A stretch of DNA of 64,000 bases from Manis javanica (lineage: Eukaryota; Chordata; Mammalia; Pholidota; Manidae). Under the pieces are notes generated by a model that saw only the letters and a program-made list of their open reading frames with translations, was not told where the DNA came from and made no database searches. The first letter of the stretch is position 1. Each line of letters starts with the position of its first letter. A program made the translations under genes and the position numbers. Of the stretch, positions 1-64,000 are shown piece by piece. Where the stretch lies: contig NC_133169.1 of NCBI RefSeq assembly GCF_040802235.1, positions 46,073,034-46,137,033 on the forward strand. The letters run 5' to 3'.

Positions 1-1480
1 TCAATTGTATTCTTCATTTCTGATTTGTTCTTTCTTATGTGTTCTACCTCTCTGTTGAAGTTCTAAGTTCATCCATTCTTCTGATTCAGTGACTGTTTCT
101 GTATGAACATTACTTTGAACTTTTTATCTGGTAGATTGTTATCTTCAGTTTGTTTCCTGAGATTTTCTCTTGTTTTATGTAGAACACATTTTTATGTCTC
201 CACATTTTGCTTAATACTCTGTTCGTGTATATGTATTAAGTAGGTAACATGTCTCTCAGTCTTGAAGGAATGTCTTTATATAGAAGGTGGCCTGTGGGGC
301 AAATAAGCATAAATTCTGGTCAGCTGACCTATGTGCCCGAGAAGTGACACCTGTGTGGCCTGCATGCACCCTACAGCTGTGGCTGGATCATGACTGGTGT
401 GGAGCTTCTGGTGTCTTAACTGTCACTGGCATGGCTGTTTTCATGGTCTGGTGGCAACTTCCACAGTCCCATGGATGTCTGTGGGTTTGCACCCTGGTGT
501 CACTGCCTGTGAGGCCCCACTTCAACTGTTGCAGTAATTGTAATGTGGAGGAAAAACTCACCATGGTTATTGCATTTTGTCCTTTTATTCCTTTTAGCAC
601 TTTAGTTACCACTAGTTCCTTCTTGGAATCTGTGAGTCTGCTGCTATTTTGTTCCACGGGGTGGGGGGTTCTTTTGTGGTTCTCTTCTTCTGACCAAGTC
701 TGCCTGCTGTGACTGATGGGGCAGTAAACCTCCTGGGAGCGGCTTGGGTCCAGATGAGAAGGTTGGTCTGGCAAATCCACAAAGGAATGTCAAGGTGGAC
801 TTAGCAGTGCTAAGACAGGAGATGAAGAGTGCCAGAAATAATGCCTACCAGGGCTGATAGACTTAGCTGTAAAGAAAGTGACAAAGATCCCCACCAGTGT
901 TTCCATCCCTGGGAAATTTCTATGGGAAAATTCCATAGATCCCTGCCCCTCTGGCACATGCCCTACACTTAGCCAGTGGATCTCCTTGTTAAACATCAGG
1001 CACTTTTCAAACTATTGCCTCTACACTGGGTCTCGAGCAAGTGAGATCGTATGCATGGCCTCTAAGAGTGGAGTCTTGATGAGGGGAGTCTTGATATCCT
1101 ACATCCCTCCAGTTCTCCTGGACATAAGCCTAATAGGTTATCAAAACCAAGTGCTATGGAAGCTCGACTTCCCAGTGCAGGTCCCCTGGGCTGTGGAGAC
1201 CAATGCAGGGCTCAGACACCTCCCTTTCTCTACATCAGTGATATCCCCTTTCCTGGTGGGTTGCTGCAGGAGCGTGGGTCCCGACAGACTGATAATCTGT
1301 CCCTCCTGCCCACCTAAGTATGGCTTTTTCTTTATAATCTTTATTGTATATGATCTGTTCTACTAGTCTTCAGTTCACTTCCAGAGACAGTTGTTCTATG
1401 TGTAATTGTAGATTTTGGTAGGTCTGTGAGACGAGTGAGTTCAGGACTTTCTACACCCCATTCTTGATTCCATCACCCAT
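1..1480 (-). mobile_element. Old L1, 5' end (start of ORF1 plus 5' UTR), cut by window edge
   Basis: Read on the minus strand, the segment runs from a C- and T-poor L1 5' UTR into the start of an ORF1-like region near position 1-120. Phrases around 1060-1480, such as the 'taagagtggagtcttgat' block and the stretch near 1400-1460 about a regulatory 5' end, resemble the 5' UTR of older mammalian L1M/L1MA elements. Short open frames here (for example 287-712 and 878-1366 on the plus strand) have no protein-like composition. The family call rests on remembered consensus patterns. The boundary near 1480 is approximate. Confidence 0.5.
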
Positions 1481-1564
1481 CATTTACATGTTTAATTGAA
1501 AACAAACTATGAGGGTTAACTTTCTATGACCTTATTTCTTTCTTCATTATGTGGAAGGCAGTAT

Positions 1565-2305
1565 CTTCAAATGTCATAACGCCTCGTCGTCTCCTGCCCT
1601 GGACCCCCACCAGCCCGAGCCCCGCACCCTAGGCAGCACTGCTGGCTATCTGGCCACCTCACCATCTCCTTCACTGGCCTCCCGTCCGGTCCTTCCGCCT
1701 TCCGCCGTCGCCGATTCGGCAGCACCACCGACTCGCCGTCTCCCGCCCCGGGCCTCGCACCACCGGCCCGAAGCACCGCCCCCTCAGCAGCACCGCCTAC
1801 CATCCGAATGACTCGCCATTTCCCGTCCCGGCCTCCCCACAGGCCCCTCTGCTGTCGCCGACGCGGCAGCCCCGCCGACTGTCCGGCCGCCTCGCTGTCT
1901 CCCGTCACGGTCTCCCCACTGGCCTTCGCCCCGCCCCCTCGGCAGCAGTGCCGTCTCCCGTCCCCGCCCCTCCCTACCGGCCCGAAACCCCGCCCCGTCT
2001 GGAGGCCCTCCCTACCCGCCCGAAGCTCCGCCCCCTCCGGTGGCACCGCCGACCATCCGGCCGCCTCGCTCTCTCCCGCCCCGGCCTCCCCACCGACCCG
2101 AAGCCCCGCCCCTTCGGCAGCACCGCCTTCTCCGGTCCCGCCCCTCCCCACCTACCTGGAGCCCAGCCCCCTCGGCAGCACCGCCGACAGGCCGGTCGCC
2201 TCGCCATCTCCCTCCCCGGCCTCCGCTCGGGTCCGAAGCCCCACCGCGGCTGTGAGCGTCAACACTCCACCGCCAGAAGCCCCTCACCTGTTCTCACCAA
2301 CCCTC
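1565..2305. repeat. CpG-rich minisatellite, about 77-bp imperfect units
   Basis: GC-rich, CpG-dense block in AT-rich surroundings. The phrase 'cggcagcacc' or a close variant recurs at about 1631, 1717, 1785, 1863, 1940, 2039, 2115 and 2172, giving spacings of 57-100 bp (mean about 77). Each unit also carries versions of 'gtctcccgccccggcctcc' and 'cccgaagccccgcc'. Absence of A/T-rich stop codons leaves long open frames on both strands, which are a composition effect. It abuts the start of duplication SD1a; the other SD1 copy lacks it. It could be a VNTR, a degenerate CpG island or a fragment of a GC-rich transposon. Confidence 0.8.
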
Positions 2306-2589
2306 CCACTCCCTGATTTCATTTGTATGTACACGAAAACAAACGATAAAAAACAAAGACATAATAGATAATTTAATAACTGATAGCAACTAGCAGACAT
2401 GTACTAAAAGAATAATTATCTTCTATTTTTGTATATAGAAGAATGAATTATATGTCTCCTTAGAAACATTTTATCTGTTAATAAGAATAAATAGAAATGC
2501 TTTTATAACTGAATAATCATTTAAGAATGATTTTAATAGGTATTTTCCAGAATTAATATAGTTTGATAAGTTTACATATCCTACAAAAT

Positions 2590-2905
2590 ATAAACAGACT
2601 CATAAACACAGGGAACAGACTGGTGGTTACCGCTGAGAGGGGACAAATAAAATAGGTCTATAGGATAGAGTTACAAACCTCAATTTATTAAATAATTTAG
2701 TCACAGGGATGGAAGTACAGCATAAGTAATAGAGCTAAAAATATTGGTATATATTTTTAGTTAAATATAATAACTTACTTATCATGGTGATAATTTGGTA
2801 ATTATACAATTGTTGAATCACCTTTTTATTCATCTGAAGCCAACACTACTGACTCTCACTGATATTTCAATAGAATTTTTTAATGAATAAAGGAAGAATA
2901 AAATA
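2590..2905 (+). mobile_element. Old L1 3' terminal fragment (L1M type)
   Basis: Contains the typical sequence of an ancient L1 3' end: 'aacagactggtggttacc', then a GGGACAAATAAAATAGG-like block, 'atggaagtacagcata', 'atcatggtgataatttg' and a terminal 'atttcaatagaatttttt'. The same fragment sits at the same place in SD1b (about 33895-34180), so it predates the duplication. Confidence 0.65.
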
Positions 2906-3554
2906 TTTGACAGTGTCTAAATGCAAACAAAAGTAAAAACAAATATAATACATGATATTCAATTCCCATTTTCCTTAAAACAAACATTTTATTGTGTTAT
3001 TGATAATTGAAGTTATTGGTGATAACTCCTTTAATTTTTAAATTACATTTGTATGTATTCTAAAAGTCATAATCAAAGTGTTCAAAACTATTAATAAAAC
3101 AACCTAACTGAAAGTCTAAAATCAATACTTCTATGGATATTTCTGTTACATTGAAAATCATATAATTTTTCAATATCAGATACGATGACAGAGAAACAGG
3201 AAGATGATTAGATAATTAAGTATAAACATTTTCAGTGATACCAGCACCACATTTATTTTGTCTATCAGAAATTGTTAATGATGTATTTCTCAGATAAAGT
3301 GCATAGTATAAATAATACAGATTATATGTAATGATATATTTCTACAAATGGAATGAAATGATTTTCTATCAGCTTTCTTTAATGCAACACTTCATTATAT
3401 GCTTCTTTTCTTTCTTTCCTTTCTGCCTTCCCTCTGTCCATCTGTATTTCAAAAGCCACAGAACTCATTTTGGTTGACAAAGTATTTTTTTAATTGTACA
3501 ATTTCTGATATATTTCAAAAAACTAATAAACTCTTGAATATCTTTCTGAGGTTA

Positions 3555-3845
3555 CTGCCCTTTAACTTTATTTAATTGAAATATAATTAATGTACAATAT
3601 TATATTGATCCCAGTGTCCAGCATAGTATTTTGACAATTATATACTTTGCTAATACTCACCATGATAAATGTAGACACTATCTGTAGATAATATCATATA
3701 AATATTCCACAATACTTTTTACTATATTCTCACTGCTGTACTGTCATCTGTATGGCTAATTTATTTTATAATTGGAAGCCTGCACCTCTTCACCCACTTT
3801 GACCACCCTCCCATCCCTCTTCCCTATGTGATATTTAACAGAGAA
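3555..3845 (-). mobile_element. Old L1 3' UTR fragment, inverted
   Basis: On the plus strand it reads 'tttaattgaaatataatt', 'tatattgatcccagtgt', 'ctcaccatgataaatgtag', 'tgctgtactgtcatctgt' and the pyrimidine-rich 'ccaccctcccatccctct'. This is the reverse complement of the polypurine-bearing 3' UTR of L1MA/L1MB-like elements. The equivalent fragment in SD1b is at about 34885-35170. Confidence 0.65.
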
Positions 3846-6230
3846 ACTCTGATGTTACTTGTGGGGTGATTTTACTCTTTCCTCAATTCACAGCAGGTCT
3901 GTGTCATGCTTCAGAAGAAAAGATGCATTTTCATGATGTGAAAGTTGTGAAATGAAATTGTGAAAGAAAATGATTATACTAAGCACAAAGTACTTGGATA
4001 TCATTATTCAATAAACAGGTGTGAATCACAGGAGTTAATTAAATTGATTGAAACTAAGACATGCAAATGTCTTAGACATGTCAAATATCAATGTTCTACA
4101 GATTTGTACAATTTCAGTTCTTTATGTCTTCATACATTCATTTTTTTAAAGTATTTTAGTAAATTTGTGAAATTTCAAAACATGTTTTCTATTACAAGAA
4201 ATATTAATATCGTGAGGCATTAGTTATTAAGTTCTATATGAAATGCGCATTTTCTTTAAATACACACTGATTTGACTTGGTTTAAAAACGATTATTAGAA
4301 GTAAGTCAAAACATTCTCATAAATACATAAGGTAGTTCTACATCAGTTTACACAATATAAATCCTTTCAAACAATATATTTCTCTAAACTTTGTACTTTG
4401 TTACTTAAATTTTAAATCAAACATACATTTTTGGCATGTAGTATACAGAGTTTGTTCATTTGGGAAGAAAAATTGTATTCATGCTAACAATACCCTTTTT
4501 TAAAAATCAAACGTAATGAAATCCTAGATATTTGCCATCTCATTAAAAAGATAAGGATGATACTATTCTTGATAATGTATTGAAGAAGTTCTATAACCCT
4601 CCTTATTAATCCAAGAGTAATGGCACATATATTAAAGAATCAGAACAATTGAGTGATTGCTTCTTTCTGGGATTAATTGGTGTAACTGTAAGCATATGAG
4701 TATCTGAAGAATACATGTTGAGCTTTTTATTTTCTTTTTTCATAAACAGTCCAACATAATGAGAGTCAGAGCAAGAAATATATTGTAAAGGCTATACTTC
4801 TCTTGGAAATTATCCAGAAAACAAGCTTTTGTATTATAACTTACCCTTTTGCATATGGTCAAACCTAACATATATGAAGTTCTTTTTCTTAAGCAAATAG
4901 TTACATCAAGGGTCTGCTATATAGAGAAAAAAGCATTAGTTACTCAAGGGAACTAATCACTGATAAATCTTGGAACATAAGATAATAAAAATTTTATAAT
5001 TACTTTGTCAATAGAAAAGAAAATTACATTTTAAATTTCCTTATAAAGAGGATGGTGCTTTATGAAAGCTTTATTTCTAAAGAAGTTCATAGTTTTCCTT
5101 TTTAAAAACTCATTGAATTGATTGCTAATAATCTAAATTAATCAAAATGTATTCTTTTTACTATTTGTTATAATATACTTTTATCTGCTTGTAACATCCT
5201 TCCTTTCTGTGAGGTGTCATGGACCAATTTTCTAAGGAACATACTTCAGACCTATGGGTCAGAAATATGCATTTAATACAGCAGAATTTTACATACAGAG
5301 ATTTTTGGGTACATACCTGTGTGGGAATGCACAACATTTAGGGCTGAAATTAAGTGATTTCAGGCATTAATTTGAACACACACTCTATAAAATTTTAATT
5401 TCTTCCCTTTATCTTATCCATATAATAGTCAATTTTAACTATATCTCAAATGCATACATTTTTGTACCATATTCAATCTTTATAAATACCCACTTACTTA
5501 TTTTAGCTTTAAAAGTCCAAGAAATGACACACACATTTACAGCCTTTTAAGTTTCAGGGTATTCATTTCCAATAAAAAAACGTTCAATAAAAGAAAACAA
5601 AATGGTCTAACCAAGAAAAGAAGCATAAAATTAAAACTGAAAACTCATACATATATAGCATGAATGTTGAAATTTATTCTATAGTTGATGTTTATAGCCC
5701 CTTTTCTCTTAGGGGGTATTAACAACAATAAGGATTCTAGAGAGAATATTCTTGTCATGTTCATAAATATACATTACTATTAACCTAATAATAGGTACTT
5801 ATTAATAAAAAGAAGTACTTATTTTATATTTAATCAAAATAATGTAAATTTTTTAAAAAGGTACATTATAGAAGATTGAAAATTTTGTTGTAACTGTCTA
5901 TGGTAAAATTAAAGAATGATCAAGAATTTAATATAGAGACAGAAGTAAAGAGTAAAATAGTGTAACCCTTTTTCTGTAATTGGCTATATCATTCTTTCAA
6001 AGTATGAGTATACCACTCACTTGTAAAAATTTGCATTTCTCATGCTAGACAAGTAAACTTTAGCACAATCTTTACATATTATTATGTGTTTCTATTGCTA
6101 AGACTATCCGAAAGGAAAGTTTTCTGTTACAACTCTTCAGGCTCAAATTGATGAAATTTCAAACTTATTTCCACATATAATTGTGAACTTCTTCTCTATC
6201 ACAATAATGGATTCATGTAAAATTAAGTTT

Positions 6231-8700
6231 ATGCTATTTTCCAAATTTATGATGTTTTCAGCTATAATTTCTTTTAAAGCATTTTCCTCTTGAGCTCTTT
6301 ATCCTTCCTCATGTGATTTCAGGAATAGGACTGGCAGATTTCTTTCTTTGCTCTTTTCCCCAAACTTCCTGAAATTTACTTATTTCATTCTCTGATACTT
6401 GATGTCAATGATGTTCATTTTGAGTATTTCTAGTGACCTCTTATAGATTCCTGTTCATTTCCTCTATGATCTTCATCTTTGAGCCCATTAATATGTCTCT
6501 TTAAGTCTTAAATTTCTACTTGTACTTTTTCTTTAAAAAATTTTTCTAATTCTTTATGTTCAATATACATTTGCATATGACAATCTTCACTCAAGTGCAT
6601 GATTTTTATAATTGCTTTAAAGTTTTGGGAAAACAGTCCAATAGGCACCATCTCAGCATCAATATCCCGTAGTGGCTTTGTCTTTAGGAACTTGAGGATT
6701 TCTGCTTCCTTTATGTACCAAATAATTTTGGATTTTACCCTACATAGTTCTTTGTAGTTTGCAAAGAATCTACAGGTCTCATTTAAATCCTATAATGTTG
6801 AATTTCTTTTCTTTTTTTTTATTTTCTTAGCAGAAATCATCCTATATGAGTTTATTAGAAGATTCCACCTGCCACTTCTGTGCTGTGGTTTTATGGCCCC
6901 CTCATTCCAGCATTTGCAATGCTATTTGGATCTGTCCCCATGTGTATAATCCAGTGAGAAGTCCATGAACCTACAAGTCAAGTTCAGCGCTCAAAGTCCT
7001 CACTGTCCTCTCTGGGATCGGATGAGTGCCTGCACAGTTTCATGGCATCACTCAACTGAGGCTTACCAGCTCCACCACCTTTCTGGAGACTTTGATGCCC
7101 TTGGATTTCCATTTTATGCCTCATTCTCAAGGGCTGAGGTTTAGGTATCCTATTCTGTCATTTATTCTGTGCTAATCCATGATCTCTGTGACGAAACTGA
7201 AGAGCAAGAAAAGCTTATGAGGGTTTTCCAAAACCTTTTAAGAACACAGTGTCTGGTGAAGAATAAGCTCCCCGAAAGCCCCTGCTCTTCAGTGAGCCGC
7301 CGCTACAATTACCGTCCTGCAGATGTGCAGTGGAGGAGGATGGGGCTGGAGGACCAAGAAAACTACAAGGGGAGATTCCACAATATTTGCGCATCAGGAG
7401 TTGCCTTGCTTAGTTCTTGAGGGAGGTCTAGCAAGATTGTATTAGATACTTCTCTGTAAATATCCTGGCACCCATTCCACATTTTGGATCAATAACTTGC
7501 ATCAGTTTCAGAGAAAGGTGGAGGAAATTTTGAAAATTTACTGCTAGTTCACTGGTGGTTCAATTTCTGCTCTTTTCACATTTGTCCCTCGACTGATTAT
7601 TTTCCAGAATCATGACATATCTCCTCCATTCTTTACTCACACAAGGCTGCATCCATTCTGAGAGAAAATACGGAATGTGCTTGCACTGTTGTAACTCTTA
7701 CTGTAACCCCATCATTCCCTGTGAAATGGTACAGGTGAAGCAGAATGCACCTGAGCTGTGCTACAAGATTCTTCTGGCGACTGCTCTTCTACCTTTCTCT
7801 ACTGTCACATAAGAATGTCCTGGAAATAGGTGAACAATCTGACACTGGTACTCATATCTTTGAGATTTTTATCAAAACTAGGAAGGCCAGTTGTCCAGGT
7901 ATTGCATGACAACATTGTGTTAACACTAAGTTGTTTCTACCTGGGTACACCTCACAGTTAGGTATCCTGTCCTGTCACCTGCAATAATTAATCCTGGCTA
8001 TCATGGAACTTGGCAGTGTATGAATAGAATACAGAAAATTCATATATTTACTTTAAACCTTGCATACCATAGTGAAGATGTGGAATATAATATACAGAAT
8101 GGCAACCTAGGGCACTACATGCTCAATAGTTCAAGTTGGAGCTCCAGTACCAGGTACATAATTTTGTCCATGTGGGTGATATCACCATTCTATTGAAAGG
8201 TGTGATAAATCTCAGGAGCCATAGGAGAAATATAGAAACAAATCCTTCAGATTTAACTCTTCTTTGTGTGATATGTGAACAAAAATGTTATAACAATTAT
8301 CTTTTTTATCATTTGATCTATCCTTGTGCAAGAACTGTGTAGACGATGGTTATATTTTTTGAACTTTTTAATAGCAAAATGCCATTCAAGTAAAGTTCTG
8401 ATTCTTCTTGGTGAAAATCTGTACCCAACCCTGGGGCAAAATACCTTTGAAACTGAAATCAGTCATAGGGAGAGTGGGAGAAACCCATTTACTGCCAGAA
8501 GCAGTTATCCACTTCTGCTCACCTGTGTCTCCCTTGACCCTACTGCAGAAACGGATCCCACCCAAACCTCTCCAGTCCAGATATGCCCTCATTCCCTCTT
8601 GTAATTTCCTATTGATATGGAGAAGAACTACTTCTCTCCACCCCTTGGAACACCTATTGATATGGAGATGCACTAAGGCCAGGTGAGAGATTCTGGAAAT
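6231..8700. other. Gene-free stretch, probably decayed minus-strand L1 5' sequence
   Basis: AT-rich up to about 6850, then mixed composition to 8700. Parts at 6270-6560 resemble an inverted L1 ORF1 and 6850-7440 an inverted L1 5' UTR, but the match is weak. Small open frames (7169-7420, 7612-7812, 8326-8686) do not resemble known proteins and lack splice or poly(A) context. I cannot assign a gene here. Confidence 0.35.
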
Positions 8701-8814
8701 ACTGCAATTTTACTCGCAAGTGCCTAAACACAATGAGTAATTTTTAATAAAAATTTTATACCAATCTCAAATTGGGTTTTTAGTTCCATGTCTATTGTGT
8801 TGATTGCTGTATGT

Positions 8815-9135
8815 TATTGCCCTGTATGTATATGCCAAAGTGCATTTCTCCATTCTGATGTTGATGAACATTGGCAATGTTTACCATCTTGCCTTTACAA
8901 GTGATGCTGTTTCTGCACATCCTTGGGAATGCATTTTTTAACCCATACAGGGGTAATTCAGTTGAATAAATACAAGGAATGGAATTGCTGATTTGTGGGT
9001 AAGCATATATTGAAAGTTAGTAGTTACTGTCATAGTATATGCAATGTTAGTTTTCTTCACATCCTTCACACTATCTATCATTGTCATTAAATCTGGCATT
9101 TCTGTTGGAATTTATGAAATTCCTTGAGATATAAT
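8815..9135 (-). mobile_element. Degenerate L1-type 3' fragment
   Basis: Plus-strand phrases 'tgatgaacattggcaatg', 'caagtgatgctgtttctgc' and 'aaggaatggaattgctg' follow the order seen in the inverted 3' part of ancient L1 ORF2 (compare 14320-14460 in L1-A). It is heavily diverged, so family and edges are approximate. Confidence 0.4.
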
Positions 9136-10019
9136 TATGGTCAAGACTGAAGTTGAGTTGCTGGCCCCTTGTCTACATCCATGTATGTTCACCATTCTGT
9201 TTTAAGATGATGACCTCTTAGTATAATCCTAATGAGTATCATTCTGACAGTTGCATCTGATCCTATAAACATTCTTGTCCCATTATTTGCAAAAAATGGA
9301 GACTCAATGGCCCTAGGAAAAGATTTCTCTCAATGAAAAATAGAGTTGATAATGAGTGTGCCATAAAAATAGGGTTGCTAATGAGTATGCCATTTTCTTG
9401 CTCCTGGGTAAAGTAATTGAGAGACCTGTAGGTGTTCCCCAGAAATCAGTAATGGGATTGGGTCTAAGTGCATAACAGGAAATTTTCTCACTCTTGAATT
9501 CATATTTGTCTTCTTTCTTCAATCAGTTCCCTACTGTACTCTGTGCTTCCTTAGGTCTCTTTCAGTGTAAATAGTTACAGACTGAAAATCTCAGATTTCT
9601 ATTCCTGGGGACACACAAAATAGGACAACTTATCTTTTCATATGTCTTTTACCATTTAGTTTTCATCCTTTTGATATCCATATTAAAATTTCTACTGTAT
9701 ACTTTTCAACTAGGTTTTCTGAAACTTATCATTGATTTCTAGGAATAACACATACACTTTAGAAACTCACCCTGTACCAGATTTGTGTTCTAACAATATA
9801 CCCCACCCCTGCTCTGTCTTCCTCTCTTACATTATGCTCCAATTATGTAATGTATTGAACAGGCACGTTACTTTTTTTTGTTGTTGTTCTCAAAAAGCAT
9901 TTATTTATTTTTGTCAAACATTAAAACAGATTTAACTATATATTGTCAATTTTGTTATTTTAAGAAATCTATAACATCCTTACACTTCTTAAAAAACCTG
10001 CTAATATGAGATGTAAGGG

Positions 10020-10150
10020 GAGCTAAACACACCCGGAACCTAGTAGCCACTTTTCAGAATCCTTGATAAAGTCTCATGTTCCTTTTCTATAAAATGAGAT
10101 AAATCTACCTCATTGGGCTATTGGAGGAAATATGCTGTGAGTGCACTTTA
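10020..10150 (+). mobile_element. MIR-like SINE fragment
   Basis: 'ttccttttctataaaatgagataaatctacctcattgggctatt' is split across the MIR-typical order: the C/T-rich 'ttcc..ctgtaaaatg' motif, then 'tacctcat.ggg.t.tt' and a downstream 'gtgagtgcac'. Diverged, as expected for MIR. Confidence 0.55.
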
Positions 10151-10804
10151 AAAAAAGAAACTTATTATCCATAGGTAAAGAATCATTAATACAATTCCTC
10201 TCCTAATGGGAAATCCTCCATAGCTTCTGGATAATTTTATCTTCCTCCAGAGGGAATAAGTTTTGCTTTTAGCGGGCAGTATATAGTAAGTGTATGGCAC
10301 GGTAAGATCTCCTTAGTTCAGTTAGGGACTAAACAAAATTGAAGCTGAGCTTCAGTCTTTGTGAAGGCTGGTCTATTTCCAATTCACCTCTACTTTTAGG
10401 GTGCAGCCATTTAAGGATCTCAGAGGAAAGCTATGGTTGTGTACCAGGGCTTCTTGGGGACCCTGGACTCCTACTTTTGTCTCTTCCTTCACTCTCATCT
10501 TCACTGGTCCCCTGGAGGATCGCTAAAAGTACCCTTCAGTTTCTCAGCTTCTCAGTTGCTTCTGTCAGACCAGTTTCTTAGCCTCCACGTCACTGCTTGC
10601 TAATTAGCAATGTTGCAAGCAGAAAAGTAGGGCTATCCCTAATCTCTCAGCTGCCAGATCTTGGCCCTTCAAGGTCTGGCTGCTTTGATAGCTCTCTAAT
10701 GATTTGAAACAGATTTCAAAATCATTGCCTCCAGCTTTTCTAGTTGTTTTTGGTGAGAGAATTGACCTATAGCTAGCTAATCTGTCTTTATTAAGAGCAG
10801 ATAT

Positions 10805-10930
10805 CTGACCCAGAAGTTAATCATTTAACTTCTTTGAGCCTTCGTTTTCTTGTCTAAATAATAATGATCCTAACAATATTTATTATACCAGTAATATTGA
10901 GAGGATCAAATAAGATAACATAATGGTAAA
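10805..10930 (+). mobile_element. MIR-like SINE fragment
   Basis: 'taacttctttgagccttc' followed by 'gttttcttgtctaaataata' and 'gaggatcaaataagataa' matches the 3' half of the MIR pattern in order and spacing. Confidence 0.6.
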
Positions 10931-11963
10931 GATTTCCTAACCTGTATGGTACAGATATATATTCTATATGGCCAAAATGACTTCATATTTTTCTCTTATG
11001 GGGAGACAAGCCATCTGAAAGTGATACCATCAAATAGTTTAAATAGTATCAAATAATGATACCATTCAACAACTGCAACTCCACCAGGCTGCTAATGGGA
11101 AGAGCAAGTCAGGGGCATGTACTTAGTTGAAATAGTTGCAAAATCTCAATACTTCCAAAAAACGGTGAGTTAACTAAAGCATTAACTCAAGAGGTAAAAC
11201 CAGAGAATAACTGTATTCTCCAGACCCTCTCTCTATTAAAACTGACTGGCTTCTTGACACCCCCTTCGTAAGTTATGCTTTGGTGGTCTCATATCTTACT
11301 TTGTAGTGTAGGAGTAACTGGGACTTAGTACTTATTGCCTTGAAGTCTCAGCCCAAGCTGATGTCCCATTTTTACAACCATTACAAATGCTTGAAAGGAA
11401 TAGAATACAAAGAACAAAAAAGCCCACTCTTATAAAACAATCAGCAAACACAGTTTGATGTATGCATATATCAAGTTCTCTCCAGAACAAAGAGCAGCTT
11501 TGCTTCTCTAAGGTTTGTATTTTTCTTAGGATGGTCATGAATGTTCTCAAGATGCCATAGGCTAGAAAGGTAAAGGGAGGTGCTGCTCTCAAGGCAGAAA
11601 TAGAATGGGTGGAGTTAATGAACTGGGAAGGACTGTGTTAAGAACTCACATAAGCCACCTTCCAGGGCTCCCAGGCTTACGGTGATGAGTCCTGGAGGCT
11701 GTGTCAGCAGAGGGGTCAAGAACTAGTGAATATAGATTATCTTCTTTAATGTGACCCCATTTGTAACCACATAATAATGTGTGGCTTGGAAAATGGGAAT
11801 TATGTACCAAAAAGTACAAAAAAGAAAATGAAAATGAAAATCACCTGTAATCCACCACCCTGAGCATGTGTGTGTATGAAAATTTGGTACAACACTTTGA
11901 CAATATATCTCGAGCATTTCCCTTATTTAATATCTTCCAAAACATATATATTAGTTTTTTTTT

Positions 11964-12286
11964 GAGAGGGCATCTCTCATATTTAATGATCAAATGGTTG
12001 TTAACAACAATAAAATTCAGTATAGGGGGGTCAATGCTCAATGTACAATCATTAATCCATCTCAAGCCTAACTCTCATCAGTCTCCAATCTTCTGAAGCA
12101 TAACGAACAAGTTCTTACACGGTGAACGAATTCTTACATAGTGAATAAATTCTTACATGGTGAACAGTACAAGGGCATTCATCACAGAAACTTTCGGTTT
12201 TGATCACGCATTATGAACTATAAAAAATCAGGTCAAACATGAATATTCATTTGATTTTTATACTTGATTTATATGTTGATCCCACA
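11964..12286 (-). mobile_element. U3-R-like LTR segment at the end of L1-A
   Basis: Sense strand starts TGTGGGATC just after a short purine tract ('ggagaaa') and runs about 323 nt to the poly(A) tail. A purine tract followed by TG is the usual polypurine tract/U3 boundary of a retrovirus, and ending in poly(A) without a U5 fits a polyadenylated retroviral transcript. The poly(A) signal is the ATTAAA variant at 11982-11987; L1-B has AATAAA. Calling it an LTR is inference from order and these signals. Confidence 0.6.
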
Positions 12287-12541
12287 TTTCTCCGTTTATT
12301 ATTATTATTTTTATTTTTAATAAAATGCTGAAGTGGTAGGTAGATGCAAGATAAAGGTAGAAAACATAGTTTAGTGTTGTAGGAGAGCAATTGTAGATGA
12401 TCAGGTGTGTGCCTGTAGACTATGTGTTAATTCAAGCTAGACAAGGGCAATAAAACATCCACGGATGCAGAATATTTCTCTCAAAGCAGGGGGAATGAGG
12501 TTCCGAGCCTCACCTCTGTTGATCCCCAATTTCTCACCTGA

Positions 12542-12630
12542 TGGCCCCCCTGCGACTGTGCCTGTCTTAGGTTGTTCCTCCCTTGAGGAATCCTACCCGT
12601 CTCTGGCTAACCAGTCATCTTCCGGGGCCA
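12542..12630 (-). promoter_or_regulatory. Type D retrovirus CTE-like RNA export hairpin (L1-A copy)
   Basis: Sense strand reads TGGCCCC at 12630 down to GGGGGCCA at 12542, which pair as a terminal stem. TGACTG pairs with CAGTCG inside it and TTCCTC with GAGGAA at the apex around an AAGG loop. Between the stems are AGACGGGTAGGA on one side and AACCTAAGACAGG on the other. These are the two sides of the internal loop that binds NXF1/TAP in the Mason-Pfizer-type constitutive transport element. Only one half-element is present. L1-A has a substitution (GGGTAGGA) relative to L1-B (GGGTAAGA). It lies between env and the LTR, as in type D viruses. Confidence 0.7.
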
Positions 12631-13028
12631 TACAGGGAAATGTAAAGTTGGTAAGTGAGAGAGAAGCCATATTGTTTGAAAAGGTTAGCTTTTTACTTCT
12701 TTGCAGATTTATGCCCTGTGGCTTCTATGCCCAGCACTTGTCTCAAGGTATCTTTACCACCTGGAGGAATTATGATACTCGGTAAATTCAATGAGGCACG
12801 AATTCTATTTAAGGGTTGTAATTAGGAAGGAAGAAGAAAAGCTATAGAGGTAGCATATGGAAGAAAACATGGGAGGATTGATTATTTCTTTGACATATCT
12901 TCTTGTAGAGTACCTTAAGTATGTATAGGTTTTAAACTATCAACTAACTTGCGCACACATATTAACATGACAGGAATACGGTGACATAAAAAAAGCAAAT
13001 CTATAATTACCAGCCATCTCCAGTGAAG

Positions 13029-13472
13029 CTAAGAAAACGATTTAGGCACCCTAGGCATTTGTGAAAATTTCTCTGTGATATGATCGATATTGGCCAACTG
13101 TACTTGAACAGTCTGAGAAAAATCAGACAAATTAAAGCAGCCCATTTCTGGGATCTGTTCACCTCCCATATGTTCTTTTAACCATAGATAGTCTATAGTC
13201 ATAAGATTTTGGAGTGCTACAACTTGCACCCCTCCCAACTCCTCGTTGAGTTCCAACAGTATAGATCCGGTCAAATTCGTTGTCTCACTGTATGCACATG
13301 CCAGCCTAGACATCTCCCCATCTCCCTCCTCATTCCTATGGCAAGTCCAGGAAATGGTGGGGTGGACGCAGCCATGACCGCAGCATCGCCCGGATCCCTG
13401 TGGTGGCTTTTTGATGATCATCCCCCGGCACGAGTCCTCCAGAGAGTGCTGATGCCGGAAGCTCCTCCTCAT
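13029..13472 (-). pseudogene. Retroviral env transmembrane-subunit fragment in L1-A 3' UTR
   Basis: A 147-codon open frame whose central part has the layout of a retroviral transmembrane subunit: a heptad-rich helix containing LLELNEELGGVQ, an ALQN motif followed by a YLWLKEH segment, then a disulfide-loop region ending CFNLSD. In this copy the first loop cysteine is replaced by glycine (GGEQIPEMGC), and the usual paired cysteine is a single one. After the loop comes a membrane-proximal region ending PRVPKSFS before a stop. The surface subunit, signal peptide and membrane anchor are absent from this frame. It is a fragment with no evident start context, read in the same sense as the L1, and probably untranslated. 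Not a functional envelope. Confidence 0.75.
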
Positions 13473-13626
13473 ATCGTATCTTAGTTCATTTTCTGGGTAT
13501 CCAAGCTAGGCCTTGATCTTCTGCATAGAAACAAACAGACCCTTTGCCCACACTTTGACATGCCCTCTATACCGCTGTGCAGAACTCCTTGGAGGTCAGC
13601 ACACAGTAACTGCTTTTTTTTTTTTT

Positions 13627-13772
13627 ATTAAGAGAAAGGAATATTATCAGAAAAGAGTACCTCCATAGCTGATCATCTGACACCCTTTAAGTGATCAACA
13701 TTAAGGATATTTAAAACATGCGTTGATCTTTGATTTACCAATAGTTTTATCCTATCAAGGAGTAATCCCCCT
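13627..13772 (-). other. Piece of about 146 bp between two A-tracts in L1-A
   Basis: Sense: lies between the L1 3' UTR tail (plus-strand CTTT/T tract 13773-13803) and a second A-tract (T-run 13614-13626). Origin unrecognised. The same piece with the same flanking tracts is in L1-B at 22102-22250. A-tracts on both sides look like successive 3' transduction or template-switch events. Confidence 0.65.
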
Positions 13773-14144
13773 TTTCTTTCTTTCTTTCTTTCTTTTTTTT
13801 TTTAATCTTTAATCTACACTTACATGAAGAGTACTATGTTTACTATGCTCTCCCCTATATCAGGTCCCCCCTAAAAACCACATTACGGATACTGTCCATC
13901 AGCTTAGCAAAATGTTGTAGAATCCCTACTTGTCCTCTCTGTGTTGTGCAGCCCACCCTCCCCTTTCTCCCTCCTCCCCATAAATGCTAACCTTAATACC
14001 CACCTTCTTCTTCCACCCACTTATCCCTCCCTGCCGACCCATCCTCCCCAGTTCCCTTCCCTTTGGTACCTGTTAGTCCATTTTTGGGTTCTGTAATTCC
14101 GCTGCTGTTTTGTTCCTTCAGTTTTTCCTTTGTTCTTATACTCC
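13773..14144 (-). other. Conventional L1 3' UTR of L1-A with A-rich tail
   Basis: Follows the expected ORF2 stop at about 14145. Sense order: 'gaacaaaacagcagcgg', a G-rich polypurine tract (C-rich plus strand 13965-14060), 'gacaagtagggattct', 'tgatatagggg', then the tail of A and GAAA repeats at 13773-13803. This corresponds point for point to the end of L1-C at 56340-56636, where the element stops. Confidence 0.8.
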
Positions 14145-17100
14145 TCAGATGAGTGAAATCATTTGGTATTTCTCTTTCTCCGCTTGGCTTATTTCACTGA
14201 ACATAATACTCTCCAGCTCCACCCATGTTGCTGCAAATGGTTGGATTTTTCCACTTCTTATGGCTGAGTAGTATTACATTGTGTATATGAACCACATCTT
14301 CTTTATCCATTCATTTACCGATGGACATTCAGGTTGCTTCCAATTCTTGACTATTGTAAATAGTGCTGCCATAAACATAGGGGTGCATCTGTCTTTCTCA
14401 AACTTGATTGCTAGGTTCTTAGGGTAAATTCCTAAGAGTGGAATTCCTGGGTCAAATGGTAGGTCTGTTTTGAGCATTTTGATGAACCTCCAAACTGCTT
14501 TCCACAATGGTTGAACTAATTTACATTCCCACCAGGAGTGTAGGAGGGTTCCCCTTTCTCCACAGCCTCGCCAACATTTGTTGTTGTTTGTCTTTTGGAT
14601 GGCACCTATCCTTACTGGTGTGAGGTGATACCTCATTGTAGTTTTAATTTGCATTTCTCTGATAATGTGGAGCATCTTTTCATGTGCCTCTTGGCCATCT
14701 GTATCTTTTTTAGAGAACTGTCTGTTCAGTTCCTCTGCCCATTTTTTAATTGGGTTATTGTTTTTTGTTTGTTGAGGCATGTGAGCTCTTTATATATTCT
14801 GGACGTCAAGCCTTTATCAGATCTGTCATTTTCAAATATATTCTCCCATACTGTAGGGTTCCTTTTTGTTCTATTGATGGTGTCTTTCACTGTACAGAAG
14901 CTTTTCAGCTTAATGTAGTCCCATGTGCTCATTTTTGCTGTTGTTCTCCTTGCCCGGGAAGATATGTTCAAGAAGAGGTCACTCATGTTTATGTCTAAGA
15001 GGTTTTTGCCTATGTTTTTTTCCAAGAGTTTAATGGTTTCATGACTTACATTCAGGTCTTTGATCCATTTTGAGTTTACCTTTTTATATGGGGTTAGACA
15101 ATGGTCCAGTTTCATTCTCTTACATGTAGCTGTCCAGTTTTGCCAACACCATCTGTTGAAGAGACTGTCATTTTGCCATTGTATGTCCATGGCTCCTTTA
15201 TCAAATATTAATTGACCATATATGTTTGGGTTAATGTCTGGAGTCTCTAATCTGTTCCACTGGTCTGTGGCTCTGTTCTTGAGCCAGTACCAAATTGTCT
15301 TGATTACTATGGCTTTGTAGTAGAGCTTGAAGTTGGGGAGTGAGATCCCCCCTACTTTATTCTTCTTTTTCAGGATTGCTTTGGCTATTTGGGGTCTTTG
15401 GTGTTTCCATATGAATTTTTGAATTATATTATTCCAATTCATTGAAAAATATTGCTGGTAATTTGAGAGGGATTGCATCAAATCTGTATATTGCTTTGGG
15501 AAGGATGGCCATTTTGACGATATTAATTCTTTCTAGCCATGAGCATGGGATGAGTTTCCATTTATTAGTGTCTCCTTTAATTTCTCTTAAGAGTGACTTG
15601 TAGTTTTCAGAGTATAAGTCTTTCACTTCTTTGGTTAGGTTTATTCCTAGGTATTTTATTCTTTTTGATGCAATGGTGAATGGAATTGTTTTCCTGATTT
15701 CTCTTTCTATTGGTTCATTGTTAGTGTATAGGAAAGCTACAGAATTCTCTGTGTTAATTTTGTATCCTGCAACTTTGCTGTATTCCGATATCAGTTCTAG
15801 TAGTTTTGGAGTGGAGTCTTTAGGGTTTTTTATGTACAGTATCATATCATCTGCAAATAGTGACAGTTTAACTTCTTCTTTACCAATCTGGATTCCTTGT
15901 ATTTCTTTGTTTTGTCTGATTGCCATGGCTAGGACCTCCAGTACTATGTTAAGTAACACTGGGGAGAGTGGGCATCCCTGTCTGGTTCCCCATCTCAGAG
16001 GAAATGCTTTCAGCTACTCGCTGTTCAGTATAATGCTGGCTGTGGGTTTATCATATTTGGCCTTAATTATGTTGAGGTACTTGGCATCTATTCCCATTTT
16101 GCTGAGAGTTTTTATCATGAATGGATGTTGAATTTTGTCAAATGCTTTTTCAGCATCTATGGAGATGATCATGTGGTTTTTGTCTTTCTTTTTGTTGATG
16201 TGGTGGATGATGTTGATGGATTTTCGAATGTTGTGACATCCTTGCATCCCTGGGATGAATCCCACTTGGTCATGGTGTATAATCCTTTTGATACACTGTT
16301 GAATTGTGTTTGCTAATATTTTATTGAGTATTTTTGCATCTACATTCATCAGGGTTATTGGTCTGTAATTTTCTTTTTTGGTGGGTTTTTGCATGGTTTC
16401 GGTATTAGGGTGATGTTGGCTTCATAGAATGAGTTTGGGAGTATTCCCTCTTCTTCTGTTTTGTGGAACACTTTAAGGAGAATGGGTATTATGCCTTCTC
16501 TGTGTGTCTGATAAAATTCCGAGGTAAATCCGACCGACCCCCGGGGTTTTGTTCTTGGGTAGTTTTTTGATTACCATTTCAATTTCTTTGCTTGTAATTG
16601 GTTTGTTTAACTTTTGTGTTTCTTCTTTGGTCGGTCTTGGGAGGTTGTATTTTTCTAGGAAATTGTCCATTTCTTCTAGGTTTTCCAGCTTGTTGGCATA
16701 TAGGTTTTAATAGTTTTTAATAATTCTTTGTATTTCTGTGGAGTCTGTGATGACTTTTTCATTCACATTTCTGATTATGTTGATTTGTGTTGATTCACTT
16801 TTTCTCTTAATAAGTTGGGCTAGAGGCTCATCTATTTTGTTTATTCTCTCAAAGAACCTGCTCTTGGATTCATTGATTTTTGCTATTGTTTTATTCTTCT
16901 CAATTTTGTTTATTTCTTCTCTGATCTTTATTATGTCCCTCCTTATGCTGACTTTAGACCTCATTTGTTCTTCTTTTTCCAGTTTCGATAATTGTGATGT
17001 TAGACTATTCATTTGGGATTGTTCTTCCTTCTTCAAGTGTGCCTGAATTGCTATATTCTTTCCTCTTAAGACTGCTTTCGCTGCGTCCCACAGAAGTTGG

Positions 17101-17974
17101 GGCTTAGTGTTCTGTTGTCATTTGTTTCTATATATTCCTTGATCTCTATTTTGATTTGTTCTTTGATCCATTGATTATTTAGTAGCATGTTGTTAAGCCT
17201 CCATGTGTTTGTGAGCCTTTTTGTTTTCTTTGTAGAATTTATTTCTACTTTTATACCTTTGTGGTCTGAAAAATTGGTTGGTAGAATTTCAATATTTTGG
17301 AGTTTACTGAGGCTCTTTTTGTGAGCTAGTATGTGGTCTATTCTGGAGAATGTTTCATGTGCACTTGAGAAGAATGCATATCCTGTTGCTTTTGGATGTA
17401 GAGTTCTATAGATGTCTATTAGGTCCATCTGTTCTAGGGTGTAGTTCAGTGCCTGTGTGTCCTTACTTATTTTCTGCCCGGTGGATCTATCCTTTGGGGT
17501 GAGTGGTGTGTTGAAGTCTCCTACAATGAATGCATTGCAGTCTATTTCCCTCTTTAGTTCTGTTAGTATTTGCTTCACATATGCTGGTGCTCCTGTATTG
17601 GGTGCATATATATTTAGAATGGTTATATCCTCTTGTTGGACTGAGCCCTTTATCATTATGTAGTATCCTTCTTTATCTCTTGTTACTTTCTTTGTTTTGA
17701 AGTCTATGTTGTCTGATATTAGTACTGCAACCCCTGCTTTCTTCTCACTGTTGTTTGCCTGAAATATGTTTTTCCATCCCTTGGCTTTTAGTCTATGCTT
17801 GTCTTTGTGTTTAAGGTGAGTTTCTTGTAAGCAGCATATAGATGGGTCTTGCTTTTTTATCCATTCTATTACTCTGTGTCTTTTGATTGGTGCATTAAGT
17901 CCATTTACATTTAGGGTGACTATTGAGAGATATGTACTTATTGCTATTGCAGGCTTTAGATTCGTGGTTACCAA
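14145..17974 (-). pseudogene. L1-A ORF2 (endonuclease-reverse transcriptase), broken
   Basis: Encodes remnants of the L1 ORF2 protein, an endonuclease plus reverse transcriptase acting on its own RNA in target-primed reverse transcription. The endonuclease part (frame 17066-17974) begins [17 protein letters not shown] and shows QETHL, GDFN and SDHKG motifs. RT remnants include [11 protein letters not shown] in 15429-15959; the cysteine-rich C-terminus [18 protein letters not shown] is in 14274-14780. The frame changes at roughly 17050, 16700, 16460, 16000, 15450 and 14760, and a stop at 14274 replaces the glutamate after IYTM. It therefore cannot make a full protein. Inter-ORF spacing to ORF1 is about 220 nt. 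Confidence 0.92.
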
Positions 17975-18196
17975 AGGTTCAAGGTTAGCTTCTTTAGTAT
18001 CTTACTGCCTAACTTAGCTCGCTTATCGAGATGTTATATACACTGTCTGGAGATTCTTTTCTTCTCTCCCTTCTTATTCCTCCTCCTCCCTTCTTCATAT
18101 GTTGTGTTTTGTTCTGTGCTATTTTTAGGAGTGCTCCCATCTAGAGTAGTCCCTGTAGGATGCCCTGTACAGGTGGTTTGTGGGAAGCAAAATCCC

Positions 18197-19056
18197 TCAG
18201 CTTTTGCTTGTCTGGTAATTGTTTAATCCCGCCATCATATTTAAATGATAGTCGTGCTGGATACAGTATCCTTCCTTCAAGGCCTTCTGTTTCATTGCTT
18301 TAAGTATATCATGCCATTCTCTTCTGGCCTGTAGGGTTTCTGTTGAGAAGTCTGATGTTAGCCTGATGGGTTTTCCTTTACAGGTGACCTTTTTCTCTAT
18401 AGATGCCTTTAAAACTCTTTCCTTGTCCTTGATCCTTGCCATTTCAATTACTATGTGTCTTGGTGTTGTCCTCCTTGGATCCTTTCTGTTGGGGGTTCTG
18501 TGTAATTCCATGGTCTGTTCGATTATTTCCTCCCCCAGTTTGGGGAAGTTTTCAGCAATTATTTCTTCAAAGAGACTTTCTATCCCTTTTCCTCTTTCTT
18601 CTTCTTCTGGTACCCCTATAATAGGAATATTATTCCTTTTGGTTTGGTCACATAGTTCTCTTAGTGTTGTTTCATTCCTGGAGATCCTTTTATCTCTCTC
18701 TATGTCAGCTTCTATACGTTCCTGCTCTCTGGCTTCTATTCCTTCAACGGCCTCTTGCATCTTATCCATTCTGCTTATAAATCCTTCCAGGGATTGTTTC
18801 ACTTCTGTGATCTCCTTCCTGACATCTGTGATCTCCCTCTGGACTTCATCCCATTGCTCTTGCATTTTTCTCTGCATCTCCTCCCATTGCTCTTGCATTT
18901 TTCTTTGCATCTCTGTCAGCATGTTCATGATTTTTATTTTGAATTCTTTTTCAGGAGAACTGGTTAGGTCTGTCCCCTTCTCAGGTGTTGTCTCTGTGAT
19001 CTTTGTCTGCCTGTATTTTGTCTTTTCATGGTGATAGAGAAAGTTTGCAGACCTGG
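18197..19056 (-). pseudogene. L1-A ORF1 (RNA-binding coiled-coil protein), frameshifted at both ends
   Basis: ORF1p is the trimeric RNA-binding chaperone of the L1 particle. The frame carries a coiled coil with tandem MQRKMQEQW units, an RRM-type middle (KRNNIPIIGVPEEE) and a C-terminal domain with RRTTPRHIVIEMA and REWHDILKAMKQK. Compared with L1-B, one base is missing near the start, so the normal MKRQ start is out of frame; the open frame extends artificially upstream to 19069. Near the C-terminus a further frameshift after MKQKALKE replaces the normal end. Confidence 0.9.
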
Positions 19057-19479
19057 TACAAGTGACCACTGGAAGGTCTTCCCTTATTGTTGGTTTGTGG
19101 CCTACCTCTCCTGGGAGAATAGCGACCCCTAGTGGCTTATGCTTGTCAGCTGTGCGCAGAGAGGGCTTCTACTACCTGCCCGTTTGCTATGGAGTTTATC
19201 TCCGCTGTCGCTGTGGGCGTGGCCTGGCTGGGGCTGCTCCTCCAAAGTGGTGGAGCCCCATTGGAGGGGGAGCGGCCGGGAGGCTATTTTTCTCCATAAG
19301 GGGCCTCTGTGCTCCCTGTTGCCCAGGGGGTTAGAGTGCCCAGAGATCCCCAGATTCCCTACCTCTGGTCTAAGTGTCCTGTCTTGCCCCTTTAAGACTT
19401 TCAAAAAGCACTCTCCAAACCAAAACAACAACAGCAACAATGAGAGAGGGAACAGGAAAAAAAAAAAATAAAGGAAAAA

Positions 19480-20200
19480 ACACGCGATTTTTTTTTCTTT
19501 CCCTCAGGCGCCGATCCCAGGCACCCGCTCACTGGTCCTGCTGCCCTGCCTCCCTAGCACCGGGGTCCCTGTCCCTTCATGGCTTCCGAAAAGCACCCGC
19601 CCACCAGTCCCACAGGGATAATCACGTGATATTCTTTTTCTTCAGGCGCCGGTCCCAGGCACCCACTCACTGGTCCTGCTGCTCTGCCTCCCTAGCCCCG
19701 GGATCCCTGTCCCTTTAAGGCTTCCAAAAAGCACTCGCCAAGAAGAGAAAAAAAAAGGGGAAAACTCGCGATTTCCTCCGTCCTCAGGCACCGGTCTCAG
19801 GCACCCGCACACCGGTCCTGCAGGGAAAAACGCATGATATTCTTTGTCCTCAGGTGCTGGTCCCAGGCACCCGCTCAACAGTCCTGCTGCTCTGCCTCCC
19901 TAGCACCAGGGTCCCTGTCCCTTTAAGGCTTCCAAAAAGCACTCGCCAAAAAGAGAAAAAAAAAGGGGAAAAGTGCGCGATTTCCTCCGTCCTCAAAAGC
20001 CGGTCTCAGGCATCCGCCCACCGGTCCCGTAGGGAAAAATGCACAATCTTTGTCCTCAGGCGCCAGTCCCAGGCACCGCTCACCGTTTCCGCCGCCCTGC
20101 CTCCCTATCAACGGGGTCCCTGTCCCTTTAAGGCTTCCAAAAAGCACTCGCCAAAAAAAAAAAAAAAAAAACCGCTCCGGTTTCTTTCCACCCGCCGGGA
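19480..20200 (-). repeat. L1-A 5' UTR monomers, about 210 bp each
   Basis: On the plus strand 'ggcttccaaaaagcactcgcc' variants recur at about 19580, 19717, 19927 and 20129, and 'gatttcctccgtcctca' at 19768 and 19978 (210 bp apart). Each unit has 'cggtcccaggcacccgctca', 'cctgcctccctagcaccggg' and an A-rich linker. About three to four units, GC- and CpG-rich. By analogy with rodent L1s these may be promoter monomers; that role is inferred. Confidence 0.82.
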
Positions 20201-20384
20201 GCCGTGGGTAAGGGCACTCGGGTCCCGCCGGGCCGGGGTTTGTATCTTACCCCCTTTAAAGGCACTGGGTTCTTGCAGGTGTGGATGTGGTCTGGATGTT
20301 GTCCTGTATCCTCTGGTCTCTATTTTAGGAAGAGTTTTGTTTATTATATTTTCATAGCTCTATGTGTTTTTGGGAGGAGATTTT

Positions 20385-20417
20385 CACTGCTCTACTCACG
20401 CCGCCATCTTGGCTCCC
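20385..20417 (-). promoter_or_regulatory. L1-A transcription start region with YY1-like site
   Basis: Sense start 'gggagccaagatggcggc' contains the AAGATGGCGGC core recognised by YY1 at the +1 end of mammalian L1s. It lies at the exact 5' end of the element, followed by 'gtgagtagagcagtg'. YY1 binding is inferred from the known L1 arrangement. Confidence 0.7.
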
Positions 20418-20428
20418 ACATTACTTTT
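20413..20428. other. Left target-site duplication of L1-B
   Basis: 'ctcccacattactttt' here, running into the poly(T), is repeated at 29151-29166 directly after the 5' end of L1-B. The right copy is followed by AA, so the nick site is TTTT/AA, the L1 endonuclease consensus. The first bases (ctccc) overlap the 5' end of L1-A, so L1-B landed at the 5' boundary of an existing L1-A. Confidence 0.85.
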
Positions 20429-20446
20429 TTTTTTTTTTTTTTTTTT

Positions 20447-20769
20447 GAGAGGGCATCTCTCATATTTATTGATCAAATGGTTGTTAACAACAATAAAATT
20501 CAGTATAGGGGGGTCAATGCTCAATGTACAATCATTAATCCATCTCAAGCCTAATTCTCGTCAGTCTCCAATCTTCTGAAGCATAATGAACAAGTTCTTA
20601 CATGGTGAACGAATTCTTACAGAGTGAATAAATTCTTACATGGTGAACAGTACAAGCGCATTCATCACAGAAACTTTCGGTTTTGATCATGCAATATGAC
20701 CTATAAACCATCAGGTCAAATATGAATATTCATTTCATTTTTGTACTTGATTTATATGTTGATCCCACA
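20447..20769 (-). mobile_element. U3-R-like LTR segment at the end of L1-B
   Basis: Sense begins TGTGGGATCAACAT after the purine stretch 'aggagaaa', about 323 nt before the poly(A) tail. It contains short direct repeats of 'gtaagaat' type ('caccatgtaagaattt' and 'caccatgtaagaactt' near 20590-20660). No U5 follows; it ends in poly(A). This fits the 3' terminus of a polyadenylated retroviral RNA. ERV family not identified. Confidence 0.62.
20465..20470 (-). terminator. AATAAA poly(A) signal of L1-B
   Basis: Sense 'gatcaataaatatgagag' places AATAAA about 18-20 nt upstream of the poly(A) tail, the normal cleavage distance. It comes from the retroviral segment rather than from the L1 body. L1-A carries ATTAAA at the same place. 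Confidence 0.85.
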
Positions 20770-21032
20770 TTTCTCCTATTATTATTATTATTTTTATTTT
20801 TAATAAAATGCTGAAGTGGTAGGTAGATGCAAGATAAAGGTAGAAAACATAGTTTAGTGCCGTAAGAAGGCAAATGTAGATGATCAGATGATCAGGTGTG
20901 TGCCTATGGACTAAGTATTAATCCAGGCTAGACAAGGGCAGCAAGGCATCCACGGATGCAGAAGATTTCTCTCAAAGAAGGGGGGGTGAGGTTCTGAGCC
21001 TCACCTCTGTTGATCCCCAAATTCTCACCTGA

Positions 21033-21121
21033 TGGCCCCCCTGCGACTGTGCCTGTCTTAGGTTGTTCCTCCCTTGAGGAATCTTACCCGTCTCTGGCTA
21101 ACCAGTCATCTTCCGGGGCCA
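21033..21121 (-). promoter_or_regulatory. Type D retrovirus CTE-like RNA export hairpin (L1-B copy)
   Basis: Same fold as in L1-A: terminal stem TGGCCCC/GGGGGCCA, inner stem TGACTG/CAGTCG, apical stem TTCCTC/GAGGAA with an AAGG loop, and internal-loop strands AGACGGGTAAGA and AACCTAAGACAGG. L1-B keeps GGGTAAGA, the form I recall for the NXF1/TAP-binding loop of Mason-Pfizer-type viruses. Position between env remnant and LTR segment matches the viral arrangement. One of the two half-elements of the viral CTE is present. Export activity is inferred. Confidence 0.75.
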
Positions 21122-21406
21122 TACAGGGAAATGTAAAGTTGGTAAGTGAGAGAGAAGCCATATTGTTTGCAAAGGTTAGCTTTTTACTTCTTTACAGATT
21201 TATGCCCTGTGGCTTCTATGCCCAGCACTTGTCTCGAGGTATCTTTACCACCTGGAGGAATTATGATACTTGGTAAATTCGATATGAGGCACGAATTCTA
21301 TTTAAGGTTTGTAATTAGGAAGGAAGAAGAAAAGCTATAGATGTAGCATATGAAGGAAACTTGGGAGGATTGATTATTTCTTTGACATATCTTCTTGTAT
21401 AATACC

Positions 21407-21960
21407 TTAAGTATGTATAGGTTTTAAACTACTAACTAATTTGCACACACATATTAACATAATAGGAATACGGTGACATAAACAAAGCAAATCTATAATT
21501 ACCAGCCATCTCCAGTGAAGCCAAGAAAACCATTTAGGAACCCTAGGCATTTGTGAAAATTTATCTATGATATGATGGATATTTTCCAACTGTACTTGAA
21601 CCATCAGACAAATTAAAGCAGCCCATTTCTGGGATCTGTTCACATCCCATATGTTCTTTTAACCATAGATAGTCTATAGTCATGAGATTTTGGGGTGCTA
21701 CAACTTGCACCCCTCCCAACTCCTGGTTGAGTTCCAACAGTACAGATCCAGTCAAATTCGTTGTCTCACTGTATGCACATGCCAGCCTAGACATCTCCCT
21801 CCTCCTTCTTATGGCAAGTCCAGGAGATGGTGGGCTGGATGCAGCCACAACCGCAGCATCGTCCGGATCCCTGTGGAGGCTTTTTGATGATCATCCCCCG
21901 GCACGAGTCCTCCAGAGAGTGCTGATGCCGGAAGCTCCTCCTCATATCGTATCTTAGTTC
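21407..21960 (-). pseudogene. Retroviral env transmembrane-subunit fragment in L1-B 3' UTR
   Basis: Same env fragment as in L1-A, split over two frames (21561-21848 and 21407-21643). The first frame has the LLELNQELGGVQ helix and a GCEQIPEMGCFNLSD loop, so the leading loop cysteine is present here though the cysteine pair is still single. A deletion of about a dozen bases near 21602 relative to L1-A shifts the frame. The second frame then gives a hydrophobic, tryptophan-flanked segment (WLHWRWLVIIDLLCLC) suggesting the membrane anchor, ending KPIHT before a stop. Broken and not expected to make an envelope protein. Confidence 0.75.
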
Positions 21961-22101
21961 ATTTTCTGGGTATCCAAGCTAGGCCTTGATCTTCTGCGTA
22001 GAAACAAACAGACCCTTTGCCCACACTTTGACATGCCCTCTATAACACTGTGCAGAACTCATTGGAGGTCAGCACACAGTAACTGCTTTTTTTTTTTTTT
22101 T

Positions 22102-22250
22102 AATTAAGAGAAAGGAATATTATCAGAAAAGAGTACCTCCATAGCTGATCATCTGACACCCTTTAAGTGATCAACATTAAGGATATTTAAAGCATGCGTT
22201 GATCTTTGATTTACCAATAGTTTTATCCTGTTAAGGAGTAATCCCCCTTT
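22102..22250 (-). other. Piece of about 149 bp between two A-tracts in L1-B
   Basis: Collinear with 13627-13772 of L1-A, bounded by the L1 tail (22251-22284) and a second A-tract (T-run 22087-22101). Sense ends 'cctttctcttaatt' before the second tract. Source not recognised. Confidence 0.65.
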
Positions 22251-22618
22251 TCTTTCTTTCTTTCTTTTTTTTTTAAATTTTTAATCTACACTTACCTGAA
22301 GAATACTATGTTTACTATGCTCTCCCCTATATCAGGTCCCCCCTAACAACCACATTACAGTTACTGTCCATCAGCTTAGCAAAATGTGGTAGAGTCACTA
22401 CTTGTCCTCTCTGTGTTGTGCAGCCCACCCTCCCCTTTCTCCCCCCCCCCCCTGCATGGTAATCTTAAAACCCCCCCTCTTCTTCCCCCCCCCCTTATCC
22501 CTCCCTGCCCACCCATCCTCCCCAGTTCCTTTCCCTTTGGTACCTGTTAGTCCATTTTTGGGTTCTGTAATTCTGCTGCTGTTTTGTTCCTTCAGTTTTT
22601 CCTTTGTTCCTATACTCC
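22251..22618 (-). other. Conventional L1 3' UTR of L1-B with A-rich tail
   Basis: Starts after the ORF2 stop at 22619-22621. Contains a strong G-run polypurine tract on the sense strand (C-runs at 22442-22453 and 22483-22495), as in other L1 3' UTRs, and ends in an A/GAAA tail. L1-C ends at the equivalent tail, so this was the ancestral terminus. Confidence 0.82.
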
Positions 22619-25600
22619 TCAGATGAGTGAAATCATTTGGTATTTCTCTTTCTCCGCTTGGCTTATTTCACTGAGCATAATACTCTCCAGCTCCATCCAT
22701 GTTGCTGCAAATGGTTGGATTTTTCCGCTTCTTATGGCTGAGTAGTATTCCATTGTGTATATGTACCACATCTTCTTTATCCATTCATCTACAGATGGAC
22801 ATTTAGGTTGCTTCCAATTCTTGGCTATTGTAAATAGTGCTGCGATAAACATAGGAGTGCATCTGTCTTTCTCAAACTTGATTGCTGCGTTCTTAGGGTA
22901 AATTCCTAGGAGTGGAATTCCTGGGTCAAATGGTAGGTCTGTTTTGAGCATTTTGATGCACCTCCATACTGCTTTCCACAATGGTTGAACTAATTTACAT
23001 TCCCACCAGCAGTGTAGGAGGGTTCCCCTTTCTCCACAGCCTCGCCAACATTTGTTGTTGTTTGTCTTTTGGATGGCAGCTATCCTTACTGGTGTGAGGT
23101 GATACCTCATTGTAGTTTTAATTTGCATTTCTCTGATAATTAGCGATGTGGAGCATCTTTTCATGTGTCTCTTGGCCATCTGTATTTCTTTTTTGGAGAA
23201 CTGTCTGTTCAGTTCCTCTGCCCATTTTTTAATTGGGTTATTTGTTTTTTGTTTGTTGAGGCGTGTGAGCTCTTTATATATTCTGGACGTCAAGCCTTTA
23301 TCAGATCTGTCATTTTCAAATATATTCTCCCATACTGTAGGGTTCCTTTTTGTTCTATTGATGGTGTCTTTCGCTGTACAGAAGCTTTTCAGCTTAATGT
23401 AGTCCCACTTGCTCATTTTTGCTGTTCTTTTCCTTGCCTGGGAGATATGTTCAAGAAGAGATCACTCATGTTTATGTCTAAGAGGTTTTTGCCTATGTTT
23501 TTTTCCAAGAGTTTAATGGTTTCGTGACTTACATTCAGGTCTTTGATCCATTTTGAGTTTACCTTTGTATATGGGGTTAGACAATGGTCCAGTTTCATTC
23601 TCCTACATGTAGCTGTCCAGTTTTGCTAGCACCATCTGTTGAAGAGACTGTCATTTTGCCATTGTATGTCCATGGCTCCTTTATCAAATATTAATTGACC
23701 ATATATGTTTGGGTTAATTTCTGGGGTCTCTAATCTGTTCCACTGGTCTGTGGCTCTGTTCTTGTGCCAGTACCAAATTGTCTTGATTACTATGGCTTTG
23801 TAGTAGAGCTTAAAGTTGGGGAGTGAGATACCCCCTGCTTTATTCTTCTTTTTCAGGATTGCTTTGGCTATTCGGGGTCTTTGGTGTTTCCATATGAATT
23901 TTTGAATTATTTGTTCCAATTCATTGAAGAATGTTGCTGGTAATTTGCGAGGGATTGCATCAAATTTGTACATTGCTTTCGGCAGGATGGCCATTTTGAC
24001 GATATTAATTCTTCCTAGCCATAAGTATGGGATGAGTTTCCATTTATTAGTGTTCCCTTTAATTTCTCTTAAGAGTGACTTGTAGTTTTCAGAGTATAAG
24101 TCTTTCACTTCCTTGGTTAGGTTTATTCCTAGGTATTTTATTCTTTTTGATGCAATGGTGAATGGAATTGTTTTCCTGATTTCTCTTTCTATTGATTCGT
24201 TGTTAGTGTATAGGAAAGCTACAGATTTCTGTGTGTTGATTTTGTATCCTGCAACTTTGCTGTATTCCGATATCAGTTCTAGTAGTTTTGGAGTGGAGTC
24301 TTTAGGGTTTTTTATGTACAGTATCATATCATCTGCAAATAGTGACAGTTTAACTTCTTCTTTACCAATCTGGATTCCTTGTATTTCTTTGTTTTGTCTG
24401 ATTGCCGTGGCTAGGACCTCCAGTACTATGTTAAATAACAGTGGGGAGAGTGGGCATCCCTGTCTGGTTCCCGATCTCAGTGGAAATGCTTTCAGCTTCT
24501 CGCTGTTCAGTATAATGCTGGCTGTGGGTTTATCATATATGGCCTTTATTTTGTTGAGGTACTTGCCCTCTATTCCCATTTTGCTGAGAGTTTTTATCAT
24601 GAATGGATGTTGAATTTTGTCAAATGCTTTTTCAGCATCTATGGAGATGATCATGTGGTTTTTGTCTTTCTTTTTGTTGATGTGGTGGATGATGTTGATG
24701 GATTTTCGAATGTTGTACCATCCTTGCATCCCTGGGATGAACCCCACTTGGTCATGGTGTATGATCCTTTTGATATACTGTTGAATTCTGTTTGCTAATA
24801 TTTTATTGAGTATTTTTGAATCTACATTCATCAGGGATATTGGTCTGTAATTTTCTTTTTTGGTGGGGTCTTTGCCTGGTTTTGGTATTAGGGTGGTGTT
24901 GGCTTCATAGAATGAGTTTGGGAGTATTCCCTCTTCTTCTATTTTGTGGAACACTTTAAGGAGAATGGGTATTATGTCTTCTCTGTGTGTCTGATAAAAT
25001 TCCGAGGTAAATCCGTCCGGCCCCGGGGTTTTGTTCTTGGGTAGTTTTTTGATTACTGTTTCAATTTCTTTGCTTGTAATTGGTTTGTTTAACTTTTGTG
25101 TTTCTTCCTTGGTCAGTCTTGGGAGGTTGTATTTTTCTAGGAAGTTGTCCATTTCTTCTAGGTTTTCCAGCTTGTTGGCATATAGGTTTTCATAGTAGTC
25201 TTTAATAATTCTTTGTATTTCTGTGGAGTCTGTCGTGATTTTTGCATTCTCATTTCTGATTATGTTGATTTGTGTTGACTCTCTTTTTCTCTTAATAAGT
25301 TGGGCTAGAGGCTTATCTATTTTGTTTATTTTCTCAAAGAACCAGCTCTTGGTTTCGTTGATTTTTGCTATTGTTTTATTCTTCTCAATTTTGTTTATTT
25401 CTTCTCTGATCTTTATTATGTCCCTCCTTCTGCTGACTTTAGGCCTCATTTGTTCTTCTTTTTCCAGTTTTAATAATTGTGATGTTAGACTATTCATTTG
25501 GGATTGTTCTTCCTTCTTCAAGTGTGCCTGGATTGCTATATATTTTCCTCTTAAGACTGCTTTCGCTGCATCCCACAGAAGTTGGGGCTTAGTGTTGTTG

Positions 25601-26460
25601 TTGTCATTTGTTTCTGTATATTCCTTGATCTCTATTTTGATTTGTTCATTGATCCATTGATTATTTAGTAGCATGTTGTTAAGCCTCCATGTGTTTGTGA
25701 GCCTTTTTGTTTTCTTTGTAAAATTTATTTCTACTTTCATACCTTTGTGGTCTGAAAAATTGGTTGGTAGAATTTCAATATTGTGGAATTTACTGAGGCT
25801 CTTTTTGTGAGCTAGTATGTGGTCTATTCTGGAGAATGTTCCATGTGCACTTGAGAAGAATGTATATCCTGTTGCTTTTGGATGTAAAGTTCTATAGATG
25901 TCTATTAGGTCCATCTGTTCTAGTGTGTTGTTCAGTGCCTGTGTGTCTTTACTTATTTTCTGCCTGGTGGATCTATCCTTTGGGGTGAGTGGTGTGTTGA
26001 AGTCTCCTACAATGAATGCATTGCAGTCTATTTCCCTCTTTAGTTCTGTTAGTATTTGCTTCACATATGCTGGTGCTCCTGTATTGGGTGCATATATATT
26101 TAGAATGGTTATATCCTCTTGTTGGACTGAGCCCTTTATCATTATGTAGTGGCCTTCTTTATCTCTTGTTACTTTCTTTGTTTTGAAGTCTATTTTGTCT
26201 GATATTAGAACTGCAACCCCTGCTTTCTTCTCACTGTTGTTTGCCTGAAATATGTTTTTCCATCCCTTGACTTTTAGTCTATGCTTATCTTTGGGTTTAA
26301 GGTGAGTTTCTTGTAAGCAGCATATAGATGGGTCTTGCTTTTTTATCCATTCTATTACTCTATGTCTTTTGATTGGTGCATTAAGTCCATTTACATTTAG
26401 GGTGACTATTGAAAGATATGTACTTATTGCCATTGCAGGCTTTAGATTCGTGGTTACCAA
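22619..26460 (-). pseudogene. L1-B ORF2 (endonuclease-reverse transcriptase), two lesions
   Basis: Encodes the L1 replication enzyme, about 1280 codons, close to the usual 1275. Residues 1-944 are open (23626-26460): an endonuclease with QETHL, GDFNTPL and SDHKG, then RT with the [11 protein letters not shown] catalytic motif near residue 700. After FNRWC a TAG at 23623-23625 replaces tryptophan (L1-A has TGG). About 60 codons later, near 23440, a one-base deletion shifts the frame; the rest (22619-23416) is open and holds the cysteine-rich domain [18 protein letters not shown] and the end KYQMISLI. The start is MVTTNLKP, 168 nt after ORF1. A truncated protein would keep endonuclease and RT but lose the C-terminal domain. 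Confidence 0.93.
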
Positions 26461-26628
26461 AGGTTCAAGGTTAGCTTCTTTAGTATCTTACTGCCTAACT
26501 TAGCTCGCTTATTGAGCTGTTATATACACTGTCTGGAGAGTCTTTTCTTCTCTCCCTTCTTATTCCTCCTCCTCCATTCTTCATATGTTGTGTGTTTTGT
26601 TCTGTGCTCTTTTTAGGGGTGCTCCCAT

Positions 26629-27519
26629 CTAGAGCAGTCCTTTTAGGATGCCCTGTAGAGGTGGTTTGTGGGAAGCAAATTCCCTCAGCTTTTGCTTGTC
26701 TGAGAATTGTTTGATCCCACCATCATATTTAAATGATAGTCGTGCTGGATACAGTATCCTTGGTTCAAGGCCCTTCTGTTTCATTGCATTAAGTATATCA
26801 TGCCATTCTCTTCTGGCCTGTAGGGTTTCTGTTGAGAAGTCTGATGTTAGCCTGATTGGTTTTCCTTTATAGGTGACCTTTTTCTCTCTAGCTGCCTTTA
26901 AAACTCTTTCCTTGTCCTTGATCCTTGCCATTTTAATTATTATGTGTCTTGGTGTTGTCCTCCTTGGATCCTTTCTGTTGGGGGTTCTGTATAATTCCAT
27001 GGTCTGTTCGATTATTTCCTCCCCCAGTTTGGGGAAGTTTTCAGCAATTATTTCTTCAAAGACACTTTCTATCCCTTTTTCTCTTCCTTCCTCTTCTGGT
27101 ATCCCTATAATACGAATGTTTTTCCTTTTGTATTGGTCACATATTTCTCTTAGTGTTGTTTCATTCCTGGAGATCCTTTTATCTCTCTCTATGTCAGCTT
27201 CTATACGTTCCTGTTCTCTGGCTTCTATTCCTTCAATGGCCTCTTGCATCTTATCCATTCTGCTTATAAATCCTTCCAGGGATTGTTTCACTTCTGTGAT
27301 CTCTTTCCTGACATCTGTGATCTCCTTCCGGACTTCATCCCACTGCTCTTGCATTTTTCTCTGCATCTCATCCCATTGCTCTTGCATTTTTTTCTGCATC
27401 TCTGTCAGCATGTTCATGATTTTTATTTTGAAGTCTTTTTCAGGAGGACTAGTTAGGTCTGTCTCCTTCTCAGGTGTTGTCTCTGTGATCTTTGTCTGCC
27501 TGTAGTTTTGCCTTTTCAT
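26629..27519 (-). CDS. L1-B ORF1 protein, intact open reading frame
   Basis: A complete 296-codon frame for L1 ORF1p, the RNA-binding trimer that coats L1 RNA in the cytoplasm. It begins MKRQNYRQTKITETTPEK. Residues about 35-85 form a coiled coil with repeated MQRKMQEQWDE and ITDVRKEITEVKQSLEG blocks. The RRM domain follows (KRKNIRIIGIPEEEG, about 130-205), then the C-terminal domain (RRTTPRHIIIKMARIKDKER, PIRLTSDFSTETLQARREW) and the end GILKGLL. Length is slightly below the 338 of human ORF1p, mainly in the N-terminal half. The start is fixed by the L1 consensus and by the upstream stop. No lesion seen, which suggests recent insertion; expression is unknown. Confidence 0.93.
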   Translation of the reverse strand: MKRQNYRQTKITETTPEKETDLTSPPEKDFKIKIMNMLTEMQKKMQEQWDEMQRKMQEQWDEVRKEITDVRKEITEVKQSLEGFISRMDKMQEAIEGIEAREQERIEADIERDKRISRNETTLREICDQYKRKNIRIIGIPEEEGREKGIESVFEEIIAENFPKLGEEIIEQTMELYRTPNRKDPRRTTPRHIIIKMARIKDKERVLKAAREKKVTYKGKPIRLTSDFSTETLQARREWHDILNAMKQKGLEPRILYPARLSFKYDGGIKQFSDKQKLREFASHKPPLQGILKGLL

Positions 27520-27989
27520 GGTGATAGAGATAGTTTGCAGAGCTGGTACAAGTGACCGCTGGAAGAGCTTCCCTTCTTGTTGGTTTGTAGCCTTTTCCTG
27601 GGAGAATAGCGACCTCTAGTGGCTTGTGCTGGGCAGCTGTGCGCAGACAGGGCTTCTGCTTCCTGCCCAGTTGCTTTGGGGTTTATCTCCGCTGTTGCTG
27701 TGGGCTTGGCCTGGCTGGGGCTGTTCCTCCAAAATGGTGGAGCCCCGTTGGAGGGGGAGCAGCCAGGAGACTATTTATCTCCATAAGGGGCCTCTGTGCT
27801 CCCTGCTGCCCAGGGGGTTAGAGTGCCCAGAGATCCCCAGATTCCCTGCCTCTGGTCTAAGTGACCTGTCCTGCCCCTTTAAGATTTCCAAAAAGCACTC
27901 TCCAAACCAAAACAACAACAGCAACAATGAGAGAGGGAACAGAAAGAAAGAGAAAAAAAAAAAAAAGGAAAAAACAAGCGATTTTTGTT

Positions 27990-28905
27990 TTTTTGGTTTT
28001 TTTTTTGTCCTCAGGTGCCGGTCCCAGGCACCCGCTCACTGGTCCTGCTGCCCTGTCTCCCTAGGACCAGGGTCCCTGTCCTTTCAAGGCTTCCAAAAAG
28101 CACCCACCCACCGGTCCCGCAGGGAAGGAACGCTCGATATTCTTTGTCCTCAGGCACTGGTCCCAGGCACCCGCTCACCAGTCCCGCCGCCCTGCCTCCC
28201 TAGCACCGGGGTCCCTGTCCCTTCAAGGCTTCCAAAAATCACTCGGCAAAAAGAGAGAAAAAAAGGGGAAAAACGCGCGATTTCTTCCGTCCTCAGGTGC
28301 TGGTCTCAGGCACCCACCCACCGGTCCCACAGGGAAAAATGCGGGATATTCTTTGTCCTCAGGTGCCGGTCCCAGGCACCCGCTCACCAGTCCCGCCGCC
28401 CTGCCTCCCTAGCACCGGGGTCCCTGTCCCTTTTAGGCTTCCAAAAAGCACTCGCAGAAAAGAGAAAAAAAAAAGGGGAAAAACGCGCGATTTCCTCTGT
28501 CCTCAAGTGCCGGTCTCAGGCACCCGCCCACCGGTCCCGCAGGGAAAAACGGGGGATATTCTTTGTCCTCAGGCGCCGGTCCCAGCCACCCGCTCACCAG
28601 TCCCGCCACCGTGCCTCCCTAGCACTGGGGTCCCCGTCCCTTCAAGGCTTCCAAAAAGCGCTCGCCAAAAAGAGAAAAAAAAAAAAAAAAAAAAAGGGGA
28701 AAAACGCGCGACCTCCTCCGTCCTCAGGCACCGGTCTCAGGCACCCGCCCCCTGGTCTCGCAGGGAGAAACGTGGGATATTCTTTGTCCTCCGGCGCTGT
28801 TCCCAGGCACCTCCTCACCGGTCCCGCCACCCTGCCTCCCCAGCAACGGGGGCCCGTCCCTCTAAGGCTTCCAAAAAGCGCTCGCCAAAAAAAAAAAACC
28901 GCTCC
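27990..28905 (-). repeat. L1-B 5' UTR monomers, about 210 bp each
   Basis: 'aggcttccaaaaagcac' or a close variant recurs on the plus strand at about 28087, 28227, 28435, 28650 and 28866, and 'gatttc.tc.gtcctca' at 28277, 28487 and 28706. Four to five units, each with a paired 'cggtctcaggcacccgccca' half and 'cggtcccaggcacccgctca' half. One more unit than L1-A. The arrangement resembles the monomeric promoters of rodent L1s, but the sequence is different. Confidence 0.85.
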
Positions 28906-29117
28906 GGTTTCTCTCCACCCGCCGGGAGCCGGGGTAGGGGCGCTCGGGTCCCGCCGGGCTGGGGCTTGTATCTTACCCCCTTCACAAGTCGCTGGGTTCT
29001 TGCAGGTGTGGATGTGGTCTGGATGTTGTCCTGTGTCCTGTGGTCTCTATTTTAGGAAGATTTTTCTTTGTTATATTTTCATAGCTCTATGTGTTTTTGG
29101 GAGGAGATTTCCACTGC

Positions 29118-29150
29118 TCTACTCACGCCGCCATCCTGGCTCCGCCCCCC
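29118..29150 (-). promoter_or_regulatory. L1-B transcription start region with YY1-like site
   Basis: Sense 'ggcggagccaggatggcggc' then 'gtgagtagagcagtgg'. The ATGGCGGC core is kept; AAGATGG is changed to AGGATGG relative to L1-A. A G-rich stretch (C-run 29144-29150) precedes it. Confidence 0.65.
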
Positions 29151-29166
29151 CTCCCACATTACTTTT
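29151..29166. other. Right target-site duplication of L1-B
   Basis: 'ctcccacattactttt' repeats 20413-20428 and is followed by AATATAG, giving the L1 endonuclease site TTTT/AA. Confidence 0.85.
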
Positions 29167-30611
29167 AATATAGTTAATATTGTGGATGTTTCCCTTTATA
29201 TTTAATGGTATTTGTGAAGCATCTTCCTATCCTAAACTCATAAAAAAAACATTTTTCAAAATGTGCATTAGCTATTCACATTTAGATTGACAATTCACTA
29301 AGTATATTTTGCCTGCTGTGTGGTAGGATTATCAGCTTTTCTACTTCTCATACTATGACCTCAGTTATGTTGGTGCCGCTCCTGATTGCAGTTCATTTGA
29401 TTAATTTCTTCAGATTCTTTCAAATACACTTACAAATTCTTATTTGTTTTTTTCACTTCAGCCAAAACTGTTAATTTTTACCAATAATGCTACTTTAAAA
29501 GAAGTGTTAGATTATTCATGTTTTTCATTTTCATATGAGCTAAATTCATAATTAAATTGTACTTTTAAGCAGTTTAAGGCAATTCTCAGGCACACTGAGA
29601 AGTGACTGGTGTTTACAACGGATGACGGGTTGTGATGGGTGAGTGAAAAAGGTAAAGGGGATAGAGAGGTGCAAAATCTCAATTCTGATTGGAATTAGTC
29701 ACATAGATGATGGTACAGCTGCAGAAAATAGTAAATATTTCTGTAACATCTATATTGAAAGACAGTAACTACAGTTGGGTGAACATTTAAAAATGTATAT
29801 AAATATGGAGTTACCATGTCATGTACTTGAAAACAATATGATATTGTATGCCAACTGTTCTTCAACAAAAGCATTCATCAATTTTTTTAAGAAAAATTGT
29901 TGGAATGTTATTTCAAAACATGTACTTTTTCTTTAATTTTACACTTATTCCTACACCATCATAAAGGTGAAAAGGCTTGTCTGCTTGCACATTGTGTCTG
30001 TCTTCTTTGCTGCCTTAGTCTTTGGGTCACAAAGCTTCTGCTCAGAATTTCAGCCCTGTGCATAGGCTTGCTCATGGCTACAGATCCACATAAACAGCCC
30101 CTAAACTGAACCTTGCCTCCCTGTAGATACAGAAGGATGTACAACAATGCTGCCTGGACTGTGGAATATGAATAGGAAAATCCATGGCAGGATGAGCAAC
30201 AGTATGTCCACATAAGGACTGAGGAATGAAGGCAAATGGACAGTCCCAATTTTTTCAAGGTCCCCCAAACTAAGCAAAATCACATAGTGATAGTGGAAAT
30301 ATTATTCTTTGGTTCACTTCCACCTGGGAAGAAAGAGTGAAACATTTATTGTAGAGTCATATAATTTTAAAACTTCATTTCTATTTTCTCATATGACTCT
30401 TTAATTATGTTGGTGCCATTTCTGAATGCAGTTCATTTGATTAATTTCAACATAGGCAGGGCTATTACATTATGCATAGAAATCCAAGACGTTCTTCCCC
30501 AAAGAGCTATCCCACAATAAATTTGGCATCCTACATTATAAAATTATGCCCTTATTTTTGAAACTACATGTCCTTTTTGCTGAGAAGACAGGCCAGTTTG
30601 GGGTGAGAAGC
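29167..30611. other. Gene-free spacer with old L1 3' end
   Basis: 29600-29880 has the order of an ancient plus-strand L1 3' end ('gatagagaggtgcaaaat', 'cagtaactacagttgggtg', 'gatattgtatgcc'). A block of about 65 bp at 29344-29410 is repeated at 30384-30449. 29880-30330 holds short ORFs only and I recognise nothing in it. Confidence 0.5.
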
Positions 30612-31236
30612 TGAAGGCAAGCTATCTATAGATTCAATGTAATTCTTATTAAAATTCCAGTGACAGTTTATATAGAATTATAAATTAAAACTCTCCTTAA
30701 CTTATGGAATAAAAATGAACCTTACATTTCAAGAAAAACTGAGAAATGATCAAAGTAGACATCACTGATCTTCACTTCAAACTATATTATGAAGCTATAT
30801 TGTTCAAAACAGTATGGTACCAGTTTACAAAAATTTATAACAGACATATGGAACAAGGAAATAGAATTAAGATCCCACATACAAACATACATGTATGAAC
30901 AGCTAATATCTGATAAGGATATCAAAAAATACAATGGAGAAAGGATAGTGTTGTAGAGTTGATGGATGTGTTAACCAACCTTATGGTGGCAAATACTTCA
31001 CAGGGTATCTATGTATATATATGTCTATCAAACTATCACTTTTGTACACCTAAACTACACACAATGTTATGTCAACTATATCTCAATAATGCCACAGAAA
31101 ATTATATTACTATAAATTATGTCTGTCCATTTCTCCACAATTTTTCCTATATCTAAATGAGAGACTAATTTCTGACATTTTATTCTAATATGTATGCAGG
31201 GGGAATTGGTACCAGGAATACATGGCAACTGAAAAG

Positions 31237-31284
<48 letters not shown>

Positions 31285-31670
31285 TCTCCGTGTGTTAGAA
31301 GATGATGCTTTCAGTTTTGATCATGTTGAAGCTATGATAACAGTAATACACTGAACTGAGTTAGATATCTGAATCAGTGATAAGGTGAGTCCTCTCTTTG
31401 GAGAGACACGTAGATCTGAGAAAGTACATGTTCACAGGAAAAGGGAGAAAAGTATAGAAATCCTCAGTCAGTGGAAGCAACAATTGAAAGACAGCATGAG
31501 TGAAATGGTAATGTTTTGGAGACATAGACTAGCTAGTTAATCCTATAAGGCAAAGAAGTAAAATCATGATCTATGAATAGACAATTAAGTATGGATTTAA
31601 AAGTAGATATAAAAGAATACAGAGATGATATAGGTATTGGTATGTATATAGATATAGATGTGAACATAAA
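30612..31670 (+). repeat. Internal segmental duplication SD2, copy a
   Basis: Collinear and in the same orientation with about 47810-48813. The shared sequence begins inside an old L1 ORF2 ('atagattca.tgtaattc') and continues past a (GT)n tract into 'gatgatgctttcagttttg', 'gagagacacgtagatctg' and 'aagtagatataaaagaat'. High similarity, clearly higher than SD1, so a younger event. The left boundary falls within the L1 fragment. Confidence 0.92.
31240..31283. repeat. (GT)n microsatellite, about 22 units
   Basis: Uninterrupted alternating TG. The orthologous position in SD2b (48409-48429) has only about half that length. Confidence 0.95.
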
Positions 31671-31955
31671 GATAGGCTCAGTTTATCATTTTATGTTAGT
31701 GTAGGTAGTGTTCTCTGTTACTCATGACAATGTCTAATTTGGGAGGATATATTTGAGGCACCCATTGGATTGAGACACCCATAAGCTTATACAGTTATGT
31801 AGGCTTAGAGGTAGACTAAAATCATGTGTATGTTGCATCTCTATAAATTTCAGTGTACAAAAGTATGTATACTGTATATCAACAATTATTTTCTATGAAT
31901 TCTCCTTATAAATATATTCTGCAATGAGCACTGAGTCATTCTGTTTTACTTTTAC

Positions 31956-32869
31956 TCACTGTAAACATACTTTATGATATAAAACCCTGCTGAGAGCCCC
32001 TTTCACCTCTGGGTTCCACAAGCTATAGATCATGGGGTTTAACATTGGGGTGATAACCCCGTAGAGCATGGCGATGAGTCTGTCCCTGGCTGCAAAGTGT
32101 TGACTGTAGGATGGGTGATTGTAGGTAAATAAACCACCAAGAGGTGGGAAGCACATGTGGAGAAGGCTTTGCGCTTCCCTTCCGCAGACTGGATCTTTAG
32201 GAAGGTGGATATGATGTTCATGTAGGAGATGAAGGCAGTCAGGAAGGCACCAATTCCAAAGATACCTGCTACCAGTAAAATAAACATTTCTTCCATGTAG
32301 GTGTATGAGCAGTAGAGGGCCACCACTGGGAGTATGTCACAGTAGGACTGGTTAACCGGATTGGACTTAACAGAAAGACAGGAAGAAGGTGGACACCATA
32401 TGGTGGAGGGAATTGAGAAACCCTTCTGCCCAGGTCCCAGCTGGCCAGCTGGGCACAGTGAGCCTTGGTCATGATGAGGGTGTAATGGAGGGGGAAGCAG
32501 ATGGCCACATACCGGTCATAAGCCTGACAGCGAGAAGGAAGACCTCAGTCTCTGCCAGGGCCACCAGGAAATAGAGCTGCAAAGCACAGCCAAGGAAGGA
32601 AATGCTGTGATTCCCAGTCAAGAGGTTGCCCAGCATCTTGGGGACAGTAGCTGATGGGCAGAATATATCTAAGAGGGGCAGATTGGCTAGAAAATAATGC
32701 ATGGGTGTATTTTTCTCAGTCCTGATGGCCAATAGAATGGCCCCATTTCCCACCAAGGTGGCCTGGGAGGTGATGGAAAAGACCACAAAGAGAGGACAGC
32801 CACCTCGGGGAGGTCAGAGAGACCCGTGAGGATAAAGTGAGTCATGGGGGTGAGATTGCAGCCGTCCAT
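31956..32869 (-). pseudogene. Olfactory receptor pseudogene
   Basis: A seven-transmembrane odorant receptor of normal single-exon length (about 305 codons) that no longer has a continuous frame. The start MDGCNLTPMTHFILTGLSD is at 32869. Then, across at least three frames: TM2 region PLLDIFCPSATVPKML, the TM3 segment LYFLVALAETEVFLLAV, AICFPLHYTLIMTKAHC after the broken MAYDRY motif, TM5, KAFSTCASHLLVV in TM6 and PMLNPMIYSLWNPEVKGAL in TM7. Frameshifts lie near TM1 (32780), at the MAYDRY motif (32530), near 32330 and near 32150. The motifs fit a class II receptor; I do not assign a subfamily. It sits between the SD2a and SD1b duplications. Confidence 0.93.
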
Positions 32870-32939
32870 CTCCTCTCTCCACGGGGGTCTCTCTTGGGGG
32901 AAGGAAGGCAACAAGTACAGGTTACAGAAAAAATCCAAG

Positions 32940-33587
32940 GGGACTATTGATTAGAAATTTGGAAAATCATTGTTTGTGGTTGATGATTAATAAGCTAGCC
33001 ATATATTAATTAGATATCCATTATTAGAACTGTTGTTAAAAACATCTCCTGATTTCAAGTTGTTTCTCTGAATATTTGTCTTCAGCTCCTTACAACAAGG
33101 AAGCCCTCTGAGATCCTGAGGAGAGTTTAGCAGTCCACCTTCTCAGGAAAACCGCTGTCCTTCACCAGCGTTTGTAATTTCACAATTCAGTGATAGATGC
33201 TGTTGTGTTTTTCATAGCTCCTTGGGCATTGGCCTTATTTTGTTTTTTTATTTCAATATGTACAATTTTGTGCACTACCTCAATTTTAAATAACTGAAAA
33301 GCATAAGCTACATATTTTACAAGGTATGTAATTATTGGGGGACATAGTTCATATTCAATATTAGATTGGTTTCAGATATACAACAAACTTAGTGACTCAA
33401 TAATTACACATATTCCTACAGGCTTGCCATGGCACATGTAGATCTCGTTACCATACTGCAATATTAGAAGATTATTTGTTGTATTCTCTCTTTTGTACTT
33501 CCTTTCCTGTGACTAATTCATTTAAAAATTTGAAGTTCATACCTTTTTAATCCCATCATCTTTCTTACTCATGTCACCCTTCCACCC
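32940..33587. other. Spacer upstream of the OR pseudogene with inverted L1 3' piece
   Basis: 33340-33587 reads on the plus strand like an inverted old L1 3' UTR ('ggtttcagatatacaac', 'agtgactcaataattaca', 'acttcctttcctgtgac'). Nothing recognised in 32940-33330. No promoter of the OR pseudogene could be identified. Confidence 0.45.
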
Positions 33588-36500
33588 CCCTGATTTCACT
33601 TATATGTGCACAAAAACAAACAAAAAAATGCTAAATAATTTTAGTAACTGCTATCAACTAGGAGACATATAATAAATGAATAATTATTTTTTTGTGTATA
33701 AGAATGGTGTGTCTCCTTCTTAGACTAATTGTATCTGTTGACAAGAATAAATACAGAAATGCTTTAATAACAGAATCATAATCATTTAACAATGAATTTG
33801 AATATGTTATTTCCATAATTAATATAGTTTAAAAAATTTAAATAGCCTACAGAGTATAAACAAAACAAGGAAGCAAAGCAGAAACAGACTCATCAACACA
33901 GAGAACAGACTGCCGGTTGCCATGGAGGGCGGCAAATGAAATAGGTGCACAGGATAAAGAGTTACAAACTGCAATTTATTAAGTAATCTGGTCACTGGAA
34001 TGGAAGTACAGCATAGGCAATGCAGCTAAAAATACTGTGATATGTTTTCCAGGGACATGTAATGACTACAGTTATCATGGTGAGCATTTAGTAATGTATA
34101 CAATTGGATCACTTAGTTCATCTGAAATCAATAACATATAATATCATTGATATTTCAATAAAAATTTTTTAAGAAATAAATGAAGAATAAAGTGGTTGAT
34201 CATGCCTAAATGTGAATGAAACTATAAACACATTCACATGATACTCAATTCCCACTCTCCTTAGAACAAATATTTCAGCATGTATCTCTTTCACTACCCA
34301 GAGAAGCATAAGGTCACAAAAACTATGGATGAGTGAATTTCTTGGCCAGAATAACTCCTTTAAATTTTAGATTCCATTTGTGTGTATTTTAAAGTCCTCA
34401 TAATCATAATGTTCAGAGTTAATTATGAAAACAACCTAAATGAAGGTCTAAAAATTAATACTTGTATGGATATTCCTGTCACATTGAAAACCATATAATT
34501 TTTTAATATCACATGTATATGACAAAGAGGAACGGGAGTAGATTAAAAAAAACATCCTTTTCATTGGTTCTACCTCCATATTTTTTTGTCTATTGGAAAT
34601 TGTTAATGGTTTATTTCTCAGATAAAATGTGTAGGGTAAATAATACACATTATATATAGTGACATTTTTACAAATGGAATGAAATTATTTTCTACCAGCT
34701 TCTTTAATGCAATATTTCATTATAACCATCCTTTCTTTATTTGCTTCTTTTCTTACTTCTGTCCATCTGTCTGTTCTTTGAAAGCAGGAGAACTCATTAT
34801 GGTTGGCAAACTTTTTTGAAATTGTAATATTTCTGATATATTTCATTAAACTAATGAATTATTGAATATCTACCTGAGTGTTCCTGACACTAAACTTTAA
34901 TTGAAATTTAATTAATGTACAATGTTATATGTGTCTCAGTGTACAACACAGTGTTTTGACAGTTATATGCTTTGCTAAATACTCACCAAGATAAACGTAG
35001 ACGCTACCTGTAGATAATATCATAAAAATATTCCACAATATTATTGACAATAATCTCTGTGCTGTACTTTCATTCCTGTGGCTAATTTATTTTAAAATCG
35101 CTAGCCTGCCCCTCTTTGTCCCATTCACCCACTTCGACCACCCTCCCATTCCTCTGCCCCATGCAGTATTTAAGGGAGGAAATCTGATGTTACTTGTGGG
35201 ATGATTTTACTCATTCCTCAGTTCACACAGGTGTGTATCATGCTTGAGAGGCAAAGAAAATATACTATCATGATGTAAAAGTCATTAAATTTAGGAAAGA
35301 AAATGACTATACTAACCATAAAGTGGTGGGATATCATTATTCAGTCAGCAGGTGTTTACTGAGTGAATTAAAATGACTGAAACAAAAAAATCCTCCTAGT
35401 CAGTTCACATGTGAGCTTACAAATTCTCAAATGTCAAGGTTCTACAAAGCTGTACAATTTCAGTTCTCTACATCTTTATATGTTCTTATGTTTATATGTT
35501 TATTTCATTTTCTGAAAATACTTTAGTAAATTTGTGAAATTTTTAAAGGTACTTTCGAATACAAGAAAAATAATATAATGAGACATTAAGTATTAAGTTC
35601 TACATGAAATGCTCATTTTCCTTTGAACCCACATTTATAAATATGACTCCTTGTTTTACAAGAATTATTAGAAATAAGTCAAAACATTCTCATAAATACA
35701 TTAGCTAGATCTACATCAGGTCACATAATCAATATGCATCCTTCTAAAGAATACATTTTCCTAAATTTTGTACTTCAAAAAAAATTTTTTAAATCAAACT
35801 TGTGTTCTTGGCATAAAATGTGCACAGTTTGTTCATTTGGGAAGACATCTTGTATTCATATTAACAATATTTTCTTTCAAATCAAACATGAAATATTAGG
35901 TATTTGCTATCTCATTAGAAAGATGAGGTTGATGATATCCTTGATAATATATTGAATAAATTCTATAACCCTCCGTATTTATCCAAGTGACAGATAGCAC
36001 ATATAATAGAGAATCAGAGAAATTCTTATGAAGAGCAGTCACTCACCTTCTTTGTGAGATTAATTTCTTGGTGTAACTGATTGATTAATTGGTGTAACTG
36101 TAAGTATCTGAGTATATGAAAAATACATGTTAAAATCAGTTGCTTTTGCTTTTTTTAAACAAACTGTCCAACATAATGTGAATCAGAGCATGGGATAAAT
36201 TGCTAAGACTATGTTTCTCTTGGAATTATCAAGAAGAAAAGCTTTTGTATAATTTATATAACTTACCCCTTGCATAAGGTTGACCCAAATCGAACATATA
36301 TGAAGATTTTTTCTTTCGCAAATAGTTACTTCAAGGATCTGCTACATAGAGAAAAAAAGCATTAGTTACTCAAGCAACAATAATCGCTGATAAATCTTGG
36401 TACATAAGATATTAAAAATTTTATAATTACTTTGTCAGTATGAAAAGATAATTACATCTTAAATTTCTTTGAAAATAGGGGCATGTTTTTATGAAAACTT

Positions 36501-37670
36501 TACTTCTAAAGAAATTCATAGTCTTGCTTTTTAAAAACTCATTGGATTGACTGCTAATCTAAATTATCCAAAATGTCTTTCTTTTATTACGTATTTATTA
36601 TAAATTTAATGTCTTTACTTGCTTGTAACACCCTTCCTTTCGGTCAGGTGTCATGGACCACTTTTCTGTGGTACATGCATTCAGACCTGTGGGTTAGAAA
36701 TATTCTGACATATATATTCTGATAGAGCAGAACTTTACGTACAGAGATTTTAAATACATACCTGTGTGGGCATGCACAATACTTAGGATTGAAATGAAAC
36801 AATTTCAGGCATTAATTGAAACACAAACTCTATAAAATTCTAACTTCTCTTAATCTTACCCATGTCATAGTCAATTTAATTATATCTCAAAATGTATACA
36901 TTTTTATACCATATTAAAACTTTGTAAACAACCACTTATTTAACTTAGCTTAAAAAGTCCAGAAAATGACACACACATTTACAGCCTTTTCAGTTTCATA
37001 ATACTCATTCCCAACGAAAAAGATTGAAAAAGAAAGCAAAATGGTCTAGCCAAGAAAAGAAGCATAAAATTAAAAAAATAAATAAAAATTAAAATGAAAT
37101 CTCATGTATATAGAGACTGAATGTTGTAATTTATTCTATAGTGGATGTTACAGCCCTGTTTCTCTTAGGGGGTATACATAATAATAATGACTCGAGAATA
37201 CTCTTGTGTTCTTCATAAATATACATTACTATGAACCTAATAATAGGAAATTATTAATAAAAACACTTATTTTATATTTAATCAAATGAAAGTAAATTTT
37301 AAAGAACCTAAATTAAAGAAGACTGAAAATTTTGTGACTGTCTAGGCTAACATTAAACAAAGAATAACCAAGAATTGAATTTCAGGACAAAAGTAAAGAG
37401 GAAAATTGTGTTACCCTTTTTCTGTAATTGGCTAAATCATTCTTTCAAAATATGATTGTACCACACACTTGGAAAATTTTGCATTTTTCATGCTAGACAA
37501 ATAAACTTTAGCAAAATCTTCATGCATTGTTACATGTGTTTCTATTGCTCAGATTATCTAAATTAAAAGTTTTGTTACATCCCTTTAGGCTCAAATTGAG
37601 TGTAATTGCAGACTTATTTCCACCTATAATTGCTAACTTGTCTGTATCAGAATAATAGATTAATGTAAAA
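33588..37670 (+). repeat. Internal segmental duplication SD1, copy b
   Basis: Partner of 2310-6230. It includes the same plus-strand L1 3' end (about 33895-34180) and inverted L1 3' UTR (about 34885-35170) in the same order. After 'gtaaaattaa' at about 37665 the two copies diverge. The left boundary is at 'ctgatttca'; upstream, copy a has the GC minisatellite and copy b has an inverted L1 piece. Confidence 0.9.
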
Positions 37671-39125
37671 TTAATTTTTATTTATGAATTTCATAAATAG
37701 GTATACATAGATCAAGCAATATATGTGCATTTACTGAGTTCAGGTGAAGGGTATATAGATGTCCATTATAACATTGTAATTTTCCTGTAATTGTGTAAAA
37801 GTTCAAGATAAAATATTAGGAAAATTTAAACATGAACATATAAAAGACACTGAAAAATGAATTTCACAGTGCAGCCACATACCAACATTCCTACTTAATC
37901 TCCCTGTGACTGTGAAGCTCTTAGCTTTACCCTACATTTTCATGGGGAAACATTTTATTTCCATTTATCCCAAAAAGTCAGCTATATGGACTTCTATGTT
38001 AGCCATTTTTCATTTTTTACATTTCTTTACTGATACATTCTGTTTGTAATCTCTTTTTATGTCATTACATGGTTTATATTGTACTTTCTGAAATAGATTT
38101 TAATTTCAATTTTGTATGCTAACTTTTAGGCCTTTGGGCAATAGAAGGGGGTGCCCTGTTATAATCAGGAAATGCCTACATATTGCTTCCTACATCCTCT
38201 CAAATCTATTGTTCCTCTCCTCTGATAGAATTTGCTTGATTATTGTGTTACTTGGAAATCACAAGACTGATGAATCAAAGCACACCCTCAAAAGTGTTGC
38301 TGAAACAGCACAGAGCACATAGTCAGTAGTGCAGCAGCATCTCTCTACATTGATAGACAGTAACTACACTAGTTGGGTGAGGACTTATTAATGTACATAA
38401 TTGTTAAATCATTATGTTGTATACCTGAAACCAATGTAATATTGTACGTATATCAACTAAACTTCAATTTAAAAATATAAAAAAATGTTGCTGAAGCAAA
38501 ATTAGAGATATTCTTCTTCCACACTAAAGTGGGTGAAATGCATTCACCAAATATGACCCTGCACCTGGGATCCCATAGGTTTCTCCACAGCATTCTAGTC
38601 ACGTGGCTCTAATTCCCAAGAATCGAATGTGCTTGGCAGCTGCATCCGTCCATGCCCCCATTCACTGCAGCCCCAGCTGCGCGCACTCAGCCACCTGCAG
38701 CCCTGGTCACCGCGTCGGGGTCCTGACCCCCAGGAAGAGGAAAGGGCGTGGGAGCTCCATTGAGCCCCTTGGAAATTGTTCTGTGAAAGCAGTTCTAAAA
38801 ATGTCAAAATACTCTGTATTTAAAAGAGTTCAGCTATCTGGGCACCCTCAAATGGTGGGGGATCCTGAGCATATTGATTTTATTTGAGACAGATCTTTAG
38901 AAAGCAACCAGCAGCGTCAAGGAGTGCATATATTCTGAGTTTTTATAGTTTAATTATATTTATCATAATTATCTCTAAACTGATTATACTGGTACCCAGG
39001 TTGAAGTATTAGTGCGACCATCAACATTGTGTAACACTTTACAACCTCTTTTTGTCCGATTTTTCATTTGTTATTTTGTTACATTATGAGTTGCTACTAA
39101 TACTTATTCTCTATTTAACGGTGAG
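37671..39125. other. Gene-free spacer with L1 3' end and a short GC-rich patch
   Basis: 38335-38480 is an ancient plus-strand L1 3' end ('gatagacagtaactac', 'aaatcattatgttgtata', 'tatcaactaaacttcaat'). 38590-38765 is moderately GC-rich ('cagccccagctgcgcgc', 'caccgcgtcggggtcctg') with no recognisable gene. Small ORFs here look random. Confidence 0.5.
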
Positions 39126-39615
39126 TGTGGGGTTGGGGAGATAGTCAGATAGGGAAGCAGCAGGGAGTAACCCCTGCCCAGTCAGAGGACAGCCTGGGCC
39201 CTGGAAAAGGACAAAGCCTGACGGAGGTTCCAGGAATGTAGAGAAGAAGCAGGGTGCTTAAGGTTCAAACAATGTAACAATGTCCCCCCGAACCAGGACC
39301 CAGTGATAAGGAGCAGCTTGCTGACCACAGACACCATAGGCCCCTTCGTTTACAGTGGGGCAGCCCTGCAGCCTTTACTGAGATAGGTTAAATCATGACT
39401 AGCATTCTGGCTAAACCTACAGGAAAACTAACAGCTGCCACTGTAATAGGCATAAAACCCTGGACACCGAGACCCCGAGCGGCGGCCTGGCCCCTCCCTG
39501 CACCCGTGGGGAGTTACTTCCTGTTAGCCTGAATAAAACTTTCTCTGTAAATCCCCTACCTTGATTGTTCATGAAGCTCACTCTTCCACTGCGAACAAGA
39601 ACCCTGGCTTCAACA
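39126..39615 (+). mobile_element. Solo LTR of a gamma-type endogenous retrovirus
   Basis: About 490 bp from TGTGGGGTTGGGG to GGCTTCAACA, with TG...CA ends. TATA-like 'cataaaac' at about 39451 and AATAAA at 39532-39537 followed by a pyrimidine-rich region match U3-R-U5 order. No internal retroviral sequence follows, so it is solo. A clear target-site duplication was not seen. Copy looks moderately young. Confidence 0.75.
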
Positions 39616-40449
39616 GAACTCCCCGTTCAACCATCATCAGCAACAACAGTTTCCAGGCTAATGATTACAATTTCCAATCTCTCTTGTACTTAGATGGAGC
39701 GATCTTAGAAAAAGTTCAGTTCAAGCAATATGGCAAATTTGATGTGTGTATATTCCATGTCATAATTATAAACAAGGTAGGAAATTGACCACTACATTCC
39801 TAGTTGTAATAGCGGGGCTTTGCTTACACACCTGTTACTCATCTTTGAAAGGGACATCTGTACGGTGGTCCAAGATGTTGCCCACAGCCCAGAACTCCCT
39901 CTGCAAAGACATTTCCATTTAAGTAGACTTTCAACTACCACACAGTTCTAAATCTTTTTTGATTGAATTCATAATCTTGTAATTAGGAGCACATTAAGAT
40001 CATGAATTATATTTTATCTCTGACCACTATGCAGTTACAGTCACTTCTGCATCTTCTTTCCCATGCTCAGGTTATCATCCACCCTTTTTTGTTCTCTGTT
40101 GTAAATTATTTGGCACATTCTGTAAGGTTGACTTCCACAGAATCAACACTATACAATTTGTCCAATCTCAATCTTTAAGAAATGACATTAAAGTTGTCAA
40201 ATTTTAATAAAAGGTAGATAGAAAGGAAGTGAATTAATAATTATTTTATAAATTATTTTCAGGATAATTAGAATGATAGAAATATAGAACCCCCAATAAT
40301 CACATTATAAAGGTAATGAGATTGCTGCTCTCAATATCACAGAATATATGGAAGATGAGTAACATTTTCCAAAGTTGATGCATCAAGGAAGGTGAAGACA
40401 ACAAAGTTGAGAAAACAAAAAAACATGAATTTACCAGATACTAAAATTC

Positions 40450-40677
40450 TTAAATAGTAACAACTGTAGTGTCATTCAGTTTGAAGGTGAGATCAGTCAC
40501 AGCACTGCTAACCGGACACAGGTATCCCCTAAACCAGTCCCGCCTTTCCATCCTGGGAGATTTCTTTATTATGCATCCATGAGCCCTTGTCACTATGCCG
40601 GCATCGGATTGCGGTATCCCTAGTTGCTTTTCTGTATAAACTGTAACAATAGCATGGCCCTTCATGAAACATTCCAT
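40450..40677 (-). other. 75-codon open frame of unknown origin
   Basis: Frame beginning MECFMKGHAIVTVYTEKQL with a balanced amino-acid composition and a run of charged residues (KKSPRMERRDWFRGY), unlike the leucine/serine-rich chance frames nearby. GC content is raised relative to its flanks. No splice sites, poly(A) tail or neighbouring coding frame seen. It could be a retrotransposed exon, a transposon fragment or chance. I do not recognise the family. Confidence 0.2.
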
Positions 40678-41474
40678 TTTTCACCGTGGAATGGATCTCT
40701 TACATATGTGAGACATTCGGCACATTCTTATAATTTTCATTTACAAGCCATTCAATACAGGTTCTTCAAATAAACAAAATGATTGACAAGACTATCTAGT
40801 AAAATTACACTTTATACTGTTGACTTTGCTAAGTTCCATGAGATTCTGTAGTTTTAGAAAGAAGACTTAGACAAGAATGTTCTGCTGAGATCCACCTAGG
40901 GAACAAGGTAACTATGAAAGCACTGTGAGAAAAACATGTAACCATATTGCATTTACTTAAATAGTCTGCTAATGTAAATTTTCAGTTGTTTTCCACTGGT
41001 GTTATCATGCTGTGGAAAAAATTCGCTATCATAAAGTACAGGAAAATGTTCATAAAGTGTTACTATTAATTGAGTAACTGCAAAAATTGTGCTTGTATAG
41101 AAGACATATAACTAACTAAGAATAATAAACACAATCTGAATTTGTTTTTCTCTCCTCTCCATTTATTATTGGTAATTAGTTGTTCTTCCAGGTTTACGGT
41201 AGGCTTTACGCCACTTTGTGATGATTCCCTTTTCTCCCAGGGCATAGAAAGTTACCAATACGGAAGAATCTCAAATCCGATTTTCAAGGCCAATATGCTG
41301 CTAATCATTCTAGACAATAAGCATCCTCTAAATGTCAGTAGATGTCCACAGATAGCTGAATTAAACTTTTCCTGAAGCTCATATATATTGCCTACTCTTC
41401 TGCATTCATTGCTATAATCTGATTTTAAGAATAAGTGTACAGCTTTATACATTCTGATATTTTAAAACCCTATC

Positions 41475-41612
41475 AGGCCCGTGGCCCGCGGAGACGCGCC
41501 CCCGTCGGCCCCGGGGGGGGCCCCCGCCAAACCGGTGGCCAAGGAGCGGAGGCGGCGGCCTCTGGCCTGCGGGCGGGGAGGCGGAGGGAAGGGACGCGAG
41601 GCCTTGGTTCGC
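41475..41612. other. Orphan CpG-dense GC patch
   Basis: About 138 bp of almost pure G+C ('ccgtcggccccggggggg', 'ggaggcggcggcctctgg', 'gggcggggaggcggaggg') with abrupt AT-rich edges on both sides. Not like either the 1.56-2.3 kb minisatellite or the L1 monomers. Possible origins: inserted GC-rich exon or promoter fragment, repair-associated insertion, or assembly artefact. Confidence 0.7.
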
Positions 41613-43734
41613 ATTATTATCATGCTTTTATTGAATTTATTTCTTACTAAAATATGTGGTTTTTAAGCCTTTTTTCTGACAGTATTATGTAATTTTTTAG
41701 CGTGGGTAGATGGGATTGTCGCTTGTATGTTACCATACAGCTGTCATGTATTTTTGTCTGTTCTTTATTACTTTAGTAGTTTCATGCTGTGTATGCCTAT
41801 GAGAAACATGTAAGTTAATATATTTACAGCCATTGTTACAAGTTTAATATATTTTTCTATCTTGTTTTACATGTATGTTATATAACATTCAAAAAGAATT
41901 TTTTTTCTTGATTGAAAAAAGGATACAAAATGAAAATCCACAATTTTGATAACTGAAGATCGACAATTGTTTTGCGGTACTTTATTATATTGGTTGTCTT
42001 GTCTTTCTTGGGCTTTTAGTTAGCTAATGAATGCATGCATTAGACACTCTTGGGTTTTAGTTGGGATTTTACGTACCTTGCATTTTAACTCTTTGGTTCT
42101 TTGCTGTTTCTATTAACCCATAGCATTATTTTAATAAATGCTATAATACCAAAAAAAGAAAAACAAAAATCTATCATTCATGAAGTTTTTCACTCAGCGC
42201 CCTTAACATGTAACCATCGTTCTCATCTTGGCCACCACAAATTCATGTGAGTTGTTTTCAACATTTATGCATATCAAATCTACTCTGTGTTTACCTCTAA
42301 GAATGGGTTCATTTGTCTAAGCTAATGCATCTTATAAGAAGAAGCTTTTGAAATTCACCCATGTATTTCCATTTAATAGTATCTCATTTTAAAATTATGT
42401 TGTAGCATAAGATCATGAGAAAACCATGTTTTGTTTATCCATGCTCATGTTCATGGTCTTTTGGGTCGTTTTACAGGTTTTGGCTATTGTGAATCCATGT
42501 TGTATTTTCAATAAGTTCAACTCAGTTTTCCAGTAACAAGTCTCCACTACTCATCTGACATTTTTTCTCCTTTTCCTTATCTGCACTTGTAAAAAGTTAT
42601 CAAATCTTTAATGCTACCTTTAAAATTCTGGTGAAATTACTTCTATATTATTTTTGCTAAGAGTATATTGTCTAAACCCTATAATTTTATGCAGATGTAT
42701 TCTAGCTGCCATTCTATTAGTTCCACTTTCCATCCATGAATAACATTTATAGAGCAGCATTTGAAAAACAGCATGATTATGTGAGGACTGATTTATAAAT
42801 TTATGGCTTCCAGTTTCCTTCAAGATAAAATTAAATCGCTTAGAAAAGTACATCAAACTAATTCATAATCTGAATTTAGATTATACCTCCCAGTTGTCTA
42901 CCCTTACACTTCTGCTAAGACCTTCTGTGAAATAAAGTAAAAGGTTTTATTATCTCAATCACCAGGCACCCTATCACATCTTTCTGCCTTGAAATTGCAG
43001 TCCATCTTCTAGATTATTTCAGACTTCATTCCCAACTATAATAAACCTCATCTCCCTCCATAACCATTTCTATCTCTAGATTATCTCCTCACCTTCGTTC
43101 CCCACATACAATGCCTATAAAACTGTATTGATGGTTTCTCCATATGTGAGATAATACTGACATCCAATATATTCTTCATTTACATGATTTCGTCTATACT
43201 CAGCATCATATTTTAAAGGTATTTGGGGATGATTTAAAATGAACTAAATTGACTTCCTCAAAGATCTTGCATTAGAGGAAATGTGACATCAATAATATGT
43301 AGATGAAGATGATTCAATCTCTGAAATTAGAAGAAAATGTAGTATTTGTCTATAGGACAATTAAAACATAAAAAGGAGAATAGGAAAAATATAAGTATTT
43401 CCAAGGAAAAGGTTGCCTAAAAGTTTTTCCATTTGCTAAGAAACAGGTATTAAACTATATCATCCAGTAGTAAGAAATTAATGAGTAATGTACTCCTTTT
43501 AGAGTATTTTTAAAGTAGGAGCTATGGTCATGATTCAAAATTGAGTCCAAAGATCTTGTTCATTACAAATTGTTTTAAAACCTGCTATGTTGGATAAATT
43601 ACAGCTGTGGCAGAGATTCTCAGATAATTCAGCCTGTCAACAAAACAAAATGAGTAAAAGTAGTATGAAATTTATCAGTAATCAACTCAATTTTCTCCAC
43701 TTTAAATACCATAATTTCCAACTTGTAGAAACAT

Positions 43735-46165
43735 TAAAATTTTTTTGAAGTCATTGATATACACTCATATTGCTTTCAAATGTATAACACAGTGGTTGAA
43801 ACACTGCCTATATTATTAAATCCTAACCCCCTCTAGTGTGGTTGTTATGTAGCAATACAGAAAGATCTTACAGATTCATTAACTATATTCTCCATGCTGC
43901 ATTACCATCTGATGACCAACTCATTTTGTGATTCTGAATTATTGTGCCCCTTTATCCCCTTCACCCTTGCCCCGACACCTGCTCCAACCCCTCCCACTTG
44001 GGAACCACTAGTTACTTCTCAGTGTCTATGAGTCTACTGCTGTTTTCTTCATTCTCTTTTGCTTTGTTTTTTATTCCACAAATAAGAGAAATCATATGAT
44101 ATTTGTCTTTCTCCACCTGGCTTTTTTCACTGAGCATTACACCATCTAGATCCATCCATGCTGTTGCAAATAGCAGGATTTATTTTCTTTTCATGGATGA
44201 GTAATACTCCATTGTGTATATGTATCACCTCTTCTTTTTCCATTCATCTACTGATGGACACAGTATGTATTAATATTATTGCTTTTGCAAATAGTTCAAC
44301 AATAAACATAGGTTACATATATATTTCTTAAATCACGGATTTTGTTTCCTTTGGGTGAATTCCTAGAAGAGGAATTATTGGATAGAATGGTATTTCTATT
44401 TTTCTTCTTTTGAGGAGGCTCTATACTGTTTTCCACACTTGTTGCACCAATTTACATTGCCATCAGCAGTGTAGGAGTGTTCCCATTTCACCATATCCTC
44501 ATCAATATCTGTCATTTCTTGAATTTTGGATAATGGCCAGTCTAACTGGTGTGAGGTGATATCTCACTGTGCTTTTAGTTTGCATTTCCCTTGATGTGGA
44601 GCATCTTTTCATGTGCCTGTTTCTCATCTCTATTTCTTTGGAGAAATATATGTTTAGGTCCTCTGCCCACTTTATAATCAGGCTATTTTGGGTGGGTATT
44701 GAGATGTCTGAGTTCTTTATATATTTTGGATGTTAACCCCTTACTGGACAAGTCATTTATGACTGTATCTACCATGATGTAGGATGCCTTTTGTTCTACT
44801 TACACTGTTCTTTGCTGTATAGCTTTACTTTTGATATAGTCTCACTTCTTCGTTCTTGATTTCTTTCCTCTGTCTGAGGAGATGTGTCCAGAAAATAAAT
44901 TGCTCATACTTATGTTCAAGGGATTTCTGCCTATGTTTTCTTCTAAGAGTTTTATGTTTCATGGCTTACATTCAGGTCTTTGGTCCATTTTGAGTTTACT
45001 TTTGTGTTTGGATTTAGAAAATAATCCAGTTTCATTCTCTTACATGTAGCTCTCCAGGTTGCCCAACATAAGTTGTTGAAGGGGCTGTCTTTTCAAAATT
45101 GTATATTCATGGCTCATTTATCATATATTAATTGAGAACATACACAGGGTTTATATCTGCACTCTCTATTCTGTTCCATTGATCTATGGGTCTGTTCTTG
45201 TGCCAATACCAAACTATTTTGATTACTGTAGCTTTGTAGGACAGCTTGATTTCAGAAAGCAAAATCCTCCCAGATTTGTTCTCCTTTCTGAGGATTTCTT
45301 TGGCTATTCAGGGTCTTTTGTGGTTCCATATGAAGTTTAGAACTATTTGTTTTAGTTCATTGCATAAAGCTGTTCTTATTTTCATAGGGATGGCATTGAA
45401 TCTGTAAATTGCTTTGGGCAGGATGGCCATTTTGACAATATTAATCCTTCCTATCTATGAGCATAGGGCAGATTTCCATTTATGGGGGTCTTCTTCAATT
45501 TCTCTCACAAGAGTCTTACAGTTTTCAGAGCATAGATCTTTTATCTCCTTGGTTAGATTTCTTCATAGGTATTTTACCCTTTTTGATGCAATTGTAAATG
45601 GAGTTATTTTTTATTTATCTTTCTGCAACAAATTTCTGTGAATTAAATTTGTATTCTCCAACTTTGCTGAATCCAATTATTAGTTCAAATACTTTCTTGG
45701 TGGAGTCTTTGGGGTTTTCTATGCATAATGATACCATGTCATCTGGAAATGGTGACAGTTTAAATTCTTTCTTACTGATTTGGGTAGTTTTTTCTCCTTG
45801 TTTTGTCTGATTGCTGTGGCTAGGACCTTCAATAATATGTCAAATAAAAGTGGTGACATCCTTATCATGTTTCTGATATTAGAGTACAAGATTTTAACTT
45901 TTCACTATTAAGTATGATGCTGGCTCTGGCTTTGTCATACATGGCCTTTATTTTGTGAGGAACATAATCTCTGAACCCATTTTTTAGTTTTTATCATGAA
46001 CAGATTTTGAATTTTGACAAGTACTCTTTCAGCATTTACTGAGATAATCATGTGTTTTTAATCCTTCTTTTTGTTATTATGGTGTAGGATATTGATTGAA
46101 TTACAAACAAACCATCCTAGCCTCCCTAGAATGAATTAAAATTGGTCATGATATATTGCACTGAG
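43735..46165 (-). mobile_element. Old L1, 3' UTR through ORF2 reverse transcriptase, 5'-truncated
   Basis: Inverted L1 with the 3' UTR at 43735-44060 and ORF2 from about 44060 leftward in sense. Plus-strand landmarks are those of L1-A and L1-B: 'catccatgctgttgcaaat', 'gagtaatactccattgtg', 'ctaactggtgtgaggtgat', 'aggatggccattttgaca' and 'ttactgagataatcatgtg'. Many indels and stops. It ends within the RT domain near 46160. It lacks any ERV extension. Confidence 0.88.
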
Positions 46166-47389
46166 AAATAAGAAGGAAAGACTCATTGGGAAATAAGGAT
46201 GGAAAATGGAGACTCTGATACTGGAATTTAGGAAAAGGAGTAAAGATTAATGAGTCATGTTTAGGAAGCAGGCACTAAGTAAGTTAAGTGGTGTTTTGAT
46301 CAGAGTATTCTGTCTTTCCTCTGGTGTGTATGTATTCCATGCATACATACTCCAGCACTCGTGTGTGCATGCATTTATTGTTTTTGGATTTATATTGTGA
46401 ATAGTTACCTTAGTTTTGAGAAATCACATAGAGAGCAATTGTCAAGCATGAGTAAGTGAAATCCTGAACTCCCAGTCACTCAAGAATGTCACTCAAAATA
46501 AAATGTTTTCTCTCTTATTTTGCTGCTGTGTTTCCTGGCCAGAGACCTATGTAATTTCTGTTTTTACTTTGTTTTTGGGGTAATCTGAAGTTCTCAGTAT
46601 TTTGTTTATATGACATAGAGATCATGCATTCTATATTGAAATAAAACATAGAAATATACATTCCTGCTCCATTTATACCAAACAGAGATGACCTGAATGC
46701 CGCATTGGCTGGCTTGAATGTTGACATCCATTAAGTTCCACATTGCAGTGCTAAATGAAATTTACGTTGTTTTCATTAAGAACATCCATTTGTCATTGCT
46801 TTGAATAACTACTTAATTTCTTTTAGTTTATATTTTTGTAGTCATAGTTTTAGCTCTCAAGTCATATGAGACACAGCAATTTATAAATGAATTTGGTTGG
46901 GAGGCTATCATGTGATTTTAAAGTTAATAAGAGAGTTCGTGTTGAAAAACAGTACGGATATTTGTCATGTCCACATTCTAATAGGGCAAGACATAAACAC
47001 CAACAACAGGATCAGTTTTGATGTTGAAGTACTTATGATGGAATTCTTAAAAATTGCCACTTTTTCTATTGTAGGTACATATTTCAGCTCTCATTTTGCC
47101 TTGGATTTGCTTCTATTTCTCCTGTTTAGAGTTACTATTTTAATCTTTCTTCACATTATTGTAGAGTCTAAAACCACAAAATACATGGCAAAGTGGTCAT
47201 AAAACCACATCTCAATGGGTCAAAACACTCCATATAAAATATGAGAGCATCTGACATAAGTACATAAGTGGGAAGGCAAAGAGTTCATTTGATGGAAATA
47301 AACATATTATCATATATTTATTTTTTCTTCTCAGCTCTTCTTGAAGTAGAAATGAACAAAACTGAAGGTATCCAATTATATACCTGTAT
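46166..47389. other. Gene-free spacer, nothing recognised
   Basis: AT-rich; the ORF at 46897-47202 is hydrophobic but has no recognisable family or start context. No repeat family could be named. Confidence 0.4.
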
Positions 47390-48335
47390 GCTAAGAATTG
47401 TGTATTTTATTGTATCTAAATCTATATATTGATATAAACAAGAAAAAGAAAATGCTTAAGATATAACCAAAAACTGTTGAACCAGTAATCTGATTGAGTA
47501 AGATCACAGAATGCAATCTACAGATAAATAGCCAATGGATTTTGATTTATTAATAATTACCTACCTGTAAAGGAAATGATATTCCTATTTACAATAGCAT
47601 CATAAATATATTTCACATACATTTAACCAATGAATTATAACATCAGTACACTAAAAAGTATACAGCATTGATGAAATAAATTTAAAAGATACAAAATACA
47701 TAAAATTTTAAGAGACAAAAATACATAAAATATCCCACATTCATGTATTGTAAGAATTAATGTTGTTAAAACCTCCACGTTAAATGTTAAATGTTAAAAA
47801 ACTCCCCAAAGCTATGTATAGATTCACTGTAATTCCTATCAGTTTATATAGAAACAAAAATTAAAACTCTCCTTATTATATGGAATAAAAAATGAACCTT
47901 AAATTCCAAGAAAAACTGAGAAAAGATCAAAGTAGACATCACTTATGTTCACCTCACAATATATTGTGAAGCTATACTGTTCAAAGCAGTATGGTAACAG
48001 TTTACAAAATTTTATAACAGACATACAGAACAAGGAAATAGAATTAAGATCCCACATATAAGCATACATGTATGAACAGCTAATATCTGATAAGGAGACC
48101 GAGAAATACAGTGGAGAAATAATAGTCTTCTAAAGGCGATGGATGTGTTAACCAAACTTGTGGTGGCAAATATTTCACAGGATATCATATATATATATAT
48201 AACAAACTATAATTTTTGTACACTTAAACCTCACACGTTATGTCAACTATATCTCAATAATGTCAGAGAAAATAATATTACTATAAATTACTTCTGTCCA
48301 GTTCTCCACAGTAGTTCCTATATCTAAATGAGAGA
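47390..48335 (+). mobile_element. Old plus-strand L1 fragment (ORF2 RT to 3' end)
   Basis: Sequence order of an old L1 ORF2: 'tattcctatttacaatagc', 'catcagtacactaaaaag', 'tgatgaaataaatttaaa', 'agaattaatgttgttaaaac', then '..tatagattcactgtaattcc' and the 3' end 'tatgtcaactatatctcaat'. Its downstream half is shared with SD2a (30612-31100). Heavily decayed. Confidence 0.7.
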
Positions 48336-48813
48336 CTAATTTCTGATATTTTATTCTAATATGTAGACAGGGGGAATTGATATCAGCAATACATGGCAAC
48401 TGAAAAGCTGTGTGTGTGTGTGTGTGTGGTGTCTCTGTGTGTTAGAAGATGATGCTTTCAGTTTTGATCATGTTGAAGCTATGATAACAGTAATACACTG
48501 AACTGAGTTAGATATCTGAATCAGTGATAAAGTTAGTCCTCTCTTTGGAGAGACACGTAGATCTGAGAAAGTACATGTTCACAGGAAAAGGGAGAAAAGT
48601 ATAGAAATCCTCAGTCAGGGGAAGCAACAATTGAAAGACAGCATGAGTGAAATGGTAATGTTATGGAAACACAGACTAGCTAGTTAATCCTATAAGGCAA
48701 AGAAGTAAAATCATGATCTGTGAATAGACAATTAAGTATGGATTTAAAAGTAGATATAAAAGAATACAGAGATGATATAGGTATAGGTATAGATATGAAT
48801 ATAGGTGTGAACA
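47810..48813 (+). repeat. Internal segmental duplication SD2, copy b
   Basis: Partner of 30612-31670, 17.1 kb away, same orientation. Long identical runs include 'gatgatgctttcagttttg' and 'gtagatctgagaaagtac'. In this copy the L1 continues upstream without a break, so copy b is likely nearer the original context and copy a the transposed piece. Confidence 0.92.
48409..48429. repeat. Short (GT)n microsatellite
   Basis: About 9-10 GT units followed by GGTGTCTCTGTG; the paralogous tract at 31240-31283 is about twice as long. Confidence 0.9.
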
Positions 48814-48829
48814 TAACAAAACAGAAATT

Positions 48830-49680
48830 TAAAAAAGACAAATAAAATACAAAATACAAGACTTAAAATGACTTATTAGTTGAATTCAAAGAGGATGAAG
48901 ATCATAGAGGAAATAAACAGGAATCTTTAAGATAGTTCACTAGAAATAAAATGAACAGCATTCAGGGAAGTTTGGGAAAAACATCAAAGAAAAAAATCTG
49001 TCAGTCTTATTACTTGAATCACAGGAGGAGATAATAAAGAGCTCAGGAAGAAAATGTTTTAAAAGAAATTATAGCTGAAAACATCATATATTTAGAAAAC
49101 AGCATAAACTTACTGATGCAAGCAGCTAAGAAAGCCTTAATTAGGCTTGATATATTTGAAATCAATTACAGAAAAATGACATATTGTACAAGGTTGAACA
49201 ATGATTCAAATAATTATGGATTTTATTTGTAGCTTACTGAAGAAAGTGACAGAAAATATGTATAGTCTAATAAAATACAATTAATCCAGAATTCTTTATT
49301 CAGTGACAATACCCTTCAGGAATGAAATTAAAATAAAGCATTCCCAGATAAAAATTAGGATGTATCATGAGCAGACTTGTTCTTAAACAATCCCTTATCA
49401 ATTATTTCAAAAAGAATGGAAATTTCATCAAAAATACATATGGAATATTAGAAGAAATAAAGGGTAAGAGAAAAGCTAAATAGATTACATTTGCTTGAGT
49501 TTCTTGAAAAAAGTTTGATGATAAAATACAAAAGTTGCAGACGTAAAATCCTAGAAAAAATCAGAGATTCATAAAATGGCTTATTTGTTGGTAAAATTCT
49601 ACATTCTATTTAAAATGGAAAAATACTGATTCTAGGTTATCTGTGAAAAAATGAGTGTATGTCATTGTGCTAGGAAATAT
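48830..49680 (+). mobile_element. Probable old L1/HAL1-type ORF1-region fragment
   Basis: A-rich plus-strand sequence with 'aattcaaagaggatgaag', 'gaaagtgacagaaaatatg', 'ccttcaggaatgaaat', 'cattcccagataaaaatt' and 'tattagaagaaataaagg' in the order seen around ORF1 of ancient L1/HAL1 elements. Too decayed for a firm family. Confidence 0.4.
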
Positions 49681-49689
49681 TCCTTTTAT

Positions 49690-50310
49690 GTTTGGTATAT
49701 CTTTATTGAGATAGAGTTGTTAATACACTTTTATATTGTTTTCAGATGTTCACCATAAGGATTTGACATACATATGTGTGTGTCAAATTACATATATATC
49801 ATATATATATATATATTCTTAAATGTTCAACATGTAAGTGCAGTTATCTCTCTACATACAAAGAAATTAGAACATTATTGACTTTATTTCCATTCTTGTG
49901 TTAAATTTATTTTACAATGGAATGTTGTACTTTTTTATTCTCTTCACCAATTTTGCTGGTCTTCCCATCCCCCTGCCCATAGCAGCCCACAGACTGTTCT
50001 GTGTTTATAAGTCTATTTCTGTTTTTTTAGTTCATTTGTTCATTGTTTTTTGATTCTACATATAAGTTAAATCATATGGTATTTGTCTTTACCTGTTTGA
50101 TTTGTCTCAATTGATATAATAACCTCTAGGTCCACCTATATTGCTGTAAATGTCAAGATTGAATTCTTTTATATGTTTGAGTTGCACAGATGGCCCATAT
50201 CATCTTCCTATATTCACTTATCAAGGGACACTTATGTTGCTTCCATATCTTCATATTTTAAGTTATGTTATAATAAGCATGGTAGTGCACATATAATTTT
50301 GAATTAGTTT
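49690..50310 (-). mobile_element. Old L1 3' UTR, inverted, with (TA)n
   Basis: 'tatctttattgagatagag', 'cagatgttcaccataagg', 'ccatccccctgcccatagc' and 'taaatcatatggtatttg' follow the inverted L1 3' UTR order also seen at 43735-44110. An AT-dinucleotide run lies at 49791-49816. Confidence 0.7.
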
Positions 50311-50539
50311 TAGAAAATATTCTAAAAGCTTTCCCCCAAATTTTTGTGTTTATCCCTGAAACCTGTGAATATTATGATATCACATCTGTGACATTGTGAT
50401 CTTACATGGCACAGTTGACCTTAAGATAGGAAGATTACTCTGCATTATCTATGTAGTTTCAAAGGAATTGCATGAGACCTTAAAATAGAGAACTTTCCTA
50501 AACTAGTATCAGAAGAGTAAGTCAAGAAGATGTGAAATG

Positions 50540-52775
50540 TGAAAATTATTTCACTCCATATTGCCAGCTTTGAATACCAAAACCCCACAAGAGTACCATA
50601 AAAGTAAACAAACAATAACTTTCAGAAGTGTAGATACAAACATCCTCAACAATGAGCAAATCATCTCTACCTGCATAAACAAGGGGGCAAACATCATTCA
50701 CACACCAACTATGGTTAATGCCAGAGTCGCTGAAGATGGACTGAATGCTTTCACATGAGAACAGGGAAGAAGGTAAGGATGTCATTCCCCACGAGTCCCA
50801 TCTGACATGGTAGTATACGTCCTAGCAATGCAATAATACAAAACTGTAAACTACAAAGAAGGAGATAAAGGGCACCTATTCACAGATGGTATGACTGTCA
50901 ATATAAAAAAATCAAGAGAGATCTACACCAAAATTACCTCCTAGAATTAATGTCAGATTAGTAAAATCATAGGACGCAGATTTTAAACATTAAAGTGCAT
51001 CATATTTCTCTGTGCTAGCAATAAGAATTTGGTAGGAAAACAATACCATTGATAATAACATAAAGCTAATTGAAATATCAGATAAGTATCTAAATAGGTT
51101 CAGAAACTGTATGATGGAAAATTCCAAATATGGGTAGAAGATAGGAAACAATGAATTAAACAGAAAGGCACATCATGCTCATGGACTGTAAGAAACAACA
51201 CAATAGAGATTCATTCCTTATCCACACCTTTCTCCCAATTACTGTCAATTCACAACTGGCTTTTTATACATCCAGACAAACTGACAGTAATGCTTATGTG
51301 GACTGGGCAGTGAAATTATTGTATATGAAATAATTTTGAAAATTAATCAATTTGGATGCATCAGTCTATTCCATTTGAAATGTACTATGAAGGTACAGTT
51401 AAGACTTTGGGGTATTAATGAAGGGATAGTGAAATAGGTCAGTGAACAAATGTATACAGTTCATAAAAGGATCTTGGCACATGTGGCCATTTGGTTTTTG
51501 ACAAAGATACTAGAAAACAATGAAATGGAGACTGGTTGCCAAATTAATTTCAGAAGGAACCATAAAATTGTAACACTCTTAAGATAAACAAAAATAAAAA
51601 TTTAATTACCTGACTACACAGATTGCTTAAAATGACACAAAAGCAAAGTAGATAAAAGACTAAAAAAACACACTTCATCAAAGTTGAAAATTAAATTATC
51701 TAGCAACAGTAAAAGCACAACCCAAGAAATGAGTAATTTGAAGCATGACTTCATTAAAATTTAAATAACTGCTCTCTAAAAGACAATGTCAAGGTAATGA
51801 GAAAAGAAGCCATGAATTGGGAGAATATATTTTCAAAAGACATAGCTGACAAAGGGCTGTTCCCTAAAACTACAAATAAAACTGTACAACAGTCCAAAGA
51901 CCTAAAAACAATACCAAGGATGATATACAGAAGACAAATAAGCAAATGAAAATATACTCCACATCATATAACAACAGGAAAATGCAATTCAAACAATAAT
52001 GAGATACCACTCCTTGGTGTAATGACAATATCCTGTCTGGCAAAGATATGGAACTCATTCATTGCTGGCAGAAATGCCAAATGGCACACTTAGGGAGTCT
52101 GTTTGCCCAGTTGTTACAAAACTTAACACACCCTTACCATGTGATGCTGCAATTGTGCTTATTAGCATTTACCGAAAGGAGCTGAAAACTCATGTCAGCA
52201 CGAAAACCTGCACACACATAGTTGGGCAGCTTAAGTCATCGATGGCAAACTTGAGATCAACCAAGACAACTTTTGGAAGGTGAATTGATAAATAAATGGT
52301 GGTAAATTCAGATGAAAGAATATTATTCATGGTGGAAGGAATGATATATCAAGCCTTGAAAAGCCAAAGAATCTTAAAGTCATTTAGTAAGTTTTAAAGA
52401 AGCCAATTTTGGAACTGTATATATTGCATAATTCTAACTGAAATTGATTCAGGGAGATTGCAAATGGCTGTGTCGGGCTGGTGGGGACTGATTAGAACAG
52501 GAGACATTCAGGGCTGTGAAAGTACTTCATATGACCCTGTAATGATACACATAACAGCAACAATGATGCACATTTGAAGCACAGAGTCAGGGGTTTACGT
52601 TGTGTCCATATCAGTGTGTCAACAGCGCAGAGTGCACCCCTCTTCTAGGGGCTGCTGGTAACGGTGAGGGATGTGCAGGTCTGGGCTTGGGGCCCTGTGG
52701 AAATCTCTAGGACTCCCTCTAAGTTTTGCTGTGAACCTAAAAGGCTCCAAAAATATTGAATGTAATAAAAAGAAA
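50540..52775 (+). mobile_element. Old plus-strand L1 (RT domain to 3' end)
   Basis: Order of an old L1 ORF2: 'gcaaacatcattcacac', 'catggtagtatacgtcctag', 'aaagggcacctattcacag', then 'cacatgtggccatttgg', 'ctgacaaagggctgttcc', 'gcaattcaaacaataatgag' and 'aatggcacacttagggag'. The 3' end 'ttttgctgtgaacctaaaag' at about 52725-52745 is typical of older L1M elements. Several internal deletions. Confidence 0.75.
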
Positions 52776-52859
52776 CAAATAAATAGATCTCTGCAAAGGG
52801 TGGTGATAAGACCATGACTTATAAGAAGCAAGGGAAAAAGTCTTAACAAATTACACTCT

Positions 52860-53230
52860 GAAAATGGACATCTATTGAGAATAAATAAAAATTACCTAGC
52901 ATTCAAGAAGTGTAATATAAATGACACCAAAAAAAACTACTAACATGATGAATGGATGGTAAATAAGCACATGAAGATGTTCAATAGCAATATACATTAT
53001 TGAAATGCACATTTTAGAAGACATATGAGACTATTATTAAAATACAAAATATGGACAATACCAAATGACTGTGAGGATGTACATTACCTGGAATTCTCAC
53101 CCATTGCTGGTGGTAATGTAAAAATGCTATAGCTTCTCTGAAAAATGTGCTCTGTTTCTAATGTAGAAATATACTCATGACCCAGAAATCACAACCCTAG
53201 AATTTTTAGAGAAATTTAAAAATTTTGTGA
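52860..53230 (+). mobile_element. Short old L1 ORF2 3' fragment
   Basis: 'gaaaatggacatctattg', 'aaagcacatgaagatgttc'-like order and 'ctcacccattgctggtgg' correspond to the C-terminal part of L1 ORF2 on the plus strand. It lies just 5' of L1-C, which begins at about 53280. Confidence 0.6.
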
Positions 53231-53279
53231 GAATAAAAATCTATGTGAATATTTATAATCACTTTACTCAGAATCAATA

Positions 53280-56200
53280 GAACAATGACCAAATTAAAAT
53301 GGAGATTCAGCAATATATGGAAACAAATGACAAGAACAAAACAAAGCCCCAACTTCTGTGAGATGGAGCAAAAGCCACCTTAAGAAGGAAGTATAAAGCA
53401 ATCCAGGCATATTTAAAGAAGGAAGATCAATCCCCAAAAAATAACATCACAATTATGGAATTTGGAAAAAGAAGAATAAATGAGGCCTAAGGTCAGCAGA
53501 AGTAGAGACATAATAAAAATGAGAGAAGTAAATAAAATTGAGAATAAAACAATAGAAAAAATCAGTGAAACCAAGAGCTGGTTCATCCAGAAAATAAACA
53601 AAATAGATAAGCCTCTAGCCAGACTTATTAAGAGAAAAAGAGAGTCAACACACATCAACAGAATCAGAAAGAAGAAAGAAAAAATCACGATGGACCCCAC
53701 AGAAATACAAAGAATTATTAGAGAATACTATGAAAACCTATATGCTAACAAGCTGGAAAACCTAGGAGAAATGGGCAACTTCCTAGAAAAATACAATCTT
53801 CCAAGACTTACCCAGAAAGAAACAGAAAATCTAAACAGACCAATTACCAGCAACGAAATTGAAGTGCTAATCAAAAACTACCCAGGAACAAAACCCCTGG
53901 GCCAGATGGAAATACCGCAGTTTTATCAGACATTAAGAGAAGACATAATACCCATTCTCCTTAAAGTTTTCCAAAAAATACAAGAGGACGGAATACTACC
54001 AAACTCATTCTATGAAGCCAACATCACCCAAATAGCAAAACCAGGCAAAGACCCCACCAAAAAAGAAAACTACAGACCAAAATCCCTGAAGAATGTAGAT
54101 GCAAAAATACTCAACAAAATATTAGCAAACCGAATTCAAAAATACATCAAAAGGATCATACACCATGACCAAGTGGGGTTCATCCCAAGGATGCAAGGAT
54201 GGTACAGCATTTGAAAATCCATCAACATCATCCACAACATAAACAAAAAGAAGGACAAAAACCACATGATCATCTCCATAGATGCTGAAAAAGCATTTGA
54301 CAAAATTCAACATCCATTCATGATAAAAACTCTCAGCAAAATGGGCATAGAGGGAAAGTACCTTAACATAATAAAGGCCATATATGATAAACCCACAGCC
54401 AAGATCATACTGAACAACGAGAAGCTGAAAGCTTTTCCTCTGAGATCGGGAACAAGACAAGGGTGCCCACTCTCTCCGCTTTTATTCAACATAAGTCTGG
54501 AGTTCTAGGCCATGGCAATCAGACAACACAAAGAAATAAAAGGCATCCAGATTGGCAAGGAAGTAATTAAACTCTCCCTGTTTGAAGATGACATGATGTT
54601 GTATATAAAAAACCCTAAAGAATTCACTCCAGAACTACTAGATCTAATATCTGAATTCAGCAATGCTGCCTGATAGAAAATTAATACACAGAAATCTGTT
54701 GCATTCCTATACACTAATGATGAACTAGCAGAAATAGAAATCAGGAAAAGAATTCCATTCACATTTGTACCAAAAAGAATAAAATACCAAGGAATAAACC
54801 TAACCATGGAAGTGAAAGATCTGTACTCTGAAAACTACAAGACACCCATGAGACAAATTAAAGAAGATACCAATAAATAGAAACATATTCAATGCTCATG
54901 GAATGGATGAATTAATATTGTCAAAATGGCCATCCTGCCTAAAGCAATCTATAGATTCAATACAATTCCTATCAAAATACCAACAGCATTCCTCAATGAA
55001 CTAAAGCAAATAGTTCTAAAATTCATCTGGAACCACAAAAGACCCCGAATAGCCAAAACAACCATGAGAAGGAAGAATAAAGTGGGGAAATTATTCTCCC
55101 TGACTTCAAGCTCTACTACAAAGCCACAGTAATCAAAACAATTTGGCACTGGCACAAGAACAGAGCCATAGATGAATGGAACAGACTAGAGAGCCCAGAT
55201 ATAAACCCAAGCATATATGGTCAATTAATACACAATAAAGGAGCAGTGGATATACAATGGGAAAATGAGAGCCTCTTCAACAGCTGTTGTTGGCAAAACT
55301 GGACAGCTATATGCAAGAGAATGAAACTGAATTATTGTCTAACAACATACACAAAAGGAAACTCAAAATGGATCAAAGACCTGTATGTAAGTCAAGAAAC
55401 CATAAAACTCACAGGAGAAAACAGGCAAAAGTCTCTTGAATACATACATGAGCAACTTTTTCCTGAACGCATCTCCTCGGGCAAAGGAAACAAAATAAAA
55501 AACAACAAATGGGACTACATAATGCTAAAAAGCTTCTGTACAGCAAAGGACACTATCAGCAGAACAAAAAGACATCCTACAGTATGGGAGAATATATTTG
55601 TAAATGACATATCTGACAAGGAGTTAACATCCAAAATCTATAAAGAACTCATAAGCCTCAACACTCAAAAGGCAAATAACCCTATTAAAAACTGGGTGGA
55701 GGATATAAACAGACAATTCTCCAGAGAAGAAATTCAGACGGCAAACAGACACATAAAAAGATGCTCCACATCACTATTGTCAGGGAAATACAAATTAAAA
55801 CCACAATGAGATAACACCTCACACCAGTTAGGATAGCCAACATGGAAAAGAATAGGAAGAATGAATGCTGGTGAGGATGTGGAGAAAGAGAAACCCTCCT
55901 ACACACTGCTGGTGGTAATGTAAACTAGTTCAATGATTGTGGAAAGCAGTATGGAGGCTCCTCAAAAAACTGAAAATGGAAATAGCATTTGACCCAGGAA
56001 TTCCACTCCTAGGAATTTACCCTAAGAATGCAGGAGCCCAGTGTAAAAAGGCATATGCTCCCCTATGTTTATCACAGCACTATTCACAATAGCCAAGAAA
56101 TGGAAGCAACCTAAGTGTCCATCAGTAGATGAATGGATAACGAAGATGTGGTACATACACACAATGGAGTATTATTCACCCATAGGAAGAAAACAAATCC

Positions 56201-56636
56201 TACCATTTGCAACAACATAGATGGAACTAGAGGGTATTAGGCTCAGTGAAATAAGCCAGGCAGAGAAAGACAAGTACCAAATGGTTTCTCATCTGGTGAG
56301 CATAAGAACCAAGAAAATACTGAGAGAACAAAACAGCAGCAGACTCACAGAACCCTAGAATGGACTAACAGTTGCCAAAGGGAAAGGGAGGTTGGTATTG
56401 AGTGGGAACAGAGGGAGAAAGGTAATAAGGGGCATTACGATTAGTACACATAATGTAGTGGGGCAGCACATGGAAGGCAGTGTAGCACAGAGAAGACAAG
56501 TAGTGATTCTATAGCATCTCACTACTCTGACGGACAGTGACTGCAATGGGGTCTCTGGTGGGGACTTGATAATGGGGGGAGTCTAGTAACCATAATGTTA
56601 CTCATGCAATTGTATATTAATGATACCATTAAAAAA
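53280..56636 (+). mobile_element. L1-C: 5'-truncated LINE-1 with ordinary 3' end
   Basis: About 3.36 kb, plus strand, from within ORF2 between the endonuclease and RT to a complete 3' UTR (56300-56636) ending 'gataccattaaaaaaaaga'. Clearly related to L1-A/L1-B through ORF2 and the first part of their 3' UTR, but it has no ERV-derived extension. It is thus an internal control for where the ancestral L1 stops. Confidence 0.92.
53300..56300 (+). pseudogene. L1-C ORF2 remnant
   Basis: Frames 53480-54214, 54266-54508, 54926-55132 and 55246-55809 carry the linker, RT and C-terminal parts. The first ends in a stop after MQGWYSI (54212-54214), and further stops or frameshifts fall near 54510, 54890, 55140 and 55810. 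The RT catalytic motif is changed: the plus-strand reading at about 54580 gives LFEDDMM instead of LFADDM. C-terminal motifs can be followed to about 56300. Not functional. Confidence 0.88.
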
Positions 56637-59600
56637 AAGATTCCTAATTGAGAGGTGACAAAGGTATATGGCTTAAAGAAAGAAAAGAATCAAGGGTGAG
56701 AGAAGCTGTGTAGGATAGTTGTTTTGTCTAGATTATAGTGCGTCTTAAACTTTTGGGGGAACATGCTGTTTGAGTATACGCTGGATGCTACCATCCTATT
56801 TCTCAGCAAAACAAAACAAAAAATACAGGAAAAGGAACCCAGATTAAGAAATCCTGGTATAAAGACTCTTTTAACAGAAATTCCACTAATGAAAATTTAC
56901 ACTAATTGTAGTGATGATTTTTTCCAGAACACTTAAACCTCATTATCAAATTAACTCTAATATCCCTTTGAAAAACTACAAGTACCCATATTCTTATTGC
57001 CCTAGGTGAGATTAAATCCGGGAAAAGTTTGTTTTCATTGGAATTATTGTACCTGAGGATAAGGAATCATAGGGATTGGATGAATAAGTGAGGCTTAATG
57101 AAGACAGAAAAGAAGGAAGAAAGAAAAAAAGTGAGAGAAAAAGGGAAGGAAGAAGGAAATGTTTAAAAGGAGCAATGAACAATACAGAATAATCACAGAA
57201 ACCACAGTGATACATTTCATTACTCAAAAATACTGTGGTTGCCATTATTTACAATCTGCTATATACCTAACATTTAGGTCTACTGTAGAAAAAGTTCATA
57301 ACATGAGACAAACCAACCTGGAGAATATCATTTTCATTCTCTGAAATGATTCATATGGCTATACATTTCTGACTTACGTTCTGACAACAATCTGTCTTAT
57401 GGTATATGTTAATACTTTTAAAAATAGCTAACAATTTTCAAATTGAGAAAAAATGGACAGTAGAGGTACCTAAATTAATTCATGATCCTTCCATCATAGA
57501 CTGACAATTATCTGATTTTCTGTCTTTAGGTCTTATCTTAGCAAACAGTAAGATGAATAAATTTAGACCCAAATTATATCAGAAAATATTTTAAATGTGT
57601 TACTCTTTCATGATTAGACTAGTTAATTAAGGAAACATATTTAAACAGTGGCACAGCATAGAAATCTAATATATACTTGAAATGACAACAAACAGTCCAA
57701 ATATCAGATCAGAGTGCATTTAGAGGAACTGAAATAACATTTAGAAAAGAAAAAGATAATTGAAGAAAGCAAAATCATCCAAGAATCAACTAGGAATAAG
57801 GAGGGAAAATAATTAAAGGAAAATAACAGAAATCCATTTTGACAACTTAGAATTTTAGGGACAGAACAACCCTTATAAATCATATGTTCGAAACCTCTCA
57901 TTTACCTTTGAGAAAGCTGAGGTTCAGAGTTTTCATGTCTTGACCAAAAAAGGAATATGTCTGTTTAGGGGCCATGAACTTGGACTAGTACTCAGGTTCA
58001 ATGGCCAACAATCAATATCCCTAATTAAGACATAATGAACTTTGTGATAATACTTCCTAAATTTGTGCACACATAACTGATTTGGAAGTAAACCTGTGAA
58101 AAAAGTAAAGGTTACTGAATTCATTTCATGTATGTATAGTTGGTTTTCTCTTCTTTGTAAAAGAAGATATGATTTTAACAAAACTTTTCAATGAGGTTTA
58201 AAACTTTTTTTAAAAGTCTTTATAAATCAAAAGGTTCAACTTACACCACACCTATCACTTTTTCCTATCAACTTCCCCAAATAAACACTGAAGTAATTTT
58301 CTTACTTTATCTTTCTCTAAGCCAAACCACACAGTCAATTCTTTGGTACCATTTATCCCATTTATCCTCAAGTCACTGAAAATCCTTACATTTACCTAAA
58401 CTTGCATAATTTTTCTTACATATTGACATAATTTTAACTTAAAAAGAACTCCTTTAAATTTGCTAAGAATATACATATATATATATGTGCATGTATATAT
58501 ATATACATGTGTGTATATATATATACATATATGTATATATACAACACACACACTTGTTTTAACATGGGGAAAAAGCAGTATTTAGAGAAGCATAACTGAG
58601 AAAAGGCTAAAATTCTTACATTTAGAAGTGGTGACTCAAAAGCCACCTTTGGATTGTGATTGGAGACAAGAACAAGAAGAACAGATGGCAGATAAGTAAA
58701 ATAGGTAAGACATTTTATTGCAGACATTTTATTATTTATTCACTTTGTTAGCCCAATTTTTATAACTTTTCTAAGTTGAAAGTTTGCAGCAAAAGCAAAA
58801 CAAATCTGTCTGAATGTAAAGGGAAAAAGGCCAAGGTTTACAGACAAATGTAGAAGACCTAACTGTGCAGGAAAAACATTTTTAACTTTTTTAGCCTGAA
58901 AGTGCTGTATTTTCTATTGAAATACTGTTAATAACTCATTTTGCCTTTCAAACACTTAATCTCACTCACTCATATCCCTAACTTCTATTAACTCACCAAA
59001 CTACTGAATGATAAATTCAGGCAAGCCCAACACACTAACCTTTCTAAGAGCTCCCGGGTGTTTCCAGGCTGACCTGTCTTCTTCACAGCATTTAACTGAA
59101 AGTGCCACAAGAGCCTGTGTGTACACAGGCTGAAAAGCACCCTCACAATGCAGGTGAAGTGGTCTAGAAGAGAAAGAGAAGATCATTATTTCTTTGGAAT
59201 ATAGACATTTTGTACTCAAGCTAGTTCACGAATATACACTTTCTTTGCATGTGTAACTGATTTTCATTCAACAGGTAATAAAATGAGATTATAATGTAAT
59301 ACTGGCTACTCAACAGATTTGGAATTATGAGAGCAAAGTTCCCTTGTTCGTCCACAGAACATGTAAATGAGAAGCATTTAACACAATGCAAAGTATGCTC
59401 TATTTTAGAAGACCAGAGTGCTAATGTCACTCAACCTCAGTATAGCTATGTAACCTTAGCAAATGCCCTTACTGGACATCATGTGCGTAATAACAATGTC
59501 TGGGAGTATGAATATTTAAAATCAATACCTCGTCTATTTCTAATATGATAGAGATCTTTTAAAGAATAATATTATATCATACATCAGAACTTCTACAGTA

Positions 59601-59695
59601 AAAAAGAAAAGAAAAGAATCCCAGTATTTTAGGTACTCTGAACTTAAAACTCTTATGAATCAAAGAACAGTATTAGCAATATGGAAAATGCTTGG
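56637..59695. other. Gene-free spacer with low-complexity tracts
   Basis: AT-rich with a purine-rich run at 57100-57160 and a TA/CA microsatellite at 58471-58554. A MIR-like trace is possible at 57850-57950 ('gaaagctgaggttcagag'). No exon, RNA gene or promoter can be supported. Confidence 0.5.
58471..58554. repeat. (TA)n/(CA)n microsatellite
   Basis: Alternating purine-pyrimidine tract of TA, TG and CA dinucleotides ('acatatatatatatgtgc', 'acacacacac'). A short open frame across it on the minus strand is an artefact. Confidence 0.92.
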
Positions 59696-59699
59696 AGGC

Positions 59700-59915
59700 T
59701 TCTGGTACATATTAGGTACCTACCAAGTGGTAGATTAGCAATCATAACTAACATTCATATGTACCTAATAATTTAGAAAATTTCATTCAAATGCCTCATT
59801 TAATCCTCATAACAATATCAGTTGGGCAATTGAGCTTCAAAAGAATGTGCTTGTGATAACAAGGTTAATAAGCAACCAAGTCTGAACTTCATTCCATACA
59901 GATCATTTTACTTTG
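59700..59915 (+). mobile_element. MIR SINE fragment
   Basis: 'acatattaggtacctacc', 'ctcatttaatcctcataac', then 'ttgtgataacaaggttaat' and 'aagcaaccaagtctgaac' follow the MIR core and 3' order. Confidence 0.65.
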
Positions 59916-60160
59916 GATTCAGTATTCCTTCTATTATATTTGCTGCTCCCCTAGTAAATGGGTACCACCACTTAATCAGTTGCTGACGTCAGAAACTTAC
60001 AGACATCGTTAATACTTTGCGGTCTCTTTCTCCCCGCATTCAAACAGTAACCAAGCCCTGTCAATCCTACTTTTAGAATATTTCTCAAGTCAGTTCCAAC
60101 ACCCTGGACCAAACTTCCATCTTTTCTTGCCTACATCTATAATCCCAGCCTAAGCAGCTG

Positions 60161-60700
60161 TGTTGGGGTCCGTAAGACCACTTCCATGTTTGATGATTCA
60201 CTAGGTGGACTCACAAGACTCTGCATATAGTCCCATAATTTATTATCACAAAAGGATACAAAGTAAAAGCAGTAAATTCAAAAGGCACATTGGGTGTAGT
60301 CCAGATTAAATTTCCAGAGTCTTCTCCCAGAAGAGTCACACAGTACATACTAATTCCCCAGTAATGAACTATAAAAGCATGTATGAAATATATGCTACCA
60401 GGGAAGCTCATTAAGAGATTCAATGCCCAAGGTTTTTATTGAGGACAGGGCTGGCAGGCATCCTCTGCTTAGCACATACCAAAATTCTAGACTCCTAGGA
60501 GAAAAGCAGATGTGTTCAGCGTAAACCACATTGTACAGTATACACATAGGGAGCCATTCTTATCAGTTCTGGCGATGGTGGAAACCCTCACCAACCATAA
60601 AGTCAAGGCATCTTGTTAAGCAGGTTAGCAGTCAAGTCTTCTGTTAACTTCTTCCTGCACAGTGGATTAGCTGCATCACCTTCTAGCCCCTTGCAATCTA
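60161..60700 (-). mobile_element. Ancient LTR, probably ERVL-class, minus strand
   Basis: The plus-strand left edge 'tgttggggtccgtaag' gives a minus-strand CCCCAACA terminus; a minus-strand AATAAA lies near 60436-60441. The phrase 'gatgattcactaggtgga' followed by 'ctcacaagactctgcata' is one I associate with MER-series LTRs. Family and right boundary uncertain. Confidence 0.5.
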
Positions 60701-60945
60701 CTTTTTTATGATTATTACAGCCAGGTTGATTCTTTTTTTTTTTAATTTGGCATCCTTCTCCTGGGTCTCTGTATAAGCTGAAACATTTCTTGCTTCCTTG
60801 TAGCCTGAATAATTATTAAATTAGATGACATCATAAAAGTCCCTTCCTAAGGAAAATCTTCCCTTATTTTAAATTGTCTGTCTGTCTCATCCATGTTGAT
60901 AGGTTGAGATGGGGACTTAACATAAACTGAGCCAGTCAGAGCACC

Positions 60946-61466
60946 TGTTAGGGTCCAGGCTTCCGAGGCTTCTCCAGAGAACAAACTACACAGGAATAGA
61001 GAAGTAAATTCAAGCAAAGTCTTTATTCAGCCAGCTAGCTGGGGTCCAAGTCAGCCCGATGCAGCGGGTCTCAACAAGGACCCCGAGCACTCAGAGCCAA
61101 GGGTTTATATAGCAATTTCAAAGCACTTAACTCATAGTAATTTTCTATAACTATACATTATTCTTGCAAGACATATATCCTGGGGTTAAGCAAGGGCAGG
61201 GTAAGACTACTCCTCAATGGTTAGGGAGGTTCTGCACAATAAGCTTGGTATGTAAGATTAACTGACCAAGGTTAGCTGACCAAGGGTCACATCTGCCCAC
61301 CACCCGGTGCTCATGATTAACTTGTTTTTCAAGGCCTTACCCAGGCCCAGGGGGTTTTTTTTGTTTTTTTTTTCTCTGAGTCACACTCTCAGAAAATGGT
61401 TTCTAGGTTTCTAAGATGGCTATGCTTATGCTAATTTACTAATCTTACTAATGTTTAGATTCTACA
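60946..61466 (-). mobile_element. 3' LTR of a gamma-type endogenous retrovirus
   Basis: 521 bp with TG...CA ends on the minus strand (TGTAGAATCTAAAC ... CCTGGACCCTAACA). Minus-strand TATA-like 'ctatataaacc' at about 61102-61112 and AATAAA at 61022-61027, about 80 nt apart, give normal U3-R order. A polypurine tract ('aaagtggggaaa') immediately precedes U3 at 61467-61480. Confidence 0.85.
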
Positions 61467-61900
61467 TTTCCCCACTTTCCTTTGACCATTCCAATCATGG
61501 AATGTTTGTTTCTTCCTGCTGTGTGAGTGAATGATACTGCGGTCTCAGCATTAGCACCTGAACAGCACTCACTCTTTCCCTAACAAAGGCTATTAGCGGG
61601 TTTAAGATACAGGGACCTAAAGTGAGAAGCAGTATAAAAATAAGCAAGGGCCCTGCCAGGGTGGATATCAGGGTTGTAAACCATGGGGATTTAGTAAACT
61701 AGGATTCAAATAGCCCTTGGCTGGCCTCTTGCTCTCTCTTCCTTTGATCTGGCCTCTCTCTAAGTTTAGACATTGAATCTCTTACTATTCCGGAATGGTC
61801 TGCTGTTAAGGTTTAGCTAAGTTTTATTAGTTCTTTCTCCTGACTCTTAATGCTCTCTGCACTCCTTTACACACCTACCTGGGATTTTTCTACCTGGAGG
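61467..61900 (-). pseudogene. Endogenous retrovirus env C-terminal remnant
   Basis: Read on the minus strand, the sequence next to the polypurine tract has the layout of a gammaretroviral envelope end: a membrane-anchor hydrophobic stretch near 61610-61660, a short cytoplasmic tail and a stop just before the polypurine tract. Upstream parts decay rapidly and no continuous frame remains. Different from the env fragment in the L1s. The rest of the provirus is missing or lies beyond recognisable limits. Confidence 0.65.
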
Positions 61901-62284
61901 TAAAAGGAGAGTCTAAAGATGTTTCTGGAAGTGTCAGAGGTCACACTCCAGATCTATGGGAGAGACTCTAAAGCAAGAGTGAATGGAGCAGATCCACAGA
62001 GAGGAGAGACCCAGGATGGAAAAAACCCTGCCAGCACCCAAAGCCCTGGTTCCTGTTACCCCTGAGGCCACCCTCAACTCCTACAGGTTGGTCATGAGCC
62101 CATCACTACCCTCCCCTTGTACTCAAAGTTAGCTCTGCATCGACAATGTGATATACTGAGTTACATGAAATACAGTTTTGGGCATTCATATGATCAAATA
62201 TCTATTTCCCAGGCATATTTGGTCTTCATCAACAGTTCCTGAAAACACTGCAGAGACTTAAAGGTGAAATGGGTGTTTTGTCAT

Positions 62285-62915
62285 GTTAATGAGAGACTTT
62301 TGCACCCCTTACCCATGGGCAGGCCTGGAGGCTGAATCAGCCAATGGCCAATAATTTAGTCCATCATGACTACAGGGAAGCCCTCAAGAAAACCCCTGAG
62401 AAGAGCTTTTTGCTCTCTCTCTATTTGGCTCAGTTGGATCTGGCTTCTTGGTTGGAGAGAGCTTCTAAACTTGAGGCATCAGAACACCCTCACGCATCAC
62501 GCATCTGTTCAAGGGGACAGAAGCTCCTTTACTTGGGACCTTCCCCTGTGTATCTCTTCATCTGGCTGTTAACTTGGATCCTTTACGGAAATATCCTTTA
62601 CTAAACTGGTAAACATAAGTTTTTTCCTGGGTCTGTGAGGAAATCTAACAAATCAATCGAACAGAGAAGATCGTGGAAACCTCCAATCTGAGGCCAGTGG
62701 GTCGGAAGCATACGAAGCTACCTGGGGCTTGTTGCTGGCATCTGGAGTTGGGAGTGGGGGAGAAGTCTTGTAGGACAGAGCCCTTAACCTGGGAATCTGG
62801 TGCTGTCTCTGTGCAGATAGCATTGGAATTAAGTTGAGTTCTCCAACAACCTGCTGCTGTTCAAGAATTGCTTAGTATTAGTATGTGTGGGAAGCCACCC
62901 CAACCCCCACATACA
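62285..62915 (+). mobile_element. Ancient LTR, plus strand
   Basis: Ordered phrases 'aggctgaatcagccaatg', 'atctcttcatctggctgtt', 'gatcgtggaaacctccaa', 'gaggccagtgggtcgg', 'gggcttgttgctggcatc' and 'acagagcccttaacctggg' match a MER-series LTR that I recall. The ORF 62344-62604 lies inside it and is not a gene. Confidence 0.6.
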
Positions 62916-63845
62916 TATACACATTAGAATCGGGTCCAGGAACCTGAATGAAGTTATCTTACTATTACTGCTGTGTATAATGTTGTTATTGTTATACATA
63001 TATGTAGGGGAAAAATACACAATTCCATCTGGAGTCAGATCAGAGGGACTCACAGATATCTAGATGTCCTAATACCCAGGCACTTAACACATGCCAGGAT
63101 ATAAACAATGAAAACTTATAGTCTGGGTAGAGAAAAAGACAAATTGCTATAAGCATGGAGAGAGTGTAATGGAAGCAAATAGGAGGAGGAAATAATCTAG
63201 ACCAAAGGCAAGACACAGGGGGCAGAAAAAAGCTTCCAGCCCCAACTGGGAGAGTTAGTCTTGAATGATGAAGATAAATAAACGATAATAAGAAAGGCAG
63301 GGATGGGGTGAGGTAAGGGAAAGGAATTCCAGACAGAGGAAGACATTTGTACAAGGGCACCGAAAAAGCCTAAGGCTTACAGGAACTGTAAGGTGTCCAC
63401 TAGAACTAGAATATGAGTTAGTGATTTTTGAGAGATGAAGCTAGAAAAATAATCATCATGCTGAAAACTGAAGGTTGCAAACTATAGGCTAACTGTCCAA
63501 ATGTAACTTGCACAGATGTTTGGTTTCCTTTTATCCTGTTTTGTTTTTAATTACTGACATTTAAAAAATTGGATATTCCTTAACAAAAGACCAGAATTCC
63601 ACTTATTCTTGGAAAACAGGAAGATGTGGACTATCCTGGGCTCAAACACTTATATGCCAACAGGTATCTGGAGCTGAGTGGTAACCGGCCTTTTTAATCA
63701 AGCAATATTCTCTAGCATGTCACAGTCTCCCACTCCAAATTATATCAAACCAAAGACTATTCACAAGGAGTCAGAATATAACATTACTGCTAAGAATGAA
63801 TTTAGGTTAGAAGCCAAGCTGTATAGATTTAAAACCTGACACTTC
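62916..63845. other. Gene-free stretch with ancient repeat traces
   Basis: 63240-63420 ('ggaattccagacagagga', 'catttgtacaagggcacc', 'aggaactgtaaggtgtcc') resembles a widely conserved ancient mammalian repeat whose family I cannot name safely. Nothing else recognised. Confidence 0.4.
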
Positions 63846-63849
63846 AGAT

Positions 63850-64000
63850 CTTAGGCAAGCTGGCAAAAATACTAAAATGCTTTTATTTCCTCACCTGTTA
63901 AATGGAAATAATAATATCACCTACCTTAAAGGGATTAAGTAAAATAAGGTTTAAACCCTTAAATGCTCAGTGATTGGCAATGGCAATCAATAAATATCTG
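63850..64000 (+). mobile_element. MIR SINE fragment, cut by window edge
   Basis: 'tttcctcacctgttaaatgg', 'aataatatcacctacctt', 'gggattaagtaaaataag' and 'caatcaataaatatctg' are the 3' half of MIR in order. Confidence 0.75.

What the first reader, a model, noticed from the sequence alone, without database searches (positions are those of the whole stretch)
20425..22618. L1 lineage with a captured retroviral 3' end
Seen: L1-B (and L1-A at 11955-14144) has the usual L1 3' UTR with A-rich tail, then about 1.8 kb more: an env transmembrane fragment, a CTE-like hairpin, a purine tract followed by TGTGGGATC, AATAAA and poly(A). Related L1-C stops at the first tail. Known: read-through past a weak L1 poly(A) signal can transduce 3' flanking DNA. 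Inference: an L1 read into or template-switched onto ERV RNA, and the hybrid then amplified, since two separate insertions share it collinearly. A retroviral 3' end acting as the permanent 3' UTR of an L1 family would be unusual.
Basis: partly seen in the sequence, partly recalled or inferred. Interest (0 to 1): 0.95.

Follow-up and report, generated by a model that had tools for sequence, protein, structure and literature searches.

The report
L1 family with captured retroviral tail
In what is very probably the Malayan pangolin genome, a large family of LINE-1 jumping genes carries the end of an ancient retrovirus as its own tail, and the part that looks like a viral RNA-export signal has changed far less than its neighbours, as if the jumping gene uses it.

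Summary
L1-A and L1-B are separate full-length L1 insertions whose native 3' UTR and A-tract are followed by about 1.8 kb: a 144-nt segment of unknown origin, a second A-tract, env transmembrane (TM) sequence, a hairpin, a purine tract, U3 and R, ending at the retroviral poly(A) site. A related provirus in the same genome (integrase - env - hairpin - purine tract - U3 - R - U5) shows what these parts are. A 35-mer of the hairpin has 21,980 genome matches. All 30 loci found with an extension-only query, L1-B itself included, also carry L1 3' UTR and ORF2. The TM tree is a ladder, with both proviruses on one branch: one capture, then descent. Three old L1-linked copies have an open TM frame; in younger copies TM has drifted about as fast as the L1 3' UTR. 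The hairpin has 2 of 144 fixed differences against 41 of 272 in TM, though its private-mutation rate is not low. Most likely an L1 captured a betaretrovirus-like 3' end once and kept its poly(A) site and a CTE-like hairpin. The export function is inferred, not shown.

The parts
20425..29152 (-). L1-B, full-length L1 with the retroviral 3' extension
   Evidence: ORF1 and ORF2 domains, target-site duplication at 20415 and 29153
11955..20414 (-). L1-A, second full-length L1 with the same extension
   Evidence: 93.8% identical to L1-B over 8.3 kb
26629..27615 (-). L1-B ORF1
   Evidence: Transposase_22 4e-24 and Tnp_22_dsRBD 7.5e-21
23626..26487 (-). L1-B ORF2, main open piece (953 codons): endonuclease and reverse transcriptase
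   Evidence: RVT_1 1.8e-46, Exo_endo_phos 8.3e-24
22619..23461 (-). L1-B ORF2, C-terminal open piece (280 codons); ORF2 is interrupted between the two pieces
   Evidence: frames
22280..22615 (-). native L1 3' UTR
   Evidence: aligned with L1-C, which stops here; found in 38 of 38 loci rows
22106..22249 (-). 144-nt segment of unknown origin between two A-tracts
   Evidence: in 37 of 38 loci rows, absent from L038; in old copies L071, L073, L075
21891..22086 (-). start of the retroviral part (env-derived, upstream of TM)
   Evidence: junction sequences
21561..21890 (-). decayed env TM sequence
   Evidence: ASLV TM 4jpr E 1.3e-6; open 176-codon counterparts in L071, L073, L075
20985..21150 (-). 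CTE-like hairpin with an internal loop holding AAGACA
   Evidence: folds; 87% identical in provirus L069; 2/144 fixed differences
20770..20777 (-). purine tract before U3
   Evidence: read from sequence; provirus L069 has its own at the same place
20447..20769 (-). retroviral U3 and R, with AATAAA at 20465-20470, ending at the R poly(A) site
   Evidence: provirus L069 continues into U5 at this point
20425..20446 (-). A-tail of L1-B
12505..12659 (-). the same hairpin in L1-A
53272..56638 (+). L1-C, older related L1 without the extension
   Evidence: 83% identical, stops at its own A-tail

Best explanation
One L1 acquired, once, the 3' end of a betaretrovirus-like ERV (end of env, CTE-like hairpin, purine tract, U3, R) behind its own A-tail, and the composite became the 3' UTR of an L1 lineage with about 22,000 recognisable copies. 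Simplest route: an L1 inserted in sense into an ERV env gene, its transcripts ran past the weak L1 signal, were polyadenylated at the R site and retrotransposed. The env TM frame was open at first and then decayed. The hairpin and the sequence beside it were kept because they help the L1 RNA, most likely by NXF1-type nuclear export, together with the retroviral poly(A) site. Shown: structure, linkage, retroviral origin, abundance, low divergence of the hairpin. Supported: a single capture. Inferred: read-through, RNA export, benefit to L1.
For: Extension = TM, hairpin, purine tract, U3, R in the order of provirus L069, which has U5 where the L1 copies have poly(A) (the A-tail was seen in L1-A, L1-B and L038) and RNase H and integrase upstream, integrase nearest to 5cz1/5cz2/3jca/7usf, E 1e-23. 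30 of 30 loci from an extension-only query carry L1 3' UTR and ORF2. 21,980 hairpin and 11,147 L1 3'-UTR-end matches, controls 0. 16 of 37 exact 3'-UTR hits on the first 19 Mb of C1 have an exact hairpin hit 1244-1270 nt downstream. Ladder tree with the proviruses on one branch. Hairpin fixed differences 2/144 against TM 41/272, L1 3' UTR 25/181, 144-nt segment 12/117, with a singleton rate as high as any segment (0.0105 against 0.0072-0.0108). AAGACA kept in 36 of 38 rows; an AAGACA stem-loop of MLV is said to recruit NXF1 (PMC7551171, passage).
Against: The slow part is wider than the hairpin (14/407 from 21255 to 20760), and the random-placement test of the longest gap is weak (450 of 10,000). 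Hairpin against purine-tract side p 0.14 and against U3-R p 0.085. Only three old copies, chosen by TM score. Identities had already hinted at a slow hairpin before the test. No two-sided compensatory change seen, and paired and unpaired sites vary alike (76/3721 and 45/2158). L1-B's hairpin does not fold better than shuffles. Both proviruses have AAGACA altered. Restoring the native L1 export element to a synthetic human L1 did not raise retrotransposition (PMC3045867, passage).
Confidence: 0.7

Rival explanations
1. Passive passenger: the retroviral tail was captured once by read-through and is copied with the L1, but only its strong poly(A) site matters, or nothing does; the hairpin has no function in L1.
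For: Most of the extension (TM, upstream env, 144-nt segment) drifts about as fast as the L1 3' UTR; TM frame decayed; no structure-level signal among copies.
Against: Hairpin 2/144 fixed against 10-20% in TM, upstream env, segment and L1 3' UTR, without a low singleton rate.
Confidence: 0.22
2. Recombination: the low divergence of the 3' third reflects exchange or gene conversion between L1 lineages, which made tails more alike, not selection.
For: The slow part runs from about 21255 to the start of U3, wider than the hairpin; three old copies only.
Against: Within the slow part the hairpin is the lowest, and the stretch between TM and hairpin is intermediate (31/357), a gradient more than a breakpoint. 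Not tested by separate trees.
Confidence: 0.12
3. Template switching: during target-primed reverse transcription the enzyme started on polyadenylated ERV RNA and jumped to the A-tail of an L1 RNA, making the hybrid in one step; later history as in the best explanation.
For: The joint lies exactly in the L1 A-tail in L1-A and 37 loci rows, and a 144-nt piece with its own A-run lies between, as chained jumps could leave.
Against: Nothing separates it from insertion plus read-through. PMC12584738 (passage) reports an L1 lying between env and 3' LTR of a pangolin gamma ERV, so the insertion route is physically plausible.
Confidence: 0.25

Closest known systems
SVA elements (SINE-R part from HERV-K; PMC7353768, passages)
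   Same: An L1-mobilised element whose 3' end is the 3' end of a retrovirus followed by poly(A)
   Different: SVA is non-autonomous and made of hexamers, Alu-like part and VNTR, about 2,800 human copies; here an autonomous L1 with ORF1 and ORF2 bears the tail, with about 22,000 hairpin matches
L1 3' transduction (general knowledge; mentioned in PMC6500023, passages)
   Same: Read-through past the L1 tail carries downstream DNA to new sites
   Different: Ordinary transductions mark small source families; here the piece became the lasting tail of a large lineage and is itself a retroviral 3' end
NXF1-binding element of the human L1 3' region (Lindtner et al. 2002, seen only as cited in PMC3045867)
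   Same: RNA-export element proposed for L1 RNA
   Different: Native L1 sequence around the end of ORF2, not captured from a retrovirus
CTEs of MPMV and of recombinant HML-2 proviruses (PMC11379458, PMC3621094, PMC7551171; passages)
   Same: Structured element between env and 3' LTR of betaretroviruses with gamma-type env
   Different: MPMV CTE has two internal loops and shown NXF1 binding; here one AAGACA loop in the predicted fold, no activity tested, and the carrier is an L1

Membership tests
LINE-1 (L1) | ORF1 with L1 RBD and dsRBD-like domains | tested here: met
   PF02994 4e-24, PF17490 7.5e-21
LINE-1 (L1) | ORF2 with endonuclease and reverse transcriptase | tested here: met
   PF03372 8.3e-24, PF00078 1.8e-46, though the ORF2 of L1-B is interrupted
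LINE-1 (L1) | poly(A) tail and target-site duplication | tested here: met
   L1-B; none seen for L1-A
SVA | hexamer repeat, Alu-like part, VNTR, no ORFs | tested here: not met
   element carries ORF1 and ORF2
SVA | 3' end from env, U3 and R of an ERV | tested here: met
   works like SVA in this respect
Betaretrovirus-like ERV (source of the tail) | pol of alpha/betaretroviral type upstream of the same env | tested here: met
   in relative L069/L074: RNase_H, Integrase_Zn, rve, integrase best matches 5cz1, 5cz2, 3jca, 7usf (recalled as MMTV). L074 and L069 are about 1.0 kb apart; the part between was not fetched
Betaretrovirus-like ERV (source of the tail) | the direct parent provirus | tested here: inconclusive
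   only relatives seen, dS 0.79-1.08
Retroviral CTE | position between env and 3' LTR | tested here: met
   provirus L069
Retroviral CTE | stem with two symmetric NXF1-binding internal loops (MPMV type) | tested here: inconclusive
   one AAGACA loop in the fold of L1-A; L1-B's best fold differs
Retroviral CTE | binds NXF1 and exports unspliced RNA | not testable with these tools
   needs the bench

The most novel reading that the evidence does not exclude
An autonomous L1 lineage took over a retroviral RNA-export element: by capturing a retroviral 3' end it replaced or backed up its own export and polyadenylation signals, became a very numerous and recently active L1 family, and kept the hairpin under purifying selection for millions of years while the attached env gene rotted.
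Probability: 0.5. Interest if true: 0.9.

Novelty: new variant of a known kind. Interest (0 to 1): 0.8.

Why it matters
L1 machinery is known to copy and join foreign RNAs, but a retroviral 3' end as the lasting 3' UTR of an autonomous L1 family is not described in the titles and abstract starts that searches listed (capped listings, open-access papers only). With thousands of copies of different age it is a natural experiment on what an L1 3' UTR must do: RNA export, poly(A) choice and read-through can be tested by asking which captured parts selection kept, and by comparing L1s with and without them.

Tried and rejected
Rejected: tandem duplication (L1-A and L1-B 93.8% identical; L1-B sits in a 100/98-supported clade without L1-A; B has its own target-site duplication). 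Rejected: native L1 3' UTR (provirus with the same parts). Rejected as parent: the gamma ERVs with open env (78 scored of 7,002 candidates, 30 fetched as L039-L068): none has the extension as its own 3' end; L066 holds an apart copy in its flank and L062 a 51-nt match. Not supported: a protected TM reading frame in the L1 lineage: dN/dS among the open copies L070, L071, L073, L075 is 0.51-0.76 against 0.21 between the proviruses, and the copies were chosen by TM score, which biases this low. Revised: I first took L038, which lacks the 144-nt segment, for the original joint; L071, L073 and L075 carry it, so L038 more likely lost it. PF03708 gave no match and rang in no control either, so it says nothing. 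PF00552 gave 150 scored hits (of 2,335 candidates); reading the list by eye I saw none beside the large-frame TM hits. Rfam: nothing at gathering scores; chance-level hits only with E up to 5.

Left open: the pattern meant to count L1 3' ends joined to the 144-nt segment did not complete. ORF2 intactness of young copies was not surveyed. No other pangolin or carnivore genome was searched.

Full report
WHERE. The window is C14:46073034-46137033 of a genome of 2,559,957,944 bases in 63 contigs. That size, contig C19 of 141,798,549 bases and the drop to 6.25 Mb at C20 match the Malayan pangolin assembly of PMC11825179 (2.56 Gb, 19 chromosomes, scaffold NG50 141.80 Mb; passages). The name is an inference; the tool gives none.

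ANATOMY. L1-A and L1-B lie head to tail on the minus strand, 93.8% identical over 8.3 kb. L1-B has ORF1 (26629-27615) and ORF2 in two open pieces (953 and 280 codons), so its ORF2 is interrupted; L1-A's ORF2 is more broken. Behind ORF2, in sense order: L1 3' UTR, A/GAAA tract, 144-nt segment, A-run, env-derived sequence, hairpin, purine tract, U3, R, A-tail. L1-B is flanked by CCCACATTACTTTT at 20415 and 29153. L1-C (83%) and an older L1 at 44025-46156 (74%) lack the extension.

RETROVIRAL ORIGIN. The TM frame of L1-B matches the ASLV TM structures 4jpr and 5h9c (E 1.3e-6 and 1.5e-6) but no Pfam family. With the 64 TM residues printed as query the genome gave 150 scored hits of 21,969 candidates. 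I fetched 1.8 kb at the hit with the longest open frame (497 codons, C19): L069 has the end of env, the hairpin (87% over 149 nt), a purine tract, U3, R and then a U5; its 288-codon piece passes TLV_coat (24 bits, cut-off 22.5) and matches ASLV TM (7e-15) and syncytin-2 (6e-8). A 1.3-kb piece ending 1.0 kb upstream (L074) holds RNase H, integrase zinc-binding and integrase core domains. The integrase piece is nearest to 5cz1, 5cz2, 3jca and 7usf (E 1.4e-23 to 4.5e-23; recalled as MMTV), far above HTLV-2 and RSV. L072 (C5), fetched for its 282-codon frame, is a second such provirus piece: env and R like L069, hairpin 85%. So the order in the L1 tail is the 3' order of a betaretrovirus-like provirus, cut at the R poly(A) site. 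U3 of L069 aligns with the L1 U3-R only at the end of R (49 nt), and TM dS between the two proviruses and the old TM copies is 0.79-1.08: relatives, not the parent.

HOW MANY, AND JOINED TO WHAT. A hairpin 35-mer with up to 2 mismatches has 10,967 + 11,013 matches (control 0), some of which may be ERVs. A 35-mer at the end of the L1 3' UTR has 5,486 + 5,661 (control 0). Fewer matches for the more upstream mark is what 5' truncation would give (inference; the two marks may also differ in conservation). One search used extension sequence alone as query: 30 of 30 loci, one being L1-B itself, also carry L1 3' UTR and ORF2. The query (40 scored of 3,102 candidates) reached into the L1 3' UTR, so its loci are not independent proof. 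In all 38 fetched rows (two are L1-B itself) each piece is found, except the 144-nt segment in L038; in L036 the best U3-R hit lies elsewhere in the locus, and some pieces are partial. On the first 19.07 Mb of C1, 16 of 37 exact 3'-UTR hits have an exact hairpin hit 1244-1270 nt downstream on the same strand; both lists show exact matches only, so misses are expected.

HISTORY. The joints of L1-A and 37 loci rows were printed: L1 tail, A/GAAA tract, 144-nt segment, A-run, retroviral part; L014 and L018 have longer GAAA-type tracts, and only L038 lacks the segment. Of the 150 TM hits, 41 have an open frame of 175-176 codons. Four of these were fetched: L071, L073 and L075 are L1-linked, with L1 3' UTR, segment, open TM frame and hairpin; L070 is a lone retrocopy that ends behind the env stop with its own A-tail, inside an older L1. 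The TM tree (22 rows) is a ladder: L073, L075, L070, L071, L038, L034, then the rest partly unresolved, with both proviruses on one branch (100/99). End branches are 0.039 for L1-A, 0.0056 for L1-B, 0 for L003 and L008; at a recalled rate of 2.2e-9 per site and year about 18, 2.5 and 0 My. This is rough: TM only, and the open-frame copies were picked by TM score, which shortens their end branches. The family has been active recently.

IS THE HAIRPIN KEPT? Old copies: L071, L073, L075. Young: L1-B, L002-L008, L010, L012, L017 (11 of 37 copies). Fixed differences: hairpin 2/144; between purine tract and hairpin 6/137; between hairpin and TM 31/357; TM 41/272; upstream env 32/161; 144-nt segment 12/117; L1 3' UTR 25/181; U3-R 12/147 (L073 only). 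Singletons per cell among 37 copies: hairpin 0.0105, L1 3' UTR 0.0108, the rest 0.0072-0.0095. Fixed-to-singleton tests of the hairpin: against TM p 5.5e-6, upstream env 1.4e-6, hairpin-TM stretch 3.8e-4, segment 0.003, L1 3' UTR 0.006, U3-R 0.085, purine-tract side 0.14 (seven comparisons, uncorrected). With L038 added: hairpin 1/137, TM 29/251. The limits came from the fold (20985-21125, widened to 21150, before any fixed difference was counted), but piecewise identities had already hinted at the result. Sliding counts: 14/407 from 21255 to 20760 against 101/695 from 22085 to 21256; the longest gap between fixed differences falls in the hairpin (85 nt), matched by 450 of 10,000 random placements. 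So a mutation cold spot is unlikely, the 3' part is slow, and the hairpin is its slowest piece; three old copies are few. Among copies I saw no two-sided compensatory change, and paired and unpaired sites vary alike (76/3721 and 45/2158; 1812 of 1859 cells paired), which is expected of dead copies but gives the structure no support.

MECHANISM. Simplest: sense insertion of an L1 in an ERV env, read-through, polyadenylation at R (inferred). Template switching would give the same joint. The hairpin lies where simple betaretroviruses with gamma-type env keep a CTE (PMC3621094, PMC11379458; passages). AAGACA stands in its internal loop in 36 of 38 rows; PMC7551171 says that an AAGACA stem-loop of MLV recruits NXF1 (passage). 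Human L1 is said to have its own NXF1-binding element near its 3' UTR (cited in PMC3045867), so an export signal could pay for an unspliced L1 RNA. In that paper restoring the native element to a synthetic L1 did not help, and both proviruses here have AAGACA altered: both count against a simple reading.

NOVELTY. Searches listed no paper whose title or abstract start describes this; most listings were capped, and nine further looks were at passages of papers only. PMC12584738 (Chinese pangolin ERVs; passages) reports one gamma ERV with an L1 between env and 3' LTR: another lineage and a single locus, but it shows that such an insertion occurs. Dfam and Repbase could not be searched, so the family may stand there under a name.

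Noticed in passing
window:22106-22249: 144-nt segment of unknown origin between two A-tracts at the L1-ERV joint; in 37 of 38 loci rows and in old copies, so part of the early history.
   Followed up: partly
L070:208-940: Lone retrocopy with an open 176-codon env TM frame and its own A-tail behind the env stop, inside an older L1, flanked by near-identical AATAGARAGCCCAGA.
   Followed up: partly
window:1-2400: G+C-rich start of the window (50% in the first 2 kb) with several open frames of 130-263 codons and no Pfam match.
   Followed up: no
window:61011-61803: About 0.8 kb, 71-85% identical to sequence about 1 kb from env in many of the gamma ERV loci: probably a solo LTR.
   Followed up: no
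window:31956-32515: Olfactory-receptor-like frames on the minus strand, broken in two overlapping frames.
   Followed up: no
G000:C1 near 1.82, 4.50 and 23.48 Mb: Three inverted pairs of L1 3' ends, each 4,374 bases apart, in the list: looks like one duplicated segment.
   Followed up: no
L014 and L018: The A/GAAA tract at the L1-ERV joint has grown to several hundred and about 170 extra bases.
   Followed up: no
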